A stretch of 64,000 nucleotides of DNA. Origin: Saprospiraceae bacterium. Its GTDB lineage: Bacteria; Bacteroidota; Bacteroidia; Chitinophagales; Saprospiraceae. The translations under genes and the position numbers were made by a program. Location: NCBI GenBank assembly GCA_025056735.1, contig JANWVR010000062.1:1-64000 (forward strand), in the 5' to 3' direction. A model generated the notes under the pieces. That model worked only from the letters and a program-made list of their open reading frames with translations, was not told where the DNA came from and did no database searches. Positions 1 to 64,000 of this stretch are shown here, in pieces (position 1 is the first letter of the stretch; each line of letters begins with the position of its first letter).

Positions 1-21
1 CGCCTGGAGCATAGCTGATGT

Positions 22-63
22 CGCACGATACGCCCACGCAGGATTGAGCGTGGGCGGCGTGCG
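22..63. other. strong hairpin (CGCAC..CGCCCACGC / GCGTGGGCG..GTGCG)
   Basis: 9-bp perfect stem CGCCCACGC(31-39)/GCGTGGGCG(48-56), extended by CGCAC/GTGCG across a small internal loop; no ORF. Confidence 0.55.
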
Positions 64-79
64 CCCCCAAAAGCGTTAA

Positions 80-123
80 GCAGAACAACGTCGCCAAGCG
101 GGGAAGGGCGGACATTGTTCTGC
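80..123. other. hairpin (GCAGAACAA / TTGTTCTGC)
   Basis: 9-bp perfect arms 80-88 and 115-123, with an inner GTCGCC/GGCGGAC stem carrying one bulge. Confidence 0.5.
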
Positions 124-527
124 TCGAAAAAAAGTTGGTCAGCAAACTCTTAGCGCGACCACAACCAGGCTGAGAGGCCTCGTAGACTTTTTTCATGAGA
201 TTGATAATTTAGTTAAGCGTTATTAGAGATAACCGGTAATTCCTTACATCTCAAGGGATTAAATGCGCTTTTTGAACGAAATGATCGGTTTCTGAGCCGT
301 TCGCCAAGCGCCATGAGAGGCGTTCTTTTCTTACTCGCAAAAATGATGCCTGTCTTGAAAAGAACTTCGAAGGGGATATTACATCACTCTTCTACGGTGC
401 GAAGGTACGCACGCGCCTTTTAATGCTACAAGAGGTACGCGATTTTTTTTTCCACATACCTGTTTTTTTTCATCAGGGCAAAAGTAGCGCTGCCCTCCTG
501 ATGCGCCAAAGCCCGAGTCATTTTTTT

Positions 528-1193
528 TTATTTTAAAAAATACGCCAACGAGCACCGCAGGGCTGAAGTGCGCAGGTAAGGGCCGGGGGTGGCAAAGTCT
601 AAATATCGGTATAAGTTTTTCACCCCCAGATAGTAACGGGCGTTGGCGCGAAAGCGCCCTTCGCCCAGCGCGATGCCGGCAGCGAGGCCGTAGTCCAGCC
701 CGGAGAAGGCGTCGTTGAGTTCTACGGCGCGCGTGGCGCGGTTGATGTTTTCGTAATCGCCGATCATGAGCTCGCGCTGCCGGCGGTTGAGGTGGTCAAA
801 ATTTCCGCCCAAAAACCCACCCGCCTGCAGCCACAGCGGGACATCCCGCGAGGGCTGCCAGCCGACAAGGAGGGCGGTCTCGAAGGAATAAAACTTATAG
901 GTGTACAGGTGGCTTTCCGGCGGCGCATCAGCCCGGAAATAAACCGCATGGGCATGCGCGCCGCCTTCGGTCAGGACGACTTCCTGCGTCAGCTCCCACC
1001 ACCGGCGCGGGCCAACCGCAAAGGCGAAACCCACCACAGGCGCCACCCGCCCAGAAGCGGTGGTGAACATGTCGGAGCGAAGCAACGTGTACTGCACGCC
1101 CGACAGGAAGCCCATCTGGTAGCGCAGCTGAGCAGCCAACGCTAAGGGCATCAGCCCTGCAAACAACCCGAAGAAAAAGTAGAGCCTGTTCAT
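528..1193 (-). CDS. hypothetical exported protein, possible outer-membrane beta-barrel
   Basis: ORF with internal start MNRLYFFFGLFAGLMPLALAAQ (signal peptide), alternating beta-rich sequence and aromatic C-terminus. Confidence 0.55.
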   Translation of the reverse strand: MNRLYFFFGLFAGLMPLALAAQLRYQMGFLSGVQYTLLRSDMFTTASGRVAPVVGFAFAVGPRRWWELTQEVVLTEGGAHAHAVYFRADAPPESHLYTYKFYSFETALLVGWQPSRDVPLWLQAGGFLGGNFDHLNRRQRELMIGDYENINRATRAVELNDAFSGLDYGLAAGIALGEGRFRANARYYLGVKNLYRYLDFATPGPYLRTSALRCSLAYFLK

Positions 1194-1339
1194 ATCCGTA
1201 TCTCCCAGACTTGTTTGGCGTGGCCTGTCTGGTATTATCTCCTCACTCCCCTCGCTAACGTCCCCCTCCGCGACTCTGGCATGAGACGCGGCATCTGCTG
1301 CGTGCAAAAGTCGGTATTTTTTCTAATGCTCTAGGGGGC

Positions 1340-1500
1340 GACCAAACAAGTTTGGTCGGTACTGGGCCAAACAAGTTTGGCGGCTACTGGTGGTGGTGCT
1401 GGGCCAAACAAGTTTGGCGACTACTGCTGGTGGCGCTGGGCCAAACAAGTTTGGCGGCTACTGGTGGTGCACTGGGCCAAACAAGTTTGGCGACTACTGG
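1340..1500. repeat. palindromic repeat array 1 (GCCAAACAAGTTTGGC units x5)
   Basis: 16-mers at 1341-1356 (ACCAAACAAGTTTGGT), 1366-1381, 1403-1418, 1440-1455, 1476-1491; array ends directly beside the TAA stop of the 1502-7450 CDS. Confidence 0.9.
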
Positions 1501-1501
1501 G

Positions 1502-4500
1502 TTAGCGGAGGAGGGTGACGTCGCCCCGGCGCAGGCGTCGTTCGCCGTCGCCGGAGCAGATGATTTCTAAGAGCCAGACATATACGTCCGAGGGGGCAGG
1601 CTGGCCGTCGGAGGTACCATCCCAGGCGGCGGAGGCGCCGAAGGATTCGTAGATTTTCTGACCCCAGCGGTTGTAGATGGCTAAATAGGCGATGACCTCG
1701 ACACCTTCATAGGGAGCGGGTTTGAACACGTCGTTGTGGCCGTCGCCGTCGGGGGTGAAGGCGTTGGGCATGCGGATGCGCGCCGGATCGCAGGGTGGCT
1801 GCGGGAAAAGCCGGTAGGTGAGCGTATCAGAGCAGCCTTCGCTGTTGAAGACGATCACCGAATACGTTGCCGTGTCGGTGGGCGTTACGGTGGGCGCGGG
1901 GCAATTGGTGCAGGAGAGGCCAGTGGTGGGCGTCCAATAGTAGTTGGCATATCCGGCAGGCGCGTAGAGCGTCAGCGTCTGGCCGACGGCGAAGAAGAGG
2001 GTGTCTTCGGTTTTGGACAACACAGGTGCGTTCAGGGTTTGCACCTGAATGCAGTGGGTGCTGTCGCAGCCGGCAGTAGAGGGAAACTTTCGGCAGAACT
2101 GCCCGCTCTGGAGCACGGGTTGGCCAAAGACCCATACGGTGTCGGACGGGCAGCGGAAGAGGCGCTCCTCCGTGTCGGGCACGCGCTCGACGCGGAGCAG
2201 GAGCAGGCTGTCGCAGCCGGCGAAGTTTTTGAGCAGGCGCGTGTACACCCCAGGCTCGTCGGTCAGGATATTGAACACGGGTACGGGCGCGCCCTTGCAG
2301 GTGCGGATGCGCCCCAAGTCGGTGGTGTCGGGCGGGAGCACGACGATGCGGGCCGAGTCGCGCAGTTCGCAGCCTTCGGCGCTGAGGGCTCTAATATAAT
2401 AGGTGTGGGTGGCCGCAGGCTTTATCGTCTGGACGAGCGCGTTGGGCTGGGTGATACCCGGCCCTTGCCACTGGGCGCTGACGGCGCCGATGAGCTGGAG
2501 CGTAACAGTGCCGCCTGCGCAGATCGGATTGAGGTATGGGGCCAATTGCGGCCCAAAGAGAGCGCGCACCTCGAAGCGGTGAGTTATGGTGCATCCGGCG
2601 GCGCTGGTTTCCTGCAGGGTAAACGGAAAGACGCCTGCGGCAGGAGGCGCAAAGACGAACGACGGACACGCGGTGCAGGGCGGCGTCGGGCCGCTCGTCC
2701 AGGCGTAGGCACGGTCGGGTAGGCTATCGGGCAGGCCGACCGCAACGCCCTGGCCCACACATGTGGTTTGTTGCTTCCACAGAACGGAGTCCACGCGGAG
2801 GCGCAGAGCAGTGTCGGCGCAGGCGCAGTTTTCGGCGCCAGGCAACACGATGAGCAGGCGGCAGAAGTCCGGCGCGGCAGGGCCGCTGAAGGCGCGAACA
2901 GCGCTCTGCCCGGCCGCCAGTGGGAGGTTGGCGTTGTCTTTGGCCAGTACTGAGTCGGCGCCGGGCGTGTAGGCGCCGTCGCCGTTGCGGTCCCAGACGA
3001 GCCACAGCGAGGAGAGCGCCGCGGGCGTTGGGCCGTCGTTGCGCACCTCGGCGCGGTATTCGCCGGCGCCGCCCACTACCCTACCCGATGCGTTCAGGAG
3101 CGCCAGGTCGGCGCTGTAAGGAGGCAGCGCCAGCGTTGCCTGGCCCGTAACGGTGTAGATCACGCAGTTGTTGTTGAGGGTTGGGCAGAACGCCACGGCG
3201 CGCTGGCGCGTTTCGGCGCGGAGCACTGCGCCGCTGCAGTCGGGCTGGTCGCCCGTGCGCAGGCGCAAGCGGAAGTTCAGGACAGCACCGCCGGCCAGTC
3301 CTGCTGGCAGCGGCAGGCGCAGCGTCTGCCCCACCTGCTGCGGCGGCCCTGCAGGCGCATTCGCGCCGGGCACATATGAACCCGAAACGTACGTATAGCC
3401 CGGCGGTAAAGCGAGGTACAGGCTATCGCCCGCCAGCGGCGAGCCGCCCAGCAACACGTTGAACTCCAGCACCCGCTCGGAGCGGCACGACAACGGACCT
3501 GCCGTTGCATCCGTCAAAAGCATCTGGGTAGTGTAAGAGGGAATCGTGCCCTCGACGGCGATGGGGTCGCTGGCTTTGCGCAAGATGTTGCTAGGCCGAC
3601 CGCAGTACCACTCCGCCTGAGCGCCCAGGATGATCTGACTGTTGGACACCACGCCGCATGCCGTAACCACCCGGAAGCGGATGCGCAGGGCGTTTTGAGG
3701 CGCCGTGTTTACGCCAGGCAGCCCATCGGGTAGGGCCGCGCCCAGTAGAGCGGCGATGTCCCACTCCAATACGCCAGTACTCGTCGGCGTCGGGTCGGGG
3801 ATGTTCACCCAAGCGCTGCCCGCCGGATAGGCCATTTGGCACGAACCCGGTAACAGCTGAAAGCCCGGCGGCAGCTGGATGGCCGCTACCGGCTTGTAAG
3901 CGTGGCCCAGGTCGGCATTGAAGAGTTCCAGCTCGAAGTAATCCGACGTGTCGCACAGGGGGACATTTTTGGGCAGCCGGGCCAGTTCCAGCTCGACTTC
4001 GGGTTTGCGCGGCACGAGGCGGATGGCGAGGGTGTCTTCGTCGCAGGTGAAGGGCGGCTCGGGCGTACAGCCCCAGCCGAAAATGACCCGGAGCAGCTGC
4101 GGATCGCAGGTGAGGTTGCGGGCGCGCAGGCGGAGCGTCCAGGTAACTGAGGGCGGCACCGTGCCCAGCTGGAACATCCCGTTAACGACGGAGAACGTCT
4201 GGCCGGTTTCGAGCACGGTCAGCGTCGCGTTAGCAAGCCCTCCGTCCGGCGGCGTTACCAATCGAATATGATAGGCAGGTATTGGGAACGGCGTCAGGTT
4301 GCGCAGCGTCAGGTCGAAGGTAACCGCGTCGGTGGTGAAGCCATAGGATGGCTCAGCAGTGCGCAGGGAGTCGCGGGGTACGCTGGTGAAGAAGGTGATG
4401 GCGCCCGCCACGGAGTCCTGCCACGTGCGCCCTTTGTTGATACAGCCCATGTAATTTATGGCGAAGGACTGAGTAGCCATTTGTGGATATTCCATTCGAC

Positions 4501-7450
4501 AGTTTGGAGGGAACCTGACCTGTGTGGTGAACTGATAGCCTTCGTCCAACGGCTGCGCGTACAACCCGGAGAAATCTAAGGTCATCTTCCTGTCAGCAAC
4601 CACTTGAAGGGGTAGCGGCAGTGCTGAAACCAGCGGATGGCTTTCCTGTAGGCGGAGCCATTCGACCTGGGCTGATTGCGGATCAATACTGGGCGGTAAC
4701 CTTAACCAGTAGTCCGAGACCTTCGAGAGCGGTCTTATTTCATAAGGGAAGAAATTAGATCGCGCCAACTGCACCACATAAGAAAGCGGCGACGACTGGA
4801 GTGCGGTCTCACAGGGGCGGATGTTCCAGACCCCTGCTCGGAAGGTGTCGCTCACGCCGGTGTATTGCAGCATAAGCGTATCGCCGCCGCGATAGTAGTA
4901 CGGCAGCGGGACCGGTGTGGCCATTACCCGCATCCCTGCCTCGATATTCACCAAGGGCGGACGCCTGAGTTTTGTTTTGGTGTAATTGAAATCGTACTTC
5001 CACAGCGTGTACAGAGCGAGCGAGTCTCCGGCTTTCAGTTGATAGTCTTCAGGGAGGCATCCCTGGGACGCTAATGCTGAGAAGGGCATGGTGATGATGC
5101 GGCTCTGGGAGACCAGCTCGTCCTGAACGACCGGCGGTTTGATGTTGACCGCCTGAAGTCTTACGTAAACTCGATCCAGGATGAGATTAGATAGTTGGGT
5201 GGAGCAGAGGTAGGACTGTTCGGTCTTACTATCCCAGACGCGAAGCCACACTTTGAGCAGGCGGAGCGAGTCGGCTGAAGCAAAGTTATTCTGCGCTGTG
5301 TTGGGAGGGAGGCCGCCTAAAGGAATGGTGTCGAAGGCGTTGTCGTATGCAAAACCGCTGCGCGCTACCTCAAAGAAGAGTTGATGCTTAAGAGCACCCA
5401 TCGGATCGCCCTCCAGCATTTTGGTAGAGGAGACCACCAGCATCGTATCGCCGGCCATAAAACGGTCGAGGCGGATTTGATTTCTATCGGCAGGCTCGTT
5501 GTTATCGGCAATTCGGTCGTTGTTGGCGTCGAGAAGGCCCACGTTCGTGCGCTCAATGCGCAGGTGGTGCCTGAACCTGCGCTTCGCGCATTCGAGGCAA
5601 TCACGTGAGTTCCGTACGCAGTCGGGCCACTGGCAGCTGGTCCGCAGGCGGAAATGGTCGCACACGCCAACGCCGCAAAGCGGGTCGCTTAGCAGGTCGC
5701 GCGTGAGCGACATGCGTACCCTTCCTACATATCCGCATTCTCCACAGAAGTCGCCTGGCAAGGGCAAATCCGTAGCTATGCTCATACCTGAAAAAATCAA
5801 CCCAGAGCCTCCCATGCCCGCGTAGTAAGCATCGGGGATACACGTGCTTATCACCTTGAATTCCAGTCGCAGGGAATCGTCAATGGGGAGCGGAAAGGCC
5901 ATGCGCACCCGTTGATACGGCAGGAGCGTGTCTATGGTAAATACAACGGGCGGCACGCCGTTCAGCAAAGGCACGTCGTTGAAAGACGACCAGAAGAGGC
6001 CCCAGGGCAGGTCTATCTGGATCCACACGTAGCCGGACTCATACTGCAGCCGGTTGCTGTTCATCAGTATGCGCAGCGTATATTCCTCTCCCTCCTGAAG
6101 GCACCGGCCAATGGTGTAGTGTATGCTCCCCAGCAGGATATCTTGCGGATTGATTTGCACCGTATTGATCTCTACCGCAGCATTTTGGCAGGGTCTAGGG
6201 TAAAATTGCAGCACCGTCATGCGAGGCGCTGGCATCTGGCAGCGGTCTCCTACGCAATAATAGAAATCGTAGTACACCCACAGGGTGTCTCCTACGGGTA
6301 TACTGGGCAGGACGAACGAGAGGGTTCTGGCCACCTGCCGCTCACAGGACTCAAGTTGAAGGGTATCAAACTGATTGAGGGCCAACGGCGTCGTCTGCCC
6401 GGCCTTGACAATACGGAAAGAATAAGGGTCGAAACCCGCCGACGCACCTGCCGAGGAGATGCTCACCTGGATGAGCACATCCTGGGCTTCTAACTGCCCT
6501 GTGTTGACGAAACCAAAGGCGCCCTCTGAGGCCTCTTTCGCACAGCCATCCCATGGCAGCGGATAACGCGGCACCACGTCCACGTCTACAGTTTTGGACG
6601 TCAGCTGAATAAACACATCGGCTACCGCGCTGTCGCCCTGACACGGCGCCTGCGTGGATGCGCAACTCCAGGCCACCGACAGATACGAGCGCGACCTCGT
6701 GGTAGCACAGGTATCAATCCTCAATCGCTCTACGATGCGCACCGTCTCGCCAAAGTCGAGCAGGGTGTCGCCGTTGCCAAACTGGCTGAAAAATGCGCCT
6801 GAGAAATAGGCGTTGTAATTCTTGTCCTTGGTCTGCTCCGACGCTGCGCCCAGCGCCTGTACCGTAAAGCCGCCCTGCGAGGTGTCGCGGAAGAACAAAT
6901 GCCGCACGGGCGCCAACCGCGTATTGCGCACGTGGATGGTGCGCTCCAGTACATCGCCGTATTCGCCCGACAGCACGGCGTTGTCCACCTGCACGACGAC
7001 GAGCAGGCTGGTCTGTATCTGAAACTTCGTGGTCGTTACCGACTCGCTGAAGGCGCCGCTTTTTACCTCCAGCCCTGCGCTGAACAGCTGCCCGGCGTTG
7101 ATGGCATTGGCCAACGCACAGTCGGCGTATACGGAAAACCGCAGGGCCGTTAGAGCGCCTGTGCCCAGGTCAGGGAGGCGAAACACAGGCCGCTCTAAGT
7201 TGCTCAGGTTGAACTCTGAGGCCCCCACAACGCTGCCCGGCACGTACTGCACGCCCGCTGGTAGCACAACCGTCAGCGAAGCGCCCGAGACAGGAGCGCC
7301 GGTCTGATTGCGCACTGAAATAAAAAAGGTGTCAGAAGCGCATACGGCCAGCTGGTCGGGCGTCTGAAAGAAAAGGGCAAACGATTGCCCAAATATAAAG
7401 GTGCTTGGAGCCGCTACCCAAAAGGCGAGAATGAGGCAAAACAGGCGCAT
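1502..7450 (-). CDS. giant secreted surface protein with DUF11/PKD-like repeats and T9SS type B (gliding motility-associated, CHU_C-like) C-terminal domain
   Basis: 1982 aa, signal peptide MRLFCLILAFWVAAPSTFIFG; C-terminus MPNAFTPDGDGHNDVFKP...IYNRWGQKIYES..WDGTSDGQPAPSDVYVW. Confidence 0.9.
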   Translation of the reverse strand: MRLFCLILAFWVAAPSTFIFGQSFALFFQTPDQLAVCASDTFFISVRNQTGAPVSGASLTVVLPAGVQYVPGSVVGASEFNLSNLERPVFRLPDLGTGALTALRFSVYADCALANAINAGQLFSAGLEVKSGAFSESVTTTKFQIQTSLLVVVQVDNAVLSGEYGDVLERTIHVRNTRLAPVRHLFFRDTSQGGFTVQALGAASEQTKDKNYNAYFSGAFFSQFGNGDTLLDFGETVRIVERLRIDTCATTRSRSYLSVAWSCASTQAPCQGDSAVADVFIQLTSKTVDVDVVPRYPLPWDGCAKEASEGAFGFVNTGQLEAQDVLIQVSISSAGASAGFDPYSFRIVKAGQTTPLALNQFDTLQLESCERQVARTLSFVLPSIPVGDTLWVYYDFYYCVGDRCQMPAPRMTVLQFYPRPCQNAAVEINTVQINPQDILLGSIHYTIGRCLQEGEEYTLRILMNSNRLQYESGYVWIQIDLPWGLFWSSFNDVPLLNGVPPVVFTIDTLLPYQRVRMAFPLPIDDSLRLEFKVISTCIPDAYYAGMGGSGLIFSGMSIATDLPLPGDFCGECGYVGRVRMSLTRDLLSDPLCGVGVCDHFRLRTSCQWPDCVRNSRDCLECAKRRFRHHLRIERTNVGLLDANNDRIADNNEPADRNQIRLDRFMAGDTMLVVSSTKMLEGDPMGALKHQLFFEVARSGFAYDNAFDTIPLGGLPPNTAQNNFASADSLRLLKVWLRVWDSKTEQSYLCSTQLSNLILDRVYVRLQAVNIKPPVVQDELVSQSRIITMPFSALASQGCLPEDYQLKAGDSLALYTLWKYDFNYTKTKLRRPPLVNIEAGMRVMATPVPLPYYYRGGDTLMLQYTGVSDTFRAGVWNIRPCETALQSSPLSYVVQLARSNFFPYEIRPLSKVSDYWLRLPPSIDPQSAQVEWLRLQESHPLVSALPLPLQVVADRKMTLDFSGLYAQPLDEGYQFTTQVRFPPNCRMEYPQMATQSFAINYMGCINKGRTWQDSVAGAITFFTSVPRDSLRTAEPSYGFTTDAVTFDLTLRNLTPFPIPAYHIRLVTPPDGGLANATLTVLETGQTFSVVNGMFQLGTVPPSVTWTLRLRARNLTCDPQLLRVIFGWGCTPEPPFTCDEDTLAIRLVPRKPEVELELARLPKNVPLCDTSDYFELELFNADLGHAYKPVAAIQLPPGFQLLPGSCQMAYPAGSAWVNIPDPTPTSTGVLEWDIAALLGAALPDGLPGVNTAPQNALRIRFRVVTACGVVSNSQIILGAQAEWYCGRPSNILRKASDPIAVEGTIPSYTTQMLLTDATAGPLSCRSERVLEFNVLLGGSPLAGDSLYLALPPGYTYVSGSYVPGANAPAGPPQQVGQTLRLPLPAGLAGGAVLNFRLRLRTGDQPDCSGAVLRAETRQRAVAFCPTLNNNCVIYTVTGQATLALPPYSADLALLNASGRVVGGAGEYRAEVRNDGPTPAALSSLWLVWDRNGDGAYTPGADSVLAKDNANLPLAAGQSAVRAFSGPAAPDFCRLLIVLPGAENCACADTALRLRVDSVLWKQQTTCVGQGVAVGLPDSLPDRAYAWTSGPTPPCTACPSFVFAPPAAGVFPFTLQETSAAGCTITHRFEVRALFGPQLAPYLNPICAGGTVTLQLIGAVSAQWQGPGITQPNALVQTIKPAATHTYYIRALSAEGCELRDSARIVVLPPDTTDLGRIRTCKGAPVPVFNILTDEPGVYTRLLKNFAGCDSLLLLRVERVPDTEERLFRCPSDTVWVFGQPVLQSGQFCRKFPSTAGCDSTHCIQVQTLNAPVLSKTEDTLFFAVGQTLTLYAPAGYANYYWTPTTGLSCTNCPAPTVTPTDTATYSVIVFNSEGCSDTLTYRLFPQPPCDPARIRMPNAFTPDGDGHNDVFKPAPYEGVEVIAYLAIYNRWGQKIYESFGASAAWDGTSDGQPAPSDVYVWLLEIICSGDGERRLRRGDVTLLR

Positions 7451-7686
7451 GGACGAGCAGTTGAATTCGTTTTTATTCGTGCTACAAATCTACCGTATTA
7501 AACGCCAAATAAGCAATAGCGCTCATGCCAAAATGCCGTAAAAAAGACTATATTTTTTTCGCACCGCCAGCAGGCTGCTCACGGAGGTTACGCATGGCTG
7601 GAATGGAAGGCTCGTCAGCGTCGCAAAGGCTGCTGGCTTGTGTCGGACTGTTCTCATCCTCGCTGGCTGGCGTTGGCGGGTTCTCT

Positions 7687-10600
7687 TCAAAGCCGTACTA
7701 AGCGGTGCACGGCGCGGCCGTTGGCGGTCTCTGCCGAGAAATACAGGACGCCCGAAGTGTTTGCCAACTCCTTGCCTGTCAGGCGAATGGCCTGAATGCC
7801 GGCGCCAAAATCGCCCGTCTTTTCCCAGAGTAAGCGGCCTGCGACGTCGTGCACGCGCAGCACGGCGCGGCCCTCTTGGGGCAGCTGAACATGCACCCAA
7901 GTCTCTTCGCCGAAGGGATTGGGCTGGCTGCTTAGCTTCGGCGCAGCATCCCCCCTGGCAGGCAGCTGGCTTGAAAAGCGCAGTTGTGGGCGCAGCGTCT
8001 GGCGCTGGTCGAGGCTGTACGCCTCGGTCGGTGTAATGGCGTCCGACAGCGTCAGGCATTCGCTCAGGCGGCCCGGGCGCAGCGCCCGCACGCGCAGGCG
8101 CAACACCGGCACGCCCTGTGCATCCCAGCTGAAGGTCAGGCGCCGACCGCCATGGTGCAGGGCGTAGTGTTCGGAGGTGAAGCCTGCCTCCGGCAAAACG
8201 TCGAGCACCTCCAGTCCCAAGCATTCCAACGTGCCCTGGACGCCCGCCACCGCTTCGCAGGCGCGCAGGGTGAGCGTCGTCTCTTCACCCGCATTCAGGC
8301 GGCAGTCCTCCACATCTAAGTACAGCGGCTGACGCTCTTCGGAGGCGTTGTCGTGCAAGCTAAACTTGACGCTGGCATTGGCATCGCCGACTTTTATGAT
8401 AATAAAACTGAAAGGGATAGAGTCCGAGGAGCTGATTTTTTCTGGGAGCGGCGACAGGAATGGGTTGCTGGGGTCCGGGAAAACATGAAACGTCGGCACA
8501 AAGCGCCAGGAGGGCGAGGCCGGCAGTTCGGTGTAAATGCCGAGGATGAGTTTGCGCAGCTCCAGGATGTCGAAGGTGGTTACCGTCCGCGAGCTGTTGG
8601 CGTCGGCGGCGATGATGCGGTAAGGCGTCGGCAGCAGGTCTAAGTTCAAAATGTGCCGATTGATGGTCAGCAGGTCCAGCGTGGTTACGCCTTTGACGGG
8701 GTCTTCGTCGTAGCTCGGCTGCACCACAAACGTAGAGGCAAAGGGCACCGTAAAAGAGAATTCGCCCTTTTGGTTGGTTACTTCGTAGGCGATGATAGGG
8801 CCTTGCAAAGGCGAGGCACCCTTGAGTTCGACGATGATACCGGGCGCCTTCTCGTTTTGCTCGGTGCGGATGTCGCCAGAGATGGTTTCGTCTGAAGGCG
8901 CGCACGAATAGGGCTGAGCGCCCACCTGGATGATCTGCGTACAGATGGCGGTGTTGCCGCATCGGTCGCGCACCGTCCACTCGATGCGGTGGATGCCGCG
9001 CGGCAGCTTGGGTGTAACAAAAGCCGGATTGCCGCTTTCGCGCCAGACCAACTGCACCTGAAGCGTATCGCCGTTTTGGAAACGCGCTATATCGAACTGG
9101 TACTTTTTCTGAGCCGGCACGTTTCGCCGGTCGAATTCGACCTGCGTCCCTCCGGTGTAATTGGGGTTGTTGATGTTGTTGTATCGAATAGAACCCGCGG
9201 GCGTCTGCGTCGGAGAGGGAAACACAGACTCCACCTGTCCATTGCCGTCTAAGTCTAAAAAGAGCCGGTAGCTGACGAGCACATCAGAGCGTTCGCAACC
9301 GTCGAAAGTCTGTACGGACACCGTGGCATCGGCCTCGCACAGGTCTAAGTTTTGAAAAAACCAAAAGTCCTTGTTGTCTAACGTTACATTGGTGAACTTC
9401 AAGGTATCGGAAGCGCAAGAAATGACGGGTTCTTCGGTATCCTGTACCCAGATGTACTGCTCGTAGGTGTAGCCATTGCCGTACGGGTTCCAGAACGTGC
9501 TGAAATTCGTAGGGATGTGTCCCGGCGTTACCGCCACTACCGTAGGGGCGAGGTTGGGCGGAGCATTGGGTGACGATACCAAGGGGCCTGGCCAGTTGTT
9601 TTGATGCAACGGTATAGGGTTGGGCCGCGGGTTGGGCACCACAATCAGCGGCTGATCGGGGTTGTAGTTGCAGCGGTTGTAGATTTTCCAGCGGCGCAGG
9701 AGGAGATAACACGCTTCTGGGACATTCACCCGTTCGTCAGAGAATTCAAAAGCGACGTCCTCGCACCCAAGGCTGTGGATGATGGGCAGGGTCATCATGG
9801 TACTGGGGTGGCAGTCCGCAGTGATGACGTCGTCGGGAAATTTGATGTAATAGTTGAAGTCGGCTAAGCCCGTGATCTGTTGGGTGCATTGTCCGCTGGC
9901 GCCGTTTTTATCGAACACCTGAAAGACGCGGAGCAGCGTGCCGCTGCCACACGTCCAGCTGAACTGGGTAGAGTCCAGGGTGATGGCGACGGAGTCCACG
10001 CCGCAGGAGAGGGTGGCATCCCCATAGTCCTTCAAGGTTGGGTCGAAGTCAGTGCAGGCGATGGTAACGTCTGCCGGCGCCTGGCATCGGGGCAGGTTGT
10101 TGTTCAGCACCTCGACGCGCGTGTGGCATTCGGAGTAGTGTCCGCCGCCAACGCTGTCGGGGACGGAGCCGCTCAGGACGATAGCGTCATAGACCCTCAG
10201 GGTAACGACAACGTCGGCCTCTATATCGGCACAACAGAAGCGCACGAAGTCGTTCCAGCGGGGCAGGCTGTCGCACTCGGAGGGTGCTGTCCGCCGCACC
10301 TTGAAGCGCACGGCCCGGCAGTCGTCGGTAGAGCCGTTATCGAAGAGGTCAGCAGGGGCCGAGCCATTGCCTTTGTCGTCTAAGAAGATGGTAATCAACG
10401 TATCGCACCGCGCGATGGGCTTTTGCCGGTCGCGCACGTCCAGGGTAAACTCGCACACGCCGACGTTGTCGCATGCGTCGTAGAGGGTCAGCGTCATGGG
10501 CAGCGGCCCGGTGTTCAGGTCGGCCAATTGGCCAAAGACAGCCAGCGTGTCGAAGCGCAAGGTATCGGCGCCGGCGAAATCGGTCAGTTCGGCTTCGAGC

Positions 10601-11940
10601 GAGTCGGCGGCATCCCAGTGGAGCACGGCCCGCACGATGGGCGAACAGGCGTCGGTGATGACAAAATCGGGCAGGTCCACTGTGCCGGAGCAGCCGTCTT
10701 CCAGCAGCGTTGCGCCCACGATGGACGGGCAGTGCACCGTTGGCCCCACGCTGTCGGCCAATTCAATGACTTGCTCGCCTACGAAAGGCTGGGCGTTGGG
10801 GTCGTTGGCCTGGCAGGTGTTGCGCACCGTCCACAGGCGCGTCAGCAGGCGCGCACCGCCACACAGCGGCTGCTCTGTGTCGGAATACGCCGCCTCCAAA
10901 CCGCATACAGCACTGGGCCCGAGCGCGTAGCGCCGCTTGCCCACCTGGAAGAAGGGCCAGCCCAGCGCATTAGGATGCGCCGATGCCGAGCAGGCGACGG
11001 TGGTGTCCTGAGGCAGCTTCACCTCTTGCAGAGGCCGCACGCGCTCAATGACTTGCACGCAAGTGCTGAAGTTGCCGCGCGCATCGCCCACTGTCCAGAA
11101 TCGGCGAATGACTTCGAGCATATCCACTGAGTCGCAAGGATAGCTGTTGCGAATGTCGGTGAAAAGGGTGCTCACGCTGCCCGGGCAGTTCTCTGAGATG
11201 CTCGGAAAGCCGGCGGCAATGCCCAACGAGTCGCGCAGGAAGGTCGGCGTCAGGTGCTCGAGCGGCACAACGCACGGGATTTTCAGCGTAGGACACGTTA
11301 GGGCCGGCGGCAGCGTATCGCGCACGTCGCTTACTTCGATGAGGCATTCGCTGCCGATGAGGCTGTCGCGCACAATGAGTTGGAACTTCTGCGCCAGATC
11401 GTTGAAGTTGAATACCGCAGGAACGCGCTGGGCCGGCGGGCCCGGAATCCGGGTACCCAATTTATCGGGGCAGGTGTAATAGCCCTTGTCCAGGAGGTCT
11501 TCGGCGCGCGGCGCGGCGGTGCACTGTGGCCCCAGATAGGCGACTATTCTCGGAGGGCATTCTATGGGCTGCGAGTCCGGCTTCACCTCCACCGTGAAGG
11601 CGCAGCTAACGGTATTGCCGTCGTCGTCGGTGGCTGTGAAGATGTTTTGCGTCAGCCCATGCGGAAAAGTGTCGCCCGAGGGCAGTCCGCTCAGCTGCGT
11701 TACTGGCAGCGTGTCCGGCCCGTCTAAGGCCAGCACTTCGTACACATACACGACGCCGCAGGCGCCTTTGGCCAGACGAAGCGTCGTGTCGGAGGGGCAA
11801 ATCAGGGTCGGCCCTGTCGTGTCCGGCGCAATCCGTCCAGCACCGAAACATTTAGCTTCGCAAGGGCGCGCATGGACAATAGAAAAAGAAAAGGCGCTAA
11901 AAAGAGCGATCCCGATACAGGCGGGTATCCATCGGTTCAT
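7687..11940 (-). CDS. giant secreted protein with HYR-like repeats, dockerin-like segment and T9SS type A C-terminal sorting domain
   Basis: 1417 aa, signal peptide; cysteine-rich repeats; DLLTINRHILNL..AADANSSRTVTTFDILELRKLILG; C-terminus QPNPFGEETWVHVQLPQEGRAVLRVHDVAGRLLWE...VHRLVRL. Confidence 0.87.
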   Translation of the reverse strand: MNRWIPACIGIALFSAFSFSIVHARPCEAKCFGAGRIAPDTTGPTLICPSDTTLRLAKGACGVVYVYEVLALDGPDTLPVTQLSGLPSGDTFPHGLTQNIFTATDDDGNTVSCAFTVEVKPDSQPIECPPRIVAYLGPQCTAAPRAEDLLDKGYYTCPDKLGTRIPGPPAQRVPAVFNFNDLAQKFQLIVRDSLIGSECLIEVSDVRDTLPPALTCPTLKIPCVVPLEHLTPTFLRDSLGIAAGFPSISENCPGSVSTLFTDIRNSYPCDSVDMLEVIRRFWTVGDARGNFSTCVQVIERVRPLQEVKLPQDTTVACSASAHPNALGWPFFQVGKRRYALGPSAVCGLEAAYSDTEQPLCGGARLLTRLWTVRNTCQANDPNAQPFVGEQVIELADSVGPTVHCPSIVGATLLEDGCSGTVDLPDFVITDACSPIVRAVLHWDAADSLEAELTDFAGADTLRFDTLAVFGQLADLNTGPLPMTLTLYDACDNVGVCEFTLDVRDRQKPIARCDTLITIFLDDKGNGSAPADLFDNGSTDDCRAVRFKVRRTAPSECDSLPRWNDFVRFCCADIEADVVVTLRVYDAIVLSGSVPDSVGGGHYSECHTRVEVLNNNLPRCQAPADVTIACTDFDPTLKDYGDATLSCGVDSVAITLDSTQFSWTCGSGTLLRVFQVFDKNGASGQCTQQITGLADFNYYIKFPDDVITADCHPSTMMTLPIIHSLGCEDVAFEFSDERVNVPEACYLLLRRWKIYNRCNYNPDQPLIVVPNPRPNPIPLHQNNWPGPLVSSPNAPPNLAPTVVAVTPGHIPTNFSTFWNPYGNGYTYEQYIWVQDTEEPVISCASDTLKFTNVTLDNKDFWFFQNLDLCEADATVSVQTFDGCERSDVLVSYRLFLDLDGNGQVESVFPSPTQTPAGSIRYNNINNPNYTGGTQVEFDRRNVPAQKKYQFDIARFQNGDTLQVQLVWRESGNPAFVTPKLPRGIHRIEWTVRDRCGNTAICTQIIQVGAQPYSCAPSDETISGDIRTEQNEKAPGIIVELKGASPLQGPIIAYEVTNQKGEFSFTVPFASTFVVQPSYDEDPVKGVTTLDLLTINRHILNLDLLPTPYRIIAADANSSRTVTTFDILELRKLILGIYTELPASPSWRFVPTFHVFPDPSNPFLSPLPEKISSSDSIPFSFIIIKVGDANASVKFSLHDNASEERQPLYLDVEDCRLNAGEETTLTLRACEAVAGVQGTLECLGLEVLDVLPEAGFTSEHYALHHGGRRLTFSWDAQGVPVLRLRVRALRPGRLSECLTLSDAITPTEAYSLDQRQTLRPQLRFSSQLPARGDAAPKLSSQPNPFGEETWVHVQLPQEGRAVLRVHDVAGRLLWEKTGDFGAGIQAIRLTGKELANTSGVLYFSAETANGRAVHRLVRL

Positions 11941-12132
11941 AGAGAACGATTTTTGTTGTGATGAAGAGAAAAAAGCGGGATTATGCGGTGTAAACGCTTG
12001 ACTACGGCGAAAATCGCGCCAAAAGGCTTACCCTTTTCGGCCTAAGTTGCAGGGTTTGTCCGCCAATAGCGAAAAAACCGCAGGCAAAATACGGCCTTGC
12101 GCCCTCGCGGCTGCACCCGACCTTTGCGGCTG

Positions 12133-13317
12133 ATGAAGTTGTATTTGAAACCGGGCAAGGAGGCCTCTGTGCGCCGTTTCCATCCCTGGATCTTCTCCGG
12201 CGCGCTTCAGGAGCTGCCCTCTGCTGACGCCGATGGCGAGGTGGCGGAAGTGTACGATCACCGCGGACGGCTGCTGGGCGTGGGCCATTTCCATCGCGGC
12301 AACATCGCGGTGCGCCTGCTGACGTTTGAAGCCGCCGACCTGAACGCTCCAGCCTTTTGGGAGCACAAGCTGCAGCAGGCCTTTGCATTGCGCCAGCAAC
12401 TGGGCCTGACCCAACAGGGCGCCTATCGCCTCGTACACGGCGAAGGCGACGACCTGTCGGGCTTAGTCATAGACCTCTACGGCCAGGTCGCCGTAGTGCA
12501 ATGCCACAGCATTGGCATGCACCGCCAGCGCCACCTCATTGCCCAGGCGCTCCAGCGCGTGGTAGAGCCGCCCCTGACGGCCATTTTTGATAAAAGCCGC
12601 GAAACTCTGCCCGAAAACTACGCCCAGCACATCCAAAACGGCTACCTCGCCGGCAGCGCTTCCGGCAGTGCTATCGTCTGCGAAAACGATGTGCGGTTTC
12701 GCGTGGACTGGGAAAGCGGCCAGAAAACGGGCTTCTTCTTAGACCAGCGCGACAACCGCCAGCTGCTGGGCCGCCTGTGCGCCGGCAAACGGGTGCTCAA
12801 TGCCTTTGCCTACACGGGCGGCTTTTCCTGCTACGCCCTGCGCGCCGGGGCTGCCCTCGTCCATTCGGTGGATATTTCGGCCAAAGCCATCGCTCTGCTT
12901 GAAGAAAACATCGCCCTCAATCAGCCTTTTGCCGGGCAGCACTGCGCTTTCACCGAGGACGCGCTGGCTTTTTTGAAAAAAACCAACCAGGAGTATGACA
13001 TTGTCGTCGTGGACCCGCCTGCCTTTGCCAAGAGCTTGGACAAGCGCCACAACGCGGTGCAGGGCTACAAGCGGCTGAATGCCGCAGCCATTCAGCGTGT
13101 AGCGCCTGGCGGGTTGCTTTTCACCTTTTCCTGCTCGCAGGTGGTTAGCCGGGAGCTGTTTGAGCACACGGTGGCGGCTGCGGCCATTGAAGTGGGCCGA
13201 CCGGCGCGCGTACTCTATCGCCTCTCGCAGGGGGCCGACCATCCGACGAACGTCTATCACCCGGAGGGCGCCTACCTCAAAGGGCTGGTGGTGCAGATAG
13301 GAAGCGCCGGAGAATGA
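12133..13317 (+). CDS. rlmI: class I SAM-dependent rRNA methyltransferase (RlmI-like, PUA + MTase)
   Basis: MKLYLKPGKEASVRRFHPWIFSGA; FFLDQRDNR; VLNAFAYTGGFSCYAL; VVVDPPAFAKS motifs. Confidence 0.9.
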   Translation: MKLYLKPGKEASVRRFHPWIFSGALQELPSADADGEVAEVYDHRGRLLGVGHFHRGNIAVRLLTFEAADLNAPAFWEHKLQQAFALRQQLGLTQQGAYRLVHGEGDDLSGLVIDLYGQVAVVQCHSIGMHRQRHLIAQALQRVVEPPLTAIFDKSRETLPENYAQHIQNGYLAGSASGSAIVCENDVRFRVDWESGQKTGFFLDQRDNRQLLGRLCAGKRVLNAFAYTGGFSCYALRAGAALVHSVDISAKAIALLEENIALNQPFAGQHCAFTEDALAFLKKTNQEYDIVVVDPPAFAKSLDKRHNAVQGYKRLNAAAIQRVAPGGLLFTFSCSQVVSRELFEHTVAAAAIEVGRPARVLYRLSQGADHPTNVYHPEGAYLKGLVVQIGSAGE

Positions 13318-13445
13318 ACAGTGGCAAGCGAAAAATGGAGAATGGCGGTGGCAAACGAAAGGCTGCTCGCGCTCATGAAGAGAGGTTCTGAACGGCGGCA
13401 TTTAGCCGCCCTTTCGGCCGGATGGTACTGAGCGCGCGCTGATGC

Positions 13446-14369
13446 TCACAGGCGCTCCCGCAATTGCTGAGCTTTAGCATAAAAGAGGTGCTCGGGCTGG
13501 CGCAGGATGACGTCGAGGGCGGAGTCTAAGGCGCTCTGGCGCTGGGGCATTTGCTTGAGGATGGCCAGCACAACGCCCCATTCGGCGCGCTGGGCATAGG
13601 GCTGCATGCGGCTGACGGCTATGCGCCGGAAGGCCATTTCGGCGTCGGCGTATTGGCCGTTTTTATAGTAGGCTACGGCTAAGAGTTCCTGTTGTTGCAC
13701 GTCGTCGGTGGTAGGCGCGGGCGTCAGTTCGGGTTTGAGAGCGTTGGTAACGTCCTGATAGCGACCCTCTTGCAGGTTTTTAAGGCCTTCTAAGTAGGTT
13801 TTGGAGCCGCCTTTAGCGCCGCGCGGGGGCAGGAAGTCGCGTTCGGCGAAGAAGTCGTCGGCGATGGCGGCGTAGTCTATAGCGGGACCATCGGGCTGCA
13901 TTTCTTCAATGGGTGCGGGTGGCAGTTCGTTTTGGGCCAGGTCGCGCTCGGGAGCAGCGCCGGGTTGTCTAGCGGGCTTTCGCCAGGCAGGCGGTTGCTT
14001 TTTGGGTTTGGGCTGTGTTTGCACGATGTCGGGTGGCGCAGGCGCTTCGGTCAGGCGGTCGCGCAGCAGCCAGTACCCGACGGCGAGGGCGGCTACGACA
14101 GCGGCGGCGCGCAGCGCCCAGGTGAGGGGGCGGATGCGAGCGCGCTTGGGTTGCAGTTGCTGAAGGAGTTCTGTCTCACGGTCCCAGGCGCGCATTTTAG
14201 CGCGCAGGTCTTGCTCGACGAGCAGCTCCAGGCCAATGCGCTCGACGCGATGCTGGCGCACTAAGGCGTCTAATTCAGCATCCTGAGCCATTTCAGCCTC
14301 GAAGGCGCGGCGCTCGTCGGGCGGCATTTTGCCGGTGAGGTATCGTTCTATTTGTTCGAAGCGAAGCAC
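13446..14369 (-). CDS. anti-sigma-factor-like membrane protein with tetratricopeptide-like C-terminal region
   Basis: N-terminal RYLTGKMPPDERRAFEAEMAQDAELDALV, central TM, TPR-like C-terminus; directly follows an ECF sigma gene. Confidence 0.65.
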   Translation of the reverse strand: MLRFEQIERYLTGKMPPDERRAFEAEMAQDAELDALVRQHRVERIGLELLVEQDLRAKMRAWDRETELLQQLQPKRARIRPLTWALRAAAVVAALAVGYWLLRDRLTEAPAPPDIVQTQPKPKKQPPAWRKPARQPGAAPERDLAQNELPPAPIEEMQPDGPAIDYAAIADDFFAERDFLPPRGAKGGSKTYLEGLKNLQEGRYQDVTNALKPELTPAPTTDDVQQQELLAVAYYKNGQYADAEMAFRRIAVSRMQPYAQRAEWGVVLAILKQMPQRQSALDSALDVILRQPEHLFYAKAQQLRERL

Positions 14370-14404
14370 GGCGAGAAGGTTTTAACGGTGTGGAGATCAG
14401 GGTA

Positions 14405-15001
14405 TTACAAGCGGCGGTTTTCCAACAGGACAGCAAAAGCCGGGTTGTTTTGCAGCAATTCGCGAAAGCGCGTGCGGCAGCGGTAGGCTTCTTTTTTGGC
14501 CACATCGGCGCTGTTATAGTGCATGATTTGAGCGATTTCTTCCATGGAATGGTCCAGCTGATACAGGCGCAGGAGTTCGCGGCAGCGTTCGCCGATTTGT
14601 CCTAAAGCTTCTTGAAACAATTCGCGGTATTCGGTTCGGATGGCTTCGGCCTCTGGGCTTTCTACTTCGGCGTCGTAGTGGGCGGGTGAGAGGTCGGTGT
14701 AGCGGCCGTGTTGGCGTCGCACCGTTACCCAGCGCCATTTTGCGATGGCCACGAAGTAGGTGGTCAGCGCGCTGCGCGCCTCATAGCGCCCCTCGCGGAT
14801 GTTGCGGTCGAGGATCACTAACGCTTCCTGGAAGATGTCCTGGGCGTCCTGTCGAGAGCCGCCGTTTGCCATTACGTGTCGGATGACCGTTTCGCGCAAG
14901 CCCGGCATCAGGTACAGGCGTTTGAGCGCTTCTTCGCGCGCCGCTCCGCCTGCTCGAATGCCCGATACTAAGGCTTCATCGCTCCAATCGGTGTTTGCCA
15001 T
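14405..15001 (-). CDS. RNA polymerase sigma factor, sigma-70/ECF family
   Basis: QDAQDIFQEALVILDRNIREGRYEARSALTTYFVAIAKWRWV and C-terminal HTH CRELLRLYQLDHSMEEIAQIMHYNSADVAKKEAYRCRTRFRELL. Confidence 0.85.
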   Translation of the reverse strand: MANTDWSDEALVSGIRAGGAAREEALKRLYLMPGLRETVIRHVMANGGSRQDAQDIFQEALVILDRNIREGRYEARSALTTYFVAIAKWRWVTVRRQHGRYTDLSPAHYDAEVESPEAEAIRTEYRELFQEALGQIGERCRELLRLYQLDHSMEEIAQIMHYNSADVAKKEAYRCRTRFRELLQNNPAFAVLLENRRL

Positions 15002-15262
15002 GTTGATGCTGTTCGCGTGATGAGGGTAACCTGTGCAGATTAAAAAATGCGCACAAAAGTAACGCGCTTGCAGTCAGCGGACGTGCAGCCCTGGCCGTGT
15101 TCCGGGCAAAGCCCAGCTGTTACGCGAGTGCGGGGGGCCTGATGCTCCATGCCCAGGTATAGGCCTCCTTTTTCCTTGCGGCGGCGCAGGGCGGCTTGAC
15201 CGCGCAAAGCCAGTTTCTGCGTTCGCAGATTTTTATGGATGTTTGCTTTAAATTCGCGCCTT

Positions 15263-16828
15263 ATGCAGCACTACCCAATTGGCAAACAGGAGTTTGAGGT
15301 CATTCGTCGAAACGGCTTCGTTTACGTGGACAAAACCCGGTGGGTCTATCAGCTGGCTGCGCGCACCTCGCAGTACTTCCTCAGCCGCCCGCGGCGCTTT
15401 GGCAAATCGCTCTTTCTCTCTACGCTCAAAAGCCTGTTCAGCGGCGACCGCAGCCTCTTCAAAGACCTGTGGATCGAACCCTACTTAGCGGAAATTGAAC
15501 AGCGACCGGTATTGCACATATCCTTCAACGACATTAGTCATAGAACGCTGGGATTGGAAAACGCCTTGCGCAAGGCCATGCAAGACATCGCCCGAGAACG
15601 CCAGCTGAAATTGAGTAATATGGGAGCGTACGACACGCATTTCCTCGAAATCATTACTCAAATGGCTGCCGAGCGCCCCATCGTCCTCCTTATTGACGAA
15701 TACGACAAACCCATTATTGACTACCTCAACGATGTGCCTCAAGCCGTCGCCAACCGGGACATCCTCAAATCTCTCTTCTCGGTGCTCAAGGGCGCCGAAA
15801 TCCACATCCACCTCCTCTTTATCACCGGCGTCTCCAAATTCAGCAAAGTCTCCATCTTCTCCGACCTCAACCACCTGCAAGATATCTCCATGGAAGACGC
15901 CTATGCTACCATGCTCGGCTTTACCGCCGAAGAAGTGCACACCTATTTTGCCCAACGCATTCAGCAAATCGCTCAGCAGCACCAACTCGACGAAAATGCC
16001 TTGTGGGAAAAAATCCGACTCCATTACAACGGCTATTCCTGGGACGGCAAAAATTACGTTTATAACCCCTTCTCGCTGCTGAGCTTCCTGCAAAGCGGCG
16101 CCTTCAACAATTATTGGTTTGAAACCGGCACGCCCACTTTCTTAGTCGAGTACGTGCGACGGCAACGACCGCCTGAAGCCATCGAAGGCACAGTCGTCAA
16201 CAAGGGCATCTTTAACCGCTTCGACTTCGAGAACCTCGACGTCATCGCTGCCATGTTCCAGACCGGGTACCTCACTATCCAGAAAGCTGAAGGCAGCGGC
16301 ATGGACGCCTGGCTCACCCTCGGTTACCCGAATGCCGAAGTGCGCTACTCGTTCGAGCAACACCTGCTGAGCCATTTTGCTGCACAACCACCCACCTCCG
16401 TCAGCCACCAGCTGTACGCCCTACGAAAGGCCCTCGACCACCTCGACCCTGACGCCTTTGTGGCCCATCTGAAAACCTTCTTCGCCGCCATACCCTTCGA
16501 CGCGGCTCCGCCCAACAGCCGCCCGCCTCAAACCTGGGAAGGCTTCTTCCAGGCCCTCACCTTCCTGCTCCTGCGCGCCTTAGGGCTCGACGTGCAGGCA
16601 GAGGTGGCCTCCGCCAAAGGACGCTCCGACGCTGTGGTGCGCTTGCCTGGCAGCATCTGGGTCATGGAATTCAAACTCGGCTCGGCCCAAAGCGCCCTGC
16701 GGCAAATCCAACGGCAGGGATACGCCGAACCTTACCTGCACGCCGGAAAACCGCTGATCCTGCTGGGGCTGGGCTTCGACGCCAACGCCCGCAACGTGAA
16801 AAACCACAAGTGGGTGCGCATCGGGTAA
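15263..16828 (+). CDS. AAA-ATPase-like domain / PD-(D/E)XK nuclease domain protein
   Basis: YPIGKQEFEVIRRNGFVYVDKTRWVYQL..FLSRPRRFGKSLFLSTLKSLFSG (Walker A), VLLIDEYDKPI (Walker B), C-terminal GRSDAVVRLPGSIWVMEFKLG nuclease-like motif. Confidence 0.88.
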   Translation: MQHYPIGKQEFEVIRRNGFVYVDKTRWVYQLAARTSQYFLSRPRRFGKSLFLSTLKSLFSGDRSLFKDLWIEPYLAEIEQRPVLHISFNDISHRTLGLENALRKAMQDIARERQLKLSNMGAYDTHFLEIITQMAAERPIVLLIDEYDKPIIDYLNDVPQAVANRDILKSLFSVLKGAEIHIHLLFITGVSKFSKVSIFSDLNHLQDISMEDAYATMLGFTAEEVHTYFAQRIQQIAQQHQLDENALWEKIRLHYNGYSWDGKNYVYNPFSLLSFLQSGAFNNYWFETGTPTFLVEYVRRQRPPEAIEGTVVNKGIFNRFDFENLDVIAAMFQTGYLTIQKAEGSGMDAWLTLGYPNAEVRYSFEQHLLSHFAAQPPTSVSHQLYALRKALDHLDPDAFVAHLKTFFAAIPFDAAPPNSRPPQTWEGFFQALTFLLLRALGLDVQAEVASAKGRSDAVVRLPGSIWVMEFKLGSAQSALRQIQRQGYAEPYLHAGKPLILLGLGFDANARNVKNHKWVRIG

Positions 16829-17088
16829 CCCCCACAGTGCAAAGCCCAAACCCAATAAAACCGACCTCTTACCCTCCGAACAGGCGAAAGCATCGCCCGC
16901 GCTGACGCTTTACACGCCTTCACACGCATTTGGCTAAACCCTTGATATTCAGATGAAATGAAACAGCCTTTGCCCTGGGCGCTGTTAGCGTTTTCTTAAA
17001 AAAAGCGCCCGGGTGGTTACTCTCAAAAGCGGGCCGGCATTAAGCAGCAAACACATTCTTCATCGCAAATCAAAAAGCAGATTTTGTC

Positions 17089-17817
17089 ATGAAAAACCGC
17101 GTATTGCTTCTGGCCGCTTTTGTTCTGATTTCCATGAATGCCGCTTTTGCCCAATTGAGCGGTATTGGCTTTCGCCCGATGGCGACGTTTTCCACCTATA
17201 AGCTTTCGCAAGACCTGAACGACAACTACGACAGCTACCTGCGTCTGGGCGGGGGCGGCGCGTTGTTTGCCGAGTTCAATTTGGGCAGCCGCTTCACCTT
17301 CCAGCCCGAGGTTGTCTATGTGCAGCGCGGAGCCAACATCAAGAGCGAGAGCCGACTGTACTGGGACGGCCACCACTTTGGCTACCCACGCGACTACCGG
17401 GTGAACGAGATTCGCCAGCAGGAGACGCTGCATTACATTGACATCCCGCTCATGTTTGAGAAAAACTTTGGCGGCGGCAACGTAGGCGCTTATGTGGCTT
17501 TTGGCCCGGCCATCTCCTTTGCTATTGCCAACGGCTCGGGCCGCGAGGAACTGTTTGTATCGCACCTGAACTCCGAAGGCAAGCAGACGTCGTTCACCGA
17601 CCGCAAGGAATACATCATCGAGATGGGCAAAGGCCGCAACGACGACTACCGCAAGGGCGACTTCAGCGTCAACCTCGGCACGGGGCTGGTGCTCATCTTA
17701 GACAAGGGCGAAATTGGCCTGGATGTGCGCTATTCCCACGGGCTTCGCAACATTGACATCAGCGGCATCAAGAACCGCACGCTGCAGGTCGGCCTGTCCT
17801 ACATGCACTACTTCTAA
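17089..17817 (+). CDS. outer-membrane beta-barrel protein (PorT-like family)
   Basis: Signal peptide MKNRVLLLAAFVLISMNAAFA; barrel-like pattern; PLMFEKNFGGGNVGAYVAFGPAISF; terminal aromatic. Confidence 0.75.
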   Translation: MKNRVLLLAAFVLISMNAAFAQLSGIGFRPMATFSTYKLSQDLNDNYDSYLRLGGGGALFAEFNLGSRFTFQPEVVYVQRGANIKSESRLYWDGHHFGYPRDYRVNEIRQQETLHYIDIPLMFEKNFGGGNVGAYVAFGPAISFAIANGSGREELFVSHLNSEGKQTSFTDRKEYIIEMGKGRNDDYRKGDFSVNLGTGLVLILDKGEIGLDVRYSHGLRNIDISGIKNRTLQVGLSYMHYF

Positions 17818-17899
17818 TCGCCACCTCCCGGCGTTCGCGCAGGCGCGCGGCTTTTCCCTTCACCTTCAGGCTCTTATCGTCAAAACCACCCTTTGTGCT

Positions 17900-18163
17900 A
17901 TGTGCTGTCCGAATTGCGGCCATGCCGCCCAGGCCCACTACACGCGCTGCCGCCACTGCAACTACAAGCTACCACAGACGGCAACGCCCGGCGCTGCTCC
18001 AGCTGCAGAGGTCATTGCCTGCTGGAACTGCGCCGCGCCAAACCCGGCGCACCACAGCCGCTGCGCCTGCTGCAACGCCCGATTAGAAGATGCTCCGGCC
18101 CAACGCCGCACCCATTCGATCACCTCAAACGCTTACCGCCATGGCCAACCACAAGAGCGTTAA
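17900..18163 (+). CDS. small double zinc-ribbon protein
   Basis: MCCPNCGHAAQAHYTRCRHC...CWNCAAPNPAHHSRCACC: two CxxC-x10-CxxC modules; 3' end overlaps the next CDS start. Confidence 0.6.
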   Translation: MCCPNCGHAAQAHYTRCRHCNYKLPQTATPGAAPAAEVIACWNCAAPNPAHHSRCACCNARLEDAPAQRRTHSITSNAYRHGQPQER

Positions 18164-19022
18164 CCCGATGTTCCTCTCCGCCTTAGACATCCTGACCGGC
18201 GCGCTGGGCGTGTTCATCGTGCTCAACTTCCTCAACACGCGCATGATGGGTACCGGGCCGCACACGCCAACGCCACCCATCGCTCAGCAAACGACTGAAA
18301 AAAAGGAGAAGGAAAAAACACAGCCCCACAAGCCGACGCCGCAGCGCCGCCCACAGCCAGAACAGCGCCCGACGCCGGCGCCCAAACCCACACCTGCTGT
18401 TGCGGAAAAGCCGCAACCCAAACCCGAGACGACGGCGCCCGAGCCGAAACCCGAGCCCGCAGACCCACTACCGCCCGCACCGCCGCAAGACCCTGTAGCC
18501 GTGGACTTGATGAAGCAGACCAAAGGCGATGTAACCCTCCTGCTCCAACAGGAAGGCGTGGCCAAACAAAGCGTCGAGTTCATGCTCAAACAGGGCAATC
18601 AGGTGTGGAAACCCGGACGCGCCGGCAAGTACCAGACCGACGACTTCCAATACGAGAAGAGCCTGAACTACTTCTATCAGGCGCGCATCAAGCCCGGCCG
18701 TTACGAAGTGTGGGTGCGCGTCAAGAAACGCACCAACGCCTCCGGGCAACAACCCTTCGCCCTGTACGGCAAGATCGTGCAACCCGGCTACCGCAGCATC
18801 ACGCACAACTTCGGCGCCTTCGCCACCTCCAGCAGCGAATGGACGCTCGCCGGCACGCTCACCATTCTGAACAACGCGCTCAACTACCAGTCGGCGCTGC
18901 CGCCCGCAGCAGCGGCTAAACCTGCCGACGATGCCGCACCCGCGCCGCCGGCTCCTGCAACGCCTACTCCCACTAACTCACCTCGACCTGAACCCAAACG
19001 CAGCGGCAAATGGGGCCGCTGA
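18141..19022 (+). CDS. single-TM protein with ExbD/MotB-like TM helix, Pro-rich TonB-like linker and C-terminal beta domain
   Basis: MANHKSVNPMFLSALDILTGALGVFIVLNFLN (Asp in TM), long Pro/Lys/Glu linker, C-terminal YFYQARIKPGRYEVWVRVKKRTNASG... Confidence 0.7.
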   Translation: MANHKSVNPMFLSALDILTGALGVFIVLNFLNTRMMGTGPHTPTPPIAQQTTEKKEKEKTQPHKPTPQRRPQPEQRPTPAPKPTPAVAEKPQPKPETTAPEPKPEPADPLPPAPPQDPVAVDLMKQTKGDVTLLLQQEGVAKQSVEFMLKQGNQVWKPGRAGKYQTDDFQYEKSLNYFYQARIKPGRYEVWVRVKKRTNASGQQPFALYGKIVQPGYRSITHNFGAFATSSSEWTLAGTLTILNNALNYQSALPPAAAAKPADDAAPAPPAPATPTPTNSPRPEPKRSGKWGR

Positions 19023-19090
19023 TGCGCGCGGCGCATTCAACACCGCTTTTCTTTCTCTTTCATTCGCTCACTCAAAAGCATTCCAACGCC

Positions 19091-19909
19091 ATGTTTGCTC
19101 AAAAAAATAGCCACATCGCATACAGCTTCGGCCTGACGGCCATCGTGCTCGCCATCGTCGCTGCCGGTTACTACATGTCGCCGGTGGGCTCCTTCGCCGA
19201 GACGCTCTTCTTTGCGCTGGGCGGCAAAATGCCCGAAGGCCTCATCCAGGGAGCGATTTACTTCTGCTTCTTCACGGCCATCTTCGGCGTCAATGCACTG
19301 ACGACCCGGCTGCGCCGCGAGCAGTACGCCTTCACGGCCCGCCTGCTGCCCGAAACGGAGCAGTACGTGCTGTACCCCGAAGACGTCAACCAGATCAAAC
19401 TGAACACCATCGAAGTGGAGCGCCACTTGGGCCAGAGCATCGTAACCGACCTTATCAAGCAGGCGGCCACCAAGTTCCGCGCCAGCCATTCGCCCGCTGA
19501 AGCGTTAGCCATGGTGGAAACGGTGAGCGACATGCACCGCAAATCGTTTGAGCGCGAGTTCTGGGTGGTGAATACCTGCCAGACCCTCATCCCGGCTTTC
19601 GGCTTTCTGGGTACGGTGCTGGGCATGGCCGCCGCCATTTTAAACATGGGCAAGGTGCAGCCCACGGCTCAGGCCGCGCCCTCCATGGGTACGGTTGCTG
19701 CCGCTGTGCCGCAGGCCACGATCAGTACCGCCGATATCTCGACGCTCATTGATAGCCTCGGCACAGCTTTCTTCACCACCATCTTAGCCATCGTGCTGGG
19801 CATCGTCGTGAGCGTGGTAGTCAAGCGCTTAGAAACGCGCGTAGAGGACTTCCTCACCGGCAGCAAGCGCTACGTTGTCGAGAATTTAGTGAACCGCATT
19901 CATTTGTGA
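19091..19909 (+). CDS. MotA/TolQ/ExbB-family proton channel protein
   Basis: TLIPAFGFLGTVLGMAAAILNM and IDSLGTAFFTTILAIVLGIVVSVVVKRLE match TolQ/ExbB TM2/TM3 signatures. Confidence 0.85.
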   Translation: MFAQKNSHIAYSFGLTAIVLAIVAAGYYMSPVGSFAETLFFALGGKMPEGLIQGAIYFCFFTAIFGVNALTTRLRREQYAFTARLLPETEQYVLYPEDVNQIKLNTIEVERHLGQSIVTDLIKQAATKFRASHSPAEALAMVETVSDMHRKSFEREFWVVNTCQTLIPAFGFLGTVLGMAAAILNMGKVQPTAQAAPSMGTVAAAVPQATISTADISTLIDSLGTAFFTTILAIVLGIVVSVVVKRLETRVEDFLTGSKRYVVENLVNRIHL

Positions 19910-19932
19910 TCGTTGTATTGCCTGACCAACCG

Positions 19933-19968
19933 ACGGCGCCCTCCTTGCAGAGCGGCGCCGTTTTTTTT
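19933..19968 (+). terminator. rho-independent terminator
   Basis: ACGGCGCC/GGCGCCGT 8-bp stem followed by T8, 24 nt after the ExbB-like stop codon. Confidence 0.9.
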
Positions 19969-20068
19969 ATGGAACACGCACGGGAGCGCAAGACTCGAGG
20001 CCAGCGAAGATAAGCGCGTTTGCCTCGCGAGTTCGCCCGGCCATCGCAAGTGGTTCCCATGCAAACCC

Positions 20069-20076
20069 TACCTTTG
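20069..20076 (+). promoter_or_regulatory. Bacteroidetes -7 promoter element TACCTTTG
   Basis: Exact TAnnTTTG just upstream of the DUF1573 gene. Confidence 0.6.
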
Positions 20077-20117
20077 CCCGCTCGTTTAATATGCTATTCC
20101 GTTTAACCCATCCCACT

Positions 20118-20603
20118 ATGCAGCGCCTGTTTGTCCTTCTGTTCTCAGCCATTCTCTGGGGCATGGCTTGTCATTCAACTAAAGAGGCACGGCCCGCTTC
20201 AGCCCCTACCCCACCCTCTCCGCCGCCCGTTGCAGAAACGCCTCCCGTAGTGCCGCCGCCCGCCCCGGCCGCCCAGACGTCCGCATTTGTTACCTGGGAT
20301 AAAAAATTCATTGACCTGGGCGCCGTCAAGCGCGGCGAAAAGCGGACGATGTTTTTTGAATTCACCAATACCTCCGGCGAAAATGTCCAGATTGACCTCG
20401 TGGACGCCTGCGAATGCACAAAGGTGGAATACCCGCGCCGCGCCATCGAGCCGGGCCAAAAGGGCCGATTGGACGTAACGTTCGACAGCACCGAAAAGGA
20501 AAAAGCGGAGACCATCCGCATCACGATTGTCTTCAAAAACACACACGCGAACGGGCTGCCGCGGATTGAGGTGGTGGAATACGGGTTTGAAGTGAAAAAT
20601 TAA
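20118..20603 (+). CDS. DUF1573 domain-containing lipoprotein
   Basis: Lipobox WGMACHS; FIDLGAVKRGEKRTMFFEFTNTSGENVQIDLVDACECTKVEYPRRAIEPGQKG. Confidence 0.82.
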   Translation: MQRLFVLLFSAILWGMACHSTKEARPASAPTPPSPPPVAETPPVVPPPAPAAQTSAFVTWDKKFIDLGAVKRGEKRTMFFEFTNTSGENVQIDLVDACECTKVEYPRRAIEPGQKGRLDVTFDSTEKEKAETIRITIVFKNTHANGLPRIEVVEYGFEVKN

Positions 20604-20676
20604 AAGCGAAAAATGAAAAGTGAAAGGGGGGATGGCGCAATTTGGTTAGAAATGACAGGTAAACGCAGACCAATTT

Positions 20677-23600
20677 ATGCTTAGACTTGCTATTTGTTTT
20701 GGCCGAATGGGTTTGGCTATAGCCATGCTCTTCATCGCCAATGGTTTATGGGCTCAGACGGTGGAGCATTTGCGCGGGCTTTCGTGGCGCAATCTTGGGC
20801 CGGGCGCGATGTCGGGGCGCATTACGGCGCTGGCTTGCGACCCGGTGAACCCGCACATTATTTACGCTGGAGCGGCCTCGGGCGGTGTTTGGCGCAGCCG
20901 CAGCGGCGGCACGAACTGGGAGCCTATTTTTGATGCGGCCCCTACTCAGAGCGTGGGCGCTATTGCCATTCATCCTCAAAACCCAGACCTCATCTGGGTG
21001 GGCACAGGGGAGGGAAACCCGCGCAATTCGCAGAACTTTGGCGTCGGCATTTTCAAATCCATAGACGGCGGCCGCACGTGGCAGCACATGGGTTTGGAGA
21101 AAACGCGCGCCATTCACCGTGTGCTGTTGCACCGCGACAACCCAGAGGTAGTGTGGGCCGGAGTGCTTGGTTCACCGTATGGCCCCACGGAGGAGCGAGG
21201 TGTCTATAAGAGCACCGACGGCGGCCGCACGTGGCGGCGCGTGCTGTTTGTCAACGGCCTGACGGGGTGCGCCGAATTGGTCGCCGACCCGAGCAATCCG
21301 AACAAACTCTTCGTCGCTATGTGGGAGTACCAGCGCTGGCCCTGGCACTTCAAATCGGGCGGCTCCGGCTCCGGCTTATACGTCTCCTACGACGGCGGCG
21401 AAACCTGGGAAAAACGCACCGACCGCGACGGCCTGCCCAAAGGCGAACTGGGCCGCATCGGTATTGCCATCGCCCGCAGCAAACCCAATGTGGTGTACGC
21501 CCTCGTCGAAGCCGAAGAAAACGCCCTCTACCGCAGCGACGACGGCGGACGCACCTGGCGCAAAACCACCTCCGAAAACGTGGGCGGCAGGCCGTTCTAT
21601 TACGCCGAAATCTACGTGGACCCCAAAAACGAAAACCGCCTCTACAGCCTGCACACCTACCTGAACCGCAGCGAAGACGGCGGCAAAACCTTCGAGACCT
21701 GGATCGGCTGGAAAATTCACTTAGACCACCACGCCTTCTGGATACACCCCGACAACCCCGATTACATCATCAACGGCAACGACGGCGGCCTCAACATCAC
21801 CTACGATGGCGGCCGTACCTGGCGCTACGCGGAGAACATTCCAGTGGGTCAGTTTTATCACGTCAACATAGACAACGACGTGCCCTACAACGTCTATGGC
21901 GGCCTACAGGACAACGGCTCCTGGGTCGGCCCGTCGGCCGTGTGGCGCAGCGGCGGCATCCGAAACTCCGACTGGCAAGAGGTGTTCTTCGGCGATGGCT
22001 TCGATGTCGTACCCCGGCGCGACGACAACCGCTACCTCTTCGCCATGTCGCAGGGCGGAGAGCTGCACTACATTGACCGCAAAACCGGACACACGCAGTA
22101 CATCCGACCGCTGCACCCCGAAGGCATCCCACTTCGCTTCAACTGGAATGCACCCATCGCCCAAGACCCGTTCCGCGACGGCGGCATCTACTACGGCAGC
22201 CAATTTCTGCACTATTCGCCCGACTACGGACAGACGTGGGAAATCCTGTCGCCCGACCTGACGACCAACGACACCACCAAGCAAAAGCAGCGCCAATCGG
22301 GCGGGCTGACACCCGACGTTACGGGCGCTGAAAACCACTGCACCCTGCTGGCCATAGCCCCCAGCCCGGCGGAAAAAGGCGTCATCTGGGTGGGCACCGA
22401 CGATGGGCATCTGCAACTGACGCGCGACGGCGGCCGCACGTGGCAAAACCTGACCGACCGCCTGCCCGATTGCCCGAAAAACGCCTGGATACCGCACATT
22501 GAAGTCTCCGCGCGCAACGCCGGCGAGGCCTTCGTCGTCGTCAACAACTACCGCCAAAACGACTGGCGCCCTTACCTCTACCACACGACTGACTACGGCC
22601 GCAAATGGAAGCGGTTGGCCGATGAAAAAGACGTAGCCGCCTTTTGCCTGTCGGTCGTGCAAGACCCGGAAGTGCCCCAACTGCTCTTCCTCGGCACCGA
22701 CCAGGGCCTCTACTTCAGCCTCGACTACGGCAAAACCTGGACAGCCTGGCCCCGCCCTACGCCCGACAAGCCCAACGGCCTGCCCGCCATGCCGGTGCAA
22801 GACATGAAAATACACCCGCGCGACGGCGACCTTATCCTGGGCACTTTCGGGCGCGGCATCTGGATTTTAGACAACCTGTCCCCCTTGCGCGACTTAGCGA
22901 ACGCCTCGCAAGCCAATAGACCGCTGCGCGCATTGCCGCCTCAAACGGCCTATCTGGCCGCCTGGCGCTCCTACGAGGGTCCGCGCTTTTCAGCCGACGC
23001 CACCTACGAGGCTCCCACTAAAAGCACCACAGCGCGCATTCCAGTCTGGATTAGCCCAGAAATTCTATCCAAAATAGAAAAAAAGGAGGAAAAAACGGAA
23101 AAGGCTGAGCCTGCGCGCGAACCTGCCAGCCGACCGCGCGGACGCGGCCAAAATGCCGCTCCCAAAAAGGAAAAAGCGACTGTCCTCGTCCTTTCTATGC
23201 AGGGCGACACGCTGCGCCGCTGGAAGGCGGATGTGGATACGGGCTTCAACTACATCGTTTGGAACTTAGACACACGCGGCGTGGATTTTCCAAGCAACCG
23301 CGAACCCGATGCCGACCGCTTAGAGCCCGGCGGCGGGCCTGCCGTTCTTCCTGGAACGTATCGCGTCGTTGTGCAGGTGCGCGACCACACCGACTCCACT
23401 ACCGTAACCGTACAGGACGACCCGCGCTTGAGCATTTCCGTGGAGCAACGTCGCGCCAAAGCAGAGGCTCTGCGCCGCTTCTACCCCACCATCGAGCGGG
23501 CCACACAGCTGTACGAACGCCTGAAAAAGGCCGAAAAGACCATCCAGACCGTCGAGAGCGCGTTAGCCAACACGCCCGATAGCCTCAAGAAAGAGGTGCT

Positions 23601-23898
23601 CGAGCGCGGCAAGGCCCTGCGCGACAGCATTGCCATGCTGAAGGAGCTGTTCTTCGCCCAGAAAGAAGGCAAGGGCATTCAGCGCAATCCGGACGGCGTC
23701 AACAGCGCGCTAAACCGCGCCATCAGCTACCTCAGCGCCTCGCCGGGAGCGCCCAATGCCGCCGCGCAAATCGCAGTGCGCGAGGCCGAGAAAACGCTAT
23801 CGGACACCGAAAAGCGCGTAGAAAACGTGTTGGGCAATCCCTGGAGCGAGTATCGCCAGAGGGTAGAGCGAACGCCCGTTTCGCTGTTTCGAGAATAG
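20677..23898 (+). CDS. VPS10/sortilin-like BNR-repeat (beta-propeller) exported protein
   Basis: Repeated S.DGGRTW / DYGKTW Asp-box motifs; signal peptide. Confidence 0.88.
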   Translation: MLRLAICFGRMGLAIAMLFIANGLWAQTVEHLRGLSWRNLGPGAMSGRITALACDPVNPHIIYAGAASGGVWRSRSGGTNWEPIFDAAPTQSVGAIAIHPQNPDLIWVGTGEGNPRNSQNFGVGIFKSIDGGRTWQHMGLEKTRAIHRVLLHRDNPEVVWAGVLGSPYGPTEERGVYKSTDGGRTWRRVLFVNGLTGCAELVADPSNPNKLFVAMWEYQRWPWHFKSGGSGSGLYVSYDGGETWEKRTDRDGLPKGELGRIGIAIARSKPNVVYALVEAEENALYRSDDGGRTWRKTTSENVGGRPFYYAEIYVDPKNENRLYSLHTYLNRSEDGGKTFETWIGWKIHLDHHAFWIHPDNPDYIINGNDGGLNITYDGGRTWRYAENIPVGQFYHVNIDNDVPYNVYGGLQDNGSWVGPSAVWRSGGIRNSDWQEVFFGDGFDVVPRRDDNRYLFAMSQGGELHYIDRKTGHTQYIRPLHPEGIPLRFNWNAPIAQDPFRDGGIYYGSQFLHYSPDYGQTWEILSPDLTTNDTTKQKQRQSGGLTPDVTGAENHCTLLAIAPSPAEKGVIWVGTDDGHLQLTRDGGRTWQNLTDRLPDCPKNAWIPHIEVSARNAGEAFVVVNNYRQNDWRPYLYHTTDYGRKWKRLADEKDVAAFCLSVVQDPEVPQLLFLGTDQGLYFSLDYGKTWTAWPRPTPDKPNGLPAMPVQDMKIHPRDGDLILGTFGRGIWILDNLSPLRDLANASQANRPLRALPPQTAYLAAWRSYEGPRFSADATYEAPTKSTTARIPVWISPEILSKIEKKEEKTEKAEPAREPASRPRGRGQNAAPKKEKATVLVLSMQGDTLRRWKADVDTGFNYIVWNLDTRGVDFPSNREPDADRLEPGGGPAVLPGTYRVVVQVRDHTDSTTVTVQDDPRLSISVEQRRAKAEALRRFYPTIERATQLYERLKKAEKTIQTVESALANTPDSLKKEVLERGKALRDSIAMLKELFFAQKEGKGIQRNPDGVNSALNRAISYLSASPGAPNAAAQIAVREAEKTLSDTEKRVENVLGNPWSEYRQRVERTPVSLFRE

Positions 23899-23910
23899 TC
23901 ATTCGCTGGC

Positions 23911-23965
23911 CAGAAGAGGCGTCCTGAAGGCAGCTCCTGCAAAAGACGCCTCTTCTGCCTTTTTT
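23911..23965 (+). terminator. rho-independent terminator
   Basis: 13-bp perfect stem CAGAAGAGGCGTC/GACGCCTCTTCTG followed by CC and T6. Confidence 0.9.
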
Positions 23966-23967
23966 AA

Positions 23968-25620
23968 ATGGAACACCGCATGACCCACGCGCTTCGCATT
24001 GTCGTTGTCGGCTCTTCTACGGCGGCTGGCCAGGGTGCCGAGCCCCCCGAACGGGCGTGGGCGCATCGCTACAGCGAGCATCTGAAGGCGCTGCATCCGG
24101 AGAGCGAGGTGGTCAACTTAGCGCTGGGCGGCCTTCAGACGTTTCACCTCATGCCCACCGGTCACCGCCCGCCGCCGGCGCGCCCCCTGCCCGACCCGGA
24201 GCGCAACATCAGCAAAGCGCTGACGTTCAGGCCCAACGCCATCCTGGTGCAGACGCCCTCCAACGACGCTGCCGCTAACTACGGCGCCTCCGAGCAGCTG
24301 GCCAACTTCGATCTCTTGCTCAAGCATGCTCTGCAGCAAGGTGTTCCAGTTTGGTTCTTTGGCCCGCAACCGCGCAACTTTTTGCCCGAACAGCGGCGCA
24401 TCCAGCGCGAATTGCGCCAGGCCATGCAGGCGCGCTATGGCCCGCTGTTCATAGACGTCTGGGACGCCTTAGCGGATGCCGACGACGGCCTGCTGCCCGA
24501 ATGCGACAGCGGCGACGGAGCGCACCTGAACAACGAGGGGCACGCGCGCATCTTAGCGGCAGTGCTGCGCGCCGACATCCTCGGCGCCCTGAGCCGCGCC
24601 GATCAGGCGCCAGACTACTGGACAAGCCGGGTACCCGTGCTGGCAGAATGGGCCAAACACCGGCCAAAGACGCGCCACCCGCGCGCTTCCCTGCAAAGGC
24701 TGCAAGCCTGGGCGCGCCTCGTACGCCTGCCCAATCTTTTGATTATGGTGCTGGCGCTGGCGTTGCCCTATTGGGCAGTATTGCGCCCGGCCATAGAGCG
24801 GAGCGGTGCAAAGCCCGCCCTGGAAGCCTTTCCTTTTATCGTTTTATCGCTGGCTACGGTGCTGACTGCTGCCGCTGGCTACGTCCTGAACGACTACCAC
24901 GACCGGACGCTGGATGCCCTCAACCGCCCGCACCGCGTGGTGATAGGGCGCTGGCTTTCGCTGAAGCAGGCAAGGCGGCTTTATGGAATGTTGCTGCTGC
25001 TGGCGCTGCTCTCTGGAATAGGGCTGAGCCTGTTGCTGAGCAACGGGCTACTGGCAGCGGTTTTTGTGGGCGCCTCGTTGTTGCTCTCCCTCTACGCCTG
25101 GCGGCTTAAATGCACGCCTCTTGCCGGCAACGCATCGGTGGCGCTGCTGTGTGGGCTGACGCCGCTGCTGCCCTGGATAGCCGAGCGCCCGCACCAGGAG
25201 AGCCTCGCATCATCGAGCACCGGTCAAATGGCGCTGACCTGGCTGGGGGTGTACGCGCTGTTTGCGTTTCTGACCAATCTGTGGCGCGAACAAGTCAAAG
25301 ACTTAGAGGACGCTGCGGGCGATGCAGCCGGCGGCTGCCAGACGCTGCCTGTGCGGCTGGGCATAGCGGCAGCACAACGGGTGGCGGTGGGTACAGGACT
25401 GTTGCTGTCGGCGCTCGCAGGCGGGCTGCTGGGCTGGCAAGCCGAGACCGGAGCAACGGTAACGGCCCTGGCGGCTGGCGTCATTGGCGTGGGCCTGCCC
25501 TCGGCAATGCTGGTGGGTTTGCTCTATCGCGCCTCCGAGCGCCGGCATTTTTCGCAGGTGAGTTTTGGCATAAAAATGCTGATGCTGACAGGACTGCTGG
25601 CCCTGTTGCTGATAAAATGA
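23968..25620 (+). CDS. fusion protein: N-terminal SGNH/GDSL hydrolase-like domain + C-terminal UbiA-family prenyltransferase
   Basis: N-term VVVGSSTAAGQGA...DGAHLNNEGH; C-term NDYHDRTLDALNRPHR and DLEDAAGDAAGG Asp-rich UbiA motifs with multiple TMs. Confidence 0.85.
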   Translation: MEHRMTHALRIVVVGSSTAAGQGAEPPERAWAHRYSEHLKALHPESEVVNLALGGLQTFHLMPTGHRPPPARPLPDPERNISKALTFRPNAILVQTPSNDAAANYGASEQLANFDLLLKHALQQGVPVWFFGPQPRNFLPEQRRIQRELRQAMQARYGPLFIDVWDALADADDGLLPECDSGDGAHLNNEGHARILAAVLRADILGALSRADQAPDYWTSRVPVLAEWAKHRPKTRHPRASLQRLQAWARLVRLPNLLIMVLALALPYWAVLRPAIERSGAKPALEAFPFIVLSLATVLTAAAGYVLNDYHDRTLDALNRPHRVVIGRWLSLKQARRLYGMLLLLALLSGIGLSLLLSNGLLAAVFVGASLLLSLYAWRLKCTPLAGNASVALLCGLTPLLPWIAERPHQESLASSSTGQMALTWLGVYALFAFLTNLWREQVKDLEDAAGDAAGGCQTLPVRLGIAAAQRVAVGTGLLLSALAGGLLGWQAETGATVTALAAGVIGVGLPSAMLVGLLYRASERRHFSQVSFGIKMLMLTGLLALLLIK

Positions 25621-25671
25621 GCCGCTGACGCATTCTGGTCATCTGGCGTCTGGCGCATCTTTGCGCCCGTC

Positions 25672-26256
25672 ATGCGCACGAATGGTCTGTTTCCCAACCG
25701 CCCTCTGATTTTGGTGTCCAAAAGCCCGCGCCGTCGGCAGTTGTTGCAGGAGGCCGGTTTTACCTTTAGCGTTCAAGGGCTGGACGTAGATGAGAGTTTC
25801 CCCGACAACATGCCTGTAGAGGAGGTGGCCGAACACCTGGCTCGCCGCAAAGCACACGCCGGGCGGCATTTAATAACCGGCGAGGAGATTTTGATTTCGG
25901 CCGACTCGGTGGTCATCCGCGAGGGCTGCATTTACAACAAGCCTGAAGATTACGAGGAGGCTGCGCACATGCTGCGCCAGCTGTCGGGCGCGCAGCATAC
26001 GGTGATTACAGGTGTCTGCTTGCTGTCCGCCGAGCGCGAACGGTCGTTTTCCGACCGCTCAGAGGTGTTTTTTGAGCCGCTCACAGAAGAGGAAATTGAT
26101 TTTTACATCCGCAATTACCGGCCCTTTGACAAGGCAGGCGCTTATGGCGTGCAGGAATGGGTGGGTTTGTGCAAGATACGCCGCATCGAAGGCTCGTATG
26201 CCAACGTGATGGGCCTGCCGGTGCATCGCGTCTATGCCGAATTGAAGTTTTTTTGA
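25672..26256 (+). CDS. maf: Maf family nucleotide pyrophosphatase
   Basis: LILVSKSPRRRQLLQEAGF; ILISADSVV; GAYGVQEWVGLCKIRRIEGSYANVMGLPV. Confidence 0.92.
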   Translation: MRTNGLFPNRPLILVSKSPRRRQLLQEAGFTFSVQGLDVDESFPDNMPVEEVAEHLARRKAHAGRHLITGEEILISADSVVIREGCIYNKPEDYEEAAHMLRQLSGAQHTVITGVCLLSAERERSFSDRSEVFFEPLTEEEIDFYIRNYRPFDKAGAYGVQEWVGLCKIRRIEGSYANVMGLPVHRVYAELKFF

Positions 26257-26260
26257 ACAG

Positions 26261-27358
26261 ATGGCTCGCATTGCGCTGACGGTAACGAACGACCTGACCT
26301 ACGACCAGCGGATGCAGCGCATTGCCGGCGCGTTGACGCGGGCGGGCCACAGCGTTGTGCTCATTGGGCGGCAGTTGCCCGAGTCGGCGCCGTTGCCGGC
26401 GCGTTCTTTCGAGCAGCGGCGCCTGCGGTGTTGGTTTCGCCGGGGGCCGCTTTTTTATATGGAATACAATGTTCGTCTGTTTATTTTTCTGTTGCGACTG
26501 TCTGTGGATGCTATTGGAGCGGTGGACTTGGATACGCTGTTGGCGGCCTGCGCAGCGGCGCGTTTGCGCCGAAAGGCGTTAGTTTTTGATGCGCATGAAT
26601 ACTTTACCGAGACGCCCGAAGTAACCGACCGGCCGGTGGTGAAGTGGGTCTGGGAAGCGGTGGCTCGTCTCTGCCTGCCTTTTTGCCGAAGGGCATACAC
26701 CGTAGGGCCAGCCTTGGCCGACATCTTTACTCGAAAATATGGACTGCCCTTCGAGGTCGTGCGCAATGTGCCCGAAGCCACGCCGCTGCCCAAAGCGCCT
26801 CCCGCTGTTCCTCCCTATGTGCTGCTCTACCAGGGCGCGCTCAACGAAGGGCGCGGCCTCGAAGCGATGTTGCAGGCCCTGACGCGCTTAGACGACTGCG
26901 AGCTGTGGCTGGCGGGCGAGGGCGACTTGTCAGCATCGCTGCGGCGTTTGGCGCAGGAGCTGCATTTAGGCCCGCGCGTCCGTTTTCTGGGCCGCCTGAC
27001 GCCGGAGGTGTTGCGCGCGCTGACCCCAAACGCCTGGCTGGGCGTGAATGTGTTGGAAAAAAAAGGCCTTAGCTATTACTACTCGTTGGCCAACAAGTTT
27101 TTCGACTACGTGCAGGCCGGTGTGCCCGTGCTGACGATGAATTTCCCGGAATATCGGGCGCTGAATGCGCAGCACCCAGTGGCCTGTTTGCTGGATGACC
27201 TCAGCCCGGAGGCCGTCGTGGAGGCGGTGCGGCATTTGCAGCAGCATCCCGAGGAATACGAAGCGCTGCGCCAGGCGACGCTTCGCGCGCGTTTAGAATG
27301 GACATGGGAACGGGAGGAAGCCCGTCTGCTGGCCCTTTGGGCCGAAGCGTTCGCTTGA
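26261..27358 (+). CDS. glycosyltransferase family 4-like
   Basis: LTYDQRMQRIAGALTRAGHSVVLIGR; LYQGALNEGRGLEAMLQAL; NVLEKKGLSYYYSLANKFFDYVQAGVPVL. Confidence 0.85.
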   Translation: MARIALTVTNDLTYDQRMQRIAGALTRAGHSVVLIGRQLPESAPLPARSFEQRRLRCWFRRGPLFYMEYNVRLFIFLLRLSVDAIGAVDLDTLLAACAAARLRRKALVFDAHEYFTETPEVTDRPVVKWVWEAVARLCLPFCRRAYTVGPALADIFTRKYGLPFEVVRNVPEATPLPKAPPAVPPYVLLYQGALNEGRGLEAMLQALTRLDDCELWLAGEGDLSASLRRLAQELHLGPRVRFLGRLTPEVLRALTPNAWLGVNVLEKKGLSYYYSLANKFFDYVQAGVPVLTMNFPEYRALNAQHPVACLLDDLSPEAVVEAVRHLQQHPEEYEALRQATLRARLEWTWEREEARLLALWAEAFA

Positions 27359-27365
27359 GGCGGAG

Positions 27366-27373
27366 TACCTTTG
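27366..27373 (+). promoter_or_regulatory. Bacteroidetes -7 promoter element TACCTTTG
   Basis: Exact TAnnTTTG in the short GT4-SixA intergenic gap. Confidence 0.55.
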
Positions 27374-27397
27374 CGCGAAAACGCACACGCTCTGCCT

Positions 27398-27892
27398 ATG
27401 CGCATGCTTTATTTGATCCGGCACGCCAAGTCCAGTTGGGATCACCCGGGTCTTCGTGACTTTGAGCGCCCGCTTAACGACCGCGGCCACCGCGACGCGC
27501 CGGAAATGGCGCGGTTGCTCCGAAGTAAAGGAATCCGGCCCGACCTCATCGTCAGCAGCCCGGCCAGACGCGCGCTGACGACGGCACAGTACTTCGCCCA
27601 AACCTTTGGTATAGCCGAAGAAGACATTGTGCGCGAGGAAGACATCTATGAAGCCTCTACCTCCGATATCCTGCGCATCATTCGCGCCCTGCCCGATGAA
27701 GTGCATACCGTTTTCCTTTTCGGCCATAACCCGACGTTTACCGACGTAGTCAATCAATTTTCGCAGACATACATCGCCAACATACCCACCTGCGGCATTG
27801 CCGAGCTGGCGGCCAGCGTAGAGCGCTGGGCAGACGTCCGCCAGGAAAACACCCGGCTCATCCAGTGCTTTTTCCCAAAAGATGTGTTGTAA
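27398..27892 (+). CDS. SixA-like histidine phosphatase
   Basis: MLYLIRHAKSSWDHPGLRDFERPLNDRGHRDAPEMARLL; FLFGHNPTFTD. Confidence 0.88.
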   Translation: MRMLYLIRHAKSSWDHPGLRDFERPLNDRGHRDAPEMARLLRSKGIRPDLIVSSPARRALTTAQYFAQTFGIAEEDIVREEDIYEASTSDILRIIRALPDEVHTVFLFGHNPTFTDVVNQFSQTYIANIPTCGIAELAASVERWADVRQENTRLIQCFFPKDVL

Positions 27893-27923
27893 ATTGGTAC
27901 ACTTTTCTTCAATATCACTTGTA

Positions 27924-28349
27924 ATGAAGGGAGGCTTTTTTCGCCGTAGCGGTCGCAATGCCGGCGCAAAGTGCCGTCGAGGGTGCGGTGCTCTGCTCGC
28001 GAGCGCTTCTCGCGGGCATTGGGCCACCTTCCGGCGCGCTGGCCTTTGCCTGTTGTTGGCGCTGGCCGTAGCGGCCTGCCAATCGCCGGAGCAAACGCGC
28101 CTGCCCGAAGAGACCCTCGCGCGCGTCATGGCCGATCTGCACATCGCTGAGGCCGCCACCACTGGCCTTACGGGCTTTCGCAAAGACAGCTTGTTGTACT
28201 TGTATTACGAACAGATTTTCGCCCTTCACGGCGTAAAACGCGAAGATTATGAGCATGATATACGCCTGTTGAGCCGCGATGAGAACCGTATGATGCGCCT
28301 TGTTGAAGCCGCTGAAGACCTCCTGAAGGAAGCTTCAGGCGAGCAATAA
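27924..28349 (+). CDS. DUF4296-like lipoprotein
   Basis: LLLALAVAACQSPEQTRLPEETLARVMADLHIAEA..YYEQIFALHGVKREDYEHDIRLLSRD; start codon choice uncertain. Confidence 0.72.
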   Translation: MKGGFFRRSGRNAGAKCRRGCGALLASASRGHWATFRRAGLCLLLALAVAACQSPEQTRLPEETLARVMADLHIAEAATTGLTGFRKDSLLYLYYEQIFALHGVKREDYEHDIRLLSRDENRMMRLVEAAEDLLKEASGEQ

Positions 28350-28398
28350 TTTTTACCCTGCTAAATCTGCGCAAAGACACGCCCGAACGCCGACGCCC

Positions 28399-30720
28399 AT
28401 GTCTGTTTCACTGAACGAGCCCGCTTTCGATTGGCGCGAATTTTTCTTTCGGCTCTTGCGCCACTGGTACTGGATAGCACTATCGGTGCTTTTTGCCTTA
28501 GCGCTGGCCTGGGTGTACCTGCGCTATGCCGTGCCGCTCTATCAGGTGTCGAGCACTATCCTGATTCAGAGCGATAAAAACCAGCGTACGGTTACCGAGT
28601 CTTATATCGCTGAGAAACTCGGTCTGGAGACCAACTTTGAGATTGAAGACGAGATACAGGTCTTTAAATCGCGCTCCCTGATGCGCCGCGTGGTGGATAG
28701 CCTCCAGTTGCATGTGCAATACTTTTCGGAGGGGCGCGTCAAGACCAGCGAGATTTATCCGGCGCCGGAGCAACCGTTGGCCATTCGGCTCCGGTATGCA
28801 AGGCCTGAAAAGCGGTCCTACGGTTCGAGTTTGCGCATTGAGCCTATTTTGAACAGGCCTCAGGATTTCGCCTGCTCCTTGTCCGAAGGCGAAGGCGACA
28901 CGGTGCATGCGCGCTTTGGCGAGCCGTTTTCGTTGGGCAACGTTACATATTGCATTGACCTCAACGACACGCTTTTTCACCGGTCGGGTTTGCCGCACAT
29001 CATCCGCATCAGCAACCCTGAGGCGGTAGCGCAGGGATATGCGGCCAACATATCGGTGCAGCAGGTGGGCCAGTCCAACGTGCTCGCCTTGAGCATAGCC
29101 AGTCCTGTGCCTGAGAAGGCCATGGCAACTCTGAATGCGCTGATGGACGCCTATGGTCAGTCGGTGGTAGAGGACAAGAATAAGGTTGGGCTACAAACGC
29201 TGCGCTTCATTGATGAGCGTTTGCGCTTCGTGGCCGAGGAGCTCTACGGCGTGGAGAAGGCCGTAGAGAGTTTTAAGAGCGCCCGCAACCTGCCGGTGGA
29301 CCTGCCGGTACAGGCCCAGCGCATTCTGAGCGAGATTTCGGAGCAGGACCGCTTGCTGGCCGAATTAGACCTCCGCGAGCGGCTTCTGGACAGCATTGCC
29401 CTGTTCTTCCGCAGCGACTCAGCGCTCTGGCAGCTCCTGCCGGTAGCTTCCGAAATCATCAGTGGAGAGCTGGCCGCTCAGGTGCGGCAATACAATGAGA
29501 CAGTGCTGCGCCGCCGCTTATTGCTCGAGAGCGCCACGCTCGAAAACCCGGCAACTCGAAGCGCTCTGCGCCAGCTGGGCGAATTGCGCCAGAGCATCCT
29601 GTCCAGCGTGGGCAACCTCAAACGCGAGACCGCCGACCGCCGCCAACAGCTGCAACGGCGCCTGCAGCCGTTTGAGCAACAAATGGCCCTTATGCCGCGC
29701 AACGAACGCGAACTGCTCCAGATCATGCGCCAGCAGCAGATTAAGGAAAACCTTTTCCTCTTCTTGCTGCAACGCCGCGAAGAAACGGCCCTATCGGTGG
29801 CCGCACAGGTCAGCAATTCGCGCGTTATTGACCGCGCCGCCAACGTCGGCCTCATCGCACCCAAGCGCTTCCAGACCTTCCTCTTTGCTGCATTCGCCGG
29901 CTTTCTCCTGCCCGTTCTCTTCTTCTATCTGCGCATGCTGTGGCGCAACACCGTGGATACTGAGGCCGACTTGAAGCAGCTGACCGACCTGCCTTTCTTA
30001 GGCAGCGTGGCCGCTGACCGCAAAAGCCGAAAAACCCCCATCGTCGTGCAGGCCGGCAGCCGCTCAGCCATTGCCGAAATGTTCCGACTGCTGCGCACCA
30101 ACCTCCAGTTCGTCCTCGGCGACGAACCCGCGCCCGTCGTCCTCGTTACCTCCGGCGTCAGTGGCGAAGGCAAAACCTTCCTTTCGGCTAACCTCGGCGT
30201 CGCCATGGCGCTCTCAGGCAAACGAACCGTCGTCGTGGGCCTCGACTTGCGCAAACCCAAACTCACCCAATACTTCGGCGAAGACAAAAACGCCAAAGGC
30301 CTCACGCACTTCCTCATCGGGCAGGCCACCGCCGACGAACTCATCCTGCCCACCCAGGTTTCGGAAAACCTCTTCTACGTGCCGGCCGGCCCCCTGCCGC
30401 CCAATCCGGCTGAGCTTATCCTCAACGGCAAACTGGAACTTTTCTTCCGCCACCTGCGCGAACGCTTCGACTGCGTCGTTGTGGATACTGCCCCACTCGG
30501 ATTAGTGGCCGACGCCCTCCTGCTTATGCCCTATGTCAGCGCCACCGTCTGTGTGGCCCGCGCCGGTAAAACCGACAAACATCTTATCCTTTTCATAGAC
30601 CAACTGTACCGCGACGGCAAACTCAAGCAACCCGCTTTAGTGCTCAACGGCGTCAAAAAAGGCAAAGGTTACGGGTATGGTTACGGCTATGGGTATGGCT
30701 ATGGCTATTACCAGGATTGA
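28399..30720 (+). CDS. exopolysaccharide polymerisation/export tyrosine autokinase (Wzc-like, BY-kinase)
   Basis: Wzz domain plus VTSGVSGEGKTFLSANLGVAMALSGKRTVVVGLDLRKPKL Walker motifs; Tyr-rich C-terminus GYGYGYGYGYGYGYYQD. Confidence 0.92.
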   Translation: MSVSLNEPAFDWREFFFRLLRHWYWIALSVLFALALAWVYLRYAVPLYQVSSTILIQSDKNQRTVTESYIAEKLGLETNFEIEDEIQVFKSRSLMRRVVDSLQLHVQYFSEGRVKTSEIYPAPEQPLAIRLRYARPEKRSYGSSLRIEPILNRPQDFACSLSEGEGDTVHARFGEPFSLGNVTYCIDLNDTLFHRSGLPHIIRISNPEAVAQGYAANISVQQVGQSNVLALSIASPVPEKAMATLNALMDAYGQSVVEDKNKVGLQTLRFIDERLRFVAEELYGVEKAVESFKSARNLPVDLPVQAQRILSEISEQDRLLAELDLRERLLDSIALFFRSDSALWQLLPVASEIISGELAAQVRQYNETVLRRRLLLESATLENPATRSALRQLGELRQSILSSVGNLKRETADRRQQLQRRLQPFEQQMALMPRNERELLQIMRQQQIKENLFLFLLQRREETALSVAAQVSNSRVIDRAANVGLIAPKRFQTFLFAAFAGFLLPVLFFYLRMLWRNTVDTEADLKQLTDLPFLGSVAADRKSRKTPIVVQAGSRSAIAEMFRLLRTNLQFVLGDEPAPVVLVTSGVSGEGKTFLSANLGVAMALSGKRTVVVGLDLRKPKLTQYFGEDKNAKGLTHFLIGQATADELILPTQVSENLFYVPAGPLPPNPAELILNGKLELFFRHLRERFDCVVVDTAPLGLVADALLLMPYVSATVCVARAGKTDKHLILFIDQLYRDGKLKQPALVLNGVKKGKGYGYGYGYGYGYGYYQD

Positions 30721-30785
30721 GACGTGGGCACAAGTTGTGATGAAAAAATTTTCTGCAACTCTTGCATACGTCCTTTTCACGCCTT

Positions 30786-30793
30786 TATCTTTG
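30786..30793 (+). promoter_or_regulatory. Bacteroidetes -7 promoter element TATCTTTG for the tRNA pair
   Basis: TAnnTTTG with TTG at 30762-30764, ~43 nt upstream of tRNA-Gly. Confidence 0.6.
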
Positions 30794-30835
30794 TGCCCGC
30801 ATTTGAGGAAAACGCTCCTCATCACAGAAAAACAA

Positions 30836-30911
30836 GCGGAAATAGCTCAGTTGGTAGAGCGCAACCTTGCCAAGGTTGAGGTCGCGAGTTCGAGTCTCGT
30901 TTTCCGCTCCA
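30836..30911 (+). tRNA. tRNA-Gly(GCC)
   Basis: Cloverleaf GCGGAAA...TTTCCGC, anticodon loop CTTGCCAAG, T-arm GTTCGAGTC, encoded CCA. Confidence 0.96.
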
Positions 30912-30982
30912 TAGATTTCAGCCCACGCAATGGCGTGGGTTTTTGCTTTCTAAGGCATATTAAAGACAAATCGGCCCTTTTT

Positions 30983-31069
30983 GCCCGGGTGGTGGAATGG
31001 TAGACACGCAGGACTTAAAATCCTGTGGCCGTTGAGGCCGTACGGGTTCGAGTCCCGTCCCGGGCACCA
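30983..31069 (+). tRNA. tRNA-Leu(TAA)
   Basis: GCCCGGG...CCCGGGC acceptor, anticodon TAA in GGACTTAAAATCC, long variable arm, encoded CCA. Confidence 0.96.
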
Positions 31070-31143
31070 GTAAGTTCCGACAACAGGGCAGCGAGAGAAT
31101 TGGCTTATGGCTGCTATGCAGTCGTTCCTCAAAGTCAGTCATT

Positions 31144-32445
31144 TCATCGCCCTACTAGCGCCCACGCCAGCCCCAGCGCAAGGCTATAAGTGGCCCACCA
31201 GTGCACGTCCAGCCATTCGCTCACGGAGACACCCAGCCGCCGCTGCACATACCAGACTAACGCCATTTTTTCCCAAAAAAACGACAAAACTGCCGACCAG
31301 GCTACACCCGGCAGGCCCCAGAGGTGGATGAATAAAACGCCGGTGGCGATTTTTATCAGCAATTCGGAGAGTCCGACCTTCAACAAAGTTGGCGCGTGCC
31401 CGTAGGCCAGTACAATGGCGTTGGGCAGCAAAACGCGACTGAGGGTAAGCAACAAATAAATGTTGAACAGCGCCGCTGCCGGCTCGAAGGCCGGGCCAAA
31501 GAACGTGCGGAACAGCCAGGGCGATGCGAACAGCAGCGCGATGCTGACCGGAAATACGCGGTGAAACAGCCGCACGCCCTCGCTGCGCATCTCAGCTAGG
31601 CCGGCGACCGGGTCTGCGGCGATGCGCGCCGTGAGCGCCGTACCCAGCCCTGAAGCCAGGGCCAGCGCCAGCGGCAACTCGCGCGAGCCGTAGCGATACA
31701 GGGCAAACGTCGCTTCGTCGCCGTAGTACCAGCCTACCAACCAGCCGTCGAACAGCACGATGGCCTGACCCACCATGAGGTTGAGCACCAAAGGCGCCGA
31801 AAACCGCACGTAGCGCTGCCAAAACAGCGGGCGCCACGCGGGCTGAACCACAGGCCAGAGTGCCGCCACACACCAGAGCAAACGCACGCCGCCCAGCGCT
31901 GCTAACGCTTGCAGGCTACCGCCTAAGCCCCAGCCGGCAAAGGCCGGGACTGCTATGGCCGCCACATAGCCGCCAAACGACAGCGTGCCCCAGGCCAACA
32001 GCGCTCTGCCTCGCCCGCGCAGCGCATAGGCGTGCTCGAGCGGAAGCGTGGCCAGCTGCACCCACAAATGCAGCAAAAACCAGCCCCACCCGCCCGCAAA
32101 CGACAGCCCCGTCAGCACGGGCAACACGGCAGCGCGAGCTGCCCAAAAGACGACGCACACCGCCGCCGACACAAGCCCAAACAGGGCAAACACCTGAAAC
32201 AGGAAAACAGGCCGCTCCGCCTCAGCCAGGCGATTGTACTGAGGGATGATGCCCTGCAACAGGCCGTTGGCCCAGAAGAACGCCGCTACTGTGCCCACAA
32301 AAAGCATGGCCTCGAACCGGCCAATGGCCTCTATGCCGACCGGGCTGCGCGCCAGCAGGATGCTGCCCAACACCACCGAACCTATGCGCAGCACCTGAAA
32401 TACCTGCAAGGCCGTAGCGACAGAGAGCGATGGGCCTCGGCGCAT
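31144..32445 (-). CDS. polysaccharide flippase-like (MATE/MVF superfamily) membrane protein
   Basis: Multiple TMs; MRRGPSLSVATALQVFQVLRIGSVVLGSILLARSPVGIEAIGRFEA. Confidence 0.75.
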   Translation of the reverse strand: MRRGPSLSVATALQVFQVLRIGSVVLGSILLARSPVGIEAIGRFEAMLFVGTVAAFFWANGLLQGIIPQYNRLAEAERPVFLFQVFALFGLVSAAVCVVFWAARAAVLPVLTGLSFAGGWGWFLLHLWVQLATLPLEHAYALRGRGRALLAWGTLSFGGYVAAIAVPAFAGWGLGGSLQALAALGGVRLLWCVAALWPVVQPAWRPLFWQRYVRFSAPLVLNLMVGQAIVLFDGWLVGWYYGDEATFALYRYGSRELPLALALASGLGTALTARIAADPVAGLAEMRSEGVRLFHRVFPVSIALLFASPWLFRTFFGPAFEPAAALFNIYLLLTLSRVLLPNAIVLAYGHAPTLLKVGLSELLIKIATGVLFIHLWGLPGVAWSAVLSFFWEKMALVWYVQRRLGVSVSEWLDVHWWATYSLALGLAWALVGR

Positions 32446-32447
32446 GG

Positions 32448-35400
32448 TCAGGAGGCGTTTTTGCGCGTGCGCATCCAGCCCGTGAGGCCTTCCATCAGCT
32501 CGCCGAAGGTGTCGAACTCTTTGCGGAAGACCACGCCCCCGCCCGAACGCGAGCGCCGCGCGCCGCCGGCAATGTCGGGCTCCGTGCGGTGATAGACGCG
32601 CAGCCGCCAATGGCGGTTTTGGGTAAATTGAATTTCTACGGCCACATCGCCGCCCACAAAGGCTTCGGTAGCGGCGGTGCCCGGCCGCGCAACGCCAAAC
32701 TGGGAGCCGACTTGGAGGGTAATGCGGTCGTCCTTGAAGCCGCTGGTCAGGCGCACCTGCAGGTCGCGGCCAATGCCGCTGACCGCCTGCTGGTCGGGAT
32801 TGAGCTGGCTGCGGTATTCGTTGTAAATAATGTCGAACTCGATGCTCGACAGCGAGCCGCCGACCCACTCGGAGGCGAGCTCGTTGAGGTAGTTGGTCAG
32901 CTGACTGCTGAGCATTTGGGTGAGCGTGTTGAAGGCCGAAGCCATGTAGTCGCCGCCTTGAATGAGGCCAGCGGCAGTGGACGGAGGCAGGAATGAGCCG
33001 ACCACCACCAAGCCGAACACCTGGCGCGTCAGTTCATTTTGATCTTGACGCAAGAGGGCTAACTTGCTATCGGTCAATGACTTGAGTTGGCCGACTATGT
33101 TGGGAAAGGCCAGGTCGAAGCCAATGGTGGGCTTGAACAGGTCGCCGCGCAGGTGCATGGTAACCACAGTGCGGGTGGGCCGATTGGCTTCGGAGGTCAG
33201 GCCGGGCGCCGTTACCAATTCGTCGCGGATGAGGTTGGTGAGCGACGTGTTTTCGCTGTACACGGCTTTGAGGTTGATTTGAGCGCCGAAGGGATCGCCG
33301 TACCAGGTGATGGTTCCGCCCTCTTCGACGGTGAAGGGCTTGTTGACCCAGTTGAGGAGGGTGAACAGGTATTCGCCGCGCAGGATTCGGTACGTGCCGT
33401 ACATGTTGAAGTCGCCTTCGCGGGTGATGACCATGCGGATGTCGCCCGAGCCGCGGCCTTTGATGATGTCGCCGGCCTGGGCGTCGAAGATGAGTTGTAC
33501 TTCAGCCTCCTCCGTGAGGGTAAGGTTCATTTCCAACGACAGGCCCAGCACGTCGGGGCGCGGGCGGCGCCGGCTGTCGGCGCTGTCAGCCGTAGTGGGT
33601 CGGGCGTTTTGGAAGGTGATAAAACGGATTTCCTGCACGTCTGCGTTGGTGGCGCCCACAGGAATGTACAGGCGGGTATCGCGTCCGGCGGTGGCGTCAA
33701 TGCGGATGTCCACTTTGTCGAGGCTGCCCTTGAACGTGGCGTCGAAGTTGCCCATGGCCTGGCCATAGAACAGGTCGTTGTCGCCCTGTCGGGTGTTGAG
33801 GATGTGGAAGTTCGGGCTGACGCTTCGGATGCGGCAATCCACCTGCCAGTTCTGGAAGTGGTTGTGTCGCAGTCCGCCGGAGACGATGGCCACATTGCGG
33901 CGCGTAGCGTCTAAGAGGGTATCGCCGTCGGCCCAGATGCGGTCGTGGGTCAGGACGATGCGTTCGCGCGGGAGGTAGAACAGGGCCTTGAGGTAGTCCA
34001 ATTGGAACTGCCCGTCGGCCCAGGCTTCGCCGTTGACCTGGACGCGGTCGAGGGGGCCGCCGACGTCTATGCGTGCATCGAGCGTTCCGGAGGTTTTGGA
34101 GATGTCGGGCACGATGAGCTCGAGCACGCCCAGCGGGAAGGCGCGCGCCCGCACGGAAGCCTGAAACTCGCCCGGGCGTATTTCGCCCAACTCGCTGTTG
34201 ACGTGGATGGGCGCATCAGAATTGGGCAAGAAGCCCGCCAAGAGGCGCAGCTCGTGCTTTTCGCGGTCTTTCAGGTAGAGCAAAGCCAGCAGCGGGGCGT
34301 TCAGGTCGGCCATTTCGGCAAAGCCTGACAGCGCTCCAAAAGGTTTTTCATTTAAAAAAACCGTGTCGGTGGTGATGTAAGCCTGCAGGTTTTTCCATTC
34401 AAAAATATCCTCGACTTCGCCGTCTAAGTTAAAAATGTTGCCTCGGTAGGCGATGTTTTCCAATGGCAAGATGCGCTCGAAGAAGCGGAGGTCGAAGTTG
34501 GCTAAGGCGAAGCGGAGGCCTCGTCCGTTGTTGTGGCTTTCCAAGAGGACGCGCTTGAGGTCGTGCATCAGGTAGATGTTGCGCGCTTCCCAGTAGCCGC
34601 GTCGGAAGCGCACGTAGTTGTCTTCTTCCATTTCCCAGCGCTCGTCGAAGAGGGTGAGCGAAGCAGTGTTAAAGTGGACGTTCCACATGGAGTCCGCTGT
34701 CGAGAGTTCGCCTTTGAGGAAGAGGCGCTCAACGACGGAGGTAGTGTCCTCCGCTGAGAAAAGGAAATCAATACGTTCGGCCGATAGGTCGCCCTCAAGG
34801 CTGAAGTGCCCCAGCGGTCGCTTGGGCGAGAGGTTGGCCCAGGGGAGGTCTACTTTGAGGCGTCCATTGTCGCGGTTGACGCGCCAGAGCACTTCGGGCT
34901 GGTAGGCTTCAGCCTCGCCATAGCGCACGGAGGGCGCCGAAGCGCGCAAGTCTATTTGCCCCTGAGGCGCGTTGACGCGGGCGTCGAACTGGGCGTTTTG
35001 GATTGGAGCCAGTTCAGGTACGAACAGCTGCAGCAGATTGCGCGTGTCTTTGATGCGCAATTTGACCTGGTAATTGTCGTCTATGGCGACGGTATCGGGC
35101 AAGGACTTGCCCAGAGCCTGTTGGACGAGCGCCGGGTAATGCCGCTGGAGGACGGTCAGCAGGTTTGTCCACAGGCGATTGACCGTAAACCGGCCGCTCA
35201 GGCTGCCGTCCAAGACGTCGGAAAACAGGATAAAACGCCGCTGCCCGCGGGTGTTGGTGGAGGCGCCAAACGTGAGTGAGTCTAAGCGATAGACCTGTCC
35301 GTACTCTTCCAACCGGAAATGGCGCAGCACGACGGCGCCGTAGAGGTTGTCCCAGTCGGGCGCATAGAGCTTCAATTGCTGCACTTTGCCGGACAGGATC

Positions 35401-37403
35401 CAGTCGCGTTCGACCAAGTTGAGCTCGCACAGGTCTATGTGGCGGATGTCGGCCTTGAAGTCGAACTCTGGCGTAGAGTCTTTGAGGCTGACGGCGCCGT
35501 CGAAGGAAAAGGCGATGTTGCGGTCGTCCATTTCGGCGCGGCCCTTGAAGACCGCCTGTTCGAAGCGGCCGTCGAGTTCGATGTTGTGGTAGTTGTAGCC
35601 GCGGAAGTAGAGCGAGTCAATGACGCCGCTGGCGCGTGTGCGGATGGTGTTGAGGGTCAGGCCCGTTCCTTCGGCGATTTTAAAGTTGAAGGAGGCTAAG
35701 CCGAACTGGCTGTCGCCCGTCCAGGCCGCTAAGTTGAAGTCGTGCATTTCCAGGAAGCCCGAATACACGGCGCGTTCCTGGCCGCCGCCGAGGTCTAATT
35801 TCATGTCTAACCGTCCGTAGCCGACGTCGGAGGTCAGGCTACCGGCCAGAATGTGGTTGACGCCGAAGAGAAGGTGGTAGTATCCACGGAAGCGGACGTT
35901 GCCCAGCGTATTGAAGTAAGCAGGCGGTTTAAAGTCGGGCAGGATACGGCGCAAGGCGACGAGGTTGGTGCGGGCTTCATCGAGGTCGAAGAGCAGACGC
36001 AGGCGGTCGCTGCCCTCGGCTAAGTCGTCACCGTCAAATTTGCCGCGCAGCATCAGGTCGTTGCCCGCGCGGAGGAACAGGTTGCGGCCATTGAGGCTGT
36101 TGACGCGCCCATATACCCATCCGGAGATGTCGGCGGTGAGGTCGCGGTTATGGGCAAAAAAGGTGTTTGTCTTCAGGTCAGGGCTGAAGAAAACGATGTC
36201 GCCCAGCCGCACGCGCGAGCCTTCGGCCAGCCGGCCATCCATGTAAACGCGGTCGGTGAAGCGCTCGAAGTCGCGGTAAGTGCGGTAGCGCAGGCTGAGG
36301 GTATCGGTCAGCAGGCTGCCGTTTGTTTGTAGGCGCATGCCATAGAGGGCTGTAAGGGTGTCGGAGACGTGTACCTGCTGAGCCGAAAGGTGCTCTAAGA
36401 CAAATCCACTTTGTTCGCGCGCTTGCAAGCGCCGCAACTGACCGCCAAAAACTAAGTCCGTGCTGGCCGTTACACTGTCGGCCTCTACGGCGATGTCGCT
36501 GACGTGCAGATGCTCGAAGTCAATGACGCCCTCTAAGGCATGGCGCGCGGGCGAGGCGTCGAAGCGGTCGAGCGCGAAGCGGCTGTTTTGCACGAGCATT
36601 TGCCCGACGAAAATGTGCAGCGGCTTGCTCGTTGCCGTGTCGGGCGGCATCTGGGCGACGGGCTTTGCAGCGCTCTTGGTCGGAGGAGCAGCTTCGTATT
36701 CAGCGATGGAAAAACTGGCGCCATCGAGCGCCAGCCGCCGCACGCGCAGCCGCTGCTGGCCCGGACTGAACTCGTCCACCTGCAGGATGCCTTCGTGCAA
36801 ATAAGCCTCCATGCGCTGGCCAACGGCGCGGTCATCCAGCAAGAAATGCACATCGCGCAAGTGCAAATGGCGTACGCCCAGCCGAAACGACGACGGCTCC
36901 TTATCCGGTTTAGGCGGCTCTGAAGGGGCAAAATGATCCAAAATAAACTGCAGGTTGAGCGCCTCCTCGCCCTCGCGCCGGCGCAAAAAGAAGCGGGCTT
37001 GCTCTATGTCTATCTCATCAAACTCCAACCGCCCGCCCAGCACCGACCATAGCCCATCGCGCAACCCAGCCTCGAGCACACCGGCGTACAAAAGCGTATC
37101 GCCCTGCTGATCAGACACATACAGCCGGCTCAGCTGCACTCCATCCACTAACGATAGGTACACGTAGCCCACAGACACCTCAGCCTTCCAGGCTTTGGAA
37201 AGCGCCGAAGACACCCTGTCCACCAACCAGTTCTGCACGGGCGGGAACTGGAGGATGAAACCCAGCGCTATCAGGAGGCTGATGCTCCAAAAAAGCGCTT
37301 TCTCTACTGCGCCCCAGACACGCCGCTGCCACGAGCGCGCCTGGGGCGGCTCAGGGCGCGGGGCCTCTTCGGGCGAGGGAGGGAGCGATGGGAGTTCGGA
37401 CAT
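32448..37403 (-). CDS. translocation/assembly module TamB-like (DUF490) protein
   Basis: ~1650 aa, single N-terminal TM, AsmA-like N-term, C-terminal DUF490 region GDIRMVITREGDFNMYGTYRILRGEYLFTLLNWVNKPFTVEEGGTITWYGDPFGAQINLKAVY. Confidence 0.9.
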   Translation of the reverse strand: MSELPSLPPSPEEAPRPEPPQARSWQRRVWGAVEKALFWSISLLIALGFILQFPPVQNWLVDRVSSALSKAWKAEVSVGYVYLSLVDGVQLSRLYVSDQQGDTLLYAGVLEAGLRDGLWSVLGGRLEFDEIDIEQARFFLRRREGEEALNLQFILDHFAPSEPPKPDKEPSSFRLGVRHLHLRDVHFLLDDRAVGQRMEAYLHEGILQVDEFSPGQQRLRVRRLALDGASFSIAEYEAAPPTKSAAKPVAQMPPDTATSKPLHIFVGQMLVQNSRFALDRFDASPARHALEGVIDFEHLHVSDIAVEADSVTASTDLVFGGQLRRLQAREQSGFVLEHLSAQQVHVSDTLTALYGMRLQTNGSLLTDTLSLRYRTYRDFERFTDRVYMDGRLAEGSRVRLGDIVFFSPDLKTNTFFAHNRDLTADISGWVYGRVNSLNGRNLFLRAGNDLMLRGKFDGDDLAEGSDRLRLLFDLDEARTNLVALRRILPDFKPPAYFNTLGNVRFRGYYHLLFGVNHILAGSLTSDVGYGRLDMKLDLGGGQERAVYSGFLEMHDFNLAAWTGDSQFGLASFNFKIAEGTGLTLNTIRTRASGVIDSLYFRGYNYHNIELDGRFEQAVFKGRAEMDDRNIAFSFDGAVSLKDSTPEFDFKADIRHIDLCELNLVERDWILSGKVQQLKLYAPDWDNLYGAVVLRHFRLEEYGQVYRLDSLTFGASTNTRGQRRFILFSDVLDGSLSGRFTVNRLWTNLLTVLQRHYPALVQQALGKSLPDTVAIDDNYQVKLRIKDTRNLLQLFVPELAPIQNAQFDARVNAPQGQIDLRASAPSVRYGEAEAYQPEVLWRVNRDNGRLKVDLPWANLSPKRPLGHFSLEGDLSAERIDFLFSAEDTTSVVERLFLKGELSTADSMWNVHFNTASLTLFDERWEMEEDNYVRFRRGYWEARNIYLMHDLKRVLLESHNNGRGLRFALANFDLRFFERILPLENIAYRGNIFNLDGEVEDIFEWKNLQAYITTDTVFLNEKPFGALSGFAEMADLNAPLLALLYLKDREKHELRLLAGFLPNSDAPIHVNSELGEIRPGEFQASVRARAFPLGVLELIVPDISKTSGTLDARIDVGGPLDRVQVNGEAWADGQFQLDYLKALFYLPRERIVLTHDRIWADGDTLLDATRRNVAIVSGGLRHNHFQNWQVDCRIRSVSPNFHILNTRQGDNDLFYGQAMGNFDATFKGSLDKVDIRIDATAGRDTRLYIPVGATNADVQEIRFITFQNARPTTADSADSRRRPRPDVLGLSLEMNLTLTEEAEVQLIFDAQAGDIIKGRGSGDIRMVITREGDFNMYGTYRILRGEYLFTLLNWVNKPFTVEEGGTITWYGDPFGAQINLKAVYSENTSLTNLIRDELVTAPGLTSEANRPTRTVVTMHLRGDLFKPTIGFDLAFPNIVGQLKSLTDSKLALLRQDQNELTRQVFGLVVVGSFLPPSTAAGLIQGGDYMASAFNTLTQMLSSQLTNYLNELASEWVGGSLSSIEFDIIYNEYRSQLNPDQQAVSGIGRDLQVRLTSGFKDDRITLQVGSQFGVARPGTAATEAFVGGDVAVEIQFTQNRHWRLRVYHRTEPDIAGGARRSRSGGGVVFRKEFDTFGELMEGLTGWMRTRKNAS

Positions 37404-37450
37404 GGTGATGAAAAACGGATGGTGGCTAAACGAGGTCGAAGGGCGTTGTG

Positions 37451-37577
37451 GCCAAACAAGCCTGCGAGGCGCTCTGGCCAAACAAGTTTGGCCGGTACAG
37501 GGCTAAACAAGTTTAGCAGGTACTTTGGCCAAACAAGTTTGGCCGGTACTTAGCCAAACAAGTTTGGCCATTACTGG
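37451..37577. repeat. palindromic repeat array 2 (GCCAAACAAGTTTGGC units x4 plus a half unit)
   Basis: Units at 37477-37492, 37502-37517 (GCTAAACAAGTTTAGC), 37528-37543, 37553-37568; half unit 37451-37460; abuts the TAA of the 37578-38480 CDS. Confidence 0.92.
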
Positions 37578-38480
37578 TTATCGGAGGCGGAAGCTGGAAG
37601 CGCCCAGAAGGCCTTTATCGCAATAAATGGCTGCTACATAGCTGCCTCCTCTGAGGCGCTCCTCGAGCTGATACGAGAACGACAGACGCTGGGTGGTTTC
37701 CAAAACGACTTGCTTAGACTGTTGCGCCTGAATTTCTACCGGCCCTGTCGGCGCATATACAGTAACGTTGATTGGGTTAGCGGTGTGAATGGGCTTTCCC
37801 TTGTCGTCCGTAACGACTAAATAGAGTTTCTGAGGCCCTTGAAACACCGGTGGCACATCCACTAAGTCAAAGCTAATGAGCAACTCACGCGCCTGGCGGG
37901 CTTTGGTAACCAACTTATCTGCGCGACGCACGACCTCAACGCGAAACGACGTGGCGCGGAACTGAGCCGACTGAGTTTTGCGGATTTGCTCCTCGAGCTG
38001 CTTGGCGATGTCCTCCACGCGGCCCTGCAACTGGGTGTTTTCTTCCGTCAGGCGCTGGTTTTCTTCGCGCAACTGGCGGTTCTCTTCGCGCAGCAACGAA
38101 ATAATTGTCTCGTATTCGGTCTTAATTTTCTTCAGGTCTTCAATCTGTCTTTCTAAAGCCTTGACCTCCTTGCTGGCGTCGGCTTTTATCTGCTTAATAA
38201 CAATTTCTTTCTGCTCGACAATAGACGCCGATTGCGCTATCTGCCCCTGCAGGCTTTCGTTTTCGGTGCGGAGGGCAGCATAGTCTTGCGACAAGTTGTC
38301 CAGTTCTTGCTCTAATTGTAGTTTTACCTGGGTCAACGAGTCCGCTAAGGCCGTCTGTTCCCGGAGGCTTTCTTGATAGGCCTGACTTTTATTCCAAAAC
38401 ACCCAACCAATGGCTGCCGAGGCCAACAGCAACAGGGTTACGATGATGGCGTAGATGCGGGAATTTCCTGTTGTGCTCAT
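37578..38480 (-). CDS. hypothetical membrane-anchored coiled-coil protein
   Basis: N-terminal TM IYAIIVTLLLLASAAIGWVFW, long coiled coil, C-terminal beta domain. Confidence 0.75.
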   Translation of the reverse strand: MSTTGNSRIYAIIVTLLLLASAAIGWVFWNKSQAYQESLREQTALADSLTQVKLQLEQELDNLSQDYAALRTENESLQGQIAQSASIVEQKEIVIKQIKADASKEVKALERQIEDLKKIKTEYETIISLLREENRQLREENQRLTEENTQLQGRVEDIAKQLEEQIRKTQSAQFRATSFRVEVVRRADKLVTKARQARELLISFDLVDVPPVFQGPQKLYLVVTDDKGKPIHTANPINVTVYAPTGPVEIQAQQSKQVVLETTQRLSFSYQLEERLRGGSYVAAIYCDKGLLGASSFRLR

Positions 38481-38657
38481 AGTGTGTTGAATAGAAAGTG
38501 GAAAGTGAAAAATGGAAAATGAAAAATAGAAAGTGAAAAATGAAAAGTGATAGGTTTGCGATTGCTTGCTGGTGCGTTTTTTATGTACTGTAAACTCGCT
38601 TCAAAAAGACGGCCTTTTAACTGCTCTAAAGTTATTTTTTAGAAAAAAAACAGACAT

Positions 38658-39347
38658 TTAGCCGACGAAAGGTTGGATGTAAAGTTGGCGAGTATCGGCC
38701 TGGAAGGCCAGGAGATGGCCGTAGCCTTCGGCGCTATGCGTGGGTGCATAAACGCAGCCATTGTCTAAGTTGAGGTATTGCTGTTGTGTTAAACTTTGGA
38801 GCTGATGCTCAATGGTCTGCAAAGGCATGGGCGTATGTCCGTGCAGGAGGATGCGGTTGCCCAGCCACTCGTAGTTGATGTGGTCGTACCACCGGCGTAT
38901 CCATACGATGGAGATTTCATCGGTCAGCGGATCACTGCGGTGGAAGTTCAGGCCGGCATGGACGCAGAGGTAGCCCTCTGTTTCGTACCACAGCGGCATG
39001 GCTCGGAAAAAGTCTAAGTACTTTTCTGGAAGGTCAGCCGGGGCGCTGACACCGAAGCTTTCTAAGGTTTTCTGGCCGCCGTTGAGGTTGAGCCAGTGTT
39101 CTTTGCTGTAGGGGTCATCGAGGGCGTCTAAGAGCATTTGCTCGTGGTTTCCGCGCAGGCAAACGACCTCGATGCCGGAGGCCTGCAATTGCCATACCGT
39201 GTCCACGACGCCTTTGCTGTCGGGGCCGCGGTCAATGAGGTCGCCCAGAAAGACGACCTTGTCGCCGGCTTTGGGTTGCAGGCGTTTCAGCAGGGTCGCC
39301 AGCGTTTGGTTGCATCCATGAACGTCGCCGATAAAGTACGTGGGCAT
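38658..39347 (-). CDS. serine/threonine protein phosphatase / calcineurin-like metallophosphoesterase
   Basis: YFIGDVHGCNQTL; VFLGDLIDRGPDSKGV; LRGNHEQML; HGHTPM. Confidence 0.92.
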   Translation of the reverse strand: MPTYFIGDVHGCNQTLATLLKRLQPKAGDKVVFLGDLIDRGPDSKGVVDTVWQLQASGIEVVCLRGNHEQMLLDALDDPYSKEHWLNLNGGQKTLESFGVSAPADLPEKYLDFFRAMPLWYETEGYLCVHAGLNFHRSDPLTDEISIVWIRRWYDHINYEWLGNRILLHGHTPMPLQTIEHQLQSLTQQQYLNLDNGCVYAPTHSAEGYGHLLAFQADTRQLYIQPFVG

Positions 39348-39353
39348 GGCTCG

Positions 39354-40430
39354 CTATTTGGGCTTCCGTTTGTCCAATCGCTCTAACGCCTCCTTAGGTT
39401 CCGGGTAGTTGGGCGACATCTTGCTGGCCTGGACGTAGTCGGCACGGGCGGCTTCGGGGTTGCCCATCAGTTCGCTTGTCAGGCCGCGGTAGTAGTAGGC
39501 CATCACAAAGAGCGGGTCGGTTTTCACAGCGAGGTTGAAGTGGTCGTAGGCCTTGCTCATGGAGTCCAACTCTAAGTAAATCATGCCCATATCGAAGTAG
39601 GCATTGGAGTAGTCGGGGTTGCGCCGCACGATGTCCCGGTAGATGGCGAAAGCCTGGTCGAATTCGCCGCGCATTTTATGAAAAACGGCTTTGAACTCGC
39701 GGGCTTCCAAGTTTGTAGAGTCCACGCGGAGGACGTTGTCGAAGCACTGCAGGGCCGTTGCGTTGTTCTGGTTCAAATAGATGCGGCCCATAAACATCCA
39801 GGCTTCGGTGTTTTCAGCGTCGTACTGGACGGCTTTTTTGAAGGAGGCGAGGGCTTTTGTCGTGTCGCCCATGTCTAAGGCCACGCGCCCAGCCATGAAG
39901 AAGGCTTCGGGATGGCGCGGGTCTATGCGGAAGATGCGGTCGAGTGTGGCCAAGGCGTCGCCATGCTGGCGCACGATAAGTTGGAACTCGCTCAGTTTGA
40001 GCAGCGTAGGAATGCGCTCTGGGAAGCGTTGCGCGGCCAGCGTGAGCACTTCAATGGCGCGCTTAGAGTCATTCGGGCGTGCATAATCAATCAGTACATC
40101 GGCCAGCAGGTGATAGTACTGCGGCTTCATCGAGTCTATGCTCATAGCGGTTTGGAGGTCGGCCAGTGCTTCGTCGAAGCCATCCAGCTGGTAATACGTC
40201 TCCGCCCGCAGATAGTAGAGTGAGTCGTTCTTCGGCTCTTGTTCAATAAGCCGAGACAGGCGCGCTATCTCCGGGTCAGTTGCTAAGTGTAAATAGGCTT
40301 CCGGCACTTTCTTGCTCTCGCGCTTGCAGGCGGCTAACGACAGCACCGCACAGAGCAAGGCCCAGAAGCCTGCTGCTGGCCACAGTCTCAGGGCACTCAG
40401 GTATCGCATTTCTATCTTCAATTTGTCCAT
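39354..40430 (-). CDS. TPR-repeat lipoprotein
   Basis: Lipobox VLSLAACK; repeated TPR motifs (DAENTEAWMFMGRIYLNQNNATAL etc.). Confidence 0.82.
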   Translation of the reverse strand: MDKLKIEMRYLSALRLWPAAGFWALLCAVLSLAACKRESKKVPEAYLHLATDPEIARLSRLIEQEPKNDSLYYLRAETYYQLDGFDEALADLQTAMSIDSMKPQYYHLLADVLIDYARPNDSKRAIEVLTLAAQRFPERIPTLLKLSEFQLIVRQHGDALATLDRIFRIDPRHPEAFFMAGRVALDMGDTTKALASFKKAVQYDAENTEAWMFMGRIYLNQNNATALQCFDNVLRVDSTNLEAREFKAVFHKMRGEFDQAFAIYRDIVRRNPDYSNAYFDMGMIYLELDSMSKAYDHFNLAVKTDPLFVMAYYYRGLTSELMGNPEAARADYVQASKMSPNYPEPKEALERLDKRKPK

Positions 40431-40473
40431 TAGATAAAGAAACTCCCGCCTTCGCGGTCAAAAACCCTCCCGG

Positions 40474-40481
40474 CAAAGGTA
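40474..40481 (-). promoter_or_regulatory. Bacteroidetes -7 promoter element TACCTTTG
   Basis: CAAAGGTA on + strand in the divergent intergenic region. Confidence 0.55.
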
Positions 40482-40528
40482 AACAACAAACGCTCTGCGC
40501 CGTTTTTACCGCTGTTTTAAGCCGAAAC

Positions 40529-41287
40529 ATGGAACTCTATTACCGCGAATTTGGGCGTGGCACCCCGGTTGTCATCTTGCACGGCCTGTTTGGCTTTTCC
40601 GACAACTGGCAAACGCTGGCTAAAGCCCTTTCTGAAAACCACCTTGTCATCACTCCCGACCTGCGCAACCACGGTCGTTCGCCGCACGCGCCAACGCACT
40701 CGTACCCGGAAATGGCCGAAGACCTGCGCGCGTTCTTAGACCGCCACGGCATCTACGCCACCTCCCTCATAGGCCATTCGATGGGCGGCAAAGTAGCCAT
40801 GCAATTTGCCTTAGAGCACCCCGACCGCGTCGAACGCTTAGTGGTGGTGGACATCGCTCCGGGTGCTGCCGAGGGCAACCACGAGTCCATCTTCGAAGCA
40901 CTTTTTTCCCTGAATATCAACGAACTGAAAACCCGAGAAGAGGCTGACGCAATTCTACAACAGTACATTCCGGAAGCCAGTGTGCGGCAGTTTTTGCTCA
41001 AGAACCTGACGCGCCACCCCGACGGCTCGTTTGCCTGGAAGATGAACCTGCCCGTGCTTTGGGCACACTACGCCGACATTTTGGCGCCAGTGGAGGGCGA
41101 GCCGTTTGACAAACCCGTACTTTTTGTGCGCGGCAGCCGCTCAAAGTACATCGAGGACAGCGATCTGCCGCTGATTCGCGCGCTGTTTCCGCAGGCGCGG
41201 GTGGAGACTATCGAAGGCGCCGGGCATTGGGTGCATGCCGATAAGCCTCAGGAATTGCTGGCGCTTTTGCGCGCGTTTCTGTCTTAA
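40529..41287 (+). CDS. alpha/beta-fold hydrolase (YbfF-like)
   Basis: VVILHGLFGFSDNWQTLAKAL; DLRNHGRSPH; LIGHSMGGKVAMQFAL; GAGHWVHADKP. Confidence 0.92.
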   Translation: MELYYREFGRGTPVVILHGLFGFSDNWQTLAKALSENHLVITPDLRNHGRSPHAPTHSYPEMAEDLRAFLDRHGIYATSLIGHSMGGKVAMQFALEHPDRVERLVVVDIAPGAAEGNHESIFEALFSLNINELKTREEADAILQQYIPEASVRQFLLKNLTRHPDGSFAWKMNLPVLWAHYADILAPVEGEPFDKPVLFVRGSRSKYIEDSDLPLIRALFPQARVETIEGAGHWVHADKPQELLALLRAFLS

Positions 41288-41344
41288 ACCAACCCAGGCG
41301 TTCGGGTTTTCTACGCGATAGCGTTTCAGACGGTTGCCTACTGC

Positions 41345-42838
41345 TCAATCCGCTTTTTCGTGCAGATAGCTGTTGCCCTTAGGCCGTATTTCAGCTTTGT
41401 CGCCTTCGATGGAGATCGTCAAGTCCGACATTTCCCGGGCATTAGCTTCAGGCACCTCGTCGAGTTTGATGCCCTGGCGTAGGTAGGCGGGCTGGTTTTC
41501 CAACTCGATGATGGTTTGCGGCGAGTTGAGCTTGATAGGATTGACCTGGCGATTTTGCGCCTCTTGTCGGCGGCGTTGCGCTTCGATAAGGCGCTGGTGG
41601 CGTTCTTCGGGCGTCGGTTCGGGGGCGGGGACACAGTCTGGCTTCACAAAGGGCTCGTCCGATTTGGGCCGAGCGCTGTCCACGGTAGCGCGCACGCTGT
41701 CGAAATCGAACTCGATGGTGGGCGCCTTTTTCGACTCAGTCGGCTCCTCTTCCACCTGGCCGGTGATGGTGGCCAACGAAGGTTTGGGCGCGTCTTCGTC
41801 TAAGTGCAGCATTTGTTTGATCCCATTAGACGCCGGCGTTTGCAGGCGCGCAGCAGCAGCAGGCACCTGCGGCGTCTTGCGCGAGGCCTCGAAGCCAGTG
41901 GCAATAATGGTTACGCTGATCTTTTCGCCCAGACGCTCGTCGAAGCAGTTGCCCCAGATAAGGTTGGCGTTTTCGCCGGCCTCTTGCTGGATGAACTCGG
42001 TGATCTCGAAAATTTCATCCATAGTGGCCTCTTTTGTGCCAGAGGTAATGTTGACCAAAATGTTTTTTGCGCCGAAGATGTTGTTGTCTTCGAGCAGGGG
42101 CGAGTTGAGGGCTTCGTCCACGGCGCGGCGCGCGCGGCCTTCGCCTTCAACGGCGGCGGTGCCCATGACGGCCACGCCGGAACCGCGCATGACGGTGTTG
42201 ACATCCTCGAAGTCTACGTTGACATAACCAGGCACAGTAATGATTTCAGCAATGCCTTTAGCAGCCGTGCACAGGATGCTGTCGGCCTGCGCAAAGGCCG
42301 ATGAGACGCTCATATTGCCGTAAATCAGGCGCAATTTGTCGTTGCTGATGACCACTAAGCAGTCCACGTTTTTGCGCAATTCCTCCAAGCCCTCGTAGCC
42401 GTTGTTGACGCGAGTGCGCCCTTCAAAGGAGAACGGCAGAGTAACAATGCCCACGGTGAGGATGCCCATTTCCTGGGCCGTCTTGGCGATGATGGGCGCT
42501 GCGCCGGTGCCTGTGCCGCCGCCCATTCCGGCGGTAATGAAGACCATCTTGGCGCCATTGTCTAAGAAGCGCTTGATTTCTTCGATGCTTTCCATGCAGG
42601 CGCGCTTGCCAATTTCGGGCTTGCTGCCCGCTCCCCGGCCTTCGGTGAGGCTAGCGCCCAAAGGGATTTTCACCGGTACAGGGCTGAGACTCATGGCTTG
42701 TGCGTCGGTGTTGCAAATGGCGTAGTCCACGCCGATGATGCCCTGTTTGTACATGTACGTGACGGCATTCGAGCCACCGCCGCCCACGCCAATGATTTTT
42801 ATGATAGAAGGCTCTTCTTTTCTTAAATCAAACAACAT
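41345..42838 (-). CDS. ftsZ: cell division protein FtsZ
   Basis: GVGGGGSNAVTYMY; MGGGTGTGAAPIIAKTAQEMGILTVGIVTLPFSFEG. Confidence 0.98.
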   Translation of the reverse strand: MLFDLRKEEPSIIKIIGVGGGGSNAVTYMYKQGIIGVDYAICNTDAQAMSLSPVPVKIPLGASLTEGRGAGSKPEIGKRACMESIEEIKRFLDNGAKMVFITAGMGGGTGTGAAPIIAKTAQEMGILTVGIVTLPFSFEGRTRVNNGYEGLEELRKNVDCLVVISNDKLRLIYGNMSVSSAFAQADSILCTAAKGIAEIITVPGYVNVDFEDVNTVMRGSGVAVMGTAAVEGEGRARRAVDEALNSPLLEDNNIFGAKNILVNITSGTKEATMDEIFEITEFIQQEAGENANLIWGNCFDERLGEKISVTIIATGFEASRKTPQVPAAAARLQTPASNGIKQMLHLDEDAPKPSLATITGQVEEEPTESKKAPTIEFDFDSVRATVDSARPKSDEPFVKPDCVPAPEPTPEERHQRLIEAQRRRQEAQNRQVNPIKLNSPQTIIELENQPAYLRQGIKLDEVPEANAREMSDLTISIEGDKAEIRPKGNSYLHEKAD

Positions 42839-42897
42839 GGCGTTGAAAAATTTAAAAGGTGAACAAACAACACCGCTTCGGAGACCGGAGCAGAGTT

Positions 42898-44220
42898 TTA
42901 CTTTTTAAAATCAATATCAGGTTCGGCTTCGAACCACTCTTTCGTTTTGCGCAGGACGTTGTCCAACCAGCTGGACGACTTCTCCTCCGAGACGTTGGAC
43001 GGCCCTTTGGGCCCGGAGGCAGTCTGCGTTTCAGCGAGTCTTTCCTGACGGCGGATGTCGTCTAATCCTCTGATCATCAAGCCTATACCCGTGCTAAAAA
43101 TGGGGCTATTGACGCTTTCGCGATAGCCATGGGCTAAGTGCTCGACAGGCAGGCCGATGCGGCAGCTCATGCCGGTGTGCAGTTCGGCCAACTTGTCAAC
43201 GTGCTGCAGCAGCGCTCCACCTCCAGTGAGCACGATGCCGCCGATGAGTTTGCGGTCGTAGCCGCTGCGGCGGATTTCCCACAGGACATAGTCGAAGATC
43301 TCCTCCATGCGCGCCTGGATGATGCGCGCCAGGTTCTTCTCACTGATTTCCTTGGGTTCGCGCCCGCGCAGCCCCGGAATGGTGATGATGCGGTTGTCGT
43401 ACACCTCCGAAGCCAGCGCCGAACCGAAGCGCACTTTGAGCTTTTCGGCCTGCGGTTGCAACACCGTGCATCCTTCCTTGACGTCGGCAGTAACGACGTT
43501 ACCGCCAAAAGGAATGACGGCGGTGTGCCGGATGATGTTTTCATGAAACACGGTGATGTCGGTCGTGCCGCCGCCAATGTCCACCAAGGCGACTCCGGCC
43601 TGGCGCTCTTCTTCGTAGAGCACAGCTTCGGCGCTGGCAATGGGTTCCAGCGTCAGGTCGGCCACCTTCAGCCCCGCCTTCTCGATACAGCGGTATAGGT
43701 TGTTGATGGCCGTCATCTGGCCGGTGATGATGTGGAAATTGGCCTCCAGCCGCACGCCGCACATGCCGATGGGGTCGCTGATGCCCTGCTCGTTGTCCAC
43801 CGTGAATTCCTGCGGGAACACGTGAATGATCTTGTCGCCCGGCGGCAAGACGAGTTTGAACATGTCGTTGACCAACCGGTCAATATCGCGACGCGAAATC
43901 TCGGTATGGTCGTTTTCGCGCGTCAGTATGCCGCGATGCTGCAGGCTTTTGATGTGCTGACCAGCAATGCCAACATAGACGGTGTGAAATTTCATACCGG
44001 CCTGCCGCTCGCAGATGTCCACCGCTTCGCGGATGGCATTGACGGTTTTTTCAATGTTGCTAACAACACCGCGCAAAACGCCGGTGCTTTCGACTTTTCC
44101 TACGCCCAGGATTTCGAGCTTTCCATGTGCGTCCCGACGCCCGGCCAGACAGCACACTTTGGTGGTGCCAATGTCGAGGGCTACGACCACATCGTGGGTT
44201 TGTGGCGCTAATTCGGTCAT
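42898..44220 (-). CDS. ftsA: cell division protein FtsA
   Basis: VVALDIGTTKVCCLAG; GVALVDIGGGTTDITVFHE; GGIVLTGGGALLQHV. Confidence 0.97.
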   Translation of the reverse strand: MTELAPQTHDVVVALDIGTTKVCCLAGRRDAHGKLEILGVGKVESTGVLRGVVSNIEKTVNAIREAVDICERQAGMKFHTVYVGIAGQHIKSLQHRGILTRENDHTEISRRDIDRLVNDMFKLVLPPGDKIIHVFPQEFTVDNEQGISDPIGMCGVRLEANFHIITGQMTAINNLYRCIEKAGLKVADLTLEPIASAEAVLYEEERQAGVALVDIGGGTTDITVFHENIIRHTAVIPFGGNVVTADVKEGCTVLQPQAEKLKVRFGSALASEVYDNRIITIPGLRGREPKEISEKNLARIIQARMEEIFDYVLWEIRRSGYDRKLIGGIVLTGGGALLQHVDKLAELHTGMSCRIGLPVEHLAHGYRESVNSPIFSTGIGLMIRGLDDIRRQERLAETQTASGPKGPSNVSEEKSSSWLDNVLRKTKEWFEAEPDIDFKK

Positions 44221-44295
44221 GGTGTGCAAAGGTTACGTGAGAGAATAAGGTTCCTGCCATTATAGTCCTTTGCACCCTTCCTGTATTCCCGAGCA

Positions 44296-44303
44296 CAAAG
44301 GTA
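44296..44303 (-). promoter_or_regulatory. Bacteroidetes -7 promoter element TACCTTTG upstream of ftsA
   Basis: CAAAGGTA on + strand in the ~146-nt AT-rich gap between ftsQ and ftsA. Confidence 0.6.
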
Positions 44304-44365
44304 CTGTTTTGTTATTGTTGAAAAACATTTTTTTATAAAAAACTTCATAGAAGCCTGTTTTTGTC

Positions 44366-45160
44366 TTACTGCCGACAGACCACCTGGCCGCCGTATTTGA
44401 GTGAAATTGTCTGGTACTTGCGCCAGCCCGCATAGGGCATGCCTTCTTGATAGAAAATTTTCAGGCGCTTCAATTTATCTTCTATATTTCGCAAACTGCC
44501 CAGCACAATTTTCTGGTCGCCAATAAGCGGAATGAGCATGAACTCTCCCGCCTGATTGAGGTGTATTTGCTGGATAAACACTGACCATACTGGGTCGCTT
44601 TGCAACAGAAGCGCCAGTTGAAAGGCGTCTTTTAGCGTGTTTTTCTTTTTGGTTAAAAAGTCTGGTGCGTATGGCGCTATGTTGCCCGTTGCCACCAGCA
44701 CGCGCGGCGTGTGGAGCGATGAAAACGGCATCATAGCGCCGGTTTTGTCTAAATAATAATTACCGCCATTATTATCCAATATGCGCAACAATGGTTCGCG
44801 CTGTTGCACGCGAATGTGCAACTCGTTGTCCTGCGAAACATAAGCATCCGCATCCGCCACAAACGGATCCTCCTCTACAACCGTCTCAACGCGGTGCAAA
44901 TCCAGCCCGCCCACCTCGGTGCTGCGCAGGGTATTGCCAAAAGCCAACACCAATCGCTGGCGTACTTCGCGTTCGCTCAGCAAGCTCGCTCCACTTTCTA
45001 AAGGACGGATGTCAACCTGTATTTCTGAAATAAAATCGCGCTGCCGACGCGATACTGACGACAACAGGATGAGCACTACAATCAACAGAAAAAGCCACAG
45101 CGCAATGCGCTCATATCGGATAGGCGGCAAGCGATAATTGAGTAAATCAGAGAGACGCAT
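44366..45160 (-). CDS. ftsQ: cell division protein FtsQ-like (POTRA)
   Basis: Single TM, position between murC and ftsA, FtsQ-like YLDKTGAMMPF and FQLALLLQSDPVWSVFIQQI. Confidence 0.85.
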   Translation of the reverse strand: MRLSDLLNYRLPPIRYERIALWLFLLIVVLILLSSVSRRQRDFISEIQVDIRPLESGASLLSEREVRQRLVLAFGNTLRSTEVGGLDLHRVETVVEEDPFVADADAYVSQDNELHIRVQQREPLLRILDNNGGNYYLDKTGAMMPFSSLHTPRVLVATGNIAPYAPDFLTKKKNTLKDAFQLALLLQSDPVWSVFIQQIHLNQAGEFMLIPLIGDQKIVLGSLRNIEDKLKRLKIFYQEGMPYAGWRKYQTISLKYGGQVVCRQ

Positions 45161-45173
45161 GGCGAGGTTATTT

Positions 45174-46541
45174 TTATGGGTTTAATTGTTGAGCAATAGG
45201 TTTCACTAAGGCGTCAATATCGCCTGCGCCCATCGTGAGTAGCACTTCGGGCCGACGGTCTGCCAAGCAGCGCAACAGGCCTTCTTTGTCTGTCAGGCGT
45301 CTGTCGGCTAAGTTCATTTTATCAAAGATCAGTTCTGAGCTGACACCGGGTATTGGCTGTTCGCGAGCCGGGTAGATGGGCAACAGGTAGCAGGTATCCA
45401 ATTCGTCCAAAGCCTCGGCAAAGGCATCGGCAAAGTCGCGCGTTCTCGAATAGAGGTGGGGCTGAAAGACACCCGTGATTTTCTTGTCCGGGAAGAACAT
45501 GCGCGCGGCCTGCACGGTGGCGCGTATTTCCGCGGGGTGGTGTGCGTAGTCATCCACATAAACCAAGTCGGGTCGGCGCACGATGTACTCAAAGCGCCGC
45601 CGGACGCCTTGAAACTTCTCTAAAGCACTCATGTGCCGGATCATCCAGATGTCGGCCGTAGCAGCGGCCATCCAGGCGGCTAAAGCGTTTTCCACATTGT
45701 GGCGCCCGGGCAGGGGCATTTGCAAGCGATAGAGCTCGAACTGGTCGCGCGCATGGATATTGAAAACCATGTAGCCGTCCTGGACGTGCAAGTCGGAGGC
45801 CTGGCAGTTCCCTACGCCGATGCCGAAAGTGAAGGCGCGGCGTCCGCTTTGGCGCAGCTCCTCCGCCACGCCATCCAACGGGAGGCCGTACTTGTAGAAA
45901 AGCGTGCCGCCTCGTTTAATCTGCCGGGCAAACTGGAGGTATGCTTCCACCACGGCTTCGGGCGAGCCGTAGATGTCTAAATGGTCGGGGTCGAGTGAGT
46001 TAATGACGGCGATTTCCGGCTCCAGATGCAGGAATGAGCGGTCGTACTCGTCGGCCTCCACGACCACCCAATCGCTGTTGCCCAGCAGGAAGTTGGAATG
46101 GAAATTGACGGCGATGCCGCCCAAAAAGGCGGTGATGTCGTGCCCGGCGCTGTGCAATAGCCAGGCGACGAGCGACGAGGTGGTCGTCTTTCCGTGTGTG
46201 CCCGCAATGGCGATGCACCGTTTGCCGCGGCTGATAAGACCCAGCACTTCGGCCCGTTTCATCACCGGGTAGCCGCGTTGGCGCAGCCAGACCAATTCTG
46301 CGTGGTCGGTGGGCACGGCGGGCGTCCAGACGACTAAGTCCACCCGTTCCGGGATCTGGCAGACGTCCTCTTCGTAATGAATGCGCATTCCTTCGGCCGC
46401 CAGCGCGCGCGTCAGATCGGTCTCGGTGCGGTCGTATCCGTGCACCTCAGCGCCCAAATGGCGGAAATAGCGCGCTAAGGCCGACATGCCGATGCCGCCG
46501 ATGCCGATAAAATAGACCGTTCTGACGTCTGCCAATGTCAT
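45174..46541 (-). CDS. murC: UDP-N-acetylmuramate--L-alanine ligase
   Basis: VYFIGIGGIGMSALARYF; IAIAGTHGKTTTSSLVAWLL; start MTLADVRT. Confidence 0.96.
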   Translation of the reverse strand: MTLADVRTVYFIGIGGIGMSALARYFRHLGAEVHGYDRTETDLTRALAAEGMRIHYEEDVCQIPERVDLVVWTPAVPTDHAELVWLRQRGYPVMKRAEVLGLISRGKRCIAIAGTHGKTTTSSLVAWLLHSAGHDITAFLGGIAVNFHSNFLLGNSDWVVVEADEYDRSFLHLEPEIAVINSLDPDHLDIYGSPEAVVEAYLQFARQIKRGGTLFYKYGLPLDGVAEELRQSGRRAFTFGIGVGNCQASDLHVQDGYMVFNIHARDQFELYRLQMPLPGRHNVENALAAWMAAATADIWMIRHMSALEKFQGVRRRFEYIVRRPDLVYVDDYAHHPAEIRATVQAARMFFPDKKITGVFQPHLYSRTRDFADAFAEALDELDTCYLLPIYPAREQPIPGVSSELIFDKMNLADRRLTDKEGLLRCLADRRPEVLLTMGAGDIDALVKPIAQQLNP

Positions 46542-46554
46542 AGTTTGAGAGGGT

Positions 46555-47700
46555 TTAAGAGGTTTGAGCGTCGTGTTGGGTGTCGTTTTCGCACAGGCGC
46601 AACGCCTCTCGGGCGATGGCCTCGGCGGCGTCGGGGCGAGCGAAGGTTTGAATATTTTCGCGCAGGACGGCCTGGCGCTGCGGATCGTCAAGCAGGGCCA
46701 GCGCCTCATTCAGGAGGCGCCCAGCGGCCTGCGCATCGGGCACGAGCAGGGCTGCGTTGCGTTCTGCGAGCGCCTGAGCATTGCGCGTCTGGTGGTCTTC
46801 GGCCACATTGGGCGACGGCACGAGGATAGCTGGCTTGCCCACCACTGCTAACTCACTGATGGTCAGCGCACCCGCGCGAGCGATGACCACGTCGGCAGCG
46901 GCGTAGAGCAGGTCCATGCGCTCGATGAAGGGCCGCAATTGCACATTGGGCAGCCGGGCCGTCGCGCAGTCGCGGTAGTGCGTTTCGTAGTAGCGCCCGC
47001 ACTGCCACAGCACCTGCACATCCGGGCGTTGGGCCAACCGGTCGGCGCCCTGCGCCATGGCCTCGTTGAGCGTGCGCGCGCCTAAACTGCCGCCCACGAC
47101 AGCCAGCGTCTTGCGGCCTTCGGCCAGACCATAAAAGGCCAGCCCTTCAGCGCGCTTCGCCGCAGCACCGACCAGGTCAGCGCGCACCGGATTGCCGGTA
47201 AAGACCACGCGCCCAGCCGGGAAGTAGCGCTCCATGCCCTTGTAAGCCACGCAAACGCGTTGCGCCCGGCGCGCCAGCTGCCGGTTAGCAATGCCGGCAT
47301 ACGAGTTGGCCTCGTGAATGAGCGTAGGTACCCCCAAACGCTGGCTCACGCGCAGAGCCGCCCACGACGCATAGCCGCCCGTGCCAATGGCTACATCTGG
47401 CCGGAAATCGCGCACAATGCGCCGGGCCGCCCGCCAGCTGCGCCACAATTTGAAGGGCAGCGCCAGATTTTGCCGCAGGCTGCTCCACGAAAAACCGCGC
47501 TGCAAACCCGCTATGTCAATACCCACAATGCGATAACCCGCCTGCGGAATGCGCTCCATCTCCATGCGCCCATTGGCCCCCACGAACAAAAACTCCGCAT
47601 CCGGCCGCAAGCGCCGCAGCGCATCGGCAATAGCTACGGCCGGAAAGATGTGCCCTCCCGTACCGCCACCGCTCACCAGTATGCGAAGTTGTTGACTCAT
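46555..47700 (-). CDS. murG: undecaprenyldiphospho-muramoylpentapeptide beta-N-acetylglucosaminyltransferase
   Basis: ILVSGGGTGGHIFPAVAIADAL; VVGGSLGARTLNEAM; ARAGALTISELAVVGKPAILVPSPNVAEDHQTRNA. Confidence 0.97.
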   Translation of the reverse strand: MSQQLRILVSGGGTGGHIFPAVAIADALRRLRPDAEFLFVGANGRMEMERIPQAGYRIVGIDIAGLQRGFSWSSLRQNLALPFKLWRSWRAARRIVRDFRPDVAIGTGGYASWAALRVSQRLGVPTLIHEANSYAGIANRQLARRAQRVCVAYKGMERYFPAGRVVFTGNPVRADLVGAAAKRAEGLAFYGLAEGRKTLAVVGGSLGARTLNEAMAQGADRLAQRPDVQVLWQCGRYYETHYRDCATARLPNVQLRPFIERMDLLYAAADVVIARAGALTISELAVVGKPAILVPSPNVAEDHQTRNAQALAERNAALLVPDAQAAGRLLNEALALLDDPQRQAVLRENIQTFARPDAAEAIAREALRLCENDTQHDAQTS

Positions 47701-48845
47701 GACTTGACCACAGTATCTAATTTTTCAATGTAACGCGACACGCTCAGAATAATGCCCACCGATATAGCGCTGAATACCAGACTGGTACCGCCCTTCGAGA
47801 TAAACGGCAGCGTCAGACCCGTCGTCGGTACTAAATGCACCGACACCGCGATATTGGCCATGGCCTGAATAGTGATCATCAAGCTCAAGCCAATGGCCAG
47901 GAAAGCACCAAAAACCTTGGGACTTCGCGTAACAAGCACTACCGTCCGGAAAAACAGCAGCACGTACAGTCCTAACACAGCCAACCCGCCCAGCAGGCCG
48001 TACTCTTCGCAAATAATGGGAAAAATGAAGTCGTTCTGCGAATACGGCAGGTAATTGCGCGAAATCGAGTTGCCCGGCCCTACGCCCAACAAGCCCCCGC
48101 GCGCAATAGCAATTTTGGCCTGTTCCACCTGGTAGCCGCCATTTTCGTCGTGCAAAAAAGTGTTTACCCGGCTGACCCACGTCTCCACGCGCACCACCTC
48201 GGGCGCGTAACGACCAATAGCGATGAGCAACGCCAGCGTTACCACGCCCAACAGAATGAGCAACAGGATGTACTTGTAGTGCACCCGCCCAATAAACATC
48301 AGCACCAAACAGGTGAAAAATAAAATGGCCGCCGTCGAGAGGTTGGCCGGCGCTATCAGCCCACATACGAGAATGACCGGCACAATGATGGGCATGAAGG
48401 CCTCCTTGAACGACTTGATGTAGTCCTGCTTCTTCGTCAGCTGCCGCGCTACGTAAATGACAAGCGCTATTTTGGCCATATCCGAAGGCTGAAAGCCAAA
48501 AGGCAAAAAGGGCAATTCTACCCAGCGCGAAGCGTCGTTGACGCTTTTGCCATAGGCGAGTGCGTAAACAAGCAGTGGTGCCGATAGAGACAACATCCAG
48601 ATGCCCAGCTGTTGATAGCGCCGATAGTGGATGCGATGACATATATACACCAGCACCAGCGCCATGACTATGTGAAGAAAGTGGTTGATGAAGTACGAGG
48701 TTGTGCTATCGGTACGCCCCTGCCAGGTCAGCGCACCAGCCGTGGAATACACCGCCAGCAGGCCGGTGAAACTCAGCAAGAACACGACCATCCATATGGC
48801 GCGGTCGCCTTTTATCTGGGTAGCAAATCGTTGCACGAAAAACAT
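47697..48845 (-). CDS. ftsW: FtsW/RodA/SpoVE family glycosyltransferase
   Basis: Multi-TM, GGLLGVGPGNSISRNYLPYSQNDFIFPIICEEYGLLGG; 4-bp overlap with murG. Confidence 0.95.
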   Translation of the reverse strand: MFFVQRFATQIKGDRAIWMVVFLLSFTGLLAVYSTAGALTWQGRTDSTTSYFINHFLHIVMALVLVYICHRIHYRRYQQLGIWMLSLSAPLLVYALAYGKSVNDASRWVELPFLPFGFQPSDMAKIALVIYVARQLTKKQDYIKSFKEAFMPIIVPVILVCGLIAPANLSTAAILFFTCLVLMFIGRVHYKYILLLILLGVVTLALLIAIGRYAPEVVRVETWVSRVNTFLHDENGGYQVEQAKIAIARGGLLGVGPGNSISRNYLPYSQNDFIFPIICEEYGLLGGLAVLGLYVLLFFRTVVLVTRSPKVFGAFLAIGLSLMITIQAMANIAVSVHLVPTTGLTLPFISKGGTSLVFSAISVGIILSVSRYIEKLDTVVKS

Positions 48846-48852
48846 AAGGCGT

Positions 48853-50229
48853 TCATTTTGTGGTTTTCTGAATGAGTTGAAGCACGGCCTCTCGAAACTG
48901 GTTGCCGCGGTCTTCGTAGTTTTTGAACAAATCGAAGCTGGCGCATGCCGGGCTGAGCAACACCGTATCGCCTGGCTGACTCAACCGCGCAGCGGCGGCC
49001 ACGGCTTCAGCGGCACTGCGGGCCTCCACGATGGGCTTGCCCAACGGCTGGAAGGCGTGGATCAACTTGCTGTTATCGGCGCCGAGGAACACCAGCGCAC
49101 GCGCCTTGTCGCGCACGAGCGGCAGCAGAGGCGTGTAGTCGTTGCCCTTGTCGGTGCCGCCCGCTATCCAGATCACCGGCGTTTGCATGGCCTGCAGCGC
49201 ATACTGAGCAGCGTCCACGTTGGTGGCCTTGCTATCGTTAATCCAGGTAACATCGCCTACCCGGGCGACCCATTCCATGCGGTGCGCCGGCGGTGTGTAA
49301 GTGCGCAGACCTTCCTGCACCTTGTCCGGAGCAGCCTTCAGCACGGAGGCGATGTTGACCGCGAAAAGCGCATTCATGGCGTTGTGTGGCCCGATGAGAC
49401 GGCTTTCGCGCAGGTCAAATTGCCGTTGACTGCTGATGCACAGCCGTCCGTCTCGAATATTCCGCGGGTGCAGCGACAACACCGGCGCGCCGTTCCAGCG
49501 CGGATGGCGCGTCATGTAGTCCACGGTTACTGGGTCGGCGGCGTTGTATAGGAAAAAATCGCGAGGGCCCTGGTTTTCGCGGATGCGAAACTTGGCCGCT
49601 GCATAGCGTTCCATACTGTAGCCGTAGCGGTCTAAGTGGTCGGGCGTGATGTTGAGCAGCGCGGCCACTTTGGGTTTAAAGCGGTCAATATCTTCTAACT
49701 GGAAGCTGCTCACCTCCAGCACATAGATGCGCGAGTAGCCGGCGTTGCCCTCTTTCAGATGCTGGGCAACGAGCTCAGCGAAACTGTTGCCCACGTTGCC
49801 GGCCAGGTGCGCATCCAGGCCGGCCGTGCGCAGCAGGTGGTGCGTCAGCGTGGTCGTGGTGGTCTTGCCGTTCGTGCCCGTAATGGCCACTACTCTGCAC
49901 CGCTTGATGAAGCGGTAGGCAAATTCAATCTCTCCAATGATAGCGATATTCTCCGCACGAAAACGCTTCAAAATGGGCGCATCCTGCGGAATACCCGGGC
50001 TTTTGATGACCATGCGCGTCCAGTCTATGCCCCGGCGGCCCAGCAGCCACGACAGCGTATGCCCTCCACCCTCGTAGGGAATGCCCGCATCTTCCAAACG
50101 CTTGCGATACTCCGGCTTTATCTCGCCCGCATCCGACACCCGTACCTCATAGCCCAACTGCTGGGCCAGCAGCGCCGCCCCTACTCCGGACTCGCCCGCA
50201 CCAAGAACGGTAATGTGCTGTCTACTCAT
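48853..50229 (-). CDS. murD: UDP-N-acetylmuramoylalanine--D-glutamate ligase
   Basis: ITVLGAGESGVGAALLAQQLG; AITGTNGKTTTTTLTHHLL; WINDSKATNVDA. Confidence 0.97.
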   Translation of the reverse strand: MSRQHITVLGAGESGVGAALLAQQLGYEVRVSDAGEIKPEYRKRLEDAGIPYEGGGHTLSWLLGRRGIDWTRMVIKSPGIPQDAPILKRFRAENIAIIGEIEFAYRFIKRCRVVAITGTNGKTTTTTLTHHLLRTAGLDAHLAGNVGNSFAELVAQHLKEGNAGYSRIYVLEVSSFQLEDIDRFKPKVAALLNITPDHLDRYGYSMERYAAAKFRIRENQGPRDFFLYNAADPVTVDYMTRHPRWNGAPVLSLHPRNIRDGRLCISSQRQFDLRESRLIGPHNAMNALFAVNIASVLKAAPDKVQEGLRTYTPPAHRMEWVARVGDVTWINDSKATNVDAAQYALQAMQTPVIWIAGGTDKGNDYTPLLPLVRDKARALVFLGADNSKLIHAFQPLGKPIVEARSAAEAVAAAARLSQPGDTVLLSPACASFDLFKNYEDRGNQFREAVLQLIQKTTK

Positions 50230-50232
50230 CGT

Positions 50233-51486
50233 CTATCGAATTTTAAGCGTGATGACCGCCAGAACGGCCAGCAAAATTTGCACAATCCAGAAGCGCACCG
50301 AAATGGTTACCTCATGGTAGCCCTCCTTTTGAAAATGGTGATGCAAAGGCGCCATTTTGAAAATGCGACGGCCCTCGCCGTATTTCTTTTTGGTGCGTTT
50401 GAAATACCACACCTGCAAGATGACCGACAGGTTTTCCACCAAAAACACACCGCACAAGATGGGAATCAGGAGCTCCTTGCGCAGCACAATCGCTAAGGCC
50501 GCAATAATGCCGCCCAGCGTCAGACTGCCCGTATCGCCCATGAACACACGCGCCGGAAACACATTGTACCATAAAAAACCAATGCAGCCGCCCAACAGGC
50601 AGGCCGAAAACACCACCAGCTCCGCCGTGTGCGGCAGGAAGAGAATTTTCAAATAATCGGCTGCCACCGCGTTGCCGCTCAGGAAAGCCATGATGCCCAG
50701 CGACATGATGACAATGGCCGAAACGCCCGCCGCCAGCCCGTCCAAACCGTCGGTCAAATTGGCGCCGTTGCTCACCGCTGCAATGACAAATACCGTCATG
50801 AGCAGGAAAACGATCCACACCAATCGCCCGGCATTGTCGCCCAAAAACCACAGCAGGCGCGAGTAGTCCAGCTCGTTGTTCTTAAAAAACGGCACGTTCG
50901 TAATCGGCGCCTTCACATGCGCCAGCTCCTTGTACGTATCCGGGCCGGTCTTTACATAGACGTACTTTTTGATTTCGTAGCCGTGTTGCAGAGCCTTTTC
51001 CGGCTCCATGCGCACCACCACGTCGTCGCTGGCCAGCATGGTGATGCCCACAATCAGGCCGAGGCCCACCTGGCCGAGAATTTTGAAAATGCCCTTCAGG
51101 CCTTTTTTGTCTTTTTTGAATACCTTGATGTAGTCGTCCACAAATCCAATGGCTCCCATCCAGAGCGTGGCCGTGACCATGAGCAGGATGTACACGTTGT
51201 CTAAGCGCGCCAGCAGCAAGCACGGCACCAGCGTGGCCGCAATGATGATGATGCCGCCCATGGTCGGCGTGCCTGCCTTGAGGTTCTCGCCCTGAAGCCC
51301 CAGATCGCGCACCGTCTCGCCAATCTGCCGACGCCGCAGCACGTCAATGATCCGCCTGCCGATGACCAAGGAAATGAGCAGCGACAAAATCATAGCCGCG
51401 CCCGCCCGAAACGAGATAAACTGGAACAACCCCGCCCCCGGCAGGTCAGTCGTCTCAGATAGCCATTGAAAAAGGTGGTAAAGCAT
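50233..51486 (-). CDS. mraY: phospho-N-acetylmuramoyl-pentapeptide-transferase
   Basis: KAGTPTMGGIIII; GFVDDYIKVFKKDKKGL; NLTDGLDGLAAG; APLHHHFQKEG. Confidence 0.97.
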   Translation of the reverse strand: MLYHLFQWLSETTDLPGAGLFQFISFRAGAAMILSLLISLVIGRRIIDVLRRRQIGETVRDLGLQGENLKAGTPTMGGIIIIAATLVPCLLLARLDNVYILLMVTATLWMGAIGFVDDYIKVFKKDKKGLKGIFKILGQVGLGLIVGITMLASDDVVVRMEPEKALQHGYEIKKYVYVKTGPDTYKELAHVKAPITNVPFFKNNELDYSRLLWFLGDNAGRLVWIVFLLMTVFVIAAVSNGANLTDGLDGLAAGVSAIVIMSLGIMAFLSGNAVAADYLKILFLPHTAELVVFSACLLGGCIGFLWYNVFPARVFMGDTGSLTLGGIIAALAIVLRKELLIPILCGVFLVENLSVILQVWYFKRTKKKYGEGRRIFKMAPLHHHFQKEGYHEVTISVRFWIVQILLAVLAVITLKIR

Positions 51487-51520
51487 CTATAAAAATGAAA
51501 AAATCAAGTTTCCCGTAACC

Positions 51521-51603
51521 GCCAAACTCGTTTGGCGAAGTAACGGCCAAACTTGTTTGGCCCTGTAACCGCCAAACTTGTTTGGCGAAGTCTTGTTTGG
51601 CCG
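51521..51603. repeat. palindromic repeat array 3 (GCCAAACTTGTTTGGC, opposite orientation)
   Basis: Units at 51521-51536 (CTCG loop), 51546-51561, 51571-51586, exact 25-bp period; half unit ~51592-51603. Confidence 0.92.
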
Positions 51604-51661
51604 AAAAATGCCGGGGCGATCTTCCATCGCCCCCGGCGTTGTCCAAAAAATAGTCCCTCCA

Positions 51662-53230
51662 CTATTTTTCTTTAGTGTAGTTGCTGTCGGCATCCTCGCC
51701 GACAGCCCGTTTCTGCTCTTTTGAGTCGCTGCTGGCGCTTTTGCCGGCGGCGTGCCCGGATGATTGTCCTGTCAGATACTGCTGCAGGACGAGTTTATCG
51801 TCGAAAGCGTGTTTGACTCCGTTAATTTCCTGGTATTTTTCGTGTCCTTTGCCGGCCACCAAGATGATATCGCCGGGTTTGGCCATGAGGCAGGCCGTTT
51901 TAATGGCCTGCTCGCGGTTTTCAATAGTGAGCGTGTGGTTGAGGTCGTCGGAGGTGAGGCCGGCTTCCATGTCTTGCAGGATGGCACGCGGGTCTTCGGT
52001 GCGCGGGTTGTCGCTGGTCAGGATGGCGTGGTCGCTCATTCGGGCGGCGATTTGCGCCATGAGCGGGCGTTTGGCGCGGTCGCGGTTGCCGCCGCAGCCC
52101 ACGACGGTGAAGATGCGGGCGGGGTGTCGGCGCAGTTGTCGGATGGTTTCCAGCACGTTTTGCAGCGCGTCGGGCGTGTGGGCATAATCCACGATGCCGA
52201 TGCGGGGCGGTTGGCTGTTGTCTCGCAAGATTTCAAAGCGGCCTTCGGCGCCGGTCAGGTTGCTCAGGGCCGTCAGGACGGTTTCTTTTTCGATGCCTAA
52301 GAGGCTGGCGACGGCATAGGCTGCGGTGAGGTTGTAGGCGTTGAAGGCGCCCACCAATCGGGTGTGCAGCTGGACGCCGTCTATTTCTAAGTGCAGGCCT
52401 GTCAGAGCGTTGTCCAGCACTCTAGCTTTGAAATCGGCCGGCGTTTTGAGCGCGTAAGTATAGCGGCGGGCGTGGGTGTTTTGCAGCATGAAGGCGCCGT
52501 TGCGGTCGTCGGCGTTAGTCAGGGCAAAGGCCGAGGGCGGCAGGTCGTCGAAGAGTTGCTTTTTAGCGTTGCGGTAGTTGGCGAACGTGCCGTGGTAGTC
52601 TAGGTGGTCGTGCGTCAGGTTGGTAAACACCGCTCCGGCGAAGTGGACGCCGGCGATGCGGCGCTGGTGGATGGCGTGGCTGCTGGCTTCCATGAACACT
52701 TCGGTGCAGCCGGCGTCGGCCATCTGGCGCAGCAGGGCGTGCAGGCTGACGGCGTCGGGTGTGGTCAGGGCGCTGGGCATGACCTGTTGGCCGATGCGGT
52801 TTTCCACCGTGCCGACGAGGCCGGCCTTGCGGCCTAAGGCGGTGAAGAGCTGATGCATCAGCGTAGTTGTCGTCGTCTTGCCGTTGGTACCCGTAACGCC
52901 TACGACGCGCATGGAGTGCGAGGGGTAGCCATAAAATGCCGAGGCTAAATGCCCCAGCGCTTCGGCCGCGTTCTGAACGGTTACAAAGGCCAGTAGCGGC
53001 GGGCGCTCCAAACCTTCTGGCCAATACTCGGCCACTACGGCGACAGCACCGCGCTCCAGCGCCTGGCCGATGAACTGATGCCCGTCCGCCGATACGCCGC
53101 GTACGGCTACAAAGCAGTCGCCCGCCTCCACGCGCCGGCTGTCGGCCTGAATGGCGCGCACCTCAGTGTCCGCCGTATGGACGGCCATCTGCACTCCAGG
53201 CACTCGGTTCAAAAGCGTTTCCAACAGCAT
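51662..53230 (-). CDS. murE: UDP-N-acetylmuramoyl-L-alanyl-D-glutamate--2,6-diaminopimelate ligase
   Basis: VVGVTGTNGKTTTTTLMHQLF; FTNLTHDHLDYHGTF; LTSDNPRTEDP (meso-DAP specificity motif DNPR). Confidence 0.97.
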   Translation of the reverse strand: MLLETLLNRVPGVQMAVHTADTEVRAIQADSRRVEAGDCFVAVRGVSADGHQFIGQALERGAVAVVAEYWPEGLERPPLLAFVTVQNAAEALGHLASAFYGYPSHSMRVVGVTGTNGKTTTTTLMHQLFTALGRKAGLVGTVENRIGQQVMPSALTTPDAVSLHALLRQMADAGCTEVFMEASSHAIHQRRIAGVHFAGAVFTNLTHDHLDYHGTFANYRNAKKQLFDDLPPSAFALTNADDRNGAFMLQNTHARRYTYALKTPADFKARVLDNALTGLHLEIDGVQLHTRLVGAFNAYNLTAAYAVASLLGIEKETVLTALSNLTGAEGRFEILRDNSQPPRIGIVDYAHTPDALQNVLETIRQLRRHPARIFTVVGCGGNRDRAKRPLMAQIAARMSDHAILTSDNPRTEDPRAILQDMEAGLTSDDLNHTLTIENREQAIKTACLMAKPGDIILVAGKGHEKYQEINGVKHAFDDKLVLQQYLTGQSSGHAAGKSASSDSKEQKRAVGEDADSNYTKEK

Positions 53231-53242
53231 CGCAGCAGGCGT

Positions 53243-55393
53243 TCAGTTGAGGATGAGTGTGATGATGGGCCGCCCGTGAATGGGCGTTCCTGGTGACAGA
53301 CTCTGGCCTACGACTTTGCCCACGCCCTTTATGCGGACGCGGCAGCCGCGGTTTTCTAACAAGGGCAGAGCGTCTTTGAGGCCCATGCCGATGACGGAGG
53401 GCACGAGCTGCTCCGACAGGATGCGGGGCAGTACGAGCAGCGAGTCGTTGCGCGCCACCAGTACACCGTAGTCGGGCCATTGGCGCTCGATGTAGGCGTC
53501 TAATTCAAGCCAACGGATGGCCGCCTTGAGGTCGTCGCCCTTGCCGGCGTCTGAGCCGGGCAGCTGGGCCGTCTGTAAGCGCGGGCGCTCGCCGCGGTTG
53601 ATGGGCGGGTGCAGTTCGGGCTTGAGCGCGAAGCACTTATCGGCAATCTCGCGGAATACGGGCGCAGCCGCCTCGGCGCCATGGTAGCCGCCGCGCTTGG
53701 GCTCGCTGACGACCACGATGCACGAATACACCGGATTGTCGGCTGGGAAAAAGCCGCAGAACGTAGCCTGGTAACGGATGCCGCCGCGCGCCTTAAACTT
53801 GTGGTAGTTCAGCTGGGTGGTGCCTGTTTTGCCCGCAATGCTGTAGAGGCTGGGCCGGATGTTGCGCGCGGTGCCCGTTTCCACCACTTCGCGCATCAGC
53901 TCGCGCACGCGCAAGAGCGTGTTGCGGCTGGCGATGCGATTGTCTAACGTCGTGGGTTTGAATACTTTTACGGGCTTGCCGTCGCGTTCGATGCGCTCCA
54001 CAAGGTATGGCTTCATGCGCCGGCCGTTATTGGCCACCGCATTGTAAAAGGTCAGCGTTTGCAGCGGCGTCAGCAGCACCTCGTAGCCAATGCTCATCCA
54101 CGGCAATGTGGTGCCCGACCACTTCGCCCTGCCGTCGGCCGGCGTTTTGATGTAAGGCGCCTCTTCGCCGCCTATCTCGATGCCGGTGGGCTGGTGCAAG
54201 CCAAACTGTTGCAGGCGCTCCACGAAGACAGAGGCGCGGCGCGTGTCGCCATAGTGGCGCTGCACCAACGTAGCCGTGCCCACGTTCGACGACTGCGCAA
54301 AGACCTGCCGGATGGTCATCGAGTCTAATCCGTGCGGAATGGCGTCGGCCAGTTCGTCTTTGTAAAACTTCACCCGCCCGCCATAGACCGGGATTTTCTG
54401 GTCAAAATCCTCGATATGGCCGTCCTCCAGCAAAGCCATGAAAGAGGCCAGCTTGAACACCGAGCCGGGTTCGACGCGCTCGCCAATGGCGTAGTTGAAC
54501 GTTTCCCACCAGTTGCCCTCCGGCGTGCGGCCTAAGTTGGCAATAGCGCGAATAGCGCCCGTTTTCACCTCCATGACGATGGCGCAGCCGTGGTCGGCGT
54601 CGTGTTCCTTGAGCGCCTTGAGCAGGGCATTCTCCGCCGCGTCCTGAATGTTGATGTCTATCGTCGTTACCAGATCCTCACCAGGCTGCGGCTCAATCTC
54701 GACCAGATCATTTACAGGGATGTACATATCGCCCGGCACCCGCAGCATCAGTCGCCGGCCGGCTTCACCTCCTAACACCTTATCAAAACTGCCTTCCAGC
54801 CCCACCGGCAGGATATCGCCGCCGCGCACGTAGCCAACCGTGCGTTGGGCCAGCAACTTGAACGGCCGCTGCCGGTTGTAGGTCTGCTCCACAATCAGCC
54901 CGCCTTTGTGGCGCCCCAACCGGAACATTGGAAAGGACTTCGCCTGCATCATCTGTCTGTAATTCAGCCGCTTCGCTATCGGAACGTACCGAATGCCGGG
55001 CACTGTATCGCCGGCCTGGCGCAACTTTACCAACCAGTCTTTGTACGCTCCCGGCGTGTACTGCTGGTCAATGTAGGTGGACAGCATCCAGGCCAGACTA
55101 TCCACATTTTCATAGAAAATTTTATCGGTCAGCCCCTCGGCTTTCGGGTCAAAATAGAGATCAAAATACGGCAGCGACGTCGCCAGCAAGCTGCCGTCGG
55201 CGGCCAGAATGTTGCCGCGCTCAGCCGCCACCTCTACCATTTTGAGAAACAGCGTGTCGCCCTTGCTGCGCCAGCGGTCAGCGCTCACCACCGCCAGATC
55301 GTACATCCGCCAGCCAATCAGCGCGCTCATCCCAATCACCCCTAAGGCGATGAGATACAAACGGATGAGCACTTCGTTCTTAATGTTCAGCAT
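53243..55393 (-). CDS. ftsI: penicillin-binding protein 3 / FtsI transpeptidase with C-terminal PASTA domain
   Basis: AQSSNVGTATL; IAGKTGTTQLN; C-terminal VPSVIGMGLKDALPLLENRGCRVRIKG. Confidence 0.95.
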   Translation of the reverse strand: MLNIKNEVLIRLYLIALGVIGMSALIGWRMYDLAVVSADRWRSKGDTLFLKMVEVAAERGNILAADGSLLATSLPYFDLYFDPKAEGLTDKIFYENVDSLAWMLSTYIDQQYTPGAYKDWLVKLRQAGDTVPGIRYVPIAKRLNYRQMMQAKSFPMFRLGRHKGGLIVEQTYNRQRPFKLLAQRTVGYVRGGDILPVGLEGSFDKVLGGEAGRRLMLRVPGDMYIPVNDLVEIEPQPGEDLVTTIDINIQDAAENALLKALKEHDADHGCAIVMEVKTGAIRAIANLGRTPEGNWWETFNYAIGERVEPGSVFKLASFMALLEDGHIEDFDQKIPVYGGRVKFYKDELADAIPHGLDSMTIRQVFAQSSNVGTATLVQRHYGDTRRASVFVERLQQFGLHQPTGIEIGGEEAPYIKTPADGRAKWSGTTLPWMSIGYEVLLTPLQTLTFYNAVANNGRRMKPYLVERIERDGKPVKVFKPTTLDNRIASRNTLLRVRELMREVVETGTARNIRPSLYSIAGKTGTTQLNYHKFKARGGIRYQATFCGFFPADNPVYSCIVVVSEPKRGGYHGAEAAAPVFREIADKCFALKPELHPPINRGERPRLQTAQLPGSDAGKGDDLKAAIRWLELDAYIERQWPDYGVLVARNDSLLVLPRILSEQLVPSVIGMGLKDALPLLENRGCRVRIKGVGKVVGQSLSPGTPIHGRPIITLILN

Positions 55394-55415
55394 GGCGCGG
55401 CTGCGATATAGCGGG

Positions 55416-55724
55416 TTATTTTACTTCAATGACCTTCGGCCCCTCGGGCGGCAGCTCCAGACCCAAAGGCGCCACAGACGTAGCCACCTGCGACTGCATC
55501 GAGCGGTACATCATGTCGCTGACAATGGAGGTATACTCCCACTTCAGCTCTCTGATCTCGCGCTGGAGCAACTGTATCTCGCGCAGGTTCTTCTCCGCCA
55601 GGTGGGCATTCGCAATGTAAATGACCAGCAACCCCACTAAGAAAAGCACATAGCGAAAGTTAGCAAACACCCACTCGGTGGTGCGCTGGCTCACATTGAG
55701 GGCGGATAAGATGTTCTTAGGCAT
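55416..55724 (-). CDS. ftsL: FtsL-like cell division protein
   Basis: Small single-TM coiled-coil protein between rsmH and ftsI. Confidence 0.75.
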   Translation of the reverse strand: MPKNILSALNVSQRTTEWVFANFRYVLFLVGLLVIYIANAHLAEKNLREIQLLQREIRELKWEYTSIVSDMMYRSMQSQVATSVAPLGLELPPEGPKVIEVK

Positions 55725-55732
55725 GGAAAGGA

Positions 55733-55771
55733 AGTTAAAAGTGGAAAATGGAAAATGAAAAGTGAAAAATG
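55733..55771. repeat. A-rich GAAAAATGAAAAGTG-type repeat
   Basis: aagttaaaagtggaaaatggaaaatgaaaagtgaaaaatggg; related runs at 13318-13345, 20588-20628 and 38488-38550. Confidence 0.6.
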
Positions 55772-55842
55772 GGTGCCTGGGTAAGTATCTTTTTTATGGA
55801 CGTATATGACTGCTGTGTTCGGGCAATTCGCTTTCTGACCTA

Positions 55843-56836
<994 letters not shown>

Positions 56837-56843
56837 GGGATTT

Positions 56844-57335
56844 TCAAGGTAAGAAAAGGTCTTCGGCGCCAACGCCCTCCTCGCCGCCGCCCAACACGTC
56901 GTTGGCCAGATCGGTGATGTCGTCTGTGCCCTGACTCAGCATGGCGGTGTAGCGCTCCGGCGACCAGATTTCAATGTAATTCCGAATGGACACCAGAATG
57001 GCCTCGTCCGTTAGCCCGGCGTAGTCCATCAGCATCTTTGGCAGCAGAATGCGGTCGGCGCTGTCGGTCGTCAGCGCCGTAGCGCCCGAATAGAAAAAAC
57101 GGATCAGCTTCCGGTTGCGCTCGTTAAAGCGGTTCAGCCGGTTCACCCGATCCGAAAAAACCTCCCACACTGCCTTCGGGTATAGCCATAAGGTCCCCTC
57201 AAAACCGCGGTTGACCACAAACTCATAGCCGCCCTCCTCACCCGTCGGCTCGCCCAACTGCCGCAACAAGGCCGTCGGCAAACGCAGACGGCCCTTGTTG
57301 TCTATGGATACCGGATATTCTCCCAATAACTTCAT
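56844..57335 (-). CDS. mraZ: division/cell wall cluster transcriptional regulator MraZ
   Basis: LLGEYPVSIDNKGRLRLPTALLRQL; RLNRFNERNRKLIRFFYSGATALTTDSADRILLPKML. Confidence 0.96.
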   Translation of the reverse strand: MKLLGEYPVSIDNKGRLRLPTALLRQLGEPTGEEGGYEFVVNRGFEGTLWLYPKAVWEVFSDRVNRLNRFNERNRKLIRFFYSGATALTTDSADRILLPKMLMDYAGLTDEAILVSIRNYIEIWSPERYTAMLSQGTDDITDLANDVLGGGEEGVGAEDLFLP

Positions 57336-57387
57336 GGCAGTGGAGGTGGTGCGGGAACATGCAGCGCGACCTACGCGCTTCGAGCCA

Positions 57388-57395
57388 CAAATGTA
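57388..57395 (-). promoter_or_regulatory. mraZ promoter -7 element TACATTTG
   Basis: CAAATGTA on + strand, 53 nt upstream of the mraZ ATG; exact TAnnTTTG. Confidence 0.65.
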
Positions 57396-57404
57396 GCAAC
57401 TCTT

Positions 57405-57429
57405 TCCCACTTTTTACCACATTTCTCCA
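57405..57429 (-). promoter_or_regulatory. putative MraZ operator (three TGGNN boxes)
   Basis: Minus strand TGGAG-AAATG-TGGTA-AAAAG-TGGGA, exact 10-bp phasing, overlapping the -33 region. Confidence 0.7.
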
Positions 57430-57698
57430 ATTTTTTTGTGAAAAAAAAATTAAGCCTGTGTGAATAATTTTCTCAAATTACTGTTATTCAATAAGTTAAA
57501 ACCGTGTAAAATTGTGGGAAAAAAATTACCCGCTAAGGCAAAACCAGCAGCAAAAAGAGGGCCAGTCAAGGCATAGAGGGGTATTCTCGCCGCCGAACAG
57601 CGCCCCAAAGCGACGAGTTAGATAAAAATGTGGGAAGATGTGGGAATACGCGTTCCAGGCGACGCTGCCCTTTTGGGGGGGCGCCTCCAATTCATTGC

Positions 57699-57763
57699 TC
57701 TACGGCTCTCTGCGGTTCTTCATTTTTTAACCGCAAAGAGCACCGAGGGCCGCCGAGGCAAAA
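57699..57763. repeat. CTCTGCGG..AACCGC..GAG-type dispersed repeat, copy 1
   Basis: ctctacggctctctgcggttcttcattttttaaccgcaaagagcaccgagggccgccgagg; partly self-complementary. Confidence 0.75.
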
Positions 57764-57793
57764 GCAGCCGGAAACTGGCGTTTCCGGATACAG

Positions 57794-57999
57794 GCTCATC
57801 TACCATCCTGTAACCGCCCGATTCATCGGGTGGAACAGGCCCAGGACCCTCTCTCCCACATCTACCATGCTGACGAACATCACATCTACCCTGCCCGCTC
57901 GCCAGGATGTGATGCCTGTCAGGATGATAGATGAAAAGGTAGGGGGGAGACACGCCATACCCTCTGATAAATCAGAGGGTTACAGGATGGTAGATGGGC
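57794..57999. repeat. ~205-nt multi-arm inverted-repeat element
   Basis: Perfect 19-bp terminal IR CATCTACCATCCTGTAACC (57797-57815) / GGTTACAGGATGGTAGATG (57978-57996) enclosing three further hairpins. Confidence 0.85.
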
Positions 58000-58034
58000 A
58001 TGAGAGGAGTTCCAGGAGAAGCGCCTCAGGTCGT

Positions 58035-58108
58035 CTGCTCTGCGGTTCTCTGCGTCCTCTGCGGTTTTTATTTTTTAACCCGCCGAGAGCGCCGAGGGCC
58101 GCCGAGGG
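58035..58108. repeat. CTCTGCGG..-type dispersed repeat, copy 2
   Basis: tgctctgcggttctctgcgtcctctgcggtttttattttttaacccgccgagagcgccgagggccgccgaggg. Confidence 0.75.
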
Positions 58109-58134
58109 AAGGGCGCCGGGCGGGTGTGGGTCGT

Positions 58135-61100
58135 TTAGTTTCCTTCGTCGTCTAACGTATCGCAGTGGTAGTGCCGCTCCTGGCGGGGGCGGAAGTTGCC
58201 GGGTCGTCCGCTGCCTTCGCCGCCGGGCTTCTTTTCGGCTTGCACTTTGGCCAGCAGGCGGGCGCGTTCGCGGCGCAGGTATTCGCGCAGCTGGCGGTCT
58301 TCGTCGAGGTCGAAGTATTTGACGCCGTCCACCCAGGTTTTTTCGGCGCGGGCGTAGATGGACAGGGGGTGGTCGCTCCAGAGGACGACGTCGGCGTCTT
58401 TGCCGGTTTTGATGCTGCCCACGCGGTCGTCCACGCGGAGCATTTTGGCGGGGTTGAGGGTAACCATTTTCCAGGCGTCTTCTTCGCCGACGCCGCCGTA
58501 CAGGACGGCTTTGGCGGCTTCCTGGTTGAGGCGGCGGGCCATTTCGGCGTCGTCGGAGTTGAGGGCCACCAGCACGCCCTGGCGGTGCAGGAGAGCGGCG
58601 TTGTAGGGGATGGCCTGATAGACCTCGAACTTGTAGGCCCACCAGTCGCTGAACGAGCTGGCGGCTACGCCGTGCTGGCGCATTTCTTTAGCCAGTTTGT
58701 AGCCTTCGAGGATGTGGGTGAACGTGTTGACGCGGAAGCCAAAGCGCTCGGCCAGACGCATGAGCATGAGGATTTCGCTTTGCACGTAGGAGTGGCAGGT
58801 GATGAAGCGCTTGCTTTCGAGGATTTCGGCGAGGGCTTCCATCTCCAAGTCTTTGCGGTAGGGTTTGCCAGAGCGCTTCAGGCGGGCGTACTCCTGGGCG
58901 CGGGTGAAGTAGTCCACATAGACCTGTTCGACGCCCATGCGTGTCTGAGGATAGCGGGTGCGCTGGTTTTCGCCCCAGTTGCTTTGCTTGACGTTTTCGC
59001 CGAGGGCGAATTTGATCTGGCCGGGCCAGCCCTCGAATTTGAGGGCTTCGGGCGCGACGCCCCAGCGCATTTTGATGAGTTGGGTCTGGCCGCCGATGGG
59101 GTTGGCCGAGCCGTGCAGCAGGTGCGCGCTGGTAACGCCGCCGGCCAGCTGGCGGTAGATGTTGACGTCTTCGGGGTCCACCACGTCGCCGATGCGCACT
59201 TCGGCGCTGGACTCCTGCGTGCCTTCGTTGACGCCGCGCGAGATGGCGATGTGCGAGTGTTCGTCTATGATGCCGGCGGTCAGGTGTTTGCCGGTGCCGT
59301 CCACGACGATGGCGTCGTCCTGGGCGGGCAGGTTGCGGCCGATGCGGCGGATTTTGCCGCCGGAGATGAGGACGTCGGTGTTGCGCAGGATGCCTTCGCG
59401 CTCGTTGGTCCAGACGGTGGCGTTTCGGATGAGGTAGGTCTGGGCGGTGGGTCGCTCTTTTCGTCCGAAGGCGGCGAAGGGGTAGATGACGTCGCCGAGT
59501 TGCGGGTTTTCGGGTGTTTTTTCGGGTCGGCTGCGGTCGGCGGGAGCGTCGCCGGTGCGTTCGGCGCGCCAGCGGATCCAGGTTCCTTCGGGCGTGGCGC
59601 CGCGGCCCGACCAGCGGTCGGGGCGGGCTTCGCCGGTGAGGGTGAAGAAGGCTTTTTTCGCCGTGTCGGGCTGGAAGGTCAGGGTTACTAAGCCGTTGCT
59701 GAGGGTCAGCGCCGCTTTGAGGGTGCTGCTGTCGGCGCGCATCAGTTGGGCTTCGGGGGCTTCGGGTTTGCCTTTCACGGTGAGGGTGTAGGTGGCGGTA
59801 TCCACCGTGAGGCGATAGACGCCGGCGAGGTTGGCTTCGGGTTCGGCGGTTACCTCGAAGCGCTGGCCCTGGGCCCAGGTTTCGGTGATTTTGGTTTCGT
59901 TTTTAAAGATGTTTCCATTGGCGATGAAAAAGTTGGCCCATTTGCCGGGTTCTAAGCTGCCCAGCTGGTCGTAGGCGCGGGCAAATTGGGCGGGTTGCCA
60001 GGTGAGGGCTTTGAGGGCGTCGGTTTCCGAAAGGCCGTATTCGACGGCTTTGCGCAGGTTGGGCCAGAATTGCTTTTTATCCGTCAGGTCGCCGGCGGTC
60101 AGGGCGAAGGGGATGCCGGCGGCGGCCACGCGCGCGGGGTTGGCGGGGGCCAGTTCCCAGTGGAGGAGGTCGGCGAAGGGGATGTCTTCGGCGTCGAAGG
60201 GCGTGCGTATGTCGGGCGCGTCGGGGTATTTGAGCGATACGATGAGGCCGGCCAATCCGGCGGCTTTGACGTCGTTGAGCAGTTGGTATTCGTCGCCGGC
60301 GGTTTTGACGATGTACTTTCGGTTGAATTCCTGACCGATGCGGGCGATGCGTAGGATTTCGAGTTTGTCTCCGGCTTCGAAGATTTGAGGCAGGTCTTGC
60401 AGGCGGTTCCAGGCTTCGAGCGAGAGGTTGCGCTCTTCGGCGGCGCCGGCGGTGCGGTACCATTCGGCGTCGAGGTAGGTCTGACGCAGCAGGGCGATGA
60501 CGCCCATGAGCGAGATGGGGTAGTTCTGGGCCGTATTGCCGCGTCGCAGCGACAGGCAGTGTGCCGCGCGGGGAAGCAGGAGCGTCTGGTGCTCGCGTTC
60601 GGCGCCCAAGGCGACCAAGGCGCCCGTGCCGCGCGAGATGCCGTCGGGCTGGTGGGTGAGCAGGGCGGCAAAGCCCATTTTGCGCCATTCGGCAGCGGCC
60701 TTGTCGTCGTTGGAAAAGACGTCAGCGGCGTTGAATTCGGGCTTGAGCGACTCGTTCCACGAGTAGGCGCCTTTTTTGGTGGAGTAGGCCTGGCGCGGCG
60801 CGGTGAACGGGTTGCGCGCCTCCGTGCGCACAGCGGGCAGGCCGTAGCCAGCGCCGTAGAGGTCGAGAAAGGCCGGATAAATGGTTTTGCCCGAGCAGTC
60901 TATCACTACGGCGTCTTTGGGTATGGTTACGCCTTTGCCGCAGGCTTCTACTTTGCCTTTGCGGATGACGAGCGTGGCGCTGTCCAAGCGCGTCTGGTAG
61001 TCGCGGTAGATGGCAGCGTTTGTGAACGCATAGGCCCGGTCGCGCTGGTCGGAAGGGGCGGCCTGAGGGAAGGTCTGTTGAGCAGCTACAAACAGGGGGC

Positions 61101-61140
61101 AACTCGCCAGCAGGAAAAACAGTGTGAAATAGAAGCGCAT
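58135..61140 (-). CDS. exported tandem amidohydrolase-family protein
   Basis: Signal peptide MRFYFTLFFLLASCPLFVAAQ; second domain GKHLTAGIIDEHSHIAISRG plus LNSDDAEMARRLNQEAAKAVLYGGVGEEDAWKMVTLNPAKMLRVDDRVGSIKTGKDADVVLW. Confidence 0.88.
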   Translation of the reverse strand: MRFYFTLFFLLASCPLFVAAQQTFPQAAPSDQRDRAYAFTNAAIYRDYQTRLDSATLVIRKGKVEACGKGVTIPKDAVVIDCSGKTIYPAFLDLYGAGYGLPAVRTEARNPFTAPRQAYSTKKGAYSWNESLKPEFNAADVFSNDDKAAAEWRKMGFAALLTHQPDGISRGTGALVALGAEREHQTLLLPRAAHCLSLRRGNTAQNYPISLMGVIALLRQTYLDAEWYRTAGAAEERNLSLEAWNRLQDLPQIFEAGDKLEILRIARIGQEFNRKYIVKTAGDEYQLLNDVKAAGLAGLIVSLKYPDAPDIRTPFDAEDIPFADLLHWELAPANPARVAAAGIPFALTAGDLTDKKQFWPNLRKAVEYGLSETDALKALTWQPAQFARAYDQLGSLEPGKWANFFIANGNIFKNETKITETWAQGQRFEVTAEPEANLAGVYRLTVDTATYTLTVKGKPEAPEAQLMRADSSTLKAALTLSNGLVTLTFQPDTAKKAFFTLTGEARPDRWSGRGATPEGTWIRWRAERTGDAPADRSRPEKTPENPQLGDVIYPFAAFGRKERPTAQTYLIRNATVWTNEREGILRNTDVLISGGKIRRIGRNLPAQDDAIVVDGTGKHLTAGIIDEHSHIAISRGVNEGTQESSAEVRIGDVVDPEDVNIYRQLAGGVTSAHLLHGSANPIGGQTQLIKMRWGVAPEALKFEGWPGQIKFALGENVKQSNWGENQRTRYPQTRMGVEQVYVDYFTRAQEYARLKRSGKPYRKDLEMEALAEILESKRFITCHSYVQSEILMLMRLAERFGFRVNTFTHILEGYKLAKEMRQHGVAASSFSDWWAYKFEVYQAIPYNAALLHRQGVLVALNSDDAEMARRLNQEAAKAVLYGGVGEEDAWKMVTLNPAKMLRVDDRVGSIKTGKDADVVLWSDHPLSIYARAEKTWVDGVKYFDLDEDRQLREYLRRERARLLAKVQAEKKPGGEGSGRPGNFRPRQERHYHCDTLDDEGN

Positions 61141-61338
61141 AACATCAGACAGGTTTAGCTGCGGGCAAAAGTAGGACAACCCCTCGCCTATGCGCCGTTT
61201 TCATCCGTTTCGGCGCCGATATTTGGATGAAGGCCGCTTTTGCCGCATTGGCGGGGCAAAAGGTTTCAGCGTACTTTTTCGTTGCAGCGCTGCGCGCAGG
61301 GAGGTTTGCTGGGGGCGTTCGGGTTTGTCGCAGAGGCG

Positions 61339-62229
61339 TCAGGGCATATCGGCGACGAGCGCCTGAGCCTGTCCGACCCAGTCTTCCTGGACGATTTTGA
61401 CGAAAGACACCTCCAGGGCGCGGGCGATTTGGAGGATGTCGTCGTCGTCCCACTGGCTGATCTGGACGAAGGATTGGATGCCGCATTCGCGCAGGCGCGC
61501 GGCCAGGTCGGGGGTGATGCCGCGGATGCGGGTGAGGTCGTCGCCGTGGTAGGGTGTTTGGGAGGGTTCGGAGAAGGCATCGGAGGCGCGGGCACTTTCG
61601 GAGAGGTGCCGCACCTGTTGGGCGAGGTTTTCTAATTCGCGCAATTGCTGTTCGATGCGTGCGCGGGCGATGGCCAGCTGTTCGCGCAGTTGTCGGCGTT
61701 CTTGTTCGAGCAGGAGGTTGCGCTCTTCCAATTCCTGCAAGCGCCGTTGGGCCGTAGCAAAGTCGGTGTGGAGGCGTTGCCAGCCAGAGGACTGAGCGCG
61801 CAGGTCTTCTAAATCGGTCCGCAGGCGCTCATTTTCTTCTGTCAGACTTCGATTTCGGGCTTCTATGTCAGCCACTTGCGTTGTCAGGCGAGCCACCTCG
61901 GCCTCGGCGCGTTCCATGCGGGCGGTGTGGGTTTGCGCGGCTTCGAGCAGGACGGCGCGTTCGCTTTCGTACTGCTGCACTAAGTCGCGCAGGTTGCCCA
62001 CTTCCAAGGAAACTTTTCGCAGGTCCACCTCGCGCAAGTCGTAGTAGTACTTGACCTGCGTATATAGACGGGCTAAGGCGTTTCGCTCGTTCGTTGCCCG
62101 TTCCAGCTGGCGAGCCAGGTTGCGCTCAGGCCAGGCGGCGCGCATGTTCCAGCCAATGAGCAGGCCGGCCAGCACGGCTATCGTCCACAGCAGGGCAAAC
62201 AGGACGGGATCTTGCAGCAGGTCAAGCAT
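61339..62229 (-). CDS. membrane-anchored coiled-coil protein with C-terminal helix-hairpin-helix-like domain
   Basis: N-term TM, long coiled coil, C-term DDLTRIRGITPDLAARLRECGIQSFVQISQWDDDDILQIARAL. Confidence 0.75.
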   Translation of the reverse strand: MLDLLQDPVLFALLWTIAVLAGLLIGWNMRAAWPERNLARQLERATNERNALARLYTQVKYYYDLREVDLRKVSLEVGNLRDLVQQYESERAVLLEAAQTHTARMERAEAEVARLTTQVADIEARNRSLTEENERLRTDLEDLRAQSSGWQRLHTDFATAQRRLQELEERNLLLEQERRQLREQLAIARARIEQQLRELENLAQQVRHLSESARASDAFSEPSQTPYHGDDLTRIRGITPDLAARLRECGIQSFVQISQWDDDDILQIARALEVSFVKIVQEDWVGQAQALVADMP

Positions 62230-62404
62230 GGCAGGTTCAACATGAAAACTGGCGCAATAGTAAGGAAATCAGGGCGATACCGCCAAATTTTGTTGGCTGA
62301 TATTGCAATTTTGGCCGAATGTGGCTGATTTTTTAGGCTAAAGACTTAAATGAGGCGACTTCAGGGCGCTCTCTATCTTCGTGCCCCGAGTTGCAAAGAC
62401 ATCT

Positions 62405-63331
62405 ATGAGCAAATGCGCCGTTCTTGACTTAGGCACCAACATCTTCCACCTGCTGATTGCGCAGGCCGATGCTCGCCAGCCCAACGGCTGGACGCCGCTA
62501 TGCCGCGACCGCGCGCCGGTGCATTTGGCTGAGGAGGGTATCGAACGCATTGGCCCGGCGGCCTTTCAGCGAGGATTAGAAGCGCTGCGCCGCTTTCGCG
62601 AGCAGACACAGAAGCACGGCGTCGCGCTGGCAGATGTTCGCGCCTTTGGCACAGCCGCTCTGCGCACGGCGCAAAATGCGCCCGAATTCCTGCATGCCGT
62701 CGAGCAAGAGACGGGCATCCGTCCCGAGATCATTTCCGGCGAGCGGGAGGCGGAGCTTATCTTCAAAGGTGTGCTACAGGCCGTGCCTTTTCCAGAGGGA
62801 AATGCACTCGTCATGGACATCGGCGGCGGCAGTGTGGAATTTATTGTAGCTCAGGCAAGTCAGGTGCGCTGGCAGCAAAGCTTTCCCGTAGGCACTACGG
62901 TGCTGTTCCATCGGTTTCACAAAAGCGACCCTATCGCTCCGGAGGAGGTTGCCGCATTGAAGGCTTACTTAGAGGAGGCCCTGGCTGAGCTCTGGGCTAT
63001 GCTGGCGAAATACCCGACGCATACGCTCATTGGCGCGGCAGGCGCTTTTGACACGTTGGATGAAATGCTCAACCTGCCTCAAACGCCGCCGGCGCTATAT
63101 GGCTACCTCTCGCACGAGGGCTTCGAGCGGCTCTACGCACGCATCGTCTCCTCGACGCTGGCCGAACGCTCCTCATGGCCCGACCTGAAGCCAGAACGCC
63201 GGCTGACCATCGTGGTGGGCATGATCCTCATCCGGCACGTGCTGGAACGCACGCAAGCGCGCGACGTGTACGCCTCGAAGTATTCGCTCAAAGAAGGCGC
63301 GGTGGCAGAGTGGATAGCAGCCAGCCCTTGA
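62405..63331 (+). CDS. Ppx/GppA family exopolyphosphatase/phosphatase
   Basis: CAVLDLGTNIFHLLIAQ; RAFGTAALRTAQNAPEFL; VMDIGGGSVEFIV; GAAGAFDTL. Confidence 0.92.
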   Translation: MSKCAVLDLGTNIFHLLIAQADARQPNGWTPLCRDRAPVHLAEEGIERIGPAAFQRGLEALRRFREQTQKHGVALADVRAFGTAALRTAQNAPEFLHAVEQETGIRPEIISGEREAELIFKGVLQAVPFPEGNALVMDIGGGSVEFIVAQASQVRWQQSFPVGTTVLFHRFHKSDPIAPEEVAALKAYLEEALAELWAMLAKYPTHTLIGAAGAFDTLDEMLNLPQTPPALYGYLSHEGFERLYARIVSSTLAERSSWPDLKPERRLTIVVGMILIRHVLERTQARDVYASKYSLKEGAVAEWIAASP

Positions 63332-63353
63332 GCACCCACACTTCCACCGACGG

Positions 63354-63383
63354 CCGGCGCATCGCATTCGAGCGATGCGCCGG
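63354..63383. terminator. strong hairpin, possible terminator
   Basis: 12-bp perfect stem CCGGCGCATCGC/GCGATGCGCCGG, 6-nt loop; followed by AAAATTT, not a clean T-tract. Confidence 0.45.
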
Positions 63384-63517
63384 AAAATTTGTGTCAACAA
63401 TAGCAAGAGCGCGCGGTTTTCCGCCGACGAAGTGCTTCAGCCATTTGGCTACCAACGCCAGAAGTCGTTGCTTTGCAGTTGTTTTTTATTTCATAAAAAA
63501 AGAACCGCACGAATAGC

Positions 63518-64000
63518 ATGCTTACTGAAACCGCACACGCTTCCTCTGCCGCCCCAAACGCCGCTCAAACGCGCGTTCCCATCACGGTTACTTACGGCGA
63601 TGGTATTGGCCCCGAAATTATGAACGCCGTCTTGTTTATTTTAGAAAAAGGCGGCGCTCGCATAGACGTCGAGACTGTGGAGGTGGGCGAAAAAGTTTAT
63701 TTGTCGGGCAACACGTCGGGTATCCCGGAAGAAGCCTGGGAGTCCATCCACCGCACGCGCGTGCTGCTGAAGGCGCCCATCACCACGCCTCAAGGTTCGG
63801 GTTACAAGAGCCTGAACGTAACGATGCGCAAAACGCTGGGCCTGTTTGCCAATGTGCGCCCGTGCGTCAACTACGCGCCGTTTGTGCCCAGCAAACACGC
63901 GCACATGGACATGGTTATCATTCGCGAAAACGAAGAAGACCTCTACGCAGGCATTGAGCACCGTCAAACGGACGAGGTCATTCAGTGCCTCAAGCTGATC
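63518..64000 (+). CDS. icd: isocitrate dehydrogenase (NADP), truncated by window end
   Basis: My translation: MLTETAHASS...RVPITVTYGDGIGPEIMNAVLFILEKGGARIDVE..APITTPQGSGYKSLNVTMRKTLGLFANVRP..IIRENEEDLYAGIEHRQT. Confidence 0.9.
   Translation, partial: MLTETAHASSAAPNAAQTRVPITVTYGDGIGPEIMNAVLFILEKGGARIDVETVEVGEKVYLSGNTSGIPEEAWESIHRTRVLLKAPITTPQGSGYKSLNVTMRKTLGLFANVRPCVNYAPFVPSKHAHMDMVIIRENEEDLYAGIEHRQTDEVIQCLKLI

Follow-up and report, generated by a model that had tools for sequence, protein, structure and literature searches.

A putative proton-driven envelope system of Saprospiraceae in which the axle protein may itself be the periplasmic effector

Four consecutive genes in a 64,000-nucleotide stretch of a Saprospiraceae genome (hereafter the window) raise the question of whether they jointly encode an envelope machine driven by the proton-motive force (PMF) and, if so, whether that machine belongs to a system already described. 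In order of transcription their products are an outer-membrane barrel (OMP), a double zinc ribbon (ZnR), a protein with a single transmembrane (TM) helix that we consider as the candidate axle or transducer (D), and a putative channel subunit (B). A sequence-only reading had taken the set for an uncharacterised PMF-driven envelope system, a designation that the present analysis supports, energy coupling and the outer-membrane target being the parts that we infer.

The set lies on contig 2 of a 3.74-Mb genome given as 100% complete, and all four plus-strand coding sequences were confirmed at the starts that the earlier reading had assigned (Table 1). When we compared the window with three relatives (loci L110–L112), third-codon positions dominated the differences in all four genes—the counts against L110, the nearest relative (B 93% identical), being 8/0/44 for OMP, 3/5/14 for ZnR, 23/12/96 for D, and 21/6/81 for B at the first, second, and third positions, respectively—so that each of the four is a genuine coding gene on which purifying selection acts. 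The terminator postulated after B was likewise found as a hairpin folding at −21.5 kcal/mol, followed by the T run, though a simple consensus scan for terminators did not list it. The last 23 nt of the ZnR gene in the window are shared with the beginning of D; throughout the window clade the overlap is 11–35 nt, which suggests coupled translation. Between the barrel and the zinc ribbon, for their part, there is a weak hairpin, and the two may therefore not share one transcript. The membership of the barrel, previously doubted, is upheld by the joint occurrence of barrel, ZnR, D, and B in 39 loci.

Table 1. Features of the four-gene set and of its upstream neighbours in the window (class I: loci with the same gene arrangement as the window).
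Feature	Coordinates	Strand	Properties
Membrane protein with TPR-like part	13446..14369	-	307 aa; adjoins the sigma-like gene and is conserved together with it
Sigma-70-like (ECF-type) factor	14405..15001	-	198 aa; PF04542 7e-5, just under cut-off; divergent neighbour of the set
AAA-ATPase_like + PDDEXK_9 protein	15239..16828	+	between the sigma-like gene and the barrel
Barrel (OMP)	17089..17817	+	242 aa; signal peptide; PF13568 OMP_b-brl_2; same-strand barrel near D in 39/39 class I loci
Double zinc ribbon (ZnR)	17900..18163	+	87 aa; four CxxC; no signal peptide; four-CxxC ORF at the same place in 39/39 class I loci
D, axle/transducer candidate	18141..19022	+	293 aa; short cytosolic N-terminus; TM helix 10-35 with Asp16; Pro/Lys-rich linker; beta-sandwich ~131-251; Pro-rich tail
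B, MotA/TolQ/ExbB-type channel subunit	19091..19909	+	272 aa; four hydrophobic helices; Thr175 and Thr230; PF01618 E=1.2e-12
Intrinsic terminator	19932..19968	+	hairpin, z -4.0, then a run of T

By its sequence B is a member of the MotA/TolQ/ExbB superfamily, as had been claimed, since its match to the Pfam family MotA_ExbB scored 48.2 bits against a cut-off of 22.9. Thr175 and Thr230 are invariant in 80/80 proteins, and when B was aligned by profile with the ExbB proteins of the same genome (E 6.6e-6, across the two pore helices), each of them was in register with a pore threonine. The best PDB sequence matches were MotA chains (6ysl, E 0.002).

D possesses the single N-terminal TM helix with an invariant Asp that characterizes the pore helices of MotB, ExbD, and TolR: Asp16 lies inside the helix, in agreement with the earlier description, and was kept in 70/70 proteins. 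In the AlphaFold model that one helix is followed by a low-confidence disordered linker up to residue ~127 and then by the beta domain. The absence of a normal ExbD or MotB body was equally borne out. The window D had no match in Pfam, ExbD was not among the Pfam matches of 22 D members, and an OmpA-like peptidoglycan-binding domain was absent from both the Pfam results and the beta-domain model; nor was there a Pfam match to the C-terminal domain of TonB or TolA, the weak TonB-model hits in two members being well above E 0.01. The label of an ExbD/TonB-like hybrid accordingly fails as a statement of homology, because the likeness to stators is confined to the TM/Asp part, the beta-sandwich at the C-terminus being a separate fold. 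The beta domain was modelled with a pLDDT of 89.5 and a pTM of 0.84 in the Dyadobacter soli relative, and had no significant match in the PDB by sequence or fold, the best Foldseek match (E 0.009) falling among MSCRAMM/Ig-like sandwiches with TM scores of about 0.3–0.4. An early guess that this head was YfaP/DUF2135 was dropped, the Pfam hints of Y_Y_Y, PPC, and DUF2135 being too weak.

The barrel (OMP_b-brl_2, E=4.8e-17) is of a generic family. A contact between it and D is proposed on grounds of economy: no other exported protein accompanies the D-B pair at every class I locus, and the barrel is hence the simplest candidate for an outer-membrane partner. The zinc ribbon (DZR, 1.3e-5, just under the cut-off) is probably cytosolic, as it lacks a signal peptide. 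Some of the small zinc ribbons of class I, such as those of L048, L176, and L187, end in RAG, KAG, RVG, or KTG—that is, in Arg/Lys-Ala/Val/Thr-Gly—which ending is not present in that of the window. A larger double zinc ribbon protein (~327 aa), absent from the window, lies directly 3' of B in two close relatives, L107 (10066–11049) and L112.

A check of co-occurrence across genomes had been named beforehand as one of two refutation tests, and the genes did recur together. Our scan of GTDB genomes yielded 80 named loci, many from draft MAGs, whose genes were called by a simple codon-usage script instead of Prodigal. Outside the window, 39 loci from Saprospiraceae, Lewinella, Dyadobacter, and other taxa carry the set with its gene order unchanged, at protein identities down to about 25–30%; because close relatives inflate the locus count, those identities and the spread from Saprospiraceae to Spirosomataceae outweigh the number 39. 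D directly adjoined B on the same strand in 69/80 loci. The other 11 comprised three cut by contig ends, seven with a zinc-ribbon gene upstream of B and no adjoining D (three of these with visible kinase motifs), and one (L126) in which the script called no B. Among 299 genomes of the order, D and B occurred together in 25 of the 32 having either (hypergeometric P ~ 3e-29, with genomes counted rather than independent events); of the seven exceptions, six were in genomes less than 91% complete and the seventh (G033) was a weak partial hit. Relatives of B were found in 21/150 genomes of the family, 27/299 of the order, and 6/396 of the phylum, our own genome being counted each time; the distribution is therefore patchy and fairly rare. 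In one related family D is beside a PP2C gene and away from B, a strong B still being present in 13/16 such genomes. The D-like proteins of that family (L090, L092–L095, L097–L100, L102–L104, and L109) are longer, at ~400–690 aa, have the same TM motif, and are mostly encoded beside a divergent PP2C gene at a distance from B.

The claim of an uncharacterised set stands as regards its conservation, and is to be corrected in that a wider family exists in at least three versions, of which the set represents one and others include some tied to kinase/phosphatase signalling. The 39 loci of class I have the barrel, the zinc ribbon, a D with the beta-sandwich, and B; in most of them the initial gene calling overlooked the small ZnR gene, which a CxxC search then recovered. 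In class II (12 loci) the D-B pair is accompanied by a Ser/Thr kinase, an FHA protein and/or a PP2C, and often by a zinc ribbon, labels that for kinase, PP2C, and FHA are motif-based and were confirmed for Odoribacter laneus by Pfam matches to DZR, Pkinase, FHA, Trypsin, and PP2C_2; L183, which the tree script grouped with class II, is cut by a contig end, cannot be classed, and was left out of the 12. Thermaurantimonas has a class II set with a vWA domain on D. In class III (17 loci, mostly of Bdellovibrionota) B precedes D, and D ends in a vWA domain. On the B tree, a quick tree with SH-aLRT values only, class I does not form one clade, but is distributed among the window clade (13 labelled rows on a long branch), L123/L136, and a large Saprospiraceae-Dyadobacter clade apart, so that the class I arrangement is either old or was assembled more than once. 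Two further arrangements were observed in the kinase-bearing loci. In L055 (3489–6034, minus strand) two tandem beta-domain proteins precede B, and the second of them has no TM-Asp helix but begins in the manner of a signal peptide; two kinases and an FHA protein come next. This arrangement is reminiscent of the 'heterologous pairs' of the TPH-vWA proteins. In the Odoribacter laneus cassette (L129, 8725–10353, plus strand) an FHA domain is fused to a trypsin-like protease domain, and the FHA protein of L125 looks similar at its C-terminus. In the available text on KKP kinase–phosphatase modules, considered as a parallel to class II, no stator is described, the mention of 'MotA' there being of phage T4 MotA in a reference.

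As to the surroundings of the set, the membrane protein next to the sigma-like gene is anti-sigma-like by position only. A divergent sigma-like homologue occurs upstream of the barrel at nine of the 12 named class I loci of the window clade (L110, L111, L114, L116, L117, and L119–L122), and the pair may therefore regulate the set; since similar pairs occur elsewhere in these genomes, that association is only suggestive. The gene at 15239–16828 looks like an insertion, for it is absent in L110 and L111, where the sigma-like gene and the barrel adjoin. Elsewhere in the window (41345–57410, minus strand) there is a division and cell-wall cluster, with FtsZ-, FtsA-, and Mur-like proteins recognized by eye, for which we claim no link to the set.

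Taking these results together, we consider it rather probable that the four genes encode a proton-driven trans-envelope machine in which the axle protein serves directly as effector in the periplasm, with the barrel of the same set as its probable target. From what is known of 5:2 motors, a ring of B around the pore helices of D would be expected to turn proton flow into motion. B would form that ring, by analogy a pentamer, in the inner membrane, and D would give the pair of pore helices, whose Asp16 would ferry protons past the ring of Thr175 and Thr230, with D turning or tilting as they pass. Both the proton flow and the 5:2 stoichiometry are here assigned by analogy with motors of that class, as reviewed in the available text of PMC9389320. 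Because the locus lacks ExbD/TolR as well as TonB/TolA, D would act as axle and arm at once, by the same logic as that proposed for TPH-vWA proteins in the accessible part of PMC12204202: its flexible Pro/Lys-rich linker and beta-sandwich would reach into the periplasm and there exert a pull on, or reshape, a partner in the outer membrane, for which the barrel is the likeliest candidate. The zinc ribbon would stay in the cytosol and probably dock on or gate the motor, a position that in relatives is taken by Ser/Thr kinase, FHA, and PP2C proteins; such a role for it is a guess.

The TM Asp of D together with B would, taken alone, also fit an ion channel or a sensor rather than a force generator. 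B-D might be mainly a sensor of the PMF or of the state of the envelope, gating a cytosolic response through the zinc ribbon without outer-membrane force being the point, a reading that we regard as unlikely. The class II relatives, in joining D-B to Ser/Thr kinases, FHA proteins, and PP2C, speak for it, as does the sigma/anti-sigma-like pair diverging from the set of the window clade; yet no kinase, PP2C, or FHA motif was found in the genes neighbouring the class I loci, and the pore residues are strictly kept. An action of such kinases on the window copy was rejected, the genome being without a match to Pkinase (PF00069) or PP2C_2 (PF13672).

The nearest published idea, as far as the available text of PMC12204202 (Mol Biol Evol 2025) extends, is that of the TPH-vWA motor-inserted force transducers, in which TolQ-like genes are paired with vWA proteins having a TM helix with an ExbD-type Asp, no ExbD/TolR being nearby. 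The set might then be that already proposed kind of transducer with a swapped C-terminal domain, which we judge improbable. The set shares the design of a TolQ-like ring subunit and a single-TM Asp partner with its own periplasmic domain and no ExbD/TolR beside it, and the Bdellovibrionota relatives have B-D(vWA) pairs of the published kind; the D of the window, however, carries a beta-sandwich and no vWA domain. Moreover, the published family, as described in that text, is mainly one of Proteobacteria and Verrucomicrobia with mostly heterologous pairs, and no barrel, zinc ribbon, kinase, or PP2C is described there, whereas our set is from Bacteroidota, conserves a barrel and a zinc ribbon, and has kinase/PP2C versions among its relatives. 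By its head domain the set is thus not TPH-vWA, while common descent, the two having been compared by description only, may apply. A search of the literature for ExbB with PP2C, FHA, or a zinc ribbon, or for DUF2135, found nothing relevant within its partial coverage, so that a description elsewhere is possible.

It is very improbable that the set represents one of the known systems (Tol-Pal, Ton, GldLM/PorLM, or Zorya) in divergent form, since the weak profile matches of B to TolQ (5e-5), MotA (6e-4), and ZorA (5e-5, 37 residues), which point that way, are far below the curated cut-offs where such cut-offs exist, and the set has no ExbD, TonB, TolA, Pal, GldM, or ZorC/D partner, the body of D matching none of them. 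The contention that the genes are not GldLM, TolQRA, ExbBD-TonB, or ZorAB therefore held, in that Pfam, NCBIfam, and PADLOC assigned neither D nor B to a named system above cut-offs; ordinary ExbBD/TolQR, GldLM, and Zorya were rejected on those searches. With ExbBD-TonB the set shares the B family, the pore Thr and Asp, and a Pro-rich linker as in TonB, but not ExbD or the TonB C-terminal domain; furthermore, the genome holds three separate ExbB-ExbD-TonB clusters elsewhere, so that the set is not its Ton system. The large cytosolic stretch between the helix pairs of B and the MotB-like TM/Asp of D recall the flagellar stator MotAB, from which the set differs in the lack of the peptidoglycan-binding domain on D. 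GldLM/PorLM, the Bacteroidota stator of the T9SS and gliding, resembles the set in having an axle protein that doubles as periplasmic arm; B, in contrast, is a four-helix MotA/ExbB-type protein, and the NCBIfam GldL and GldM models had no match in the set at E up to 1. From Zorya, with its stator-like A subunit, the set differs in having neither the ZorA tail nor the peptidoglycan-binding ZorB body, and in a ZorA match that is short of full length.

We would tentatively go further and propose a distinct stator class, partly phospho-regulated and not yet described, in which the axle is the effector, the heads are exchangeable (beta-sandwich or vWA), and so is the control (ZnR and barrel, or Ser/Thr kinase, FHA, and PP2C). 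The known stator systems driven by protons are few, and their tasks are fundamental ones: they power flagella, nutrient uptake, constriction of the outer membrane, gliding, or phage defence. If our proposal is true, the set would add a new stator with a novel periplasmic arm and a built-in outer-membrane partner, with sister versions joined to Ser/Thr kinases, and the system would be present in free-living and gut Bacteroidota as well as in Bdellovibrionota. Its testing is already possible in carriers available in culture, namely Dyadobacter soli, D. beijingensis, Flavilitoribacter nigricans, Membranihabitans maritimus, and Odoribacter laneus.
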